Source: Apium graveolens (lineage: Eukaryota > Streptophyta > Magnoliopsida > Apiales > Apiaceae). Taken from it: a stretch of 64,000 nucleotides of DNA. The DNA is taken from positions 65,941,414 through 66,005,413 of the forward strand of contig NC_133653.1 in assembly GCF_009905375.1 (NCBI RefSeq). Reading direction: 5' to 3'. The notes beneath the pieces were generated by a model. The model was not told where the DNA came from. It made no database searches and saw only the letters and a program-made list of their open reading frames with translations. Positions 1 through 64,000 of this stretch are shown one piece after another. Made by a program: the position numbers and the translations under genes. Every line of letters begins with the position of its first letter. The stretch's first letter is position 1.

Positions 1-511
1 CATGAGAAGATGGCATGATGTTGGCACAAATAAAAGAATTCCATGCACGTGGAAACCTGTTCATGTATGAGGCAGGGAAAGTGGCATACTCGTTCGTGCC
101 CTTCTTGAACTTCCAGTGAGTCTCAGGCACACACAGGGTAGCAATGATCAAATCCAAATTAAAATCATCCCTCGTCTTCTCATTCCAATTTTCCTGTTCT
201 GGCCTCCTCTCGGGTTGCTCAATCACCCTACGAATCTCCTCAGCACTATAGTCTATAGTCAATCCCCTCACCATAGTGAAACTGTTCTTCTCAGCATTTA
301 CATTCATGTAGAACTCGTGAACCACACTCATTGGTACCGCAGCAGGCGCCTCATAAAAAGCTATCCACCCCATCTCCACAATCATCTCCAGTAACTTACC
401 ATCCCTCCCCGATGGCAGAAAACCTCGCTCCTAGGCTATAGGCTTCGAAAGCAGCCTTGTATACTCCGCCTTAGCCTCCGGAGTTGAAAACCTAGGCCTC
501 ACACCACCCAT
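1..511 (-). pseudogene. Accessory ORF downstream of Athila pol (putative plant-transposon domain), N-terminal part
   Basis: The ATG is at 511 on the minus strand and the frame runs past the left edge. The protein begins MGGVRPRFSTPEAKAEY. A TAG at 433-431 breaks it at codon 27, after which the same frame stays open for at least 140 codons with features such as VVHEFYMN, FTMVRG and RRVIEQPE. This resembles the plant-specific 'putative plant transposon protein' domain (Pfam Transposase_32 type) that commonly follows pol in Athila elements. I see no signal peptide or membrane segment in the visible part, so an envelope role is not supported. A TATA box lies 160 bp upstream (671-678). The function is unknown. 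The family assignment comes from recognition of the motif pattern, not a search. Confidence 0.7.
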
Positions 512-670
512 ACTCAAAGAATTAGTGGTGTTGCTGCTAACTTGGGTTCGTTATCTTTTGGGTGCCAATAAGATTGAATAAGGGAAAATAATAGGTGTGT
601 GTGTGTGTATAAGAGAGATTTGTGTTTGAGAATTTGAGAAGTGATAGAGAAGTTTGTGTATAAATGTATG

Positions 671-678
671 TATATATA
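671..678 (-). promoter_or_regulatory. TATA box of the Athila accessory ORF
   Basis: TATATATA on the minus strand, 160 bp before the ATG at 511. The leader between them is CT-rich and contains a short CA run (near 600). Its position after pol suggests a promoter separate from the LTR. The GC-rich motif repeats at 858-1010 lie 180-330 bp upstream of it. Confidence 0.5.
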
Positions 679-857
679 GGAGATTAGGAATAAAATTAGT
701 TATAAAAAAGATGTGGGATTAATGGGAGTCATTGGGGTAATGGAATTGATTTGGAATAGAAATTATGGGAAGTGGAGGAAGGAAATTCGGGTAGAAATTG
801 ATTTTGTATTGAAGTCCCCGAAATTCTGTTTATTTCCTTCTTCTTTTTTCCGACTAC

Positions 858-1010
858 AGGGACTCAGCGCGGTCGCCCCGCCTGGCAGCGCGGGCGCGTC
901 ATGCTTCTGGAAATCCAGCGTGGTCGCCCCGCATGCTAGCGCGGGCACGCGTTTCTTCTGACAAATCAATGCGGCTGCCCCGCTTCTCAGCGCGCCGTGC
1001 TTCTGTAGTT
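858..1010. repeat. GC-rich AGCGCGG(G/T)CG motif cluster
   Basis: Several degenerate copies of AGCGCGG(G/T)CG and its complement occur within about 150 bp, for example CAGCGCGGTCG, CAGCGCGGGCG and TAGCGCGGGC. The same motif recurs in the LTR of this element (about 20290-20390) and in the solo LTR of the family (about 55098-55190), in each case upstream of a TATA box. Confidence 0.6.
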
Positions 1011-1195
1011 GAACTTGAATTTTTTTTTCTTTTTTTTCTTTTTTGTGTTTTTCTCCTTTTTTTCTTCTTCCTCTATCTACTAATGTACAACAAACTTGGG
1101 TTGCCTTCCATGAAGCGCTTGGTTTACGTCATTAGATTGACGTAGAAACTCGAGATCAAGTAGACAATAAAACGACATTAACCACCTCATAGTTT

Positions 1196-1489
1196 GCCGT
1201 ATCCCCATAGTAATGCTTCAACCTCTGTCCATTCACCTTGAATGCTTGGCCTGGATCATTCTCAAAAATCTCCACGCTCCATGCGGAAACACAGTTTTGA
1301 TAATAAACGGCCCTGATCACCTCGACTTCAACTTTCCAGGAAAAAGACGGAGACGAGAGTTGAATAACAGAACTTGTTGCTCCGGTACAAATGATTTGAG
1401 CACTAGACCCCTATCGTGCCACCTCTTGACTTTCTCCTTATACATTTTGTTGTTCTCATACGCTTGAAGTCAAAACTTATCGAGTTCAT
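1196..1489 (-). pseudogene. Athila integrase C-terminal region (broken)
   Basis: On the minus strand the translation shows [20 protein letters not shown], then [15 protein letters not shown] and VFPHGAW. This is the typical C-terminal region of Athila/Ty3 integrases (the GPF/Y-type module). It is separated from the integrase core (1490-2331) by a stop and frame change near 1490. It is a decayed piece of the same pol gene. Confidence 0.7.
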
Positions 1490-2331
1490 TTAATTGGAGC
1501 ATTTTTTCTTACCAGCTACATCCAAATCAATGTTTAACTTCTTCAAAGCCCAATACGCTTTATGCTCGAGCTCCACAGGCAAATGACATCCCTTACCATA
1601 AACCAACTGAAATGGCGACATGCCAAGTTGAGTCTTGTATGATGTTCGATACGCCCAAACAGCTTCATCAAGCTTCAAAGACCAATCCTTCCTTGATGGA
1701 CACACAACTTTCTCTAGAATACGCTTGTTCTCTCTGTTAGATACCTCATCTTGACCATTAGTCTGAGGATGGTAGGCTATAGCATTGCAATGATTCACAT
1801 TATATCTTTGCATCATAGCAGTGAACTTGCGATTGCAGAAATACGATCCCTCATCACTAATTATGACTCTTGGAGTCCCAAACCTTGTGAATATATGCTT
1901 AAGAAGAAAATTTAGCACTACCTTCGCATCATTTGTTGGCAAAGCCTTGACTTCAACCCATTTCGAGACATAATCAACCGCCAACAAGATATAATAATTA
2001 TTGCAAGATGAGACAAACGGCCCCATGAAGTCAATTCCCCAAACATCAAAGACCTCAACCTCGAGAAGCACATTAAGAGCCATCTCATCCCTTTTAGACA
2101 TATTACCCACACGCTGGCATCGATCACACTTCAAAACAAATTGATGCACATCTTTAAACAATGTAGGCCAGAAAAATCCTGCTTGAAGGATACGAGATGC
2201 TGTCTTTTCTCCACTATAGTGGCCTCTATACGCAGTCGAATGACATCTCGCAAGATCCCCCCCCGTTTTGATGTACGGATTACATCTCCTAATGATCTGG
2301 TCATCTCCTTACCTAAACAAATATGGCTCAT
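1490..2331 (-). pseudogene. Athila integrase: zinc-binding domain and catalytic core
   Basis: Integrase inserts the cDNA into chromosomal DNA. The zinc-binding HHCC region (ending CDRCQRVG) lies at about 2110-2270 and is split by a frameshift near the C-run at 2253-2262. The core (1490-2161) keeps WGIDFMGPF with the first Asp, ISDEGSYF with the second Asp (usually DGGSHF) and the glutamate in [13 protein letters not shown]. The later [20 protein letters not shown] block is typical of plant Ty3 integrases. The frame stops at 1490 before the C-terminal region. It belongs to the same pol as the RNase H at 2332-2856. It is not functional. Confidence 0.8.
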
Positions 2332-2856
2332 CCCACATGTACCACTTCACCCCATGAAGAAAATTCTTCCTTTGAGCAAAAGACAAGTCTGGAGGCATGA
2401 TATTACTCACAAGATAGTTCATGATGTCTGTGAACCACAGTTCTTCTTCTTGCACCCCAAACATCTGCTCATCAGGAAAAGATCATTTATCAATGTCTTA
2501 TTCTGTGAAGTTGCACTTGGATCTTCCAAACGGGAGAGATGATCAGCGACTTGATTCTCAGTGCCTTTTCTGTCCTTCATCTTTAACTCAAATTTATGAA
2601 GTAAAAGAACCCATCGAATCAATCTAGGCTTCGAGTCCTTCTTTGAGATGAGATAGTGAATATCAGCGTGATCAGTGAACACTGTCACCTTCGCCCCAAG
2701 CAAATAAGATCGAAACTTCTCAAAACCGTAGACAATGGCTAAGAGTTCTTTCTCAGTAGTAGTATAATTCAGTTGAGCACCATTGAGGGTCTTACTAGCA
2801 TAGTAGACCACATGAAAGATGTTCTGTCTCTTCCCAAGAACTGCTCCAACTGCATA
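2332..2856 (-). pseudogene. Athila RNase H domain (cut by element A)
   Basis: The minus-strand frame at 2419-2811 shows [20 protein letters not shown], then [30 protein letters not shown] and ADHLSRLED. This is the RNase H that follows Ty3 reverse transcriptase. The upstream end is cut at 2856 by insertion of element A, and the missing start is found at 15982 onward, in the AIIAPNWDEPFEMMCDSSDYAV-type segment. The frame closes near 2419, before the tether to integrase. It belonged to one pol ORF that was already decaying. Confidence 0.8.
2852..2856 (+). repeat. Target-site duplication of element A, left copy (GCATA)
   Basis: GCATA directly before the 5' LTR (2852-2856) and again directly after the 3' LTR (15977-15981). 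This proves the two LTRs came from one insertion. Confidence 0.9.
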
Positions 2857-2931
2857 TGTTAGGAATATATGTGCATTAGTTTGATGATATGTTTAACAAA
2901 ACACTTAAGTAGAAATTCAGTGTCTGTAGCC

Positions 2932-3289
2932 TCAACGGATAAGACCACTTTGGCTATCCGTTGATGTTGTAGCTTTACTTAGAAATAAGTCTAGTGTTGT
3001 AGCATATTTCAGTCTCTGTATTTAAGATGTAATTCTTAGAAGTTGAGAGAAACTATGAGTCATGTTGACTACTAGAAGATATGCAGATAGGAAGGCCAAT
3101 TGTAAATATTTCATGCCTTGTAATTTTGTATAAATGAAGTGGTATCAACGGATGACTTAAAGACCTTCAACGGATGAGAAGCTAAGCTTCAACGGATGTC
3201 TCTAAAGCTTCAACGGATAACATCCTTCAACGGATGAGTGCATCAACGGATGAAAGCTTCAACGGATGTTCTGTTGATTAACCGTTGAT
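2932..3289 (+). promoter_or_regulatory. U3 array of the TCAACGGAT motif
   Basis: Exact copies start at 2932, 3145, 3167, 3189, 3210, 3227, 3243 and 3259. One is on the opposite strand at 2956, and a near copy (AACCGTTGA) is at 3280. The downstream set is a loose direct repeat with starts about 16-22 bp apart. The array ends about 105 bp before the LTR TATA box, where enhancers usually lie. Confidence 0.75.
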
Positions 3290-3395
3290 AAGTGGTAGTT
3301 GTACCTACAAACAGAGGCACGTGGGTGAACAGAGATAACTGAAATGTGGCAGCCTAATTTCAGGAACATCAGAAAAAGCAGCCGTTCTACTCTAG

Positions 3396-3402
3396 TATAA
3401 AG
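3396..3402 (+). promoter_or_regulatory. LTR TATA box of element A
   Basis: TATAAAG in the context CTAGTATAAAGAGAC, 540 bp into the LTR. It is repeated at 15501-15507 in the 3' LTR. Transcription would start about 30 bp downstream, giving a U3 of about 570 bp. Confidence 0.65.
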
Positions 3403-3873
3403 AGACATTAAGTCAACAAAGTACTGGAGTGAACTGGAGAAGAAACAAGTGGAGATCTTACTTTATTATTTTATAATATCCTTGTCTTCACTTGTAAACT
3501 TGGTAACATATAAACCAAGTAGTAGCTAGTAATTAGATAAGAATTTTTCCAGAGCTGTTTAGAAAAATCTTGAGAGAAAAATTATCTAGTTTGTACTAGG
3601 ATGCAGCTGTGATCAAATTCTTAGATCACAGAATTTCTGAAATACCATCTCTGGTGGAACAACAAATCCACCAGAAAAGTTTTTAAAGGTTTATTGTGTT
3701 CTTTACATTTGTGTTTGAATATATATCTGTCTGTATCAGCTTAAAGCAATTCACACACTTGTTCATCTTAAACACACAGTCTTTATAAACTGGTCAAAAC
3801 TTGAAAAAGTTTTGAGATTTACATTCAACCCCCCTTCTGTAAATCTCATTGTTAGTTCTCTAGAAATAACAAT

Positions 3874-3885
3874 TGGTATCAGAGC
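3874..3885 (+). other. Primer binding site, initiator tRNA-Met type
   Basis: TGGTATCAGAGC lies two bases after the LTR end. This is the usual plant Ty1/copia primer site complementary to the 3' end of initiator tRNA-Met. Confidence 0.9.
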
Positions 3886-3932
3886 AGGCTCTTGACAAAC
3901 AAAGAGTTTAAAGATCTTGGAATCTAACAAAG

Positions 3933-6359
3933 ATGAGTAAGAAGGATATTGGAGTAAAAATCCCAGTTCTTGACAGAGACAGTTATCACCACTGGAAGGT
4001 GAAAATGCACCTTCATCTACTCTCCCAAGATGAAGGTTATGTAAACTGTATTGAGAATGGTCCTCACATTCCCCACAAAGTAGCCACAGTTGCTACGTCC
4101 ACAATTGCTGTTGGTCAATCCATTCCAAAACCTAGAGCAGAATGGACAATGGAAGACACAGAAGAAGTCCACAAGGATAAGAAGGCTATGAACATTTTGT
4201 TTAATGGTCTTGACAAGGATATGTTTGATAATGTGATAAATTGCTCAACTGCCAAAGAGGTTTGGGACACAGTTCAGCTGCTGTGTGAAGGTACAGAACA
4301 AGTAAAAGAGAACAAGATGCAGCTTCTCATTCAACAGTATGAGTATTTTCATTTTGAAGAAAATGAATCTTTAAATGACACATTTAATAGATTCCAAAAG
4401 CTGTTGAATGGATTGAAGCTGTATGGTAGAGTGTACCAGGTGAAGGATTCAAATCTTAAATTCTTAAGATCCTTGCCAAAGGAATGGAAACCCATGACTG
4501 TCTCCTTAAGAAACTCTCAGGATTATAAGGACTTCACTCTTGAAAGATTATATGGAATCTTGAAGACTTATGAACTAGAGTTGGAACAGGATGAGGTATT
4601 GGAGAAGGGGAGAAAGAAAGGAAGTTCAGTTGCATTGGTAGCTGAAAATGAGAGGGAATGCAGACAAGAAACTGTGAGATCTACATCAAACTCCAAAGAT
4701 GGTACAAGATATCAGGAATCAAGCAAAGGAAAAGAGCAAGTTGCTGAGAATGAAGACAACTCCAGTCAAGATGACTCTGATAGTGTTGATGAGCATCTTG
4801 CATTTCTGTCCAGGAGATTTGCAAAGATGAAGTTTAAGAAAAACACTAGAGCCACTAAACCTCATAAGAACATGGTGGACAAATCAAAGTTCAAGTGTTT
4901 CAATTGTGGTATAAGTGGACACTTTGCAAGTGAGTGCAGAAAGCCAACATCTGAAAAGAAGAAATTTGACCAAGTAGATTACAAGAAGAAATATTTTGAT
5001 CTGCTCAAGCAAAAGGAAAGGGCTTTCATTACTCAAGAAAAAGATTGGGCAGCTGATGGAGAGGAAGAGAATGAAGATGTGGAGTATGTCAACTTAGCTC
5101 TCATGGCTGATTCTGAGGAAAATGAAGTTAGTTCATCAAGCAATCAGGTAACAACTCAGGTAATCACTACTGATGTAACACAACTTACTAAAGAAGAGTG
5201 CAATGATGCTTTTAATGACATGTCTACTGAATTGTATCATTTGCGTGTGTCTCTTAAATCTCTTGCTAAAGAAAATAGTAGGATTAAAGAGAACAATCTG
5301 TTTTTAAGTAATAGAAATGCTATGTTAGAAGATAAGTTGATTGACCTTGAGAAAACCAAGCTGCATTGTATATCTGTTGAGAATGAACTAGCTGAATCTA
5401 TTAAGAAAGTAGAAATACTTTCTAATCAATTAAAGAGAGAGCAAGAGGTGATTAAAGCCTGGAAAACATCTAGGGATGTTAGTGCTCAAATTGCCAAGGT
5501 CCAAGGAATTGAATCATTCTGTGAAACTGCCTGGGATAAAAACAAAAAGAAACTGGAATTAATTGATGGGCTGTCAACGGATGTGGAATCAACGGATGAT
5601 GAAGGTTATCCGTTGAAGGAAGAAAATGAGCATCCGTTGAAGGTTCCTCAATTAAAACAGGCAGATGTTTCTATTAGTGAAAATCTAAAGAAACTCAACA
5701 AAAAGTTTGGTTCAACTTCCAAGAACTTTGTTAAAGAAGAAGCAAGCACATCCAAAGATGTCAGTAAGGTGAATATAGGGCACATGACCTTAGAACAGTT
5801 AAATAATAGGCTCAAGATGGTTGAGGATAAAAAGGAAACTAAAAGAAAATCTAACAGAAATGGGAAGGTAGGTGTTAACAAACATAACAATTACACACCT
5901 GATAGGTATGCTCCTAGAAAAAGCTGTGTGCATTGTAGTAGTGTTAATCATCTATCTGCTAATTGCAAATCTATTAAGAAAACCCCCATAACTGTACCCT
6001 CTTCCATGCCTAACATGTCTGCATCATCTCTACATGCTATGCCTACGATGTCTCAACAGAATCCTTATGCACATTTTGCAAACATGCCATATTTTAACAA
6101 TCCTTATCTTGCTGCATTTAGTATGCCTCAAATGCCATACAATATGCCTATGTGGAATAACATGTATGCACAATCCATGCCTTATCATATTCCAAATGTG
6201 CTAAATGATTCTGTGACTAACCCTACACCTCAACCAACTACATCTAAGACCAAGGTTGACTCAAAGTTACCTAAGTCTAAAGATGCAGGAGAAATGAAGT
6301 CTAGGAGAAAGGCTAACAAGAATGGACCCAAGGAAACTTGGGTACCAAAATCAAATTGA
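3933..6359 (+). CDS. gag: Gag polyprotein of element A
   Basis: Gag, 808 aa, forms the particle that packages the element RNA. Residues 1 to about 230 form the Ty1/copia gag domain (UBN2/Retrotran_gag_2 type) with YHHWKVKMHLHLLSQDEGYV and SLPKEWKPMTVSLRNSQDY. A CCHC knuckle, CFNCGISGHFASEC, starts at Cys322. A coiled-coil-prone segment runs from about 430 to 530. A second CCHC motif, CVHCSSVNHLSANC, starts at Cys665. A Met/Pro/Asn-rich tail (about 685-765) and a basic end (KETWVPKSN) follow. It is much longer than usual copia gags but typical for the SIRE branch. The start is the first ATG after the primer site. Four copies of the TCAACGGAT motif lie at 5574-5640. The stop is TGA at 6357, and pol starts in another frame just after it. 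Confidence 0.93.
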   Translation: MSKKDIGVKIPVLDRDSYHHWKVKMHLHLLSQDEGYVNCIENGPHIPHKVATVATSTIAVGQSIPKPRAEWTMEDTEEVHKDKKAMNILFNGLDKDMFDNVINCSTAKEVWDTVQLLCEGTEQVKENKMQLLIQQYEYFHFEENESLNDTFNRFQKLLNGLKLYGRVYQVKDSNLKFLRSLPKEWKPMTVSLRNSQDYKDFTLERLYGILKTYELELEQDEVLEKGRKKGSSVALVAENERECRQETVRSTSNSKDGTRYQESSKGKEQVAENEDNSSQDDSDSVDEHLAFLSRRFAKMKFKKNTRATKPHKNMVDKSKFKCFNCGISGHFASECRKPTSEKKKFDQVDYKKKYFDLLKQKERAFITQEKDWAADGEEENEDVEYVNLALMADSEENEVSSSSNQVTTQVITTDVTQLTKEECNDAFNDMSTELYHLRVSLKSLAKENSRIKENNLFLSNRNAMLEDKLIDLEKTKLHCISVENELAESIKKVEILSNQLKREQEVIKAWKTSRDVSAQIAKVQGIESFCETAWDKNKKKLELIDGLSTDVESTDDEGYPLKEENEHPLKVPQLKQADVSISENLKKLNKKFGSTSKNFVKEEASTSKDVSKVNIGHMTLEQLNNRLKMVEDKKETKRKSNRNGKVGVNKHNNYTPDRYAPRKSCVHCSSVNHLSANCKSIKKTPITVPSSMPNMSASSLHAMPTMSQQNPYAHFANMPYFNNPYLAAFSMPQMPYNMPMWNNMYAQSMPYHIPNVLNDSVTNPTPQPTTSKTKVDSKLPKSKDAGEMKSRRKANKNGPKETWVPKSN
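5574..5640 (+). repeat. TCAACGGAT motif cluster inside gag
   Basis: Forward copies at 5574 and 5589; complementary copies at 5608 and 5632. Forward copies read Ser-Thr-Asp; complementary ones read through Pro-Leu. The copies at 5589 and 5608 form an inverted pair with a 10-bp spacer. The related element B has TCGACGGAT-type motifs at the same gag position (54482-54533). Confidence 0.8.
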
Positions 6360-6379
6360 TTGATTTTATGGTGTGCAGG
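6357..6379 (+). promoter_or_regulatory. gag-pol junction with a 3' splice-acceptor-like TGTGCAG/GG
   Basis: The gag TGA (6357-6359) is followed 16 nt later by GTGTGCAG then GG at 6371-6380, where the protease region opens. The pol frame is +1 relative to gag, closed by TGA at 6361-6363, and has no ATG before the protease. The same sequence is conserved at the B junction (56687-56710), but with 17 nt, so the relative frame differs. This favours splicing or another frame-independent mechanism over a fixed frameshift. Confidence 0.4.
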
Positions 6380-9300
6380 GAAATAGAAGAAATTTATGGT
6401 ACTTGGACAGTGGCTGTTCAAGACACATGACAGGAGATTTCTCCCTGCTCACAGAGTTTAAGGAAAGAGCTGGCCCTAGCATAACCTTTGGAGATGACAG
6501 CAAAGGGTTTACTATGGGATATGGCTTGATTTCAACAAGGAATGTCATCATTGATGAAGTTGCATTAGTTGATGGTCTCAAACATAACTTACTGAGCATC
6601 AGTCAACTATGTGATAAAGGGAATACAGTTTCCTTCAATTCTGAAGCCTGTGTTGTCACTAGTAAGAAAGACAACAAAGTGGTTCTAACTGGAGTTAGAA
6701 AAGGAAATGTGTACTTAGCTGACTTCAACTCTGCAAATGCAGAATCTATTACTTGTCTCTTCAGCAAAGCAAGTTCAGTTGAGAGTTGGCTATGGCACAA
6801 GAAGCTATCCCATTTGAATTTCAAGACAATGAATGATCTAGTCAAAAAGGACCTAGTAAGAGGAATTCCTCTTGTTGAATTCTCAAGGGATGGTTTGTGT
6901 GATGCTTGTCAGAAAGGCAAACAAAGGAAAGCATCATTCAAAAAGAAGCTTGAAACAACAATTGATGAACCATTACAGCTGCTACATATGGATTTGTTTG
7001 GACCAGTCAATGTATTGTCAATTGAAAGAAAAAGATATTGCTTAGTGATTGTAGATGATTTCTCAAAGTTTTCATGGGTCTATTTTCTTGGATCAAAGAA
7101 TGAAGGAAGTGAAATCATTATCAATCACATCAGGCAAGTCAATAATCATCCTGACCTGAAGGTTAGGAATATCAGGAGTGACAATGGAACTGAATTCAAG
7201 AATTTATCAATGAGGTTGTTCTGTGAAGAAAATGGAATCATGCATGAGTTCTCAGCTCCAAGAACACCTCAGCAAAATGGGGTAGTTGAAAGAAAGAACA
7301 GATCTTTAATTGAGGCTGCCAGAACAATGCTTGAAGAATCAAAGTTACCAACATATTTCTGGGCTGAAGCTGTTAATTGTGCCTGTTTCACTCAAAATAT
7401 CTCTTTGATCAATCAAGCTAAAGGCATGACTCCTTATCAGTTGTTCAAGAGAAGAAAACCAACTCTAAACTTTCTTCATGTCTTTGGATGTAAATACTTT
7501 ATACTAAGGAATCAATCTGACCATAAAGGGAAGTTTGATGCAAAGGCTGATGAAGGGATATTTGTTGGTTATTCAGCTGGAAAATCTTATAGGGTCTACA
7601 ATCTAAGAACCAACATTGTTATGGAATCTGTGCATGTTGTGTTTGATGATAAAAAGATTGATGGACTAACAGATGAGGGACAATATGAGAGACTCAAATT
7701 TGACAACATTGAGATATATTGTGATGATAGTGAAGAGGAGACTGATGGAGATAACACTTCAAAAGGGATTCAAAACATGCCCTTGGATAATGCACAAAAT
7801 ACTGCATCCGTTGAAAGTCAGAATTCTGCATCCGTTGATAGAGGCAATGCAGTATCCGTTGAAAGACATGGTGTATCATCCGTTGAAGTACTAAATGAAG
7901 CATCCGTTGATCATAGTTTATCAACGGATAATCGATTTACATCATCAGTTGATAGAACTGCAAGTTCCCTGCAAAGGACCAACAACTCAGGGGGAGTTTC
8001 AACTAGTCAACACTCTGTCTCACATCATGACAATACTGAGGCCACCTCATCTAGAGCACATCTTCCACTTCAAAGGAAATGGACCAAGAATCATCCCTTT
8101 GAACTGATCATTGGTGATGCATCATCTAAAGTGCAAACAAGAAGAGCTACTCAAGATGAATGTCTGTATAGTAGTTTTCTATCTCAGGAGGAACCTAAGA
8201 AAGTGGAAGAAGCCTTATTGGATCCAGATTGGATATTAGCTATGCAGGAAGAGCTAAACCAATTTGAGAGAAACCAAGTTTGGAAGCTGGTACCCAAACC
8301 AAAGAACAAGAGTCCTATTGACACAAAATGGGTATTCAGAAACAAGATGGATGAAAATGGCATTATCATAAGGAATAAAGCCAGATTGGTTGCTAAAGGC
8401 TATTCTCAGCAAGAGGGAATAGATTTTGATGAGACATATGCTCCTGTTGCAAGACTTGAAGCCATCAGAATTTTTCTAGCCTATGCAGCTCATGCCAATT
8501 TCAAAGTCTATCAAATGGATGTCAAGAGTGCATTTCTAAATGGGAAATTAGAGGAAGAAGTCTATGTAAGTCAACCTCCAGGATTTGAAGATCCAAATTT
8601 TCCAGACTATGTATATTATCTGTTGAAAGCACTCTATGGACTGAAGCAAGCACCTAGAGCCTGGTATGAAACCTTATCAAAATTTTTTTTGGAGAATCAC
8701 TTCACTAGAGGTACTATTGATAAAACTCTCTTCTTTAGGAATGTTAATGGCTCTAGTATACTTGTTCAAATTTATGTAGACGACATAATATTTGGTTCTA
8801 AAGATGATAAACTTTGTAAAAAGTTTGCTAAGCTAATGCAAAGTAATTATGAAATGAGCCTTATGGGAGAACTAACCTATTTTCTTGGTTTACAAATTAA
8901 ACAAGTTAGTAATGGAATTTTCATTAGTCAAACTAAATATATTCATGATCTATTAAAGAAGTTTGACTTAATGGAATGTTCATCTGTAAAAACTCCCATG
9001 GCCACTGCCACCAAACTTGAATTAAATAAGACTGAAAGGTCTGTGGACATTACAAGTTATAGAGGCATGGTTGGTTCACTTTTATATTTAACTGCTAACA
9101 GACCAGATATAATGTTTGCTACATGTCTGTGTGCTAGATTTCAAGCTGATCCTAGGGAGTCTCACTTAATAGCTATCAAAAGGATTTTCAGATATCTCAA
9201 GGGTACACCAAATTTAGGTATTTGGTATCCTAGAGAATCTGGCTTTGATCTAATTGGTTATTCAGATGCAGACTATGCAGGTTGCAAAATAGACAGGAAA

Positions 9301-9717
9301 AGTACAACAGGCTCCTGCCAATTCCTGGGAAACAAGCTTGTATCATGGTTTAGCAAAAAGCAAAATTCAGTCTCTACTTCTACAGCTGAGGCTGAAGACA
9401 TTGCTGCTGGAAGTTGCTGCTCTCAAGTGTTATGGATGAGAAATCAACTCCTTGACTATGGACTTCATGTTGATAGAATTCCTATCTTTTGTGACAACAC
9501 AAGTGCCATAGCCATAACAGAGAATCCTGTACAGCACTCAAGAACCAAGCACATTAATATCAAGTACCACTTCATTAGGGAGCATGTCATGAATGGTACA
9601 GTGGAACTACATTTTGTTCCAAGTGAACAACAAATTGCAGACATATTTACCAAGCCACTTGATGAATCAACATTCACAAGATTAGTAAGTGAGCTAGGTA
9701 TGCTTAATTACTCTTAA
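6364..9717 (+). CDS. pol: Pol polyprotein of element A (protease, integrase, reverse transcriptase, RNase H)
   Basis: The enzymes for processing, reverse transcription and integration lie in copia order. Positions are counted from 6373. Protease active site LDSG at Asp12. The integrase zinc region runs from [12 protein letters not shown] to [14 protein letters not shown]. The integrase triad is Asp207, Asp270 and Glu306, the last two spaced D-35-E. Reverse transcriptase starts near [20 protein letters not shown], with YVDD at 801-804. RNase H has YSDADYAG with Asp965 and STAEAED. The ORF ends LGMLNYS and is about 1114-1118 codons with no breaks. There is no ATG at the 5' end, so it is probably made as Gag-Pol or from a spliced RNA. 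The connector before the reverse transcriptase (7806-7929) contains six TCAACGGAT motifs, read as Ser-Val-Glu/Asp, a different frame from that used in gag. Confidence 0.93.
7806..7929 (+). repeat. TCAACGGAT motif cluster inside pol
   Basis: Five complementary copies (ATCCGTTGA) start at 7806, 7830, 7854, 7878 and 7902, exactly 24 bp apart. One forward copy is at 7921. They encode a low-complexity linker between integrase and reverse transcriptase. Confidence 0.8.
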
Positions 9718-10264
9718 AATTCATGTCCTTATTGCAATTTGAATTGAAGCCTGAAATATATTAGTTGCTAGAACAAATTTGACTTTTAACAAAGTTTATA
9801 CCATCAACGGATGTTTCCTATCCGTTGAAAGTCAAAATTGCTCTATCAACGGATATTCATTATCCGTTGAAAGACAAATACATTTCTGGAATTTTTATCC
9901 GTCAACGGATAAAACTGAAGTACCTTTCAACGGATGACAATTTGCCTTATCCGTTGAAATGTCACATCAGTCGATTCAGGTGTTTCACAGCCGTTGATTC
10001 TATTTTCTTAACCGTTAATACTCATACATACATTTGTATGTATTGGTTTTAAAGGTAGTTGTTAGAATACTTACAGTTTATTCTTAAACGGCTGAAATTC
10101 ACTAACATATACTTATTGATTAATCTTTTACTAATTTTTTTTTGAAAGCATATAAGCCCTTCTGATTTTTCATTTTTACTTTACGCTTTCTTAAAATTTC
10201 AAGCATTTACCATTTTCTCTCTGCAAAACCTTCAAGTTATTCTCTGCAATTTCTACTCACAACA
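9718..10264 (+). promoter_or_regulatory. Spacer between pol and ORF3 with motif cluster
   Basis: 547 bp without a gene. It holds seven exact TCAACGGAT copies in both orientations (starts 9804, 9820, 9846, 9862, 9902, 9927, 9949). Two inverted pairs have exactly 7 bp between the arms (9804-9828 and 9846-9870). A near copy (GCCGTTGA) is near 9990. A TATA-like sequence follows at 10151. I read this as an internal promoter region for ORF3. Confidence 0.55.
10151..10156 (+). promoter_or_regulatory. TATA-like box of ORF3 in element A
   Basis: TATAAG in the context GCATATAAGCCC, 109 bp before the ORF3 ATG. A T-rich leader follows. The motif cluster lies 190-350 bp upstream. Confidence 0.4.
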
Positions 10265-13200
10265 ATGGCACCAGTCGTGAAAATTATGTCTCAATCTGGG
10301 TTCATCTATGAGAAGAACAATTTCATAGCTTTGGTAGAAAAGAATGAAGCCCATTCAGACTATCACAAAATGATGGACTTCATCAAAAACTGTAAACTTA
10401 GCTATGCAATGCTGGAAGCCCCAACGATTTACTGTGAAGTAGTTGAGGAGATTTGGACAACTGCTGAGTTCAACTCCATAGATATGACTATCTCCTTCAC
10501 TCTCAAAGGTAAAAATCACTGTATTAACTGTGATGATTTACAAGCATGTTTTAAATTACCTGAGAACAATGCCATGACACCACACACTGATAATGATGTA
10601 TCCAGCATGTTAGATTCCATAGGTTATTCTCTTAACTCTGCTAGTTTAGGGAGTATTAGAAGAAAAGGCCTTAGGAAAGAATGGAGTTTTCTTGGGGATG
10701 CCTTTATAAAGGTTTTCTCTGGGAAAATTAGTAATTTTGATGCCATAACTTCATCTCTTGTTAATATGCTCTATATGCTTGTTTCTGATAGGTATTTTAA
10801 CCTTAGCAACTATGTGATGCTAGAATTGGGTACTAGATTAGGTAACAAAGCTAATAGACCTAATAACATCTATTATGCTAGATTCTTTATGTTATTGGCT
10901 AACCATGTTGCTGAAGGTTTGGTCATAATCAATGAGAATAATAAACTCAAGTGCTGGGCACAAGAGAAAAGAGTTCTTGCAGATTTATTGAGAATGGATC
11001 TCAACAGCAGTGTGCCATTGGTATATTTACCAATCATGAATGCACCTCAGGTAGGTGAGGTAATTGCTTCTACAACTCCTACTTCTTCCAACCCCTCTAT
11101 TTCTTTATCTTCTAGTGTGGCCATGAAATCTGTGACAGTGCCCCAACAGATTTCTACCAAGGTCACCAAAACTAAACTTTCAAAATCAAAGACAAAGAAA
11201 ACCACCTCTGTTGTTTCTCAAAAGACAACAGTTGTAACACCAACCATTAACCCTGAGGAGAGTGAACAGGGTGTGAGTGGTGAGGGGAGGGGTGAACATC
11301 AAAGAAACCCCCAGGATAAGGAAGGAGAGTTAAGTGCTTCCCAAGCTAGCCAAACCACAGTTTCTCAAAAAGCTGTGGTGGTTGAAAAGGTATCTAGCAC
11401 ATCCCTAGTTGCATCCTCCCAAAAGGATGTTACTATTGAAAATAGTTCCCAACCAGGAACACAGAACAAACGAGGGAGGGACACTGAAGCCAAACACTCA
11501 CCAACAAAAGCTTTTATTAGAAGAAAGAAGGCTAGAACCCAATCTTCTACACAGGGTGCACACACTGCACAGATACATCCATCTGTATCTATGCCTTCTC
11601 AAACTCAGTTTGATGTGGCTCCAATAAATGTGGAGTCACAGCCCCATTCTCTCACAATAATCACACATCAATCACCAAACACTTCATCACCATCTCTAGA
11701 TGTGGATATGTTATTCCCATCAATTCCTGATTCTCCCTCTTTACAACTCAGGGAGGAGCCCCACTCAAATACAGGTGATCATCATCTCTTAGATGATTTG
11801 TTGGATCACCCGCAAATTCTTTCAGATATAATTGAAGGATCTGTGTCACCACATCTCAAATCAATCTACACAGATTCAACAGTTATATCACTTTCAATTT
11901 CAACTTCTTTTCCTTCTTCAACGGATATCACTCATCCGTTGACAAGTGGTTGCTCTTCAACGGATAAGCTTAACAGCAGTTATCCGTTGATAACATCAGT
12001 TTCACCTTCAACGGATATTCCACATCCGTTGATAGTCTCTCCACACATAACTGAATCAATTCCAAGTGTAGAAGACATGAATACTGTGCAATCACTCTTA
12101 GGATTGAGGGAAGGGAGTGAAAATTTGAGTGAGAGGTTGGGTTGCTCCCAGGCAAAAGGAGAGATTGAGAGCTCAAAAATGCATGCTATTTCTTCCAGCA
12201 TGGCAAAAGTAAGTGAGAGGAGTACCACCTTAGTAGGTGAAGGTGGGGGAGTGAGTTGTGTGAGCCAGGGGGAGCCCCTGATGCAAGAAAATAGAGAAAA
12301 AGAGAGAAAGGCAGGTACAGTAGATATAAGGGTGGAACCAGCCATTGCTAGTGAGTCAATGATTGTGGATGATGCTGAAAAGGAAAGACAATTTCAGCAA
12401 CATTACAAAGCTGTAATTGATAACATTTTCTTGGATGCTGACACTTTTACTCATCCTGTGTCAGCCTATCAAATGTTGGCTGCTCAGGGCAATGAGGAGG
12501 CAGAAAAGACACTACATCTAGTACACACAATAGAATCTCTTCAAAGGGATAAAGCTGCTATTACCAAGATGCCTTCTACAGCTGGTGAGCCATCTGAGGA
12601 ATTTGGAGTAAATTCTGATGATGATGACTCTGTTTCTTTTGATGGAAGCATGAACTTAGGGGGAGATGAAGGCCCTAGTTCAATTCTAAATCTACCTGAA
12701 TGGGCTTTGACAAAGGAGTATAGATCAGGGGAATTCAATGTCTCCTTAGTCAAACAAATCAACACTATTCAACAGGCCATTCAGAACACTTCACATGCAA
12801 GTATCAAGGCTATCCTTCAAGCTCACCTGGACTCACTGCATCTCATGAAGTTGCAGCAAGTAAAGCAGAATCTGAGTATGGATGATCTCAGGAAGGATAT
12901 TGCTGACTTGAAATCCTACAGTTCTGAAAAATTGGATTCAGTCATGCCCTATGGTACATTGCAGGACTTGGTTTTGAGATTGAAAAAGGAATCAGTTACT
13001 GAGAAAAGGCTGGCCAAGTTGGAAGACAGAGTTCAAGTTATTGAAGATTCTGTGGCCACCATTCTTCACAACCAACAATCTCAAACCAGTCTCCTAATGC
13101 AGCTGGCAAAAGCACAAGGCTTGACCCCTCTCCTTGATGATAACAAAAAGGGGGAGAGTAAAAGGGAAGGGGAAGGAGAGCCATCTACAAAAATCAAAAT

Positions 13201-14773
13201 ATCTAAAGTGCTAGTTCCTGCCATCACTACTTCTCCAATCATTCAAATCAAAGGAAAGCCTGATGGAATTGATTTGATTCAGCTAGCAGCAGCTGAAATT
13301 CAAGTGAAAGAGCAAAGGAGGAGAATTGATGAAAGGTTGCAACTGTTGTTTGGCTCTACACAAGATAAATCAACATCTGTGAAATACAGCACAAAGATTG
13401 AACCAATCAACATGGAGCTCAAGCCAGTAGGGAGACATAAGGATGAAGAAGCTTCTTCCAAAGAACTACAAGCTATAATTCTCAAGCCCAATAAAAGATC
13501 CAATAAGGACTCTACAAAGAATCGTTTAAAAGAAGTGGACTTTCCTCCTCCAAAAGCTGATGAGAACAAGCTTTTAGGTAGGAGTATTGCTTATCTCAAA
13601 GAGACCATGGATGAGGCTGTAAGGAGAAATAGGGCTATTATCTCTAGAGAGGGAAAGAGCATATGTGTGATGCAAGGACATCCCAAATTCTCAATAGCCA
13701 AGAAGGAAGAAGTCAAGCAACTAAAGGCTGACAAAAGAGCACAAGCAAAGCTTGAACAACAGCTAAAGTCAAGTCAAGTTGAAGAAGAGAAAGGAATTGA
13801 AGTCAGGGGTGAAGACAAGATTGCAAACCTAGATGAGGTTTTTGGGAGTATATTTGGTGAGAGTATGGAAGAAAGAGAGGAATGGCAGAAGGGAAACAGA
13901 AGAAAGGCCAAGGCACATAGAAGGAGTGAAGATAATACTGAAGTAACCAAATCTATATCTAAACCACTACCTTCCATACCTGAACCTCTTGTTGCTAATC
14001 CCACTATAAACATCCATGGTGAACCAATCATTCCAAAAGAGGAACCTATTGATTGGGACACCATCAAATTGCCTACCTTTCTAACCACTCTTCCACTACC
14101 AAAGAAACAGAAAAGAAAACCCAAATCTACACCTCCCATAACCTCTAAGAAATTCACTCAAAAACAAAAGCCTAAGCCTAAGTCATCCATTTCTAAAGAT
14201 GATTATGTTCACATCTGTGGCATAAAAGAAATTTCAGACATTGAACTCTATCTGGATGAGCTGGAGGATGTAAGAGGAATAGCTGCTTACAGACAGCTAC
14301 CAGAGAGATTAGTGTTTAGATACAAAGGAGCTGGGGAAAGAACATGGCCTCTCCAAAGGATTCTGAATGAAGGCTACTCTACCTTGATTAGAGTCTTTTC
14401 AGCTATACAAAAGGATTCTGCCTTTACCAGAACTGCCAAGACTGAAATTCTCAACAAGATTGCCAATATAAGGAAAACTTGGAGGGAGCCCAATGCTTTA
14501 CCCAGGACTTTACTCATTCAAGAAAGGGGAATTACAATTCACAAATCACCTCATTGGTTGATGGAATTTAGAGATGATAAAGGAGTCAGAAGATTTTTCA
14601 GACTTGAAGACCAACTCAAGATTGCCAGCAATGAAACTCTCAAGGAAATGCAATCTAAGTTGGATATCAGTGTTGAAGATGAAGCTGAATTCTTCAGACA
14701 ACTCCAACTCCAAATTGAGGAAAATGACAAAGGGCTAGGAAAGAAAACCAGGGAACAAAGAAGAAAAAGATGA
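10265..14773 (+). CDS. ORF3 of element A, large non-enzymatic accessory protein (1502 aa)
   Basis: The function is unknown. The ATG has a good context (AACAATGGC). Visible parts, in order: an N-terminal globular domain (about residues 1-245) with RKEWSFLGDAFIKVFSGK, SNFDAI and IYYARFFMLLANH; a long Ser/Thr/Gln-rich region with Lys/Arg-rich patches resembling nuclear-localisation signals (about 280-450); a linker with six TCAACGGAT motifs (residues about 550-590); a coiled-coil-prone part (about 835-960); a Lys-rich region; and a C-terminal domain (about 1310-1430) starting YVHICGIKEISDIELYLDEL. The same order is recognisable in the C elements. I see no signal peptide, hydrophobic membrane helix or glycoprotein pattern, so the 'env-like' label used for SIRE third ORFs is not supported here. 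The ORF is unbroken and has its own TATA-like box. A DNA-binding role is inference only. Confidence 0.85.
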   Translation: MAPVVKIMSQSGFIYEKNNFIALVEKNEAHSDYHKMMDFIKNCKLSYAMLEAPTIYCEVVEEIWTTAEFNSIDMTISFTLKGKNHCINCDDLQACFKLPENNAMTPHTDNDVSSMLDSIGYSLNSASLGSIRRKGLRKEWSFLGDAFIKVFSGKISNFDAITSSLVNMLYMLVSDRYFNLSNYVMLELGTRLGNKANRPNNIYYARFFMLLANHVAEGLVIINENNKLKCWAQEKRVLADLLRMDLNSSVPLVYLPIMNAPQVGEVIASTTPTSSNPSISLSSSVAMKSVTVPQQISTKVTKTKLSKSKTKKTTSVVSQKTTVVTPTINPEESEQGVSGEGRGEHQRNPQDKEGELSASQASQTTVSQKAVVVEKVSSTSLVASSQKDVTIENSSQPGTQNKRGRDTEAKHSPTKAFIRRKKARTQSSTQGAHTAQIHPSVSMPSQTQFDVAPINVESQPHSLTIITHQSPNTSSPSLDVDMLFPSIPDSPSLQLREEPHSNTGDHHLLDDLLDHPQILSDIIEGSVSPHLKSIYTDSTVISLSISTSFPSSTDITHPLTSGCSSTDKLNSSYPLITSVSPSTDIPHPLIVSPHITESIPSVEDMNTVQSLLGLREGSENLSERLGCSQAKGEIESSKMHAISSSMAKVSERSTTLVGEGGGVSCVSQGEPLMQENREKERKAGTVDIRVEPAIASESMIVDDAEKERQFQQHYKAVIDNIFLDADTFTHPVSAYQMLAAQGNEEAEKTLHLVHTIESLQRDKAAITKMPSTAGEPSEEFGVNSDDDDSVSFDGSMNLGGDEGPSSILNLPEWALTKEYRSGEFNVSLVKQINTIQQAIQNTSHASIKAILQAHLDSLHLMKLQQVKQNLSMDDLRKDIADLKSYSSEKLDSVMPYGTLQDLVLRLKKESVTEKRLAKLEDRVQVIEDSVATILHNQQSQTSLLMQLAKAQGLTPLLDDNKKGESKREGEGEPSTKIKISKVLVPAITTSPIIQIKGKPDGIDLIQLAAAEIQVKEQRRRIDERLQLLFGSTQDKSTSVKYSTKIEPINMELKPVGRHKDEEASSKELQAIILKPNKRSNKDSTKNRLKEVDFPPPKADENKLLGRSIAYLKETMDEAVRRNRAIISREGKSICVMQGHPKFSIAKKEEVKQLKADKRAQAKLEQQLKSSQVEEEKGIEVRGEDKIANLDEVFGSIFGESMEEREEWQKGNRRKAKAHRRSEDNTEVTKSISKPLPSIPEPLVANPTINIHGEPIIPKEEPIDWDTIKLPTFLTTLPLPKKQKRKPKSTPPITSKKFTQKQKPKPKSSISKDDYVHICGIKEISDIELYLDELEDVRGIAAYRQLPERLVFRYKGAGERTWPLQRILNEGYSTLIRVFSAIQKDSAFTRTAKTEILNKIANIRKTWREPNALPRTLLIQERGITIHKSPHWLMEFRDDKGVRRFFRLEDQLKIASNETLKEMQSKLDISVEDEAEFFRQLQLQIEENDKGLGKKTREQRRKR
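11918..12032 (+). repeat. TCAACGGAT motif cluster inside ORF3
   Basis: Three inverted pairs: 11918/11934 (7-bp spacer), 11957/11982 (16-bp spacer) and 12008/12024 (7-bp spacer). Forward copies read Ser-Thr-Asp, complementary copies His/Tyr-Pro-Leu. Confidence 0.8.
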
Positions 14774-14951
14774 TTTGCTCAGGCTAAAGGAGTATCCTTG
14801 GAAATACTGTAAATCTTCAATTTCCTCCTAGTACATACATTTTTGCAGCATTTTCAAATTTCTACTTAGTTTCAATTCATATATCTGTTAAGTGTTTTGT
14901 TATCATCAAGTTAACCCTGAATTTATGCCTACAATTCTTATAGACATAAAT

Positions 14952-14961
14952 AGGGGGAGAT
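14952..14961 (+). other. Polypurine tract of element A
   Basis: AGGGGGAGAT directly before the 3' LTR at 14962. It primes plus-strand DNA synthesis. The C elements have the same GGGGGAGAT sequence before their 3' LTRs. Confidence 0.85.
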
Positions 14962-15976
14962 TGTTAGGAATATATGTGCATTAGTTTGATGATATGTTTA
15001 ACAAAACACTTAAGTAGAAATTCAGTGTCTGTAGCCTCAACGGATAAGACCACTTTGGCTATCCGTTTATGGTGTAGCTTTACTTAGAAATAAGTCTAGT
15101 GTTGTAGCATATTTCAGTCTCTGTATTTAAGATGTAATTCTTAGAAGTTGAGAGAAACTATGAGTCATGTTGACTACTAGAAGATATGCAGATAGGAAGG
15201 CTAATTGTAAATATTTCATGCCTTGTAATTTTGTATAAATGAAGTGGTATCAACGGATGACTTAAAGACCTTCAACGGATGAGAAGCTAAGCTTCAACGG
15301 ATGTCTCTAAAGCTTCAACGGATAACATCCTTCAACGGATGAGTGCATCAACGGATGAAAGCTTCAACGGATGTTCTGTTGATTAACCGTTGATAAGTGG
15401 TAGTTGTACCTACAAACAGAGGCACGTGGGTGAACAGAGATAACTGAAATGTGGCAGCCTAATTTCAGGAACATCAGAAAAAGCAGCCGTTCTACTCTAG
15501 TATAAAGAGACATTAAGTCAACAAAGTACTGGAGTGAACTGGAGAAGAAACAAGTGGAGATCTTACTTTATTATTTTATAATATCCTTGTCTTCACTTGT
15601 AAACTTGGTAACATATAAACCAAGTAGTAGCTAGTAATTAGATAAGAATTTTTCCAGAGCTGTTTAGAAAAATCTTGAGAGAAAAATTATCTAGTTTGTA
15701 CTAGGATGCAGCTGTGATCAAATTCTTAGATCACAGAATTTCTGAAATACCATCTCTGGTGGAACAACAAATCCACCAGAAAAGTTTTTAAAGGTTTATT
15801 GTGTTCTTTACATTTGTGTTTGAATATATATCTGTCTGTATCAGCTTAAAGCAATTCACACACTTGTTCATCTTGAACACACAGTCTTTATAAACTGCTC
15901 AAAACTTGAAAAAGTTTTGAGATTTACATTCAACCCCCCTTCTGTAAATCTCATTGTTAGTTCTCTAGAAATAACA
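14962..15976 (+). repeat. 3' LTR of element A
   Basis: 1015 bp, matching 2857-3871 with about five substitutions. One of these changes the second motif (ATCCGTTGA to ATCCGTTTA), leaving eight exact copies. TATAAAG is at 15501-15507. The target duplication GCATA follows at 15977-15981. Confidence 0.95.
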
Positions 15977-16540
15977 GCATAGTCACTTGAATCGCACATC
16001 ATCTCAAAAGGTTCGTCCCAATTAGGTGCAATTATGATAGGTGGTGTGATTAAACTCTTCTTCAAGAACTCAAAAGCAGTTAGGCACTCGTCATCAAACT
16101 TGAATGGGACATCTTTCTCTAGAATATTGCACAAAGGTTTAGAGATTTTTGAGAAGTCCTTGATGAAACGCCTATAGAAACCCGCATGACCAAGAAAGCT
16201 TCGGACTCCCTTAACATAATTTGGTGAAGGAAGGTTTTCGATAACCCCCACCTTGGCTTTATCCACCTCAAGACCTTTACTAGAGACCTTATTCCCAAGA
16301 ATAATGCCCCGTCACACCATAAAATGACATTTCTCCCAGTTGAGAACCAGATTGGTCTCAACAAACCTTTTAAGAATGGCGCCAAGATTTTGCAAGCATT
16401 CGTCAAAAGAATCACCAAACACAGAGAAATCATCCATGAAGCCAATCATGTTAGAGAAGATAGCCATCATGCATCTCTGAAATGTGGCAGGTGCTCCACA
16501 CAACCTAAAAGAAACTTTTCTGAAGGCAAAGTAGATGCAT
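15977..16540 (-). pseudogene. Athila reverse transcriptase C-terminal half and start of RNase H
   Basis: This is the continuation of the Athila pol on the far side of element A. On the minus strand it reads CGAPATFQRCMMAIFSNM, then FMDDFSVFGDSFDECLQNLG, the YXDD-box region with the catalytic Asp pair. Next come SFLGHAGFYRRFIKDFSKIS (connection) and WDEPFEMMCDSSDYAV (RNase H start), where element A cuts it at 15982. A frame change lies near 16270-16310. The 5' half of the reverse transcriptase, including the first catalytic Asp motif, is missing. The frame jumps from the pol N-terminal linker (HLRYAFRGDAST) straight to the segment before CGAPATF, with the junction near 16530-16545. This is a deletion, not an assembly of exons. 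Confidence 0.8.
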
Positions 16541-17288
16541 CACCTCGAAAAGCATACCTTAAGTGTTCAGGAAATGGTTTAAGCTCAAGTGTAGGAGTTT
16601 CCTCAATAGATGGCTTGAGGTGCTTTGGAGATTTGTTTAGCTCCTCCATTCCAAGAGATTCAAAAGGCATATCCAGCCTTCGCTTCTAAGGAGAAGCATT
16701 CAGATACTATAACTGCTCATCACCTTCGTCATCTTCACTATCTGAATTCCCCAACAAGGCCTTCTCTAAGGCATCAAACCTTAGCATTTGATCAAGTGCT
16801 GAAGTAACCACAGAATCGACCAACTCCACTTTTAAGCACTCCTCGTTCTCAGTGGGAAATTTTATGGCATTAAAAACATTGAAAGTCACATCCCGATCTA
16901 GCACTCGCATAGTAAGCTCACCCTTCTGCACATCAATCAAGGTTCGACCAGTAGCCAAGAATGGTCTTCCCAAGATTATGGGAATCTTCTTATCCTCCTC
17001 GAAATCAAGAATTAAAAAATTAGCAGGAAAGATGAGTTTATCAACCTTGACCAAGACATCCTCTATAATGCCTCGTGGATATGTAATAGAACGATCGGCC
17101 AACTACAAGGTCATATAAGTAGGCTTTGGATCAGGTAAGTCCAACTTCTTGAAGATTGACAAGGGTATCAAATTGATGCTAGCTCCCAACTCACATAAGC
17201 ATTTGTCAAATGACACTTTTCCAATGGTACAAGGAATAGTGAAGCTTCCAGGATCTTTAAGCTTCAAAGGTAACTTTTGTTGCAACAC
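16541..17288 (-). pseudogene. Athila aspartic protease and pol linker (broken)
   Basis: Minus-strand frames show the retropepsin-like region: IPCTIGKVSFDKCLCELGAS, then NLIPLSIFKKLDL (17103-17288). After a stop at 17103 follow IPIILGRPFLATGRTLIDVQ and KGELTMRVLDRDVTFNVFNA (16707-17102). Athila proteases usually have DLGAS at the active site; here the codon reads Glu (ELGAS), so the catalytic Asp appears lost. The downstream linker ends ELKPFPEHLRYAF (about 16541-16670), the usual bridge into reverse transcriptase. The reading frame is broken at least twice. Confidence 0.75.
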
Positions 17289-19031
17289 AGTGTTGCATTC
17301 CTCCGTAAGAGAAATATCTCTAAATCATCAAGCTTCACTTTCCGAGAGAGAATAAATTTCATAAACTTTGCATAATTAGGCATCTGTTCAAGAGCTTCAG
17401 CGAAAGGTATGTTGATATGAAGTTTTTTGAACACTTCCAGAAACTTCTCAAAGTACTTATCCAACTTTTTCTTCTGCAGCCTCTTAGGAAAAGGAGGTGG
17501 AGGATAGATCTGTTTCTCCCCTGTATTACCCTCAGGAGGAGTGTGTTCAATAGTAGTCTTCCTTGCTTCCACTTCTGCTTCCTTCTGCACTTCTTCTTCA
17601 ACCATAGCTTCTTCTTCCGAAACTTGAGAGTGTTCGGGATTTGTAACCTTCCCAGACCTCAATGTAATTGCCTTTACCTGCTCCTTAGCTTCCCTCTTTC
17701 CTGGCACTTCAGTGTCACCAGGGAGTGTACCAGGTTGATGATTTAGCAAGGCATTGGTAATTTACCCAATTTGATTCTTCAAGGTCTTGATAGAAACCGC
17801 TTGACTCTTACACATGAGCCTCAACTCCTCTAATTCAGATTTTTCATTAGACTGTTGCAGGTTGAGTTGTTATTTTGGTGCATATTGCGGTTGCTGAAAA
17901 CCATGTGGGTTGTATTGCTTTGCCGCATACTGCTGATAAGGCGGTTGAACCGCATTCTGAGTATTACTTCAGCTGAAGTTATGATGATTGCGATTGTTAG
18001 GATGATAAGTGGCTGGAACTGGCTGCTGCGACCTCTGAAAGTTGCTCACGAACTGAGTTGATTCACTAGACATAGCAAGATGCTCCGTCTCGTGGGCACC
18101 AACACAAAGCTCACAAACACTAGTGATCTGATTAACTCCATAATTAGCCAAAGAATCCACCTTCATCGTCAAAGCCTTAAACTGAGCAGCTACAGTAGTA
18201 GCTATATCTACTCCAGAATTCCTGCTACCTTACCCTGAGGTAGTCTCTGAGTTGGGTTCTGGTATTCATTGGCAGCCATCAGCTCAATCAATTCATAAGC
18301 TTCATCATAGCTTTTAGCCCATAAGGCCCTCTTGATGCTGCATCAAGCATGGGTCTAGAAGTAGCACCCAATCCATTATGAAAGAAGTTAATGATCATCC
18401 AGTCAGGCATCCCATGGTGAGGACACTTTCTAAGCATCTCTTTGTAGTGATCCCAAGCCTCACATAAAGATTCTCCAGATTGCTGAGCAAATTGAGTAAA
18501 TGCGTTTCTAATTACAGTAGTCTTTGCCATATGAAAGAATTTAGTTAGGAACTTTTGAGCAAGATCCTTCCATTTGGTGATAGACCCTGGTGGTAGAGAA
18601 TGTAACCAGCACTTAGCTTTATCCCGCATAGAGAATGGGAAAAGCCTCAACTTAATAGCATCTTCAGAAACTCCATTAAACTTGAAAGTGTCGCATATCT
18701 CGATGAAAACTCTGATGTGCATGTTGGGGTCTTCTATCAGAGAACCCCCAAACTGAACTGAGTTCTGTATCATATGAATCGTGCTCGACTTGATCTCAAA
18801 GGTGTTAGCTGAGATGGCTGGTCGGACAATGCTAGACTGAATATCATTAATATTTGGCTGAGAGTAATCCATCAAAGCCTTCGTATTCACTTCTGGTTCT
18901 CTCATTGCAATAAGAGCTTCTTCTTCAACTTTCTCCTCGATAAAAACTTCTTGAAAAACTTCCTTAGCTACTACAACTTCTTCCTCAGCTTGATCCAATG
19001 TTCTCTTACGAGACTGAGAACGCGTATGCAT
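17264..19031 (-). pseudogene. gag: Athila gag (broken)
   Basis: The start ATG at 19031 gives MHTRSQSRKRTLDQ. The Retrotrans_gag domain lies at about 18288-18840 (FNGVSEDAIKLRLFPFSMRD, AKCWLHSLPPGSITKWKDLA, ESLCEAWDHYKEMLRKCPHH). After a frame break near 18290 a zinc-finger-like CELCVGAHETEHLA appears at about 18080-18130. A charged C-terminal part contains VKAITLRSGK (17264-17749), a hallmark of Athila gag. It is followed directly by the protease. At least three frame breaks are present, so it is not functional. Confidence 0.8.
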
Positions 19032-19145
19032 ACACGCTCACTAGAGTACCTGCAACACGATAAAGAAACAAGTAAGTAACAATGTCCGAGTCAATGAACT
19101 TTAACGACCACTGATGACAAACACATAAACTAAAAATTAACAGCG

Positions 19146-19165
19146 AGTCCCCGGCAGCGGCGCCA
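19146..19165 (-). other. Athila primer binding site, tRNA-Asp type
   Basis: The minus strand reads TGGCGCCGCTGCCGGGGACT, six bases after the LTR end. This is the tRNA-Asp-type primer site usual for Athila elements. Confidence 0.8.
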
Positions 19166-19171
19166 AAAACT

Positions 19172-20633
19172 TGTTAGGATGAAAACATGCGCTAATATTT
19201 ACGCAAGTATGTGTGATCGTAAGTATTATAGAATTATTTCTAGTTCGTTCCCACAGAGTCTGGTTTAGGTTAATTTTAATCAATGCACATATGCAATAAT
19301 GATATGGTTATTATTCAATGCTAAGACAATTAATAAATTGAGATTGTTTATAACTACGGTTAACTAAGAGATTATACTAAAGAATATTAACTAAGAGATT
19401 AAAAAGGATTGATTACTATATGACACAAACATGGGATTCTAACTTCATTACTACTTCATTCAATAGCTTTCTTGTTCTTAACCTTAGCATGCAATGGTGA
19501 TGACATTAATCACCTAACACGAAACTAGTAAATGCCAACTTTCGTTATACGAATACCCTAGTACCAGACATCCACAAAATAGATAGAAGCTGAATAGACA
19601 CCAATTATATTGAGACCCTATATGTCTACAGAATTTGACAACATAATAGCTTAATGCATAAGTTATCTATCATGATTACATAGGGTAAGTAAGATGGTTA
19701 AAATTACCTACGAATCATGCATATAAAATATATGAACCTATGCTAGCACGACAAGTTTTAAACCCCTATATTCACTTTCACTTCAATAGAGATTAACACG
19801 CTATCTTATAAGTTCACGATGCTCATAAGACGAATAAGCACAATCAATACTAGGTTATCATACAATCACCACACACTAAGGTATCGGAACAATTTAACTA
19901 ATAAAGACCATAAGTAAATCCGTTAGAACCCCACGATAACGATTAGCCCATAATCGGACTCATCATTAATGTGGGTTCCAATGAAAGCATGGTATAATAA
20001 ACGTAGTCTTTATACTAAATAAATAATAAAACCAAGTACGTTACACAAGAGTATAGGTTCACAAATAAGAAAACTAGCATCCAAGATACAACTTAAAACA
20101 AAGAATCACAAGAATAAACTAGATCTTCTTCACCTTGATTGAATTGTACTATACGGTCTTCTTACGCCTTCTCCTTAACTCTGGTACGTCTTGTTATTAA
20201 AAACGATCATACGTTATTAATATATATGCTGTAGAATCAATCAGGGCTTCAAACTATCAGAACCCAAGTAGAAACAGAATTCTGCCATCCCGACCAGCGC
20301 GGGCGCGCGCTTCACCAGCGCGGGCGTGCTGTCCTTCTGTAATCGTGGCAACGCCGCGTGCTACTACAGCGCGCGGGTGCGCTGACTCTCTGAAAAAACT
20401 TTAATTTCTTGATTTATTGCATGGTTTGAGCTGGCGATTCACGTGCAATCTTCCTGAGTACCATCCTAACACCAATTTAGCACCAAAATAATGCTAAATC
20501 TCCTACTTCTTTTAACTTTACCTGAAATGCAAAAACACTACAAAAACACATCAAATACACAAATAACTCGAGTACAACATAACAATTCAAGCCTTTATAG
20601 AATATTTTAAGTAGATATAAATGCCACTTAACA
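19172..20633 (-). repeat. 5' LTR of the Athila element
   Basis: On the minus strand it begins TGTTAAGTGGCATTTATA and ends CATCCTAACA, 1462 bp. It contains a GC-rich motif island (about 20290-20390) with CAGCGCGGGCG copies. A TATATATT lies just downstream near 20220. It aligns with the solo LTR at 54845-56273, for example over TTAGCATTATTTTGGTGCTA. Confidence 0.85.
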
Positions 20634-20708
20634 CCCTATCCCCTAACCTGTTAAAACACTGACTCGGGAGAAATACTTGAATAAAAAGAACCCAGACCAG
20701 ACACAAAA
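20634..20708 (+). other. Short flank between Athila LTR and Tekay element (part of an older Ty3 gag)
   Basis: These 75 bp are continuous with 45093 onward once the Tekay element and its CAAAA duplication are removed. There the plus strand reads as a Ty3 gag C-terminal part. The first bases, read on the minus strand (TTAGGGGATAGGG next to the LTR), look like a polypurine tract, which is unexpected outside a 5' LTR. Confidence 0.5.
20704..20708 (+). repeat. Target-site duplication of the Tekay element, left copy (CAAAA)
   Basis: CAAAA at 20704-20708 and again at 45088-45092, directly outside the two LTRs. Confidence 0.85.
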
Positions 20709-23700
20709 TGTGACGCCCTCAATCTCGGGGTTAGGAAATGAGGACTCACACACATCTCTAATCTAGAAATTAAATAAGCATAAACCCCGATTAACTACTA
20801 ACAGGATCAACAGGATAAAGTATGAGACAAGATTACAACTTCCAATCATAAAATATAACTTACAAACCAAAAATATTATTAAATAAACAATATCGATTCC
20901 GGCTGGGAACCGACAGATAACCCATTGTATCTTTAAACATTTCCTTCTAGGCGCGAGCTCACTCATAAATACCACTACCTGCTCTGGCAACCGGAAGCCC
21001 TCAACACGGTAGGGACCACCAGGTACGCTCTTACGAGCAGTGCACTTAAGCCTGGCCATCTTCTTGCTTAACTGCCATGGTTAGATTAAAACAAAACATA
21101 TGAGTATAAAACTCAGCAAGTAACTATATAGCAATTCTACAATATCAATTCACAATATGCTTTACCAAACTCAGGGCATTCTACTTTATTTGATCTAGGT
21201 GGCAGATTTCTAGCTTTTGGGTTAAAGAAAGGTTTTGAAGGATAATGTGGGGCTTTCAAGGAACAAGGCTCAATGCAGGACGAAAGCCGACATTCATCAC
21301 AAATCATTAAAGGATCAGAATAGATCTTTCAAAAGAGGAAAACAACAGTATTTCAATATATGGAATCAATCATATGATCTACAAATTCAAGAATCAGGGT
21401 TCTCGAGCTTTAAGCTTCACATTGACATAATCAACTCTTTCCAAAACAATATAAACCATTTTCATTTTCAAGAATCAATTTACTGAACAGAAAGTTTCAG
21501 TTCCTTTTTTAAATAATCATTTAGAACCCTTGATTGGATCACTTTATCTTTCCATTTCATTATATATGGGTGATCAGCCCGTACCGACCTCCATTCTGGT
21601 CTTGAAGGTACTAATCGGCATAATTTTAGCCTTAAGTTGGACTAGCCCTGCTAGCCTCTTACCATGATTGGACTAGTCCCACTAGCCTCTTATGTCCCAA
21701 TCCAATCCATCAGGAATTCATTTGGAAAACCTTGAGTTGGAAAAACAAATAGGTTTTCTAAAATTCATTTTATCATTACCAAGAATTTGAAATCATTCGG
21801 ACTCTTTCAACTCGAAACTCATTCTTAATTCAGATTTTAAGGAAATAAAGTTCAGGGAGTGATTCAAAGATAAGCAAGGAACAATTCATAAGGATTCTGT
21901 ATCAGGGATAACAAAGCACTTAAGTTAGAAGGATCAACATCTGTTTAGGGATCAATAGGATGATCAGGAAATAAGGTATCATTAAACAGGGTAACAAGGA
22001 TAATCAGTTGGTTCAATACAATTCATGGCTTAATAAATAACTTGAACAGAAAGGACAGATTATCAAAGGGTTGAATCATTAAGCTTATCAATAACAGTTT
22101 ATCAAGAACAAAGGCAGGGTGTCTCAAATCAATATAGGGTTTCATAATTAAACAGTTCAATACTCTACATGGTATGAACAACATTCTCTTTATAACCATT
22201 TACACAAGTAATCAGAGTTATTTGCCTGAATTTGCTTTCCTGAAGGTTGAACTACTACCACCTAGTATATCCTTTCCTTTCCTAGCCTGAATGCCCTCAC
22301 GCTCCGAATCTACAATAAGAATCAAAATCTCAATCAATTTCTCAACTCTCATTCCCGGAATGATCACTCAATACGATAACTAGATTATATGCTTGACTCG
22401 AGTATATGATTATAGCTTATACACATAAGCACATAGCACATAGCATATCCCTTTCTAGTAACTTTTATATCCTTATATACTTAACAATCAAAACGTACTT
22501 GCTTAACCTTAGCTATTTCTCAAATCACACTAATATAACTCTTTTACGACCATAGCTATCACTTATAGCTCTTAATAACAAATGATTTAATTCTCTTTTT
22601 TTTCTTTTATTCCTTAATTCGAACCACACATACAAAACACAACCAAGTATATTCAATTTCAATCTCATATAATCAAACACAACTAATGCAATTCACAAGA
22701 GTCATCTACGCACTTAAACTTCATCCTTTTTAATCAAAAATCCGAATCATAATCACATTAAGAATCAAAATCAACACCTTCTTTTAATCATCAAAATTCG
22801 AACATAAACACCACCCCAATCTTTGTCATACAATCAAGTTATTACTAGCCATTAAGATAATTGACAAAAACCAACTTAATTCCTCTTTTTACTCCTAAGA
22901 CCCATTCGGGTTTTTCCATAAATCAAACGTGCAAGAATTATATTTGACATGCAAGGTTATATATCACATTTCCCAGTTGTTTAAATCCTTTACTAAGTCA
23001 TTCCATTCATTTAAACACCAAACCATGCATCACCTAGTGATTCTAACTTTAATTAACTCATTCAATCAACATGCATCCACTTAATCAACAAGCAAACCCA
23101 TTTTCCATTCGGCAAAAACATGATTAACAACTCTAAGGATCTAACAATTACATGCACTACTTGTTTTTCTCTAAAACTAACATGCAATTACTTTTTATGC
23201 TAAATAAGCTTAGTGTTCACTAAGATCAACTTACCAAATCAAATTCCTCTTTTTAATTAGCATAAAGCCTAATTAAAAACTCACATGCAACCTTAAATTT
23301 TAATCTCCTAATCATCAAACAACTTATACACACATCAACAATCAAGACATATCCATTTTCTAATCACATATTCAAGTTTTAAAAGAATTTATCAAAAACT
23401 CTTTTGATCTTTTCGAAAACCAAACATGCAAAGTTTTAGAATCAAATTATCATATCATAGAAACTCCACCGGCTCTCCTTGGATCATAGCCGGTGGTGGT
23501 TGAGCTTGAGAGAGCCCATAACGGGTCTCCTCTCGAGTTTATGACCCAAAAATCTCTTGAGTTCACTCTTATAGTTATGTATCAAGAAATTATTTTCCTT
23601 GAACACCACCATAGTGATTAATCATCAAAACACTTGCAAACACTTACATGCAAATGGGAATCGAGAAGTATACCGAAAATAAAGACTAAAGGAAGCAATA

Positions 23701-24774
23701 TCTTTGAGTTTGAGTGAGGTTTGAGTGTTGCATGCAAGAGAGAGAGATGAGAGATGGAGAGAGCCGAGAGAGAGAGTGAGAGTGTTCGAGAGAGAGGGAT
23801 GAGAAAGAAAAGAGAAGGGGATAGTGGGTGCACGGGGAGAAAAAAGAAAAATGGGGGGGGAAATGGATTTATATACCACCAAAACAAGGGCAAACTTGTA
23901 CTTTACTAATGCTTTTTATGCTTATATGTCCCTTTTCTTTTTACTCAAATGCAACAAAAATTAGATATAAAATATATCTCTCTCGAAAAGTCGGAAATTA
24001 TTGCAAGTGACGATTTTAACACGTAGATCTCGAAATTAGCTTTTTAACCATTACTCATAATAGATTTTTGAGCGGACGAGTGATTTTATATGAATTTCGC
24101 AAGCTTGCCTTAATAATAACATTTTTCCACATAAAATCAATTTAAAAATGCAAAGACCACCAAATAAATCCACTCATCATTTTTAAAAAGTCTCTAGGAC
24201 TACTAAGTAAATATCAAAACAGATCCCATGTTTTTATCTTACTCGGATGATTTTATAAAAATACGCAAAGGTTAATTAAACCTTTATTTAAATCACATAA
24301 TCCCTTTTAAATTCATACAAACGTCACAGAACATATATATAATCACATAACGACTCAGGTCTGATCATAGAATTTATCCCTCTTTAATCTTTATCCTTTT
24401 CTACGCGTACCGGGTCACGTTCAGCCTGACGGCCCGACGCTCAGCATTTTGATTACGCTTCTCATTATCTTTACCAATCAACACGTCACTTAGGATGAAA
24501 TACTTTATTTAAACATTCATTTCATTCAATCACACATAATTCACATTTTATATTCTTTAACTCCTTATTAGGACGAGTTCTGTTCTACCTGACGGCCCGA
24601 CGACACAGCTTAACTCCTAAGCTGACTCTTTAAATTAGAACGTTTTTATCTACGCTCCTATATTCTAATATACAGAAAAGACAATTAATCAGCACTTAGT
24701 CACATAATTATAATCTCATCACATAACACATACTTTATTGACTTAATTACGTCGCTAAATTCTCAGTCGTCACA
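20709..24774 (-). repeat. 3' LTR of the Tekay element (4066 bp)
   Basis: TGTGACG...CGTCACA ends, with 7-bp terminal inverted repeats. No gene is supported inside. The 83-codon frame at 21235-21486 recurs at 41535-41786 only because the LTRs are copies. It contains a TATATAAA box on the minus strand (23868-23875) and a CT-rich stretch on that strand just downstream (about 23735-23810). The rest is AT-rich. Confidence 0.9.
23868..23875 (-). promoter_or_regulatory. TATA box in the Tekay 3' LTR
   Basis: TATATAAA on the minus strand, followed by a pyrimidine-rich initiator-like region. The active counterpart in the 5' LTR is 44152-44159. Confidence 0.55.
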
Positions 24775-24793
24775 ATCTACCCTCCTTAAAAGG
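24775..24793 (-). other. Polypurine tract of the Tekay element
   Basis: The minus strand reads CCTTTTAAGGAGGGTAGAT directly before the 3' LTR start (TGTGACGACTG). Confidence 0.8.
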
Positions 24794-24814
24794 ATTCTAT
24801 CCCTAGAATCTAAT

Positions 24815-24921
24815 CTAAACAAATAGATGGGGATATTCTTCTTTCATTTCGCTTTCTAATTCCCAAGTCGATTCTTCGACTAATGGATTTCTCCATAACA
24901 CTCTAACTAGAGGTACAACCT
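24815..24921 (-). pseudogene. Tekay chromodomain, C-terminal part
   Basis: The minus strand encodes KVVPLVRVLWRNPLVEESTW, then ELESEMKEEYPHLFV and a stop. This is the C-terminal half of the chromodomain, which follows integrase in chromoviruses and is thought to steer insertion to heterochromatin. The aromatic residues Trp (VLWRN) and Trp (ESTWE) are present. The N-terminal half is on the other side of the Tat insertion, next to 35331. Target duplication AACCT flanks the insertion. Confidence 0.85.
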
Positions 24922-25490
24922 TGATAGGGATAAATAAATTATGATTGTATAATTAAATACTGCATTAATTGTACAAGCTGTGGGCTGCTAGGCCCAATAA
25001 AAAGATATATGAAACTCAGACCAGAAAGGTTAAGTCTGATGGACCAGATCAGGCCTGATGGAATAAAAAAGGCCCAAAAGCCCTAATTATTAATTAATTT
25101 CGTAATTAATTAATAAGGGAAAAATCAGCTATTGAGAAGAGTCCCGATAAGGATATAAATCCTTATAGATTAGCCTCAAGGGGACCTAAAAGGATAAGGA
25201 ATCAGCTTACTACTTCCTAGGACTCCTAAGTCTATCCTAATTCAGAGGCTTGTCCACCAAGTCTCCTATACCAAGTCCAATTCAAGGACTCCCACATCTA
25301 TATAAGGGGCCTCACCCCACAAATCAGAACTACGTTTTTTGGCTTGATTCTCTAATTCACAGAGATACGTAGGCATCTCGTAAAGGCAGAATTAAGCTAC
25401 GATACACGAGAGCAGCCATTAAAGGCCTTGAGCTCCCGAATCTTAGTATTAAATACAGCAAGTAATAACCTTGGTATTTTATCCATAACA
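24922..25490 (+). repeat. 5' LTR of the Tat element
   Basis: 569 bp, TGATAGGGATAAAT...TTTATCCATAACA. The TATA box TATATAAG is at 25299-25306. A short palindromic stretch GATCAGGCCTGAT near 25049 resembles half-sites of the repeat at 33740-34300. Confidence 0.95.
25299..25306 (+). promoter_or_regulatory. TATA box in the Tat 5' LTR
   Basis: TATATAAG in the context CATCTATATAAGGGGCC. The same box is in the 3' LTR at 35139-35146. Confidence 0.65.
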
Positions 25491-25492
25491 TT

Positions 25493-25509
25493 TGGCGCCG
25501 TCTGTGGGA
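25493..25509 (+). other. Tat primer binding site
   Basis: TGGCGCCGTCTGTGGGA starts two bases after the LTR. The first seven bases match the tRNA-Asp type, but I am not sure which tRNA fits the remainder. Confidence 0.7.
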
Positions 25510-25526
25510 AAAACGGAACAACAACC

Positions 25527-27390
25527 ATGGCGAGAACACGGAGAACAACCAGAACTCTGGAGGAGGGAACACCATCAGGGACAACCCAGGTGATTTCATC
25601 AACCGTGGAGGTTCCTCCCCATTCAACTTATGCATCTACTCAGGAGGAAGCCCAGACAGGGGCAACTCAACCCTAGCTACAAGGGACAACTCCCCCGATT
25701 CAAGGTACGAATCCTCAAGTTCAACAAATACATATACCTGTGAATTCTCGACCCGTCGGGTATGAATATTCAACTATTATTACTACTAACCCCCCTTATG
25801 GGATGCCCCTTCACCCTGAGGTTGGAGGAAGCGGATATGCTGGGCGAAGCGAAGCACGAGGGCGGTCGCCCCCTATATACGAGGTTTGGATCCTATCCCT
25901 GAGGATCGGGAATTTTCTGGTCCATACACTGAGAGAGACTCCGAATCTTCGGATGATGAAGTGGCCCCGAGAAGGAGGCGTCCTGGAAAAGAGCCAATGG
26001 CCGATGGAAGGCAACGCCCCCAAAGCACCCCAGGGGCGAATCCCCAAGAAGTGCAGGAAAAGATCAGGGCTCATGAGGCTGAAATCCAAAGGCTGAGGCG
26101 TGATTTGGAAGCTCACCAAGCCACCAGACCCCACATGCCTCCTAGGGGGAGAAATCCTCCTCCTATCATAGATCTGGATGGTCCGGTAAGAAGAAGGGCT
26201 GCTGTCCCAAGAACTGATCCAAGCAATCTCCTTCCCCTTGGAGATCCTGATGATCCAACTCCACCCTTCACAGAAGAGATAATGAATGCCCATATCTCAA
26301 GGAAATTCAAAATGCCCACTATCAAAGCCTATGATGGCACGGGAGACCCCGCTAATCATGTTAGGACATTCTCTAATGCACTGCTGCTGCAACCCGTGAA
26401 TGATGCTATAAAATGTCGGGCCTTCCCTCAAACCCTGTCGGGTATGGCTCAAAGATGGTATAGTCGCCTACCCCCAAATTCTATTGGATCGTTCAGAGAA
26501 CTAAGTCAGGCTTTTATTAAGCAATTCATCAGTGGAAGAGTCCATGAGAAAAGTTCAGCATCTCTTATGAGTCTTGTGTAGGGAGCTAAGGAATCCTTAA
26601 GAGATTACCTGAATCGTTTTACAAAGGAGGCTTTAAAAGTCCCAGATCTTGATGATAAGGTAGCCATGATAGCATTGCAACAAGGAACTAGGGACGAGTT
26701 TTTCAAGATGTCTTTGGCCAAACGACCCCCTGAGAGCATGTTGCAGCTCCAAGAGAGGGCAGGGAAGTATATCAAGGTTGAAGAAAGTATGAGGAAGACC
26801 GTAGTAAGTAATGAGCCCACTGGAGGCAAGAAACGAAAAACTGATTTGGAGTATATCGCTAAGGACAAATATCCTAGAACCGAACAAAACCCTGATTCAA
26901 CCCCCAAGAAGGGAGGACCTGGGCAAAAGTTCACTGAATACGCTAAGCTGAATGCTCCCAGAAGTCAGATTTTGATGGAGATTGAGAAAGACAGAGATAT
27001 TCGCTGGCCTAAGCCCTTGAAGGCTGATCCCGCCAAGCTAGATAGGGGCAAGTATTGCAGGTTTCACAAAGATGTTGGCCATGACACCGATGAGTGTAGG
27101 CAATTGAAAGATGAAATTGAGTTTTTGATTCGAAAAGGAAGATTGAATAAGTATACTGGAGATGGAGGGGACAGAAATAATAATGGAAGGAAGAACTTTG
27201 AAGATCGTAGGAGGGACCAAGACGATCAGGGGCGAAACCCCCAGCCTAGAGGACCAGTTATAAACACCATTTATGGAGGGCCGAGACCTCGAGGGCCTGT
27301 GATAAACACGATCTTTGGAGGTCCAACTGCTGCTGGATTGTCCAAAAATTCCAGAAAGGCATATACTAGAGAGGTTATGCATATTGTTGG
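25527..27390 (+). pseudogene. gag: Tat gag (broken)
   Basis: The first ATG is at 25527 (MARTRRTTRTLEEGT). The frame is stopped by TAG at 25674-25676, a frameshift lies near 25880, and another TAG sits at 26579-26581 inside the gag core. The Retrotrans_gag region shows YDGTGDPANHVRTFSNALLL and FPQTLSGMAQRWYSRLPPNS before that stop and ESLRDYLNRFTKEALKVPD after it. A zinc-knuckle-like YCRFHKDVGHDTDECRQLK (about 27050-27110) and a Gly/Arg-rich tail follow. From 26666 gag is continuous with protease and reverse transcriptase. Confidence 0.85.
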
Positions 27391-30300
27391 AGAAGCCCCG
27401 AAGAGGGCCAGGACAGAAGTAACATTGGCTTTTGATGATTCCGACCTAGAGGGTGTGAAGTTTCCCCATGACGACCCGCTGGTCATAACACCAATAATAG
27501 GAAATAGCCCGGTTAAGAGGGTCCTTGTGGATAATGGTGCTTCTGTGGATATCTTGCTCCACGACACCTTTCTAAGGATGGGGTATAACGACTCCCAGTT
27601 AACACCAACCGACATGCCGATATATGGATTTGCTGGAGTAGAATGTCCTGTGGAAGGGATAATCAAATTTCCAACCACCATAGGTACGGAGCCGAGGCAA
27701 GCAACGCAGATGCTGGATTTCGTGGTAGTAAAGGCTAGTTCAACTTATAATGCTATCATGGGGAGAACAGGGATACATGCCTTCAAGGCAGTCCCCTCTT
27801 CCTACCATTCAGTCATGAAGTTTCCCACCCGAAACGGGATTGGAGAAGAAAGAGGAGATCAAAAAATGGCTAGAAGCTGTTATGTGGCCTCTTTGAGGGC
27901 AGATGGAGTCGGGGGGCAGGTTCTTCCTATTGAAGATATGGATGTTCGAGAAAATGATGAGAATAGGGGAAGGCCAGCAAAAGAATTGGTCTCGGTTCCT
28001 TTAGACCCCGAGAATCCTGAGAGGACGACTTTCATTGGAGCCACATTAGAGGAGCCCCTTAGAGGAAAGTTAGTGAAATTTTTGCAAGAAAATAGTGATG
28101 TGTTTGCATGGTCAGCAGCTGATATGCCAGGCATAGACCCGGAGTTAATTACTCACAAGCTAAACGTAGATCCAAACCGGAAGACAGTAAAACAAAAGAA
28201 AAGAAATTTTGCCCCGGAAAGACAAGAGGCTATAAAGCAGGAAGTGGAAAAGCTCTTAGAGGCTGGTTTCATTGAGGAGATTCAATTTCCGGAGTGGTTG
28301 GCAAACCCTGTAATGGTGAAGAAGGCTAATGGAAAGTGGAGGATGTGTATAGACTTCACCGATCTGAATGATACATGCCCCAAAGACTGTTTTCCGCTGC
28401 CTAGAATTGATACTTTGATTGATGCCACCGCTGGACATGAGATGCTGAGTTTCATGGATGGGTTTAGCGGATACAACCAGATCAAAATGCATAAGGATGA
28501 CATTCCAAAGGTATAATTTATCACTGACTTTGGTGTTTATTGTTATCTTGTTATGGCGTTTGGTCTCAAGAATGCAGGAGCCACCTATCAAAGGTTGGTG
28601 AATAGAATTTTTAAGGATCTTATTGGTAAAACTATGGAAGTCTATGTTGATGACATGTTAGTCAAGAGTCTAGTAAAGACTGATCATATAGCCCATTTAA
28701 GGGAAGCTTTTGAGGTCCTGAGGTACCACAAGATGATGTTGAATCCGACGAAGTGTGCTTTCGGAGTAGGATCTGGAAAATTCTTGGGATTGATGGTCTC
28801 GAAAAGGGGAATTGAGGCAAATCCCGATAAAATAAAGGCAATCCTGGACATGGAACCCCCCAAAACTGTCAAGGATGTTCAGAAGCTCACAGGAAGAGTT
28901 GCTGCGTTAGGACGATTCATCTCCAAGTCAGGAGACAAGTGCTTGTCATTTTTCAAGTCACTAAAGAACATCAAAGACTTTGTATGGAGTGAGGAAAATC
29001 AGAAGGCATTTGAAGAGTTAAAGAAGTATATGGGCCAGGCCCCGTTGTTGGCCAAGCCAGTTCTGAGTGAAGTTTTATTCTTGTACTTGGCTGTTTCAGA
29101 GAGCGCCTTGAGCGCGGTGTTGGTTAAGGAGGAACTGAAAGTCCAGAAACCCGTATACTATGTCAGCAAAATTTTGCATGGTGCTGAGTTGAATTATTCA
29201 GCCATTGAGAAATTCGCTTTAGCCTTGGTAATGGCTTCAAGAAAGCTGCGTCCTTATTTTCAAGCTCACCAAATTGAAGTGCTAACAAATCAGCCACTGA
29301 GAAATATCATTCACAGTCCCAAGGCAAGTGGGAGACTGATTAAGTGGGCAATAGAGTTGGGAGAGTTCGATCTCAAGTATAAGCCACGTACGGCCATAAA
29401 AGCCCAGGCACTAGCTGACTTCGTGGTGGAATGTACCATACCCAACCAAGAAGTCGGGGGGCAGGAAGATACCATACCTCAAGACAAGGGAGTCGACAAT
29501 GGGGACAAGGAGAAAGAATATTGGGTTCTCTATTTTGATGGAGCATCAAAAACAAATTCCAGTGGAGCAGGGTTGGTTTTGCAAAGCCCTGATGGATTCT
29601 TAATTGAGTATGCCATGAAGCTAGACTTCCCAACCACAAACAATGAGGCAGAGTATGAAGCCCTGATTGCTGGCCTTGGTCTAGCTGGGACACTTAGAGT
29701 CAAAAACTTAAAGGTCCGTGGAGACTCGAAGTTGATCATATCCCAGGTAAAGGGAGAATTTGAAGCAAGGGATGATACGATGGCTAAGTATGTTCACCTA
29801 GTAAGGGCTGTGATGACCCAATTTAATGAATGCCATGTTGAACACATTCCAAGGGAAGAAAATGCTAAAGCAGATGCGCTATCAAAGTTTGCTTCATCTG
29901 AGATTGAAGAAAGTTCAGGAAGTGTGTACTTCCGTGTTTTGAAGACACGAAGCATAGATGTTAAGCTTGTGGCTCCCGTAGGCTTGGGGACGTCATGGAT
30001 TGATCCCATCAAGGCTCACATTCAGACCGGTTGGTTGCCAAGCGATGCAATTGAGGCACGGAAGTTAACTGTTCGAGCACTAAGGTACTCTTTGATAGAT
30101 GGGATTCTATATAAAAGATCTTTCGTGGTTCCTTACTTGAGGTGTCTCAGGCCCGATGAGGCACGCTTAGCTCTCGAGGAAGTGCATGGAGGTATTTATG
30201 GGCAACACTTGGGGGGCAGGGCCTTGGCTCATAAGATAACTCGTTTAGGCTTCTATTGGCCAGAAATGATGGCTGATGCCAAAGAATATGTAAAGAAGTG

Positions 30301-31228
30301 TGATCGTTGTCAGAAGCATGCACCAGTCGCCAGACAACCCCCCGAGATGCTGACCTCTATCAACTCACCTATTCCCTTTGCTATGTGGGGGATGGATATT
30401 CTAGGGCCTTTTCCTATGGCCACAGCACAAAGGAAGTTTCTGATTGTAGCCATTGATTATTTCACCAAGTGGATCGAAGCCAAACCTTTGGCCAAAATCA
30501 CAACTAAGCAGGTTGCACAATTCCTGTGGGAAAACATTATGTGCCGATATAGAATTCCCCGTATCCTCGTCACTGATAATGGAACACAATTCAACAACGA
30601 GGAATTCAAGAAGTATTGTGAAGAAAATGAAATTAAGTTACGGTTCACTTCTGTGGCTCACCCGCAAGCCAATGGGCAAGCGGAGGTAGCAAATCGGATA
30701 ATCCTGGATGGACTAAAGAAGAGGATCGAAAAGTCAAGAAATAATTGGGTGGATGAGATACTTCCCATATTATGGGCCTATAGGACTACCTGTAGAGTCA
30801 CGATAAATGCAACTCCTTTCATGTTGGCATATGGGGCAGAAGCAGTAGTTCCCGTGGAGATATCACATTCCTCTCCAAGGATTCAGGCTTTTGATGAAAA
30901 AGAAAATGAGGAAGGGCAGAAGTTAGCCCTGGATTTAATCGATGAAGTGCGAGATAAAGCACACGCAAAGATAGTAGAATATCAGAAAAAGGCTTCATTC
31001 TACTACAACCTAAGGGTTAAAGAGAGGTTTTTCAAACAAGGTGACCTAGTCTTGAGAAAAATAGAGGCTTCTGGTGTCGGACAGAAAGGAAAGCTTGCCC
31101 CAAATTGGGAAGGGCCGTATAGAGTCAAGAGCGTTCAGGGTAGAGGAACCTACAAGCTGGAGACTATGGATGGTTTTGAAGTCCCGAGAACCTGGCACGC
31201 ACAAAACCTGAAGGTTTACTACGTGTGA
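27391..31228 (+). pseudogene. pol: Tat pol: protease, reverse transcriptase, two RNase H domains, integrase (one internal stop)
   Basis: Protease motif RVLVDNGASVDILL lies near 27515 (DNGA instead of DSGA). Reverse transcriptase has KWRMCIDFTDLNDTCPKDCF and FMDGFSGYNQIKM, then TAA at 28514-28516, then MAFGLKNAGATYQRLVNRIF and YVDD. The first RNase H follows (LNYSAIEKFALALVMASRKL). The second, archaeal-type RNase H has YFDGAS, TNNEAEYEAL, VRGDSKLI and NAKADALS, so all acidic residues are present. Integrase has CDRCQKHAPVARQPPEM, then WGMDILGPFP, TDNGTQF and the Glu in GQAEVANRI. The ORF ends TWHAQNLKVYYV at 31228. The frame before and after the TAA is the same, so this is a single nonsense change. 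Confidence 0.9.
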
Positions 31229-31587
31229 GATGGTCGAAGTACGATTCTCACTGGTCATTATGACAAGTAGGTTTAAAAGCACCTCGAAGCTTTGTTTGCA
31301 TAGGATTTTTATTTTTTAGCTATTATAGATCAGGGTCGATCCCATATTATGTAAGGTTTAGGAAAACCAGACTTGAAATGGAAGAGTTTGAAATTATTTC
31401 AACCCATGGAAGTTTGACTTGTGATAATACTTGTGTGGCCCATTAAGCCGAGTTTGAATATTAAAGTATCGGAAACATGAAGGAGAAAATGCAAATAAGG
31501 AAAGTAGCATAGCCCCGCAGGGTAATAAGTTTTAATACAAACAAAAGTCCAGACATAAATTAAGGATAAAATTACAGAATAGAAAAA
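31229..31587. other. Tat spacer between pol stop and antisense gene stop
   Basis: About 360 bp, AT-rich, with no ORF or repeat I can support. The two convergent transcription units meet here, so polyadenylation signals for both might lie here; I do not see a clear one. Confidence 0.4.
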
Positions 31588-33441
31588 CTACTCCTCCATG
31601 CGGGAGCCTTCATTCTCTTTCTCCTTATCAGCGCCTTCAGCGTCCTTCGCAGGAGAAGCGGGAGGAGAAGCAGTGTTAGGATCCAAGATGTGATCATCTG
31701 GCTGAGGAGAGTCGAAGAGGGCGTCTATGCTGTCCTCTAACTCAGCCTGCTCAGGACTTATAAAGTCCTTAGGGTCGACTAAGCCCGGGTACTTCTCAGA
31801 AACAGCCTTCACGGCCGCATTCCATCCCTGAATGAACTGTAGGGAATAAAGACCCTCATCATGAATCTTCATGAGATTCTTAAACTTGTCAGAATCCATG
31901 TAGTCATCAATGAGCTTATCCTTATCTCTCCTAAGTTTCACCAGCTCGGAATGAGCCTTAGCCAGCTCCTCTTTCTTCGTGTCCAGCTTCTTCTCTAGGA
32001 CCTTGGCTCTCTCCTCCCACTTCTTCATCTCCTTTTCAAAAACATCAGAGTTACCCTTCCAAGATCTAGCCTGATGTAGGGCCGCCTGGAAATAGGTATT
32101 ACTCTGCAAAGAAATATGTATGAGTTGGCGCAAATTCATTGGGATACAAGAAAAGTTGAAATTCACAAAAGGAAGAGAAGAAAAAAGAAAATTACCGCAG
32201 CTTGGGCTTGAGAACCCAGAAGCTCAATAGTCTCGACATCACTCCCCGTAACAATGTCAGTGAAATCGTGGGGAGTGATGGAATGGTACGACCAATCCTT
32301 GGCATGTTTGGTGGATCCAACCACCGTATCGCTCCTCCTGAAGCCCCAATTAGGCCTGAAGGAATGTGCCTTAAGTGGAGGATCCACATCGTCCCCTAGC
32401 TCGACCACCGGGACGTGGGGCTTAAGGAAAGTAGGACCGTCAGGTTTGCTCCTGGGATCCTGTTTAACTTGGCCCTCTTCTGGCGGCCAGATTCCCCCTC
32501 CTTGGGCCTATTGACATTATTAATAGCCTCACAAGCTGAAAGGAAAAGCAGAAGGAATATTAAAATCCAGAAAAAAGAAAAAGTACGGTTAAAGAGAAGG
32601 AAAAATAATTTCGCAGGTATAAATTTACCCTTATCACTGGCCTGGGAGAGACCAACTTTCTTCAAGGAAAACTCCTCTAAAAGGGTCCAGGTGTCTGTTT
32701 TCCCATCGTCTGAAATTAAGGCTTGGTAGGCCACCTCCTCCTCATCAGTTAATCTGATGCTACCAGGACTACCATCTGATACTTTGCAAAATAGCCTACG
32801 GAAGAGTGTGGCCCAATCACCCCCAGCCCAGGTCAGCCTAACAAACTCATCCCTCCATTTAGGGTTGTTCTCGACTATAGAGTTACTATCAAAGATATGG
32901 GGAATTTTGGGCCGTTGGCGAATTAAAACCCAGCCCGGCTGACTCATGGAACTATTATAGAATTGGAAACTTTCCTAAAGACTGCTACGGAAAGAGGGAA
33001 GCTATTCCTGAGACAAAGGACCATAAAACAGATAATGTTCCTCCAGGCGTTAGGAGGGAGTTGACAAGGGTTGATTCGTACGTCGGCTAGTAAACGAGGA
33101 ATAAATTCGTGAAATGGGAACCTAAGACCTGCGGTCAGGGCTCCTCGATAAATGAACAGGGTATCCCCCTCCCAATTACAAGTCCTATCCCCAGGAGCGG
33201 CTGGAGTGATCCTAAGGTGGGGTGGAAGTCTGTACAGGGTGTTCATAGACTCTATCCTACCATCTAACTCATGAAAAGTGTTACCATGATTATACGAATC
33301 TAACTCAGACAGAAAAGGATATTCATCACCTCTCGAGTTAATCATATCAATGAGGGAAGTATATGGAGATTGAATTTGGATGTTTGTACCTCTCTTAGAG
33401 ACATTCATCTTCTGCAAATGAGCTAGGTCACGGTCCGCCAT
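31588..33441 (-). pseudogene. Antisense accessory gene of the Tat element (putative gypsy-type transposon domain), spliced
   Basis: It is read opposite to gag-pol. The ATG at 33441 gives MADRDLAHLQKMN. The first exon contains GLRFPFHEFIPRLLADV and PCQLPPNAWRNIICFM, matching the plant 'putative gypsy-type transposon' domain (Pfam Transposase_28 type). Two short introns have clear borders on the minus strand: 32628-32536 (GTAAAT...TTTCAG) and 32195-32104 (GTAATT...TTGCAG). The last exon encodes a coiled coil (FEKEMKKWEERAKVLEKKLD) and an acidic tail. A frame break near 32960 and another near 32400-32450 disable it. A TATA box lies 166 bp upstream. Antisense ORFs of this kind are known in Tat/Retand elements; their role is unknown. 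Confidence 0.75.
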
Positions 33442-33606
33442 TAATATGCTTCGGTTGAAGGCTTGAAACCCAGAAATACTTGAGAATGGAGGAGCTGCGG
33501 TGGCTTTGGTCGCCGGAAATCGCCTTCAAAAGGGAGAACTTTAGAGAAAAATGTGAGATAAAATGAGAAGTGGGAAGTGAAGTGAGGATTCTCACTCCAC
33601 ACTACA

Positions 33607-33614
33607 CTTATATA
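33607..33614 (-). promoter_or_regulatory. TATA box of the Tat antisense gene
   Basis: TATATAAG on the minus strand in the context GCCTATATAAGTGTAG, 166 bp before the ATG at 33441. The CCTGATCGA repeats begin about 130 bp upstream. Confidence 0.6.
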
Positions 33615-33739
33615 GGCGAAAAGCTCGGAATACGAGGCGTTTTTAGGCCCATTTAGCCAGGCCCAACCTAAAGGCCCATCTACAAGAAGTATCAGGAACA
33701 ATCTAGAAGCTCCTGTGGAATTTAAAAAGTCAAAAATCG

Positions 33740-34300
33740 ACCAGAACCTTAATATGGTTCGATCAGAGTCCTGATCGATGCAAAAGAGGATCCTGATCGA
33801 TATCTTATTCGAACAGGAGGGAAGAAATCCCCTAAGATCGATCAGAGTCCTGATCGACAGAGAAGAGAGTCCTGATCGATATCTTATTCGAACAGGAGGG
33901 AAGAAATCCCCTAAGATCGATCAGAGTCCTGATCGACAGAGAAGAGAGTCCTGATCGATATCTTATTCGAAAAGGAGGGAAGAAATCCCCTAAGATCGAT
34001 CAGAGTCCTGATCGACGGAGAACAGAGTCCTGATCGATATTCCATTCGATCAGAATGGTCGAGAGCCATTTAAATTCGTTCAGAGTCCTGATCGAAATTG
34101 ATCAGGAATCCTGGTCGATTAAGCCCGTGTAGCAATCGACTAGGGTGTCACTTTGAAGGCCAATTCGGTCAGAATCCTGATCGAAATCGATCAGGAATCC
34201 TGTCGACCAGAGTGTAAGATCCTGAGCTAATTCGATCAGGATCCTGATCGATTTTGTCTGCATCCTGATCGATTTCGAATGCATTCTGATCGATTTTAAG
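33740..34300. repeat. 79-bp tandem repeat rich in the palindromic CCTGATCGA motif
   Basis: A 79-bp unit is repeated from about 33752 to 34040, with the same landmark at 33831, 33910 and 33989. A looser continuation runs to 34300. Within it the motif TCCTGATCGA and its complement TCGATCAGGA recur many times, often as inverted pairs such as CGATCAGAGTCCTGATCGA. The block lies directly upstream of the antisense gene promoter. Confidence 0.85.
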
Positions 34301-34640
34301 CCAGAAAATTAAGGATAAGTCCCGTGAAATTAGGGAAAAATCCAGAAAATTAAGGATAAGTCCCGGGAAATTAGGGAAAAATCCAGAAAATTAAGGATAA
34401 GTCCCGGGAAATTAGGGAAAATTCAGAAAATTAAGGATAAGTCCCGGGAAATTAGGGAAAATCCAGAAAATTAAGGATAAGACCCGGGAAATTAGGAAAA
34501 AATCCAGAAAATTAGGGAAAAATCCCAGAAAATAAGGGAAAAATCCCAGAAAATTAGGAAAATATCCAGAAAATAAGGAAAAAATCCCGGAAATAAGGGA
34601 AAAATTCCTGGAAATTAAGATAATTCCTGAATAAAAGGAA
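34301..34640. repeat. 41-bp tandem repeat block of the Tat element
   Basis: The unit starts CCAGAAAATTAAGGATAAGT and recurs with a 41-bp period (34301, 34342, 34383, about 34423). It then decays into 20-bp half-units up to about 34640. The minus-strand frame through it (34412-34648) is a low-complexity Phe-rich artefact. About 110 bp of unique sequence follows before the polypurine tract. Confidence 0.85.
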
Positions 34641-34751
34641 AAATTCATTGTAAATGTGTAGGTCGCTCCACACTTTACGGAAAAACGAAACCCTGTAAGG
34701 GAACAAATAGACTTAACTTCTGCGAAACCTAATCAATGTTTCCCAAAAGTT

Positions 34752-34761
34752 GGGGGGCAAA
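34752..34761 (+). other. Polypurine tract of the Tat element
   Basis: GGGGGGCAAA directly before the 3' LTR at 34762. Confidence 0.85.
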
Positions 34762-35330
34762 TGATAGGGATAAATAAATTATGATTGTATAATTAAATAC
34801 TGCATTAATTGTACAAGCTGTGGGCTGCTAGGCCCAATAAAAAGATATATGAAACTCAGACCAGAAAGGTTAAGCCTGATGGACCAGATCAGGCCTGATG
34901 GAATAAAAAAGGCCCAAAAGCCCTAATTATTAATTAATTTCGTAATTAATTAATAAGGGAAAAATCAGCTATTGAGAAGAGTCCCGATAAGGATATAAAT
35001 CCTTATAGATTAGCCTCAAGGGGACCTAAAAGGATAAGGAATCAGCTTACTACTTCCTAGGACTCCTAAGTCTATCCTAATTCAGAGGCTTGTCCACCAA
35101 GTCTCCTATACCAAGTCCAATTCAAGGACTCCCACATCTATATAAGGGGCCTCACCCCACAAATCAGAACTACGTTTTTTGGCTTGATTCTCTAATTCAC
35201 AGAGATACGTAGGCATCTCATAAAGGCAGAATTAAGCTACGATACACGAGAGCAGCCATTAAAGGCCTTGAGCTCCCGAATCTTAGTATTAAATACAGCA
35301 AGTAATAACCTTGGTATTTTATCCATAACA
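34762..35330 (+). repeat. 3' LTR of the Tat element
   Basis: 569 bp, the same as 24922-25490 except at two positions seen by eye (in the TTAAG(T/C)CTGATGG and ATCTC(G/A)TAAAGG contexts). The target duplication AACCT follows at 35331-35335. Confidence 0.95.
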
Positions 35331-36480
35331 AACCTTATTTCTAAGCGTCCTCTCTTTTCGATCCAAAATTCGAACTGGCTGTTCCACATAGGACAAATCT
35401 GGTTGGATTTCTACTGGTTCCAACTCGATCACATGGCCCACATCAGCATTATACTTCTTTAGAAGAGATACATGAAATACATTGTGCAGATGTTGCATTT
35501 ACGGAGGTAGCACCAATTCATATGCCACTTTCCCAACTCATCGTAATACTTCAAATGGTCCAATATACCTAGGACTCAATTTTCCTTTCTTTCCAAATTG
35601 GGTTAAACCCTTCCAAGGAGATATCTTTAACAAGACTTTGTCTCCAGATTCGAATTGCACATCTTTACGTTCTTGATTTACGTACTTTGCTTGTCGATCT
35701 TGAGCTGCAATTAACCTCTTTCAAATTATTTCTACCTTTTCGTTCGTTTGTTGAACTAGCTTTGGGCCAATTAATTTGCGTTCACCAACTTCATCCCAAT
35801 AAGTAGGGGACCTACATTTTCTTCCATACAATGCTTCATAAGGCGGCATGCCAATACTCGCGTGATAACTGTTATTGTAGGAAAACTCAATTAAGGGCAA
35901 ATGATCGTCCCAATTTCCTTTGAAATCTATTGCACAGGTTCGCAACATATCTTCAATTATCTGAATTGTCCTTTCACTTTGTCCGTCTGTCTGCGGATGA
36001 TATGCCGTACTCATTTTCAACTTAGTTCCCAAATGATCATGGAATTGTCGCCAAAATCTCGAGTTAAACCCTGGATCTCTATCGGACATGATAGACACAG
36101 GAACTCCATGACGCATCACAATCTCATTAAAATACAATTTGACCAACTTTTCCAACGAAAACCTTTCGTTTATCGGCAAGAAATGTGCTGACTTTGTCAA
36201 CCGATCGATTACCACCCAAATCGCATCATGATTTGACTTGGTTTTAGGTAATCCTACCACGAAATCCATCGCTATATGATCCCATTTCCATTTGGGTATG
36301 TCCAGTGGCTGAAGAAATCCGCTTGGCCTTTGATGTTCCGCTTTGACTCTTTGGCACGTATAACATTTACTTATCCATTCCGCAATTTCCTTCTTCATGT
36401 TTGGCCACCAATAACTTTCTTTTAAATCCTGGTACATTTTCGTACTTCCAGGGTGAATTGAAAATCTCGAGTTATGCGCT
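35331..36480 (-). pseudogene. Tekay integrase and N-terminal half of chromodomain
   Basis: The minus strand encodes NMKKEIAEWISKCYTCQRVK (zinc region), then WDHIAMDFVVGLPKTKSNHD with the first Asp, IMSDRDPGFNSRFW with the second Asp and YHPQTDGQSERTIQIIEDML with the Glu. The motifs YEALYGRKCRSPTYWDEVGE and SPRYIGPFEVLRRVGKVAYE (GPF/Y module) follow. After it comes the chromodomain start up to the Tat insertion at 35331. In-frame stops at about 36478 and 35721 and a stop in the GPF/Y region interrupt it, but the frame is otherwise kept with RT-RNase H. It is inactive. Confidence 0.85.
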
Positions 36481-38771
36481 TATTGCAAAATCTCATGCTT
36501 TAGTTCCACAACATTAGGTATCCAAATACGTGAATTAACACGGTATATTCCTTTTCCATCCTTTTGAGCTTTAATTTCTTCTCCCGTCAACTTATCCTTT
36601 TCACGATTCATCACTTGCTCTTGACAACATCGAATCTTTTCCAAAATCTCGGGTTAAAACAACATTACATATATAGCTTCACCTCCACATTCTGGAGTCT
36701 GCACCTATATTTCCATCTTTTCAAAGTCCTTGATTAATTCTTCCGATGACGTTAACATATTCAACCTTTCTTTTCGACTTAAAGCATCAGCCACCAGATT
36801 TGCCTTTCCAGGATGATAGTTTATCGCACAATCATAATATTTGATCAATTCCAACCACCTCCTTTGTCGCATATTCAATTCTTTCTGTGTGAAGATATAT
36901 TTTAAACTTTTATGATCCGTATAAATCTCGCACTTTTCCCCGTACAAATAATGCCCCCAAATCTTAAGGGCAAACACAATTGCTGCCAATTCCAAATCGT
37001 GCGTTGGATACTTTTGCTCGTGCGGCTTGAGTTGCCTTGACGCATATGATATTACCTGCCCGTGTTGTATTAACACACATCCAAGTCCTTTATATGAAGC
37101 ATCACTGAATATCACGAATTCCCCTTTATCATCTGGTAATACCAACACTGGGGCGGTTATCAGCCTCTTCTTTAACTCTTGAAAACTTTCCTCGCACCTT
37201 TCTATCCAAACAAACTTCTCGTTCTTTCTCGTCAACTTTGTCAACGGTACGGAAATCTTAGAGAAATCTTACACAAATCTCCTGTAATATCCGGCTAATC
37301 CCAGAAAACTTCTGACTTCCGTAGGAGTCTTGGGTTTTTCCCAATTCATTATAGCTTCTATCTTGGCTGGGTCCACCTTGATTCCTTCTTTATTAACTAC
37401 ATGACCAAGAAATCGTACTTCCTTTAGCCAAAATTCGCACTTTGAAAACTTAGCATACAACTTCTCTTTTCGCAGAATTTCCAAAGAAATCCTCAAATGC
37501 TCCTTATGATCTCATTCCGTCTTGGAGTAAATCAGTATATCGTCGATAAACACAATAATGAACTTATCTAAATACTGCTTGAGCACTCTGTTCATAAGAT
37601 CCATAAATGCAGCTGGCGCATTCGTCAAGCCAAATGCCATTACCAAAAACTCATAATGTCCGTATCTCGTTCGGAACGCTGTCTTGGGTATATCTTCCTC
37701 TTTAATCTTTAATTGATGATACCCAGACCTTAAATCAATCTTTGAGAAACACGAAGCTCCTTTTAACTGCTCAAACAAGTCATCGATCCGCGGTATAGGG
37801 TACTTATTCTTGATTGTCAATTTATTCAGTTCACGGTAATCTATGCACAACCTCATACTTTCATCCTTTTTCTTTACAAATAACACCGGTGCGCCCCACG
37901 GGGATACACTCGGTCGGATCACTCCTTTATCTAACAATTCTTGCAACTGAGCTGCCAATTCCTTCATCTCGACCAGCGCCATGCGATAGGGAGCTTTTGA
38001 CACTGGTTCCGTTCCAGGAGCCAAATCAATCGTAAACTCGATTTCTTTGTCTGGAGGTAGTCCAGGAAATTCATCAGGAAACACATCCGGAAAATCTCTT
38101 ACTACCGGAATATCCTCGATCTTCACAGATTCTTTCTCCACATCCACGACATGAGCCAAATAAAATTCGCATCCTTGACGTAATAATCTTCTTGCCTCAG
38201 TATCCATTAGAAATTTGTTCTCTTGCCTCTTTCCTTTAAATATCACTTCTTCTCCCCCCTTGGTTCTTAACTTCACCTTTTTACTTTTACATTCTATTTG
38301 TGCTTCATGGTTTGACAACCAATCCATTCCTAGTATGACCTCAAATTCTCCTAACTTAAAGGGAATTAAGTCAGCAGAAAAATGCCGACCTTCTATAGTC
38401 ACATCACAATCAGAACAAATATTGCTAGCAATAACTTTCTCTTGGTTTGCTACCTCTATAATCAAATTAGGTTCTAGAGGGTACGCAACATAATTTAACT
38501 TATCAAGAATACTTTCAGAGATAAAAGATCTAGTTGCTCCAGAATCCATCAAAACTTTTACTTCTACTGAGTTTATAACAAGCATACCAGCTACCACGTC
38601 CACATCTTGCACCGCATCTTTCATCGTCATGTTAAAGGTCCTAGCTCTGGGTTGAGCTGATGGTGCTGGAAGAGACGATGGTCCAGCAATCCTAAGAACA
38701 TTAGCCTTCTGAATAGGCTCCTTGCAATTCCTGGCCATATGGCCCATTTTACCACACTTAAAACAAGCCAA
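36481..38771 (-). pseudogene. pol: Tekay pol: zinc knuckle, protease, reverse transcriptase, RNase H (in-frame stops)
   Basis: One minus-strand frame runs through the whole region. It has [14 protein letters not shown] at the start, protease with [13 protein letters not shown] (DSGA intact), reverse transcriptase with [35 protein letters not shown] and [10 protein letters not shown] (the YXDD box reads FIDD, usual in this clade), and [13 protein letters not shown]. RNase H follows ([42 protein letters not shown]). Stops lie at 37512-37510, 37271-37269 and 36707-36705, with a further one near 36657. Because the frame is unchanged across all of them, these are point changes in a once intact gene. 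Confidence 0.88.
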
Positions 38772-39736
38772 ATCAGGCTTTCTCGCTCCATTTAGGCATT
38801 CTAAAGAGTAATGCCCCTTCTGGTTGCACTTGAAACACGTTATATCCAGCTTATTACACCTTCCCGGGTGTCTCTTTCCACAATTCCTGTATTCTTGAAT
38901 CTGGGATCTGCTATCCTTCCCCGGTTGTCCAGCTTTCTGGAAACGGTTCTTCTGAGCTCTGTTACTGGGTTTAAACTTCTGAAACTTTTAGTTCTGACCT
39001 CCACCATTCTTACCAAACTTCCCTTTGAACTTTGAGCTTCCTTGCACTTGCTCAGAGCTTTCAAATTCCTCTTTCTCCCTTCATTTTATCTCCTTGCAGC
39101 TTCCTACTCACCTTCCATTATCATCGCCTTTTGAACTAAGGCAGCATAATTCTTGATCTCCAACATTTCTATTTGACTTCTAATCCATGGCTTAAGTCCC
39201 TGTTGGAACCTCTTAGCCTTCTTCGCTTCTGTATTCACATACTCAGGTACGAATCTAGACAATTCTGAAAACTTCACTTCATATTCTGCTACTGACATAT
39301 CCTCTTGTCTAAGATCCAGAAATTCCATTTCCAACTGATCTTGCATATAGCTTGGCAAGTACTTCTCCAGAAACATCTCGGTGAACTTCTCCCATGATAA
39401 GTCTTTGCCTTCCAACAATGCCTTTGAAGACTCCCACCAGAAACTTGCCTCATCTTTCAGATAATAACTTGCATATTGAGCTTTCTTGTCGTCCTTAACT
39501 TCCGCTAACTCAAAAGATTTTTCCATTTCTCTCAACCATGACTGAGCTTTAATCGGGTCTGGCAAACCTAAGAATTCTGGGGGATGAACAGATTGAAAGT
39601 GTTTGAAATTTCCAACTTTAGGGGCCACAGGTTGTTGCAAAAGATGAGCAAGTCTGCTCATCATGGTGGTTTCTGGGTTTACTTCTAGGTCTTGGGTGGG
39701 AATTTCCTCTTCTTGGTGATCTGGTGAGTTGGCCAT
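38772..39736 (-). pseudogene. gag: Tekay gag with tandem zinc knuckles (broken)
   Basis: The ATG at 39736 gives MANSPDHQEEEIPTQDLEVN. The Retrotrans_gag domain shows FLGLPDPIKAQSWLREMEKS, then YYLKDEASFWWESSKALLEG and FSELSRFVPEYVNTEAKKAK. A stop at 39104 follows EGE, and the same frame reopens at 39064-38840 (basic linker, [19 protein letters not shown]). A frame break near 38840 leads into knuckles including [14 protein letters not shown] and the one counted with pol. It precedes pol without a gap. Confidence 0.82.
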
Positions 39737-40270
39737 TTCTTACAAACCTGATTGAGCAATTATTTAGCAATACGATGGCATGGCATATATATAACAACAG
39801 TTTCTATAAAATCTCTTTTGTGGGTTTTAAGTTTTACCCAATTTGCACATGCAATCCTATTACTACATAATTCTCATATCGGTGTTATTTTATCATGGCA
39901 CAGAATAGGGTTTTATGATCTTTAAACATGGTTATACGAAAACATGGTTGTATAGAAGCATAATATTAAGAACGGTTTATGAGATATTTAAGGTGCACAA
40001 TGGAAAGCAAGACAATGGATTTACTTAAACAAGAGTACATAAAGATAGTTCTGGATATCACAGGTTCTGAAATAAGGTACAATAATATAGCAGGGTTAAA
40101 CAGAGGAAAAACTGGAAAATATCCCCCTATCTACCCCTAACTTCCAACTACAACTACAGATCTGAAATTCAACAAGATAATTCAAAAGGGGATCCCGGCA
40201 TCCGACCAAGTATCCCAAAGCCTACCGGCGCTGAAAAACAACAATCTACGGGCTCAAGCAACAGTCCCGT
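39737..40270. other. Tekay leader between upstream ORF and gag
   Basis: 534 bp, AT-rich, no ORF of note. It is part of the transcribed leader upstream of gag. I see no repeat or hairpin in it. Confidence 0.5.
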
Positions 40271-40769
40271 CTAATCATCTAGAATCTCTCTCAACACAAC
40301 CAACATCCAGCGAATGATCTTATGCAGCCTCCGGGCCTCAGCATTAGCATCACTAGTGGATGGTCCCTCATCCAATCTCCTCCTGGAAACCTGCTCCACC
40401 AACTTCACCCGAACTCGCCACTCATCATCCATAACTGAAGCACTCTGCCTAGACTCTCTGGCTAGCCTATCCACCAAAGCTCTTAACTCAGGAATGCGGG
40501 AGTACACAAAGTCTCGATCCTGGGCTAACTTGCCACCAACACTGACAGGTATAGTCTTAGGCATATCGGACTCTGGCTCAGGGGCAGGGGTCTCTGAATC
40601 TGGCCTCAAGGGTGAAATCTGCATAGGGACCTCACTACTCTCAGAAGGGTCCTCCTCTGGGTCTGAACTAACATACACAGGCTCCTCTGGAGAGGGTGGA
40701 ATGGGGTTCACAGGGGTACCAGTCAAACTAATCTCTGAGTCTGAGTCACTACCACTACTAGGATCCTGA
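40271..40769 (-). CDS. Extra ORF upstream of Tekay gag, possibly a spliced exon
   Basis: I do not recognise this product. The minus-strand frame from 40769 to 40271 has an acidic Ser/Pro/Glu-rich N-terminal part (DPSSGSDSDSEISLTGT, PVYVSSDPEEDPSESSEVP). A helical, Arg-rich C-terminal part follows (FVYSRIPELRALVDRLARES, VEQVSRRRLDEG, LHKIIRWMLVVLREILDD). The first in-frame ATG is only at 40624. Directly before codon 1 (40770-40785) the minus strand reads TTGTCTTTTCTCTCAG/GATCC, a strong 3' splice-acceptor pattern. The leader from there to the LTR has no ATG. It may be an exon of a spliced leader protein or a Met-40624 ORF. It is uninterrupted over about 166 codons although gag and pol nearby are broken. 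Confidence 0.4.
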
Positions 40770-40993
40770 GAGAAAAGACAAAACAACAACCAAGAAACAA
40801 TGTTAGGGTTAAATAAAGCTTCCAGCTAACTCACACCCTAACTCTAGTTTCCACTTCACCAATAAACACTTTCCTTTAGACTATACCTAATAGTCTAACT
40901 CAACTCTATATAGGTCGAACTCTCTCGCGATATAGATATATTCCCAAAATACCCCTTTTTAATCCTAACTTGTCTCAGGGACTAGATCCTATA

Positions 40994-41005
40994 GCTCTGA
41001 TACCA
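40994..41005 (-). other. Tekay primer binding site, initiator tRNA-Met type
   Basis: The minus strand reads TGGTATCAGAGC, three bases after the end of the 5' LTR (GGCGTCACA). Confidence 0.9.
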
Positions 41006-41008
41006 ACT

Positions 41009-44000
41009 TGTGACGCCCTCAATCTCGGGGTTAGGAAATGAGGACTCACACACACCTCTAATCTCGAAATTAAATAAGCATAAAGCCCGATTAACTACTA
41101 ACAAGATCAACATGATAAAGTATGAGACAAGATTACAACTTCCAATCATAAAATATAACTTAAAAACCCAAAATTTTATTAAATAAACAATATCGATTCC
41201 GGCTGGGAACCGACAGATAACCCATTGTATCTTTAAACATTTCCTTCTAGGCGCGAGCTCACTGATAAATACCACTACCTGCTCTGGCAACCGGAAGCCC
41301 TCAACATGGTAGGGACCACCAGGTACGCTCTTACGAGCAGTGTGCCTAAGCCTGACCATCTTCTTGCTTAACTGCCATGGTTAGATTAAAACAAAACATA
41401 TGAGTATAAAACTCAGCAAGTAACTATATAGCAGTTCTACAATATCAATTCACAATATGCTTTACCAAACTCAGGGCATTCTACTTTATTTGATCTAGGT
41501 GGCAGATTTCTAGCTTTTGGGTTAAAGAAAGGTTTTGAAGGATAATGTGGGGCTTTCAAGGAACAAGGCTCAATGCAGGACGAAAGCCGACATTCATCAT
41601 AAATCATTAAAGGATCAGAATAGATCTTTGAAAAGAGGAAAGCAACAGTATTTCAATATATGGAATCAATCATATGATCTACAAATTCAAGAATCAGGGT
41701 TCTCGAGCTTTAAGCTTCACATTGACATAATCAACTCTTTCCAAAATAATATAAACCATTTTCATTTTCAAGAATCAATTTACTGAACAGAAAGTTTCAG
41801 TTCCCTTTTTAAATAATCATTTAGAACCCTTGATTGGATCACTTTATCTTTCCATTTCATTATATATGGGTGATCAGCCCGTACCGACCTCCATTCTGGT
41901 CTTGAAGGTACCAATCGGCATAATTTTAGCCTTAAGTTGGACTAGCCCCGCTAGCCTCTTACCATGATTGGACTAGTCCCACTAGCCTCTTATATCCCGA
42001 TCCAATCCATCAGGAATTCATTTGGAAAACCTTGAGTTGGAAAAACAAATAGGTTTTCTAAAATTCATTTTATCATTACCAAGAATTTGAAATCATTCGG
42101 ACTCTTTCAAGTCGAAACTCATTCGTAATTCAGATTTTAAGGAAACAAAGTTCAGGGAGTGATTCAGAGATAAGCAAGGAACAATTCATAAGGATTCTGT
42201 ATCAGGGATAACAAAGCACTTAAGTTAGAAGGATCAACATCTGTTTAGGGATCAATAGGATGATCAGGAAGTAAGGTATCATTAAACAGGGTTAACAAGG
42301 ATAATCAGTTGGTTCAATACAATTCATGGCTTAATAAATAACTTGAACAGAAAGGACAGATTATCAAAGGGTTTTATCATTAAGCTTATCAATAACAGTT
42401 TATCAAGAACAAAGGCAGGGTATCTCAAATCAATATAGGGTTTCGTAATTAAACAGTTCAATACTCTACATGGTATGAACAACATTCTCTTTATAACCAT
42501 TTACACAAGTAATCAGAGTTACTTGCCTGAATTTGCTTTCCTGAAGGTTGAACTACTGCCACCTAGTATATCTTTTCCTTTCCTAGCCTGAATGCCCTCA
42601 CGCTCCGAATCTACAATAAGAATCAAAATCTCAATCAGTTTCTCAACTCTCATTCCTGGAACGATCACTGAATACGATAACTCGATTATATCCTTGACTC
42701 GAGTATACGAATATAGCTTATACACATAGCATATCCCTTTCTAGTAACTTTTATATCCTTATATACTTAACAATCAAAGCGTACTTGCTTAACCTTAGCT
42801 ATTTCTCAAATCACACTAATATAACTCTTTTACGACCATAGCTATCACTTATAGCTCTTAATAACAAATGATTTAATTCTCTTTTTTTTCTTTTATTCCT
42901 TAATTCGAACCACACATACAAAACACAACCAAGTATATTCAATTTCAATCTCATATAATCAAACACAACTAATGCAATTCACAAGAGTCATCTACGCACT
43001 TAAACTTCATCCTTTTTAATCAAAAATCCGAATCATAATCACATTAAGAATCAAAATCAACACCTTCTTTTAATCATCAAAATTCGAACATAAACACCAC
43101 CCTAATCTTTGTCATGCAATCAAGTTCTTACTAGCCATTAAGATAATTGACAAAAACCAACTTAATTTCTCTTTTTACTCCTAAGACCCATTCGGCTTTT
43201 TCCATAAATCATACGTGCAAGAATTAATTTTGACATGCAAGGTTATATATCACATTTCCCACTTGTTTTAATCCTGTACTAAGTCATTCCATTCATTTAA
43301 ACACCAAACCATGCATCACCTAGTGATTCTAACTTTAATTAACTCATTCAATCAACATGCATCCACTTAATCAACAAGCAAACCCATTTTCCATTCGGCA
43401 AAAACATGATTAACAACTTCAAGGATCCAACAATTACATGCACTACTTGTTTTTCTCTAAAACTAACATGCAATTACTTTTTATGCTAAATAAGCTTAGT
43501 GTTCACTAAGATCAACTTACCAAATCAAATTCCTCTTTTTAATTAGCATAAAGCCGAATTAAAAACTCACATGCAACCTTAAATTATAATCTCCTAATCA
43601 TCAAACAACTTATACACACATAAACAATCAAGACATATCCATTTTCTAATCACATATTCAAGTTTTAAAAGAATTTATCAAAAACTCTTTTGATCTTTTC
43701 GAAAACCAAACATGCAAAGTTTTAGAATCAAATTATCATATCATAGAAACTCCACCGGCTCTTCTTGGATCATAGCCGGTGGTGGTCGAGCTTGAGAGAG
43801 CCCATAACGGGTCTCCTCTCGAGTTTATGACCCAAAAATCTCTTGAATTCACTCTTATAGTTATGTATCAAGAAATCATTTTCCTTGAACACCACCATAG
43901 TGATTAATCATCAAAACACTTGCAAACACTTACATGCAAATGGGAATCGAGAAGTATACCGAAAATAAAGACTAAAGGAAGAAATATCTTTGAGTTTGAG

Positions 44001-45087
44001 TGAGGTTTGAGTGTTGCATGCAAGTGAGAGAGATGAGAGATGGAGAGAGCCGAGAGAGAGAGTGAGAGAGTTCGAGAGAGAGGGATGAGAAAGAAAAGAG
44101 AAGGGGCGAGTGGGTGCATGGGGAGGAAAAAGAAAGATGGGGGGAAATGGATTTATATACCACTAAAACAAGGGCAAACTTGTACTTTACTAATGCATTT
44201 TATGCTTATATGTCCCTTTTCTTTTTACTCAAATGCAACAAAAATTAGATATAAAATATATCTCTCTCGGAAAGTCAGAAATTATTGCAAGTGACGATTT
44301 TAACACGTAGATCTCGAAATTAGCTTTTTAACCATTACTCATAATAGATTTTTGAGCGGACGGGTGATTTTATATGAATTTCGCAAGCTTGCCTTAATAA
44401 TAACATTTTTCCACATAAAATCAATTTAAAAATGCAAAGACCACAAAATAAATCCACTTATCATTTCTAAAAAGTCTCTAGGACTACTAAGAAGATATCA
44501 AAACAGATCCCATGTTTTTATCTTACTCGGATGATTTTATAAAAATACGCAAAGGTTAATGAAACCTTTATTTAAATCACATAATCCCTTTTAAATTCAT
44601 AAAAATATCACAGAACACATAGTCATGCACACAGACAACAATCTCACATATATAATCACATAGCGACTCAGGTCTGATCATAGAATTTATCCCTCTTTAA
44701 TCTTTATCCTTTTCTACGCGTACCGAGTCATGTTCAGCCTGACGGCCCGGTGCTCAGCGTTTTGATTACGCTTCTCATTATCTTTACCAATCAACACGTC
44801 ACTTAGTACAAAATACTTTATTTAAACATTCATTTCATTTAATCACACATAATTCTCATTTTATATTCTTTAATTCCTTATTAGGACGGGTTCCGTTCTA
44901 CCTGACGGCCCGACGATACAGCTTAATTCCTAAACTGACTCTTTAAATTGGAACGTTTTTATCTACGCTCCTATATTCTAATATACAGAAAAGACAATTA
45001 ATCAGCACTTAGTCACATAATTATAATCTCATCACATAACACATACTTTATTGACTTAATTACGTCACAAAATTCTCAGTCGTCACA
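41009..45087 (-). repeat. 5' LTR of the Tekay element (4079 bp)
   Basis: TGTGACG...CGTCACA, aligned end to end with 20709-24774. The TATA box is TATATAAA at 44152-44159 on the minus strand, about 930 bp into the LTR, followed by a CT-rich stretch (about 44025-44100). If transcription starts there, about 3.1 kb of R and U5 would form the leader. No gene is supported inside. Confidence 0.9.
44152..44159 (-). promoter_or_regulatory. TATA box in the Tekay 5' LTR
   Basis: TATATAAA on the minus strand, conserved in both LTRs. A CT-rich tract lies 50-130 bp downstream on the same strand. Confidence 0.6.
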
Positions 45088-45092
45088 CAAAA

Positions 45093-45506
45093 CCCAACAT
45101 AGAAGATCATAACCAGACATCCCCTTCCCCAGCTTATACCCTCTACACCACCCTAACAAAAAACCCAGCCTAAACACCCTACCAATAACTGAGAACCCCT
45201 TCCCAAACACACACACACACACTCACATTAAAAAGAGTATAGAGGCATTACTCAAATCTCAACAATCTTTCATGCAAGTTTTGACCCAAGATAGGCAGTT
45301 GCTAAATTCAAACACACAAGCCATATTTAAGCTAGAGGTCCAAGTTAGTCAACTAGAAAACACAATCAGTGAGAGAGAGAAAATTTGTTTCTCCAGTCAA
45401 CTCGAGTCTAATCCTACATTTCATTCAAACCAAAAGTCTCACGAAAATGTGAGCTCTGTCATCTCTCTAAGATCTGGTAATCAATTCAACAATTATTCCG
45501 GTGTCA
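45093..45506 (+). pseudogene. Fragment of an older Ty3 gag (C-terminal part)
   Basis: The plus strand reads SIEALLKSQQSFMQVLTQD, then NSNTQAIFKLEVQVSQLENT, ISEREK and VISLRSGNQFNN. The pattern of a coiled segment followed by a LRSG motif is the C-terminal end of Athila/Tat-type gag. The part before 45225 is Pro/Thr-rich with a CA run at 45212-45226 and contains stops. It is the oldest layer here: the Tekay element and element B both landed in it, and the 75 bp at 20634-20708 are its other side. Confidence 0.6.
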
Positions 45507-45668
45507 ATTAGGAATATGTTGTGAACTTGATGATAAGTTAAACAAAACACCTTAAGAAGATTTAACTTAGTGAAATTTGTAGCTCTCGAAGGATGATATA
45601 ATATAGTCTCGAGGGATGAACTTTATAGTCCCGACGGATGACAACTTGACATCCATCGAGAGTGTAGC
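45507..45668 (+). repeat. 5' LTR of element B, left part
   Basis: Starts near TTAGGAATATGTTGTGAAC; the expected TGT is not clear, so the first bases are altered. It aligns with 2857 onward of element A. It contains TCGAAGGAT, TCGAGGGAT, CCGACGGAT and, on the other strand, ATCCATCGA (45586-45659). It is cut at 45668 by C1; the right part starts at 51885. Confidence 0.75.
45664..45668 (+). repeat. Target-site duplication around C1 (GTAGC)
   Basis: GTAGC precedes the left C LTR (45664-45668), follows the right C LTR (51885-51889), and also precedes the right C LTR (51321-51325). Three copies, rather than two, show that the right side is a rearranged second junction. Confidence 0.75.
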
Positions 45669-46228
45669 TGTTAGGCCTCAATGATACTATAGAAGGGGGT
45701 TGAATATAGTATCTACAATCAATTCGATTATAAACACAAGTATGTAACATAAAACAAGCTTATTCAATATATCAAACTCTGTTACAGTAGGTTTAATCTA
45801 CTCTCTCAGTGATGTATGATATCACTAAGAGCTGCTAGGGTTACAATGAATAATATTCTCATGAATGATAACACATATAGTGTAAACCCTAATCTGTGTT
45901 TATATACTACACAGTTATAAGATATCTCCTAATTGATATGATATGTTCAGTTTCCTAAAATACATGAATCAGAGATTATCTACTGTAGTCCTTTAGCTGT
46001 ATAACTCTCCAAGCATATCTTCATTTGTTTAATCCAGATCCTCTCCTGTAAATCAGTCACTTTTCATCCCTGAAGTGTATCCGTACTTAAGTTCTGATGT
46101 AAGTCCTGATGGCTTAAGTTCTGATAACTTCCCGTCTTCAGTAAGTTCTGATTTCCAGTTAAGTTCTGATAGTAAGTTCTGAAACTAAACAAATCAGATT
46201 AGACATGACATCACAAATATATCTAACA
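45669..46228 (-). repeat. 3' LTR of C1
   Basis: 560 bp; on the minus strand TGTTAGATATATTTG...TTGAGGCCTAACA. Four exact AAGTTCTGAT motifs (plus-strand starts 46089, 46116, 46143, 46161) and near copies lie in U3. They are 180-275 bp upstream of the TATATAAA box (45899-45906, minus strand). The polypurine tract is at 46229-46240. Confidence 0.88.
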
Positions 46229-46372
46229 ATCTCCCCCATCTTTTAAATTATAAAAATATACAAGTTTATAGATTTGATGATGTCAAAAACATTTAAGTAC
46301 AAATGCAATGAGAGTTTATATGCACAACTAAATACAACTTACAGTACATGCAGTTTTTACCAAATTCACTGA

Positions 46373-49300
46373 ATCAGCCTTAATCCATAATAATTCCTTA
46401 CAAAGTCTGATACCAGCTTGGTCTCTGCATTTCTTTTAACTTCAAGTAACTGAGCTTTGACTTACTGTAGTTCTTAATCTTCAGTATCACCAATCTGATA
46501 TATGGCAGCTTTGAGTGCAGAAATTGGATTTCTTTCAAGTCCATCTCCCAGTCTGATTTCCCTTGGATGTGTAGAATCTTTATTATAGCATAAGCATCTT
46601 CCTTTCAGAATTACCTCTACCTTAGCAGAATTCTTCCTCATAGAAATTTCTCTTCCATCATCCTCAGTCATCATTGGAGTATACTTTGTCATTCTTGCCC
46701 AGAAATTCTGAGTAAATCTCTTATTATCTTCAGAATATATTCTGACCATTTCCTGGTAACATCAGAATTTACCTCTAGTAGATAATGAATATATTGGAGC
46801 TCTTCGACAGATTTCTTCAACACATCAGATTCAAATAATCTATAAGTTCTGCCATCAATCAGAAACAAGATCAATTTCTCTTTTACTTCATAATCATCAT
46901 GAGTATCCATCACTACTTGAGCAGAAAACACTTTGTCAAGGTGCTTCTGTATGATCTCTTCAAATGGCTTGTCAGTCAATGTGAATCGATCTCTAATATC
47001 AACTTCTATCCCAGTCTGGAATTTCTCTCTGTCAGAACCTAATCCAGAAGTATCTCTAGCTTGCTTAGCTTTTACCCCAAATGCTGCAAGTTGATTCAAT
47101 ATCTTATTTGTCTTAGGCTGAACTGGAATAGACTTGTTCCATAACAGCTTCTTCTTGTCTTCTAATATTAAGCTGTCTATGTCAACTTGAGCAGTGTCAG
47201 AGGTTGATGTCTTGATGAATTGGTCAGGATTTGCAGTTTCATCTGTAGCTTGTTGTTCTGAAATATCTTCAGGATTTATTAAGTTCTGAACTTCTTCACT
47301 CTGAACAACTTGAGCTATGTCAGAAGTTGTCTTAGATTCTTCTGTCATCGTCTTTCTCTTCAGAGTTTCAATTGTTTCATCTTCAGCAGCAGTATGATCA
47401 AAGACTTGAACCATCTTGCACACAGGATCCATCAGAATTTGAGGAATCATTATCTTCTGTTTCTTGACTGTCTCCCCAAATTTTCCTTTTCCCTTGTCTT
47501 TGAGATCAGTAGTAGTTTAATATCTAGTCCTTGATCTAGGAATCTATGTGGAAGATCTTTCTCTTATCACAATCCCCTTTTCTTTTGGCCTTGGTGGCTA
47601 TTTAGCATCAGAAGCTTTTGACTTGGGTTTGCTCTTCTCACCAGCAAATTTAGCTTCTTCTTCTCTTAATTCCTTTAAATCCACTCCTGGATTATCCTTA
47701 AGGAATAGTCTCTTGGCCAATTTTTCATCAACAGATTGAATTTTGGGATCTTTGTAGAAGAATGTTGCTTTCTTTCCTTTGAATTTCAAAGTCTGCAAAA
47801 ACTTCTGTGACTCTTGGCTTCCAGCTTGGACTATCACATCAGAAGTAGTTGTCAGAACTTGATCATCAGTATTTGAAGTATTAGCATTTATGATCAACAA
47901 AGGAACATCCTGATCTGTTGGCTTTTTTCCTTCTTTATTCCTCCCTTGCATAGAAGATCTATGAGAACTTTTTTAGTTGAGTGAGAATTCTGCTCAGCTG
48001 CTTCCCTTGACTTTGACCTCTTCTCTTTTCAGAGTTTCCATGGTCATCTCCATGATCATCCTTTTTCTTCAGTATTTGGCTTGGTGAGCATTTGGACTTA
48101 ACTACCTTCTCCCCCTTTTTGGAATCATCTGTCTGGAGTAGGGAAAGAAAGAGTTCCACTGAAGATTGGATATCATTTAACTGAGTCTGTTGAGCAGCTT
48201 GATTTTGTAATACCTCATCCAGTTGGGCCTGTTGCTTGTCTTGAACAAGCTCAATAGCATCCACTTTTTCTTGAATTGGTTTGAAAAACCTCTTCCTTTC
48301 TAGATCTTGCATCATGGCTAGCTTATCAGCTTTTTCCTGAAGTTTATCAACCTTTGCATGAGTCGTGGAATGTTGACCTTGTAGAGTTCTTGTACTGAGA
48401 GCAGTGACCTTTAGTTGATGCTTGATGTCAGAACTTGTCAGCAACTCATCAGCTTTTGAAACATGTTCTGTCAGAACATGTAGGTTGGGAATAAAATTAG
48501 AATCATTCCATTTATGCATCCACTCAGCCCCTCTAAAGGTTTCCTCCCATGGAACTGGAACAGCCTCTTCCTCAAACTGGAATAGTGCCTCTTTTCCTGT
48601 AGGCACTGGAGTGTTTACTGGAGCTGACTCTCCAGAACTTGCTAAAATCTCCTCATCATCAGGTAAGACCAAAGTGTGTGTGGCTGTAGGAGACTCTGAA
48701 GCAGTTGCAACTTTGTCTAAATTTTGATCTTCAGTTCCAAGATCAAGAATTGGTGTTGTTGGTATCTCAGCCTTTAAAATTGGAGAAGTAACAAGAGTTG
48801 GCTATTTTGTAGTTGGAGCTTCCAGATATAGAACAGTAGGTGTAACTAATTATGAATATCTATTTCAGGACTTGTCTCTTGTTCTTCAACATCATTTGTA
48901 GCTGTGATTGGAGAGTGAGGTGGAGAAATCACAGATTCTTGTATAGGTTCTGATCTGTGGAGTTCAGGAATTTCAGATTCCTGAATCAGAACTTCTTCAG
49001 CTGCTGGCAGGACTTCAATCATAATAGGTTCTGATGAGATCAAAGATTCCTGATCCCATTCCTCAGCATCTTCAGCATCCTCAGATTGAGTTTGTGCAAT
49101 ATGAACACCTGCTCTCACCTTCCTGAATTTTGATTTTCTAGATGGAGGGGTGACATGATCTGTATCAGAATGTGAAGACATCTTTCTTTTCTGAATACCA
49201 GAAGCTTCAGTTGCTTTCTCCTTCTGAAGAGTTGACTCTTCAGCTTCTTTTGTCACAGGTTCTGATGCAAAAACCTGGACATGTTCTTCCTCATCTGATT

Positions 49301-50371
49301 CATCTCTCAGAATCAGCCTTCTCTTTCTCCTTGGTGAAGATTGAGGAATAGATTTAGCTCTTGAGGTTTTGGGTCTGGAGGATGTGTCAGATTTTACAAC
49401 TGGCACCTTTTGAGAAGTACCAGAGGTTGGTTTGGTTTTGGATTTGGGTCTGGACTGTGAAGTGCTGATAACAGGTGCTGATGTTGGTGGTTGTGAGGTA
49501 GACTGTGGTTGTTGAGTAGTGGATGGTTGTGATGGTGCTACATCAGGGAATATGGTTGTGTAAGTGTCTGGGATAGTGTTGACTAAGAATTGTTTGACAT
49601 ATTGGGGTATTTGGAGAGGTCTTAGTACTTTCTTCTTGTTATTAGCAGATAGCAAGTCAATAAATGCCCATTTATGTAACTTAAAAGGTTCCATTAGGTC
49701 ACTGAACACTTGTGGCTTATCAGAACAACAATAACTATAAATTAATTGACATAACCTAGTAAAATATACTACATTTGCATCTTCCTTCATTCTATCACAA
49801 ATATAGCCTAACACAACAGATGCATAATCAAAATGAGTCTGATTAAGAATTGCATACCCTATTTGTTGACTCATGATTGGAATGGCATCGAAATTGGAAC
49901 ATTTGTTAGCAAAAGTCTTTATGATGCAATCAAAGAAGAAGCTCCATTCCCTCCTTATGTAAGGCCTCTTCAACTGTCCTAGCTTGGACAAGCTTTCTCA
50001 TATCCCAAGCTTGCCATCATGTTCTGAAGAACAAATTCTCCAGGTACTGAGTTGTAAGTGTAGTTTTCAGGCAGATGAAGAGCTTGCCTCACTGTAGTAA
50101 CAGTTACCACATACTCATCTTCTCCTGATGAGAAAATGATGCTTGGAGATCCAGTTTCACCTCCATCATCATAGTTACCATTCTTCCAGAACTCCAGCAC
50201 TTGTTTACCAGAGATAGCTTGAGGTTGGGTCAGAGCATACCCAATCTCACTGTGAACCAAGAAATCCTGAACAAAGTGAAGTTCTAAAGGAGCTTCATCC
50301 TTGTTCAAGATAGCAGAGTAGTTGTTTGGGACAAACTTAGCTCCAATAAAAATAATATCCTTTGGTGCCAT
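46373..50371 (-). pseudogene. ORF3 of C1 (broken)
   Basis: The ATG at 50371 gives MAPKDIIFIGAKFVPNNYSA. The N-terminal domain continues after a frameshift near 49985 with YIRREWSFFFDCIIKTFANK, then SNFDAIPIMSQQIGYAIL and VVYFTRLCQLIYSY. These match the RKEWSF...FDAI...YYARF pattern of A. A Ser/Thr/Glu-rich, Lys/Arg-rich middle, a coiled coil near 48080-48400 (KVDKLQEKADKLAMMQ) and a C-terminal domain follow (EVKEKLILFLIDGRTYRLFE, SVEELQYIHYLLEVNSDVTR). Several frameshifts and stops break it. TCAGAACTT motifs lie in the coding region at, for example, 47852, 48428 and 48986. No membrane segment is seen. The full product would have been about 1300 residues, somewhat shorter than that of A. Confidence 0.75.
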
Positions 50372-50459
50372 TTCTGTTGGAAAATCAAGTGAAAATTTTG
50401 TGTTTGCAAAGTGTTTGATAAAATGCCTATAAGAGAACGACAGAAAATAAGAGAGTAAG

Positions 50460-50466
<7 letters not shown>

Positions 50467-50490
<24 letters not shown>
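50467..50490. repeat. GA microsatellite in the C1 leader
   Basis: A run of GA dinucleotides (CT on the coding strand), part of a pyrimidine-rich leader. Confidence 0.8.
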
Positions 50491-50510
50491 TAATAGAGTA
50501 AAAGAGTGGG

Positions 50511-50532
50511 TAAAAGATTGTATAATCTTTTA
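50511..50532. repeat. Inverted repeat at the presumed ORF3 transcript start (C1)
   Basis: TAAAAGATT and AATCTTTTA separated by GTAT. The same arms with loop GTAA are at 63580-63601 in C2, again just downstream of the TATA box. Confidence 0.6.
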
Positions 50533-50539
50533 TCTCTGA

Positions 50540-50547
50540 TATTTATA
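50540..50547 (-). promoter_or_regulatory. TATA box of C1 ORF3
   Basis: TATAAATA on the minus strand, 169 bp before the ATG at 50371. The matching C2 box is 160 bp before its ATG. Confidence 0.55.
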
Positions 50548-51237
50548 CTCTGCACATGGTAACGTCTCTTTTGAATTAGAACCGGCAGCTTTTACACTTG
50601 GCAGCTTGTAATCAGTCAAAACATAAATAGTGGGCACAGTAAATATGCAGTAATTATTGCACACCTGCACATACCAAAACCAACACGCAACCCACTAACA
50701 AATGATTATGACTGTTTTTATCTCAAATAATTATTTTTCCGAGAAATATAACCGTTACAGTAAATACCAAAAATAAGTCAAGTAAATAAATAATGCCACG
50801 CAATCATCAGGATTTGCATCAGAACTTGGCTATTATCAGAATTAAACGGTCATCAGAACATGGCTTCTGTACTCAAAAAGTGAATGACTGTTTCTGTGTT
50901 TTTTTTCCAGACAAATACTGACTGGTTTCTTTAGAGTTTAATCATCAGAACATAATCAGAACTTGTCCTCAGAATTTATGCAAATAATACTTAACTGTTT
51001 ATCAAAAACAAGTTAATCACCACAGTAATTTTCATCATTCATATGGAGTGATAGTGTGTGTATGTGCAAATGATCAAATAAAGATTAAAGTCTGATAAAC
51101 TTTAGTATATCTTAGAAATAAGACATAACTAAGAAAAATGCTTAAAATCTGTCTTGAATTGTGCAGTCTACTATAAAATAAATTTATGCAAGAATCTACC
51201 TCAACTGTTTGTGCTTATTTTATGCATCTTTTGAACT

Positions 51238-51325
51238 TCATAGTCCCGACGGATCTAATATAGTCTCGACGGATGAACTTTATAGTCCCGACGGATGACA
51301 ACTTGACATCCATCGAGACTGTAGC
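51238..51325 (+). repeat. Duplicated piece of B-family LTR inside C1
   Basis: About 88 bp matching 45600-45668 (TAGTCTCGACGGATGAAC, then TATAGTCCCGACGGATGAC and so on up to GTAGC), fused to C1 upstream sequence at about 51237. It marks an illegitimate recombination junction. Confidence 0.75.
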
Positions 51326-51884
51326 TGTTAGGCCTCAATGATACTATAGAAGGGGGTTGAATATAGTATTTACAATCAATTCGATTATAAACACAAGTAT
51401 GTAACAGAAAATAAGCTTATTCAATATATCAAACTCTGTTACAGTAGGTTAAATCTACTCTTTCAGTGATGTATGATATCACTAAGAGCTGCTAGGGTTA
51501 CAATAAATAATATTCTCATGAATGATAACACATATAGTGTAACCCTAATCTGTGTTTATATACTACATAGTTACAAGATATCTCCTAATTGATATGATAT
51601 GTTCTATTTCCTAAAATACATCAATCAGAGATTATCTACTGTAGTCCTTTAGCTGTATAACTCTCCAAGCATATCTTCTTTTGTTTAATCCAGATCCTCT
51701 CCTGTAAATCATCCGCTTTTCATCCCTAAAGTGTATCCGCACTTAAGTTCTGATGTAAGTCTTGATGGCTTAAGTTCTGATAACTTCCTGTCTTCAGTAA
51801 GTTCTGATTTTCAGTTAAGTTTTGATGGTAAGTTCTCAAACTAAACAAATTAGATTAGACATGATATCACAAATATATCTAACA
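51326..51884 (-). repeat. Right C-family LTR (behaves as a solo LTR)
   Basis: 559 bp, related to 45669-46228 but about 4-5 % different by eye. It lies between two pieces of B LTR with GTAGC on each side, and no primer site is next to it. Confidence 0.8.
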
Positions 51885-52563
51885 GTAGCTTATGTAACAA
51901 ATAAGTATTGTAGCACATTTCTGCAAACAACATGTTATAGTCTAGTAGATTGTATAGGGTTATCTAAGTGATGTTGACTACTAGATTGATATGCAGAATA
52001 GGTTTACCAATTGTAAATATGAGGTGTCTTGTAATTATGTATAAATGAAATAGAGTCGAGTGGCAGATAGACCCCCGACAGATGATCTAAAAGCCTCCCG
52101 ATGGATGATCAACAAAGCTCCCTACGGATAATCATCAAGACTCCTGACGGATGACATACATAGTCCCGACGGATGAACAAATTCAAAATAGCTGTTGATA
52201 GTGACAACACAGTCACATGTATTTGGTGTTTACAAAAAGGAATGTGGCAACCTGTTAAGCAGGATTTTGAGAACAAAGAAGCATTACCATTTCCATGCAA
52301 ATATGAAGATATTCAAAGATGCTGGAATAGAGTAGTGAAGTAGCATGGAATTAGACTAGATATTTTTTGTTTTATTATCTTGTCTTACTGACATGTGAAC
52401 TTGGTGATATATAAACCATGTGTAGCAAGTAGAATAATTAACTAAGCAAATACATTTTCCAGAGAAATATATTAAGCTGTATTCTGTAAGAATTTCTCTG
52501 TAGTTTGTTTGTTCAACTTGTAAAGTAGCCGTGAGCTATTCAAAACTTCACAGAGTTCTCAAA

Positions 52564-52594
<31 letters not shown>

Positions 52595-52805
52595 CTGGTG
52601 GATACATTCAAATCCACCAGAAAGTTTTAAAACCTGTGTTTTATTACTTAGTGTTTTGATTTCAATTATCTTTTTATTTCGCACTACTGCAAATCAAACA
52701 TTGTTTTATGTATTAAGTTAGAACTGTTTTAAAATCTTGAAAAGAAGCCAGAATTACATTCAACCCCCCTTCTGTAATTCTTGTTGTATTGTTAGGGAAT
52801 AACAA
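51885..52805 (+). repeat. 5' LTR of element B, right part
   Basis: Continues the B LTR from the C insertion site to TAGGGAATAACA at 52805. The cluster at about 52070-52168 has degenerate copies (CCCGATGGATGA, CTACGGATAA, CTGACGGATGA, CCCGACGGATGA) where A has its TCAACGGAT array. An (AT)n run lies at 52567-52594. Confidence 0.82.
52567..52594. repeat. AT microsatellite in the B LTR
   Basis: 28 bp of AT repeats. Element A has only a short ATATATAT-like stretch at the matching place, so this grew within B. Confidence 0.85.
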
Positions 52806-52807
52806 TT

Positions 52808-52819
52808 GGTATCAGAGCA
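52808..52819 (+). other. Primer binding site of element B
   Basis: TGGTATCAGAGC, two bases after the LTR end, initiator tRNA-Met type, as in A. Confidence 0.88.
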
Positions 52820-52864
52820 AGCTCTTGAAGTACAAAGAATGTAAAGATCACAACATATAACAAG

Positions 52865-54844
52865 ATGAACAAAAAGGATGTTGGAGTTAAAATTCTATTT
52901 TTTGACAAAGATAATTATCACCACTGGAAGGTGAAGATGCACCTACATCTTCTTTCCCAAGATGAGGCCTATGTGGACTGCATAGGGAGAGGTCCTCATG
53001 TACCAATGAGAGCTGCAACTGGCAATGAACCATCTGTTCCAAAACCTAGGCATGAATGGTCAGACCCTGATATTGAGCAAGTCAAGAAGGATAAGAAGAC
53101 CATGAACATATTGTTCAATGGAGTTGATGGTGTTATGTTTGATAAAATCATTAACTGTAAAACAGCCAAAGAGGTTTGGGACACAATATAGATCATATAT
53201 TATGGTACTGAGCAAGTAAGGGAGAACAAGATGCAACTCCTGATTCAGCAATATGAGCATTTCCACTGTGAAGACAGTGAGTCACTCACTGATATATTTA
53301 GTAGATTTCAAAAACTACTAAATGCTCTAAAGCTGTATGGAAGAGTCTATCAAACAAAAGATTATAACCTCAAGTTCCTTAGATCTCTCCCAAAAGAGTG
53401 GAAGCCAATGACAATCTCATTGAGAAATTCACGGGATTACAAGGAGTTTACCTTGGAGAGATTGCATGGCATCCTGAAAACCTATGAGCTTGAAATAGAG
53501 CAAGATGAAATGATGGAGAAAGGAAGGAAGAAAGGAGGCTCCATAGCTCTGGTTGCTGAGTTAGAAAAGGAGAAAGAGATGAAGGTAGAAGCTATTGAGT
53601 CTACTTCAAATGTTTGTGAAAGTAAGGGTAAAGGGCTAGTAGCTGAAAATGAAGATTAGTTGAGCCAAGATGACATGGATGATATTGATGAACATCTAAC
53701 ATTCTTATCCAGGAGGTTTGCCAAGCTCAAATTCAAGAAGAATTTTGGAGCAGCCAAGCCAAACAGAAACATGGTTGATAAGTCAAAATTTAAGTGTTTC
53801 AAATATGACTTGGCGGGTCATTTTTCCAGTGAATATAGAAAGTCTGATTCCAGCAAAAAGAAGTTTGAGCCTGTTGATTATAAACAGAAATACTTTGAGT
53901 TGCTCAAACAAAATGAAAGGGCTTTCATCACACAGGAGAATGACTGGGTTGCAGATGGATTGGATGAAGATGAAGAAACAAGCTATGTCAATCTATCCTT
54001 AATGGCCAAATCTGATAAAACCGAAACAAGTTCTTCAAGCAATCAGGTAATCACCACTAACCTAGCACATTTATCTAAAGCTGAGTGTAATGATGCAATA
54101 AATGATATATCCACAGAATTATATCACCTGCGTGTTACTCTTAAGTCCCTCACTAAGGAAAATGCTAAAATTAAAGAAAACAATTTGTTTTTAAGTGAGA
54201 GGAATAATGTGCTAGAGTCTCAGTTTATTAAATTTGAGAAATTGAGAATTGAGTGTAAGATTGCTAAGGATGAATTAAGTGAGTCCTTGAAGAAAGAAGA
54301 GATTTTAAAGAAGCAGTTTGAATGAGAACATTAAACGACTAAGTCATGTAAATTATCTAGAGATGTTCATACTCAAATCAGTAAAGTTCAAGGTATTGAG
54401 TCCTTTTGTGATGCAGCCTAGAAGAAGAGTAAAGAGAAGCTTGAGTCCAATTTGGGTGAAGGATTATTGACAGATGTGGACTCGACGGATGATGAAAATC
54501 ATACGTCGGATGATAAAAAGGATTCTCCGTCGAGAGACAAGGAGCCACATCTGTCTGCTGTGAGTAAACGAGTTAGCAAAGCTAAGCTTGCTAAGTTGAA
54601 TGAGAAATATGGATCAGTTTCTAAAAACTTTATTCCAGGAGAATCAAGTCAAGTCAGAAAAGAAAAGATAGTTAATGTTGGTCATCTGTCTATGAAGCAG
54701 TTGAATGACATATTAGAAAAGATTGAGGTTAAAACAAAAGCTAAAAGGAAAAATAATAGAAATGGGAAAGTAGGAATCAACAAACATAACAACTACACAC
54801 CTGATAAATATGCACCAAGGAAAATCTGTGTTAAGTGTAGTAGT
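52865..54844 (+). pseudogene. gag: Gag of element B, first part (broken)
   Basis: Starts MNKKDVGVKILFFDKDNYHH and aligns with the gag of A throughout. TAG at 53189-53191 follows AKEVWDTI, TAG at 53657-53659 follows AENED, TGA ends the frame at 54325, and another stop occurs near 54420. The CCHC knuckle has lost cysteines (CFKYDLAGHFSSEY). The segment 54482-54533 carries TCGACGGAT-type motifs at the place where A has TCAACGGAT. The second knuckle (ICVKCSSY) is cut at 54844 by the Athila solo LTR and continues at 56279. Confidence 0.85.
54840..54844 (+). repeat. Target-site duplication of the Athila solo LTR (GTAGT)
   Basis: GTAGT at 54840-54844 and 56274-56278. Removing the LTR and one copy restores the gag sequence order seen in element A. 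Confidence 0.85.
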
Positions 54845-56273
54845 TATTGAGTGGCATTTATGATACTTTATAATGCTCTAATAAGCTTTGGATTGGTGCA
54901 TTTATACTCAAGTTGTTAAGTGTTTTAACGTGTTTTCTAGTGTTTTTGCATTTCAGGCATTAATCTGTGAATCAGGTGAATTAGCATTATTTTGGTGCTA
55001 ATATGGTGTTTAGGTGGTGCTAGAATAAAAGCTCGTTGAATCCGGCTCAAAGCTGCAAGATAAAGAAAAAGGAAAGAAGCTATTTCTGGCAAAAGCCCAG
55101 CGCGCCCGCGCTGAACAAGCACGCGGCCACGCCGAAGTACAGAAAGCCAGTGCATCCACGCTGATGAAGCGCGCGGCCGCGCCGTGTCGGGATAATAAAA
55201 TCTTGATTCTTTTACAATTCTATTTTATGGAATCCTGGGTTGATTGGAATGCTATATATTGATAACTCAATATCATTTTTTATAAGGAGACTTACCAAAG
55301 CACAAGGAGAAGACGACAAGAGACCTATAGCACAATTCAACAAAGGCGAAGACGATCTAGTTTATTCTTGTGAATCTTTATTTTGAGTTGTAATCTTGGA
55401 TGCTCATTTCTTGTTTTGTTGAACCTATACTCTTGTTTGTACTTGGTTTTAATTATTCGTTATAAAGACTACATTTTATATACCATGCTTTCATCAGAAC
55501 CCACGTTGATGATGAGTCTAATTATGGGCTAGTCATTATCATGGGGTTCTAGCGGATTTATTTATAGATTTCTTTAGTTAAATTGTTTGATGCCTTAGTA
55601 TGTGGTGATTGTACGATATCCTAGTATTGGTTGTGCATATTTGTCTTATAAGATAGTGTGTTAATTCTTAATGAAGCGAAAGTGAACTTAAGGATTTAGA
55701 ACTTGCCATGCTAGCATAGGTTCGTGTATTGTCATGCATGATTTATAGGTAATTTTAACCATCTTACTTGCCCAATGTAATCAAGATAGATAACTTGTGC
55801 TTAAACCGTTATGTTGTCAAATTCTATAGACATATAGGGTCTTAATATAATTGGTGTCTATTCAGCTTCTATCTCTTTTGTGGATGTCTGGTAGTATGAT
55901 ACTCGTGCAACAAAAGTTGGTGTTTATTAGTTTCGTGTTATCTATTTAGTATCATCACCATTGCATGCTAAGGTTAAGATCAATAAGGCTATTGAATGAA
56001 GTATTTAATAAAGCTAGAATCCCATGTTTGTCATACTTATTAATTTAATTAATCTTATTCTCGTAGTTATAATTATTAGTTTAGTTCTTAGTTATAAACG
56101 ATCTCAATTAGTTATCGTCTTAGCATTGAATAATAACCATACATCGGTGCTTATGTGTGTGAATTAATTAGTTAACCAATACAGTCTCTATGGGAACGAA
56201 CTAGAAAAGATTCTATACTACTTGCGAACTCGTATACTTGCGTGTATTATTAGGGCGTGTTTAGAGACTAACA
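54845..56273 (+). repeat. Solo LTR of the Athila family
   Basis: 1429 bp, TATTGAGTGGC...GACTAACA (the first TG is now TA). It matches the LTR at 19172-20633 in the opposite orientation. It has the GC-rich motif island (about 55098-55190, for example CAGCGCGCCCGCGCTG) and, about 60 bp after it, TATATATT (55253-55260). It is flanked by GTAGT duplications. It is left after LTR-LTR recombination. Confidence 0.9.
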
Positions 56274-56689
56274 GTAGTGTTAATCATTTATCTGTTAATT
56301 ACAAACTTGTTATGCCTACTCCCATGTCTACACCCTCTTCTTTTCCCAACATGACAACCATGCCTATGAATGCTATGTCTACTCAGAATATGAATGCACA
56401 ACTTGCTAATATGCCATTTGCACCTAATCCTTATTATGTTGCATTTAGTATGCCTCAAATGCCATTTAGCATGCCTTACTGGAATAACATGTTTGCAAAT
56501 AGCATGCCTTTTTATGTAAACCAAAATTTGCATGATAATTCTGTTTTAATGACTTGTTTCAAAGCTTCAACTCAAATGACTAAGGATGAATATGAAATTC
56601 CCAAGTCAAATGAGATCAAACCCAAGAAACCAAAGAAGAAATCTAACAAGGCAGGATCCAAGGAAACTTGGGTACCAAAATCAACTTGA
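56274..56689 (+). pseudogene. gag: Gag of element B, C-terminal part
   Basis: Continues the second zinc knuckle (SVNHLSVNYK, final Cys now Tyr). It then has the Met/Pro/Asn-rich tail (NMNAQLANMPFAPNPYYVAF, MPYWNNMFANSMPFYV) and the basic end KETWVPKST before TGA at 56687-56689. It aligns with residues about 670-808 of the A gag. Confidence 0.85.
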
Positions 56690-58178
56690 TTTGATTTTGA
56701 TGTGTGCAGGGAAACAGAAAGAATCTTTGGTATCTGGATAGTGGTTACTCAAGGCACTTGACTAGAGATTTTACCCTACTCACTGAGTTCAAGGAAAGAG
56801 CTGGCCCAAGTATTACTTTTGGAGATGACAACAAGGGTTTACTGTGGGATATGGCTTGATTTCAAAAGAAAATATCATCAATGAAGAGGTTGCCCTAGTG
56901 GATGGTCTCAAGCATAATTTGCTGAGTATCATCCAACTTTGTGATAAGGGCAACTCAGTTACTTTCAATTCAGAAGCCTGTGTTGTGACAAACATAAAGA
57001 GCAACAAAGTGGTTCTCACTAGAGTGAGAAAAGGAAATGTGTACCTAGCTGACTTCAACTTTTCAAATGCTGAATCAGTCACTTGTCTTCTCAGTAAAGC
57101 AAGTCAAGATGAAAGTTGTCTATGGCACAAGAAGTTGTTCCATCTAAACTTTAAGACCATGAATGAGCTTGTCAAGAAAGAATTGGTTAAAGATATTCCT
57201 CAAGTGGAGTTTTTTAAGGATGGATTGTGTGATGCCTTCCAGAAAGGAAAGCAGATTAAAGCATCATTCAGAAAGAAGTTTGATTCAACAATTGAAGAAC
57301 CTTTGTAATTGTTGCACATGGATTTATTTGTACTAGTCAATGTGTTGTCCATCTCAAGGAAAAGATATTTCCTAGTAATTGTAGATGATTTCTCAAAGTT
57401 CTCTTGGACATATTTTCTAATGTCCAAAGATGAAGCTAGTGAAATCATCATCAATCATATAAGGCAAGTCAATAATCATCCTGACTTTAAAGTAAGAAGA
57501 ATCAGGGGTGACAATGGAACTGAGTTCAAGAATTCTGTGATGAGATCATTTTGTGAAGAGAATGGGATTATGCATGAATTTTCTGCAACAAGTACTCCAC
57601 AACAAAATGGAGTAGAGGAAAGGAAGAACATATCTCTTATTGAAGCTGCATGGATAATGCTTGAAGAATCAAAGTTACCAACATATTTTTGAGATGAAGC
57701 TGTGAATACTGCCTGCTACACTCAGAATATCTCTTTGGTTAATCAAGCAGTGCATGATACCCTACCAATTGTTCAAGAATAGGAAACCAACTCTAAATTT
57801 TCTTCATGTCTTTGGCTGTAAATGTTATATCTTAAGGAATCAAACTGATCAACATGGAAAGTTTGATGCTAAAGCAGATGAAGGAATCTTTGTTGGATAT
57901 GCTATTGGAAAAGTATATAGAGTCTACAATCTCGGAACCAACATTATTATGGAATTCATACATGTTGTGTTTGATGATAAAAAGATTGAAGGACTGCAAG
58001 ATGGAGATTTCCATGAAAGCCTCAAGTTTGATAATGTGGAGATGGTTAGTGATGACAGTGATGATGAAAGTGATCAAGAGATATTGGCTAAGGATAATGC
58101 TAAGAAATCTACAACTAATGAAACACATAATTCAACTTCTGCCGAGTTACAAAATGCTTCATCCATCAGTAGACAATA
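56690..58178 (+). pseudogene. pol: Pol of element B: protease and integrase (broken, cut by LTR D)
   Basis: After TGTGTGCAG/GG (56701-56710) the protease opens with [16 protein letters not shown]. Then come the pre-integrase region ([19 protein letters not shown]; the CXXC pair is damaged, DAFQKGKQ) and the integrase core (LLHMDLFVLVNV, then [10 protein letters not shown] and QQNGVEERKN). The D-35-E residues are present. Stops lie at 57306-57308 and 57690-57692, and frame breaks near 56845 and 57750. The gene ends in the linker where A has its motif cluster. Here the sequence is decayed (CTTCATCCATCAG), as expected from CpG loss. The reverse transcriptase is not in the window. Confidence 0.85.
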
Positions 58179-59598
58179 TGTTAGGAAATGAATAACACAC
58201 AGGGTGGGTGAATACGTTTTACTGTTTTTGAGCTTTTCTTGTATATTTATTGTTGAACAAAGTAAATTAATTCTTGTAGTGAAATGTGTTCATGCAGAAT
58301 TTAAACTTGCAGAAAAATAAAGAACACAGATCTTCAAAACTCACTTAATTTTATATTAAAATTAAGACTGTTTTGCTACAAAATATCTAGGCTCTTTGTT
58401 GATAAAGAGCTTAGCTTCTCCTTGAGAGTGTTACAAGAAATTTGATCTAAATTGTTACAACTGACTAAGGACCAGTGTTAACTTTATAACTCAGTTAACT
58501 GCTGGTTTACACAGTGTGTAATAAGATATGCTATTAGATTTTCTAAACTGTCACTTGTCATTTCTATTTATAGGAAAGCAGATCTTCCATTTCTGGCTTA
58601 GCATATCTTTAGCATCCCGTGTTCACTTTAATCTTCCTTTGTCAGGTAATCTTTACCATTGATCTTGCACATTCTTCAAGCTGCTTTTTGTAGACTTGTC
58701 AATTCAGCTATTGGATTGTTTGTTGATTGTTTATCTTGGGTATTGAACTGATCTGCAACCTTGTACTTTGAGATTGTACATCGAGATCTCCAGTTTAGGT
58801 CTATATAACACTTGACATCTCGATAAGTATATTGGCTTATCGAGATCTCTAGTACTCTATATTTAGTTTGGCTTGTAGAGGTCTTCAGTTCTCTATAAGA
58901 GAATTTTGGCCTGTCGAGATCTCTAGTCTTCAGTTTGACTTATCGATAACTCTTAGTCCTCTAGTGGCTTCTTGACTTGTCGATTTCTTAGAGTTCTCTA
59001 GTCAAAATTAACTTGTCGAAATCTCAGAGTTCTCTAATGAATTTTTAACTTGTCGATATCTATGAGTTCTCTAGTGAATTTTGACTTATCGATATCTCTG
59101 AGTTCTCCAGTGGAACTTGATTTATTGATAACTCAGAGTTCTCTAATGAATGTAGACTTGTCGATAACTCTGAGCTCTCTAGTGAAGAAATGACTTGTCG
59201 ATATCTCCAATCTTCATGTCTTAAGTTTGGCTTGTCGATATATTTCTGAGTTCTCTAGTAGCTTTCCTGACTTCTTCATAAGCCATTCTGGAGTTCTCGA
59301 ATGACTTCTCTATAACATTAAATCTGTGACTTGTAGAGATCTTGACTTAGGGTATTTTTCTACAAACAGATTTATTCAACTCCAAACTTCTTCAAAATTC
59401 TTCTGAGGCATGATCTTCATGATCTTCTTCCAGATATAATCCTTAGGCTTGATACTGTTTTAGGAAAAAGGCTCAAGTATGCTCCTTTTTAATTTTACAG
59501 ACTTTAAGTGTTACAAGTACAACATACAGATTAAGATAAAAATACAACTTCATTAGGGTTGGCCCCAAGCTTGGCTGATTACCAAAAATAACAGTTCA
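58179..59598 (-). mobile_element. LTR D: LTR of a fourth family with a short internal remnant
   Basis: On the minus strand it starts TGTTATTTTTGG (or TGAACTGTT, a few bases earlier) and ends TTATTCATTTCCTAACA, about 1.42 kb. A purine tract (AAGGAGGAGATT) precedes it on the minus strand (about 59600-59615), as expected for a 3' LTR. U3 holds an array of about 12 repeats (58780-59290), and TATAAATA is at 58565-58572. Only about 100 bp of internal sequence remains before C2. Confidence 0.65.
58780..59290 (-). repeat. D-family U3 array with GACTTGTCGATA and AGTTCTCTAGTG
   Basis: About 12 degenerate copies of a roughly 35-40-bp unit. Each has (G)ACTT(G/A)TCGATA(T/A)CTC and, about 5 bp later, AGTTCTCTAGTG (plus-strand reading). 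It lies about 210 bp upstream of the TATA box (58565-58572). Confidence 0.75.
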
Positions 59599-59699
59599 TT
59601 AATCTCCTCCTTAGATCAGATGTCCATTTGTCTTGCTTCATACTTTGATTAGGGACACTAATGATATTGTTACCTTCAGTGATATTTGACATCATCACT
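59599..59699 (-). other. Remnant of D internal sequence
   Basis: About 100 bp between LTR D and C2. It begins with the polypurine tract. No gene is seen. Confidence 0.4.
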
Positions 59700-60270
59700 T
59701 GTTAGGCCTCAATGATACTATAGAAGGGGGTTGAATATAGTATCTACAATCTATTCGATTATGAACACAAGTATGTAACAGAAAACAGGTTTATTCAATA
59801 TATCAAACTCTGTTACAGTAGGTTTAATCTACTCTCTCAGTGATGTATGATATCACTAAGAGCTGTTAGGGTTATAATGAATAATATTCTCGAGAATGAT
59901 AACACTTATAGTGTAAACCCTAATTTGCGTTTATATACTACACAGTTACAAGATAACTACCAATTGATATGATAATGATTATGTTTCCTAGAATATATCA
60001 ATCAGAGATTATCTACTGCAATCCTATAGCTGTCCAATTCTTCATGCATATCTTTACTTGTTTAATCCAGAGCCTCTCCTGTAAATCAGCCGTTTTTCAT
60101 CCCTGAAGTGTATCCGCACTTAAGTTCTGATATAAGTTCTGACGCCTTAAGTTCTGATAACTTCCCGTCTTTAGTAAGTTCTGATTTTCAGTTAAGTTCT
60201 GATATTCTGATAATAAGTTCTGAAACTAAACAAATCAGATTTAGACATGACATCACAAATATATCTAACA
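59700..60270 (-). repeat. 3' LTR of C2
   Basis: 571 bp, related to the C1 LTRs. Exact AAGTTCTGAT motifs start (plus strand) at 60122, 60149, 60176 and 60194, with near copies between. Confidence 0.88.
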
Positions 60271-60411
60271 ATCTCCCCCAACTTGTAAATTATGAAAAAT
60301 AAACAAGTTAATAGATTTGATGATGTCAAAAACATTTAAGTACAAATGCAATGTGTTATTATTTAAAACAGCTAAATACAACTTACCGTAAATATAACTT
60401 TACCAATATCA

Positions 60412-63400
60412 CTAGATCAATCTGAATCCAAAGTGATTTCTTGTAAAGTCTTTTACCATCTTGTCCTCGGCATTTCTCAGAACTTCAACTAACTGTGCTT
60501 TGACTTGCATCAGTTCTTTATCTTCATTATCACTAATCTGATAAATGGATGCCCTGAGTGTAGGAATTGATGTTCTTTCAAGTCCATCTCCAAGTATGAT
60601 AACTCTGAGATGTGAAGAGTCTTCATTGTAGCATAAGCATCTTCCTTTCAGAATTACTTCTACCTTAGTAGAATTCTTCCTCATAGGAATTCCTCTTCCA
60701 TTATATTCAGTAATTTTTGGAATGTATTCAAAAGCTTTTGAACCATAAATTCTGAGAAGATCCCTTATAGCCTTCAAAATGTAATATGACCACCTTTTTG
60801 TAACATCAGATTTTACTTCCAGAAGGTAGTGAATATGTTGATGCTCTTTGACAGACTTCTTTAGCACATCAGAATCTGCTAGTCTGTAAGTTCTGCCATT
60901 ATTGAGAAACAGGATCAATTTTTCTTTAACTTCTGATTTATCATGAGTATCCATGATAATTTGAGCTGACAGCACTTTGTCAAGGTGCTTTTGTTTGATT
61001 TCTTCATATGGTTTGTCTTTCAAAATGAAAGGATCTCTAAGAGTAACTTCTACTCTTGTTTGTATCTTTTCTTTGTCAGAACCTAATCCAGACTTGTCTC
61101 TAGCTTGCTTGCCTTTTAATCCAAATGTTGCAAGTTGATTCAACATTAGATTGGTCTTAGGTTCCACTGGAGTAGCTTTGTTTCATAACAGCTTCTTTTT
61201 ATTAGCAATTGTCATCTTGCCCAAATCAACTTGAGGTCTGTCAGAGGTTGATGTCTTGATGACTTGTTCAGGATTTGCAGATTCTTCTGTAGCTTGCTGT
61301 TCTGAAATTTCTTCAGGATTGGTCAAGTTCTGAACTTCTTCACTCTGAACAACTTGAGCTATGTCATAGGTTGTCTTAGATTTTTCTGTCACCTTTCTTC
61401 TTTTCAGAGTTTCAACAGTTTCATCTTCTGCAGCAGCATCATCAAATACTTGAACCATCCTGCACACAGGATCCATCAGAATTTGAGGAATCTTCATCTT
61501 CTGCTTCTTGACTGTCTCCTCAACTTTTCCTTTTCCCTTGTCTTTTGGATCAGTAGTAGTTTGAGATCTAGTCCTTGATCTAGGAATCTATGTGGAAGAT
61601 ATTTCTTTTATCACAATCCCCTTTTCTTTTGGCCTTGGTGGCTTTTTAGCATCAGAAGCTTTTGACTTTGGTTTGCTCTTCTCAGCAGCAAATTTAGCTT
61701 CTTCTTCTCTTAATTCCTCTAAATCCACTCCTGGATTATCCTTAAGGAATAGTCTCTTGGCCAGTTCTTCATCAATAGTTTGAATTTTGGGATCCTTGTA
61801 AAAGAATGTTGCTTTCTTTCCCTTGAATTTCAGAGTCTGCAAAAACTTCTGTGAATCTTGGCTTCCAGCTTGAATCATTACATCAGAAGTAGTTTTCAGA
61901 ACTTGATCATCAGAATTTGTGATCAACAAAGGAACATCCTGATTTGTAGGCTTCTTTCCTTCATTATTCCTCCTTTGAGTAGAACCAGACAATCTCTGAT
62001 GAGAACCTGTCTTTTGAGAAGGAATCCTGCTCAATTGCTCTCCTTGACTGTGACCTCTACTCTTATCAGAGTTTCCCTGGTCATCACCATGATCATCCTT
62101 TTTCTTCAGTGTCTTGATTGGTGAGCATTTGGACTTAACTACCTTCTCCCCCTTTTGGCATCATCTGTCAGGAGTAGAGAAAGAATGAGTTCCACTAAAA
62201 ATTGGATTTCATTGAGCTGTGTTTGTTGAGAGGCTTGATTCTGCAATACCTCATCTAGTTGGGCTTGCTGCTTGATTTGAACTTGCTCATTATCCTCTAC
62301 TTTTTCATGAATAGGTCTGATAAACCTATTCTTTTCTAGTTTGAGCATCAGGTCAAGCTTATCAGTTGTTTCCTGAAGTTTATCAACCTTTTCATGAGTC
62401 TTGGAGTGTAGACCTTGAAGATTTTTAGTGCTGAGAGAAGTGACTTTAAGTTGTGTTTTGAAGTCAGAATTTATCAGCAACTCATCAGCTTTTTAAATAT
62501 GTCCAGACAGAACATATGGGCTGGGAATGTAGTCAGGTTCATTCCACTTCTTTGTCCATTCAACTCCTCCAAAGGTCTCCTCCCAAGGAACATGAGCATC
62601 TTCTTCAACAAATTTAAGCAGTGCCTCCTTGCCAAGAATTGGAGCATTAACTGGAGCACTTGCTGGAGCACTGTCTCCGGAATTTGATAAAATCTCATCA
62701 TCTTCTGATAACACCAGAGTGTGTATAACTGAAGGAGATTCTGGAGAAACTTCATCTGTTTCCAAATTCTGATCTTCAAGTTCCAAAACCAGAATTGGTG
62801 TAGTAGGAATTTCAGCATTTAGTATTGGAGAGACAGGTGGAGTTGCCTCTTTTGCAGGTGCTTCCAGATACAAAACAGTTGGAATATTTAACCTATGAAT
62901 ATCAATTTCAGGACTTAACCCTGAATCTCCAACTGAGGCAGTTTCTTTGAATGGAGAGATAGGAGGTGTGATCAATGTGTCTTGAACAGTGTCTTCAGGT
63001 TGAGGTGGAGCTGTCAAAGCTTCAATGACTGTAGGTTTTTAATGAGATCAAAGATTCCTGATCCCCTTCCTCAGCATCTTCAGCATCCTCAAATTGAATT
63101 TGTACAATATGCACACCTGCTCTAGTCTTCCTTGATCTTCTAGATGGTGGAGTGATATGATCAGTGGAACAGTTGACAAGGTTACCAAGTGCTCATCTTC
63201 CCCTGTTATAAAAATGATGCTTGGGGACCCACTTTCACCACCATTATCATAGACTCCAGACCTCCAATACTCCAGAATTTGCTTGCCTGAGAGAGTCTGT
63301 GGTTGGGTCAGAGCATACCCAATTTCACTTCGAGCGAGAAAATCTTGAATGAAGTGAAGTTCTGAAGGAGCCTAGTCCTTGTTGAGAATAGCCATATAGT

Positions 63401-63449
63401 TTTTGGGGACAAACTTGGCTCCATCATAGATAAGATCCTTAGGTGCCAT
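60412..63449 (-). pseudogene. ORF3 of C2 (broken, internally deleted)
   Basis: The ATG at 63449 gives MAPKDLIYDGAKFVPKNYMA. It aligns with C1 ORF3, but the central N-terminal domain (the REWSF...FDAI part) is missing: the frame jumps near 63167 to the basic linker (RAGVHIVQIQ-type). The coiled-coil region (62139-62480, KVDKLQETTDKLDLMLKLEK) and C-terminal domain (60412-61167; DKPYEEIKQKHLDKVLSAQI, EVKEKLILFLNNGRTYRLAD) are preserved. It ends NHFGFRLI at 60412, which gives the natural C-terminus that C1 has nearly lost. At least five breaks are present. Confidence 0.75.
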
Positions 63450-64000
63450 TTCTGTGAAAATTAAGTGAAAAGTTGTGTGTGTATAGAGTGTTTGATAAAA
63501 TGCCTGTGAGAAAATAGCTTTAGAGAATAATAGAGAGTGAGAGAAAATAAGAGAGATTAGAAAAGAGTAAGAAAGTAGGTAAAAGATTGTAAAATCTTTT
63601 ATCTCTTGTATATATATTCTCTCCACTAATTACAACGGCTAATTTCTGAAGCAGAACCGACATTTGACACATGGCAGCATGTAAACAGTCAAAACATTAT
63701 TAGTGGGCACGGTAAACGTGCAATAATTATTACTCACGTGCGGTTACCAAAACAAAAACGTAACCCATTAACCAAATAATTATCACTGTTTTTATCTCAC
63801 TTAATTATTTTCTGATAAAATGACCGTTACAGTAAAAACTAATAATGAATCAACCAATTAAAATGTGACACATAAGCATCAAAATTTGCATCAGAACTTG
63901 ACTATTATCAAAATTTAACGGTCATCAGAATATGGCTTCTGTACTCAAAAAGTGAATGACTGTTTATGTGTTTCTTCACACAAATACTGACTGGTTTCTT
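63450..64000 (-). promoter_or_regulatory. Upstream region of C2 ORF3
   Basis: 551 bp, no gene. TATATATA (63609-63616) lies 160 bp before the ATG. A 9-bp inverted repeat (63580-63601, loop GTAA) lies between TATA and ATG. ATCAGAACTT at 63890-63899 lies about 275 bp upstream of TATA. The order and spacing match C1. Confidence 0.55.

Follow-up and report, generated by a model that had tools for sequence, protein, structure and literature searches.

A nine-base motif repeated in the LTRs, linker and genes of a celery Sirevirus is a candidate DNA address for its envelope-like protein

Element A, a retrotransposon within the 64-kb window (the whole stretch of DNA analysed here), carries one nine-base word, TCAACGGAT, in both LTRs, in the linker between pol and ORF3, and inside all three genes. 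Our analysis supports selection on this motif as a DNA or RNA recognition site, as distinct from a peptide. We propose that TCAACGGAT may be a family-specific DNA address to which the ORF3 protein binds, keeping the element free of silencing methylation, a proposal that we hold at a little under even confidence.

Judged by its sequence, element A is a Sirevirus (Ty1/copia, Pseudoviridae) retrotransposon (Table 1). Integrase precedes reverse transcriptase in pol, which is the copia order, the large gag has a CCHC knuckle, and an envelope-like ORF lies after pol and before the 3' LTR, a feature of many Sirevirus members. The two LTRs are 99.5% identical (5 mismatches by self-BLAST).

Table 1 Features of element A and its motif clusters
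Feature	Position	Strand	Details and basis
Target-site duplication GCATA	2852-2856 and 15977-15981		Flanks element A; sequence
5' LTR	2857..3871	+	1015 bp; self-BLAST and sequence reading
LTR motif cluster	2932..3267		9 exact copies: 8 forward, 1 reverse
Primer binding site TGGTATCAGAGC	3874..3885	+	Presumably initiator-Met tRNA type; sequence
gag	3933..6359	+	808 aa; PF14223 (copia-type gag) E 1.6e-21; PF00098 (CCHC knuckle) E 1.1e-6
gag motif cluster	5574..5640		2 forward (Ser-Thr-Asp), 2 reverse (Tyr/His-Pro-Leu)
pol	6373..9717	+	1114 aa; PF00665 (rve) at 199-299, then PF07727 (RVT_2) at 634-877
pol motif cluster	7806..7929		5 reverse (Ser-Val-Glu/Asp), 1 forward; between SH3-like domain and reverse transcriptase
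Linker motif cluster, pol to ORF3	9804..9957		7 copies
ORF3 (envelope-like gene)	10265..14773	+	1502 aa; between pol and 3' LTR
ORF3 N-terminal domain	10265..11062	+	Residues 1-266; structure model
ORF3 motif cluster	11918..12032		3 forward, 3 reverse; two convergent pairs, 16-bp pitch
Polypurine tract AGGGGGAGA	14952..14960	+	Precedes 3' LTR; sequence
3' LTR	14962..15976	+	8 exact motif copies

A sequence-only reading had put the motif at about 40 copies, with none noticed elsewhere in the window and a clear excess over chance. On recount there are exactly 40 matches on the two strands, all within 2857-15976 (5' LTR 9, gag 4, pol 6, linker 7, ORF3 6, 3' LTR 8), and the numbers and coordinates given for each compartment all agree. 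Dinucleotide-preserving shuffles (100 in all) give a mean of 0.31, with sd 0.60 and a maximum of 3. When up to one mismatch is allowed, the count rises by 12 to 52, where chance gives a mean of 12.18 for the class as a whole; there is therefore no clear halo of decayed copies, and we reject such a halo. Adjacent clusters are 2.0-2.4 kb apart, with a final gap of 3.3 kb before the 3' LTR, and the ORF3 cluster sits within a stretch that is variable among relatives.

All six forward coding copies are in frame 0 and read Ser-Thr-Asp, a point absent from the sequence-only reading, and all five reverse copies in gag and ORF3 read Tyr/His-Pro-Leu, as would be expected if these peptide repeats mattered in the two proteins. 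However, the reverse copies in pol use another frame, reading Ser-Val-Glu/Asp (both sets of reverse frames had been assigned correctly before), and the motif is also found in the LTRs and linker. Synonymous-codon shuffles that keep protein and codon usage (2000 per gene) fail to yield the motif: the means are 0.08 for gag (max 2; 4 observed), 0.14 for pol (max 3; 6 observed) and 0.08 for ORF3 (max 2; 6 observed). The excess thus persists in each gene, and peptide selection is strongly disfavoured. Apart from the CpG of the motif, the genes of element A are nearly CpG-free.

All four internal clusters are present in five other element-A copies, which were inspected at these places alone. Among ACGGAT sites in these five copies, TCA precedes 20 of 20 in gag, 19 of 19 in pol, 34 of 39 in the linker and 27 of 27 in ORF3. 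Two diverged copies also retain the clusters, with weak spots. In the sister family F2 the motif is YCGACGGAT in place of TCAACGGAT, with position 3 changed in concert in gag, pol, linker and ORF3 and only partly in the LTR. This change is synonymous in pol and converts HPL to HPS in gag and ORF3, suggesting that nucleotides have been followed and not one peptide; with Pro-Leu replaced by Pro-Ser, we regard peptide selection as very improbable. Codon shuffles, CpG retention, the two diverged copies and the concerted change in F2 all support selection for a recognition site, in line with what the sequence-only reading had proposed.

Alternatively, local duplication and gene conversion could have produced the repeats as a by-product, or the repeats could be a host small-RNA target, in either case without benefit to the element. 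Duplication is evident in pol, where the five reverse copies are spaced at exactly 24-bp pitch (identical in F2 pol), and in L003 and L006, where the 9-bp motif is exactly duplicated in ORF3 (in frame) and in the linker (non-coding), respectively. In maize Sireviruses, LTR regions rich in palindromes are hotspots for small RNAs (PMC5311732). Duplication nevertheless leaves unexplained the presence of one word at five places with differing surroundings, the motif CpG in genes otherwise nearly stripped of CpG, and the identical base change that F2 shows in gag, pol, linker and ORF3, and we consider this explanation distinctly improbable.

If the motif acted in RNA, forward and reverse copies could pair, giving the genomic RNA a fold that serves packaging or dimerisation. 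Every element A cluster contains both orientations except that of the 3' LTR, whose reverse copy lost one base (3' LTR site 15061 is a one-mismatch copy and the counterpart of the exact 5' LTR site 2956). Moreover, the linker, like ORF3, holds two convergent pairs at 16-bp pitch, TCAACGGAT-N7-ATCCGTTGA, which are hairpin-capable, and pairing is preserved under concerted rewriting. Against this, the 5:1 excess of reverse copies in pol, the uniform orientation of F2 pol copies (21/21 reverse) and the seven direct copies of the main LTR array are unsuited to local pairing, and a single exact sequence is kept although any complementary pair would suffice. We rate an RNA role as improbable. Because the pol cluster is almost wholly in one orientation, a DNA site is favoured over an RNA site, short of proof.

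A DNA site might be read by a host transcription factor that drives the element promoter and an internal ORF3 promoter, the coding copies being extra enhancers. The motif contains CAACGG, which we take to be a Myb-like core. A TATAAA spotted by eye at 3396-3401 follows the seven direct copies in the 5' LTR (3145-3267, pitch 16-22 bp), which are 129-251 bp upstream of it, and a further cluster precedes ORF3; Bousios et al. 2010 (PMC2829016) suggest both regulatory boxes and an internal promoter serving the envelope-like gene. However, two families in the same nucleus have different versions of the motif, the F2 change from AACGG to GACGG destroys the Myb core, the gag and pol clusters are distant from any known promoter, and element B carries another word, ATCAGAACTT. 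We therefore think a host factor unlikely, although not negligibly so.

The candidate reader that we prefer is ORF3 itself, which has no Pfam family at E 0.01. The best PDB match to a structure model of its N-terminal domain, built from a shallow alignment, is VANC21 with DNA (residues 18-227 align); the other fold matches listed are to proteins unrelated by name. Two sequence-profile searches of the PDB with ORF3 gave no VANC match and one chance-level row each. Pfam finds no DUF1985 (PF09331) in ORF3 or its relatives, and HHalign scores the domain at shuffle level against six celery DUF1985 sequences, with thin profiles; a celery DUF1985 sequence itself retrieves VANC21 from the PDB (E 6.2e-6). 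The Pfam matches of ORF3 and its relatives are weak and all below cut-off, the most apt being PF20167 (Transposase_32) from residue 59 to about 185 of P0001 and P0009 (E 0.018 and 0.015). HHalign is likewise at shuffle level for the domain against eight celery PF20167 sequences and for PF20167 against DUF1985. ORF3 is predicted to read the motif through its N-terminal domain.

VANC21 is the anti-silencing protein of VANDAL21, one of the VANDAL Mutator-like DNA transposons, and its motifs are in non-coding DNA (PMC5735166, PMC10398659). As in that system, a nine-base family-specific motif is repeated in the element encoding its (here predicted) reader and diverges between related families, and VANC21 with DNA is the best PDB match to the model of the ORF3 N-terminal domain. 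Unlike VANDAL21, element A is an LTR retrotransposon with motifs in its genes too, and ORF3 differs from VANC21 in lacking a detected DUF1985.

By analogy with VANC21 and VANDAL21, binding of ORF3 to TCAACGGAT would hold off silencing methylation of the element DNA. Clusters about 2 kb apart, genes included, would allow local hypomethylation to span the whole 13-kb element, and with a distinct word per family, none would free the elements of another. Transcription may be a further role of two of the clusters, the one preceding ORF3 and the LTR cluster that lies upstream of the TATA box. We infer a trans-acting reader that co-evolves with the motif. Covariation of motif type between gag and ORF3 across relatives is weak, with the types of carrot, hogweed and other relatives deduced from peptides only: the carrot ORF3s P0008 and P0143 each contain three HQL or YQL, the carrot gags P0048 and P0063 are HPS/YPS or mixed, and hogweed families match no single type.

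Bousios et al. 2010 (PMC2829016) describe Sirevirus repeated motif (RM) boxes, located in the LTRs and ahead of the envelope-like gene, as high-copy, mostly CGG-cored, element-specific and marking CpG islands. Each box has at least 8 copies and is palindromic with a CGG-CCG signature. HOPIE has four extra RM copies at the start of ENV and Osr10 has one (Table 3 of that paper), CpG islands are predicted in pol of Osr9 and Osr8, and no reader is identified there. The element A motif is similarly CGG-cored, with 9 copies in the 5' LTR and 7 before ORF3, and its convergent pairs are palindrome-like, whereas direct half-sites predominate in the LTRs and in pol. Unlike RM boxes, it also clusters in frame within gag, pol and mid-ORF3, in genes otherwise almost CpG-free, and the set is rewritten jointly between sister families. 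A limited literature search, covering few subscription papers, found no coding clusters, concerted rewriting or VANC-like role for a Sirevirus ORF in print.

ORF3 has the location of plant envelope-like genes, but we propose for it a DNA-binding, anti-silencing role. More broadly, and with less confidence, we suggest that the Sirevirus envelope-like gene may encode no envelope but a VANC-like sequence-specific anti-silencing protein whose nine-base address recurs in LTRs, linker and all three genes, lock and key changing together between families. The functions of plant envelope-like genes and of Sirevirus repeat boxes were both called unproven in 2010 (PMC2829016). Should the motif prove to be ORF3's address, the two questions would share one answer, self-recognition against silencing, as described for VANDAL elements (PMC5735166, PMC10398659). 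It would then follow that an element can maintain protein-binding sites within its own coding sequence, and this would help to account for the spread of element A's family, whose LTR pattern occurs at 15,003 places in one genome.

All 40 copies of TCAACGGAT in the 64-kb window (0.31 expected) lie within element A, a Sirevirus LTR retrotransposon. The sequence-only reading had claimed about 40 copies confined to this element, and its tallies by eye for the LTRs, gag, pol, the linker between pol and ORF3, and ORF3 itself prove exact. Twelve further sites carry one mismatch, against a chance mean of 12.18 for the whole one-mismatch class in the window. The motif clusters lie near 3.2, 5.6, 7.9, 9.9, 12.0 and 15.3 kb, separated by gaps of 2.0-3.3 kb. 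Searched across the genome with up to 3 mismatches allowed, a 31-bp LTR pattern holding two motifs matches 15,003 places, and its reversed control 0. The gag and pol genes have copia domains in copia order. ORF3, the envelope-like gene, matches no Pfam family and has named relatives in celery, hogweed and carrot. To the eye, a short hairpin-then-helix pattern is common to PF20167 (Transposase_32; 15,833 first-look candidates in the celery genome, 150 scored), DUF1985 and the ORF3 domain, a likeness that has no statistical support.

Features of element A and of other parts of the window
Feature	Position	Details
Element A	2857-15976	
LTR pair of A		1015 bp each; 5 differences between them
GCATA duplications	both flanks of A	
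Primer site	after 5' LTR	from sequence; Met-tRNA type
Polypurine tract	ahead of 3' LTR	from sequence
ORF3 of A	10265-14773	1502 aa
CTGATCGA	24.9-36.5 kb	20 copies, 0.32 expected
AGTCCTGATCGA tandem array	33759-34119	near Ty3/gypsy element; 79-bp period, 22-bp sub-spacing
Duplicated 4.1-kb stretch	20709-24774; 41009-45087	96% identity
Element B	45595-51884	bears ORF3
Element C	52400-58180	interrupted F2-type Sirevirus, 80-86% to L057/L058; TCGACGGAT in gag (54482)
ACTTGTCGA tandem word	58.9-59.3 kb	adjoins C; different word, 36-37 bp pitch
Second ORF3-bearing element	59700-64000, minus strand	ATCAGAACTT in LTR, linker and ORF3

The coding copies of the motif are neither a product of chance nor peptide-driven. 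The comparison with codon-preserving shuffles that had been proposed places them far above the shuffled means: gag, pol and ORF3 hold 4, 6 and 6 copies where shuffling gives 0.08, 0.14 and 0.08. All six forward copies read Ser-Thr-Asp, and the reverse copies have the claimed peptides, Pro-Leu in gag and ORF3 (n=5) and Ser-Val-Glu/Asp in pol (n=5). A 24-bp pitch in pol, an exact in-frame 9-bp duplication in ORF3 of locus L003 and another duplication in the non-coding linker of L006 indicate that local duplication contributes to the clusters, so frames can be inherited inside them.

The motif holds 40 of the 63 CpGs of element A. TG and CA are over-represented, and AGR codons encode arginine 154 times versus 4 for CGN, the pattern to be expected after prolonged methylation and deamination. 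Outside the motif, the CpG ratio is 0.00-0.13 in 16 coding pieces from diverged copies of A and its sister family F2; among other stretches of the window, the left flank and two gypsy regions have ratios of 0.47-0.73, B has 0.145 and C 0.318. The persistence of the motif CpG where almost all others have vanished suggests selection, or an unmethylated state in the germ line. A protein bound at the motif would yield both.

Non-motif CpGs in element A and intact motif sites in diverged copies
Compartment	Non-motif CpGs (expected from C and G content)	L003	L005	L006
LTRs	3 and 4 (26 and 27)	5' 7/9; 3' 5/8	5' 5/9; 3' 4/8	
gag	3 (81)		4/4	
pol	2 (112)	5/6	2/6	
Linker	6 (9.8)	4/5		5/7
ORF3	5 (179)	5/6		3/6

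Retention was scored in two diverged copies of A (BLAST pieces 78-89% identical), the LTR rows not being independent because both window LTRs were aligned to one same copy. Control 9-mers, all non-motif, are intact in 15-40% of cases depending on compartment, and motif retention in L005 pol is no better. CpG-bearing non-motif 9-mers, whose windows overlap and cover few CpGs, are intact at 0/40, 0/12, 0/24, 0/12 and 0/32 in genes, at 0/24 and 3/32 in each LTR comparison, and at 18/41 and 20/41 in the linker, several from motif-like words. Five further A copies keep the motif at its gag, pol, linker and ORF3 places, in line with the sequence-only reading; at internal places their third base is A at 20/20 gag, 19/19 pol, 27/27 ORF3 and 34/39 linker sites, and the five linker exceptions all represent a single site overlapping a motif.

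The ORF3 paralogue P0001 has HPS/YPS where A has HPL/YPL, so its family should carry TCGACGGAT. This word is present in all 20 fetched loci of F2 (motif YCGACGGAT), at 4-8 copies apiece, and 16 of the 20 lack TCAACGGAT. Orientation could be assigned to all but 3 of the loci, and at the 159 ACGGAT sites of the remaining 17 position 3 is occupied by G (146), A (12) or T (1). Most of these sites belong to linker or ORF3; L054 contributes five in pol, and L044 five of A type in a separate array. That array, five TCAACGGAT at 15-16 bp pitch some 1.5 kb upstream of ORF3, is perhaps part of an inserted LTR of the element-A type. In six of the F2 copies, the sites whose second base is C or T have G versus A counts of 14:2 in gag, 21:0 in pol and 24:11 in LTRs; the L070 gag piece among them has no such sites. 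F2 repeats two spacings of A, the 24-bp pol pitch and a 16-bp convergent pair. In celery, F2-type gags have YPS/HPS. Across other Apiaceae the peptide picture is mixed: HPL occurs in both P0041 (gag) and P0006 (ORF3), whose contigs are equally long and presumably one, and carrot ORF3s have HQL or YQL, which the named carrot gags lack. P0043 is recorded as a protein of the fungus Rhizophagus irregularis (41 members), yet it is a gag belonging to this Sirevirus group and carries HQL peptides; the fungal assembly may include plant DNA that came from root culture.

Element B, its ORF3 domain split over two broken frames, carries ATCAGAACTT in LTR, linker and ORF3. Its internal part has 15 sites at up to one mismatch versus 1.1 expected and 3 exact sites versus 0.02 (60 simulated sequences), and the word is also arrayed in its LTRs. 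Neither B nor the second ORF3-bearing element matches A over 150 bp in a window self-comparison. Since B uses ATCAGAACTT, the words differ among ORF3-bearing elements that share one nucleus. YCGACGGAT repeats lie at both ends of B, which seems from its sequence to sit inside an F2-type LTR.

A 2010 study described boxes in Sirevirus LTRs and extra boxes linked to the envelope-like gene; it suggested a role in regulation and identified no reader (PMC2829016). There, linker boxes occur in 9/9 box-bearing elements with the envelope-like gene and 0/4 without it, as expected if ORF3 reads the motif; six envelope-bearing Sireviruses without boxes (PMC2829016) count against this, unless their words are of another make, as in B. 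Maize LTR palindromes are described as small-RNA hotspots (PMC5311732). A sunflower Tekay retrotransposon ORF is reported to resemble dsRNA-binding proteins structurally, and whether such ORFs shape methylation is raised there as a question (PMC12844716).

With the anatomy, CpG pattern, retention and F2 rewriting of the motif directly observed, we infer a reader that co-evolves with it and predict that this reader is ORF3. In the likely mechanism, the ORF3 protein would enter the nucleus and bind the motif clusters, causing local methylation loss that would spread across the 2.0-3.3 kb gaps and keep both the LTR promoter and the gene bodies from being silenced. This would be analogous to the VANDAL21 system, in which the anti-silencing protein VANC21 is described as acting through nine-base YAGTATTAY sites in its Mutator-like transposon, with hypomethylation spreading over the element, and VANC6 as having other motifs (PMC5735166, PMC10398659). 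Family-specific words would limit anti-silencing to an element's own kin.
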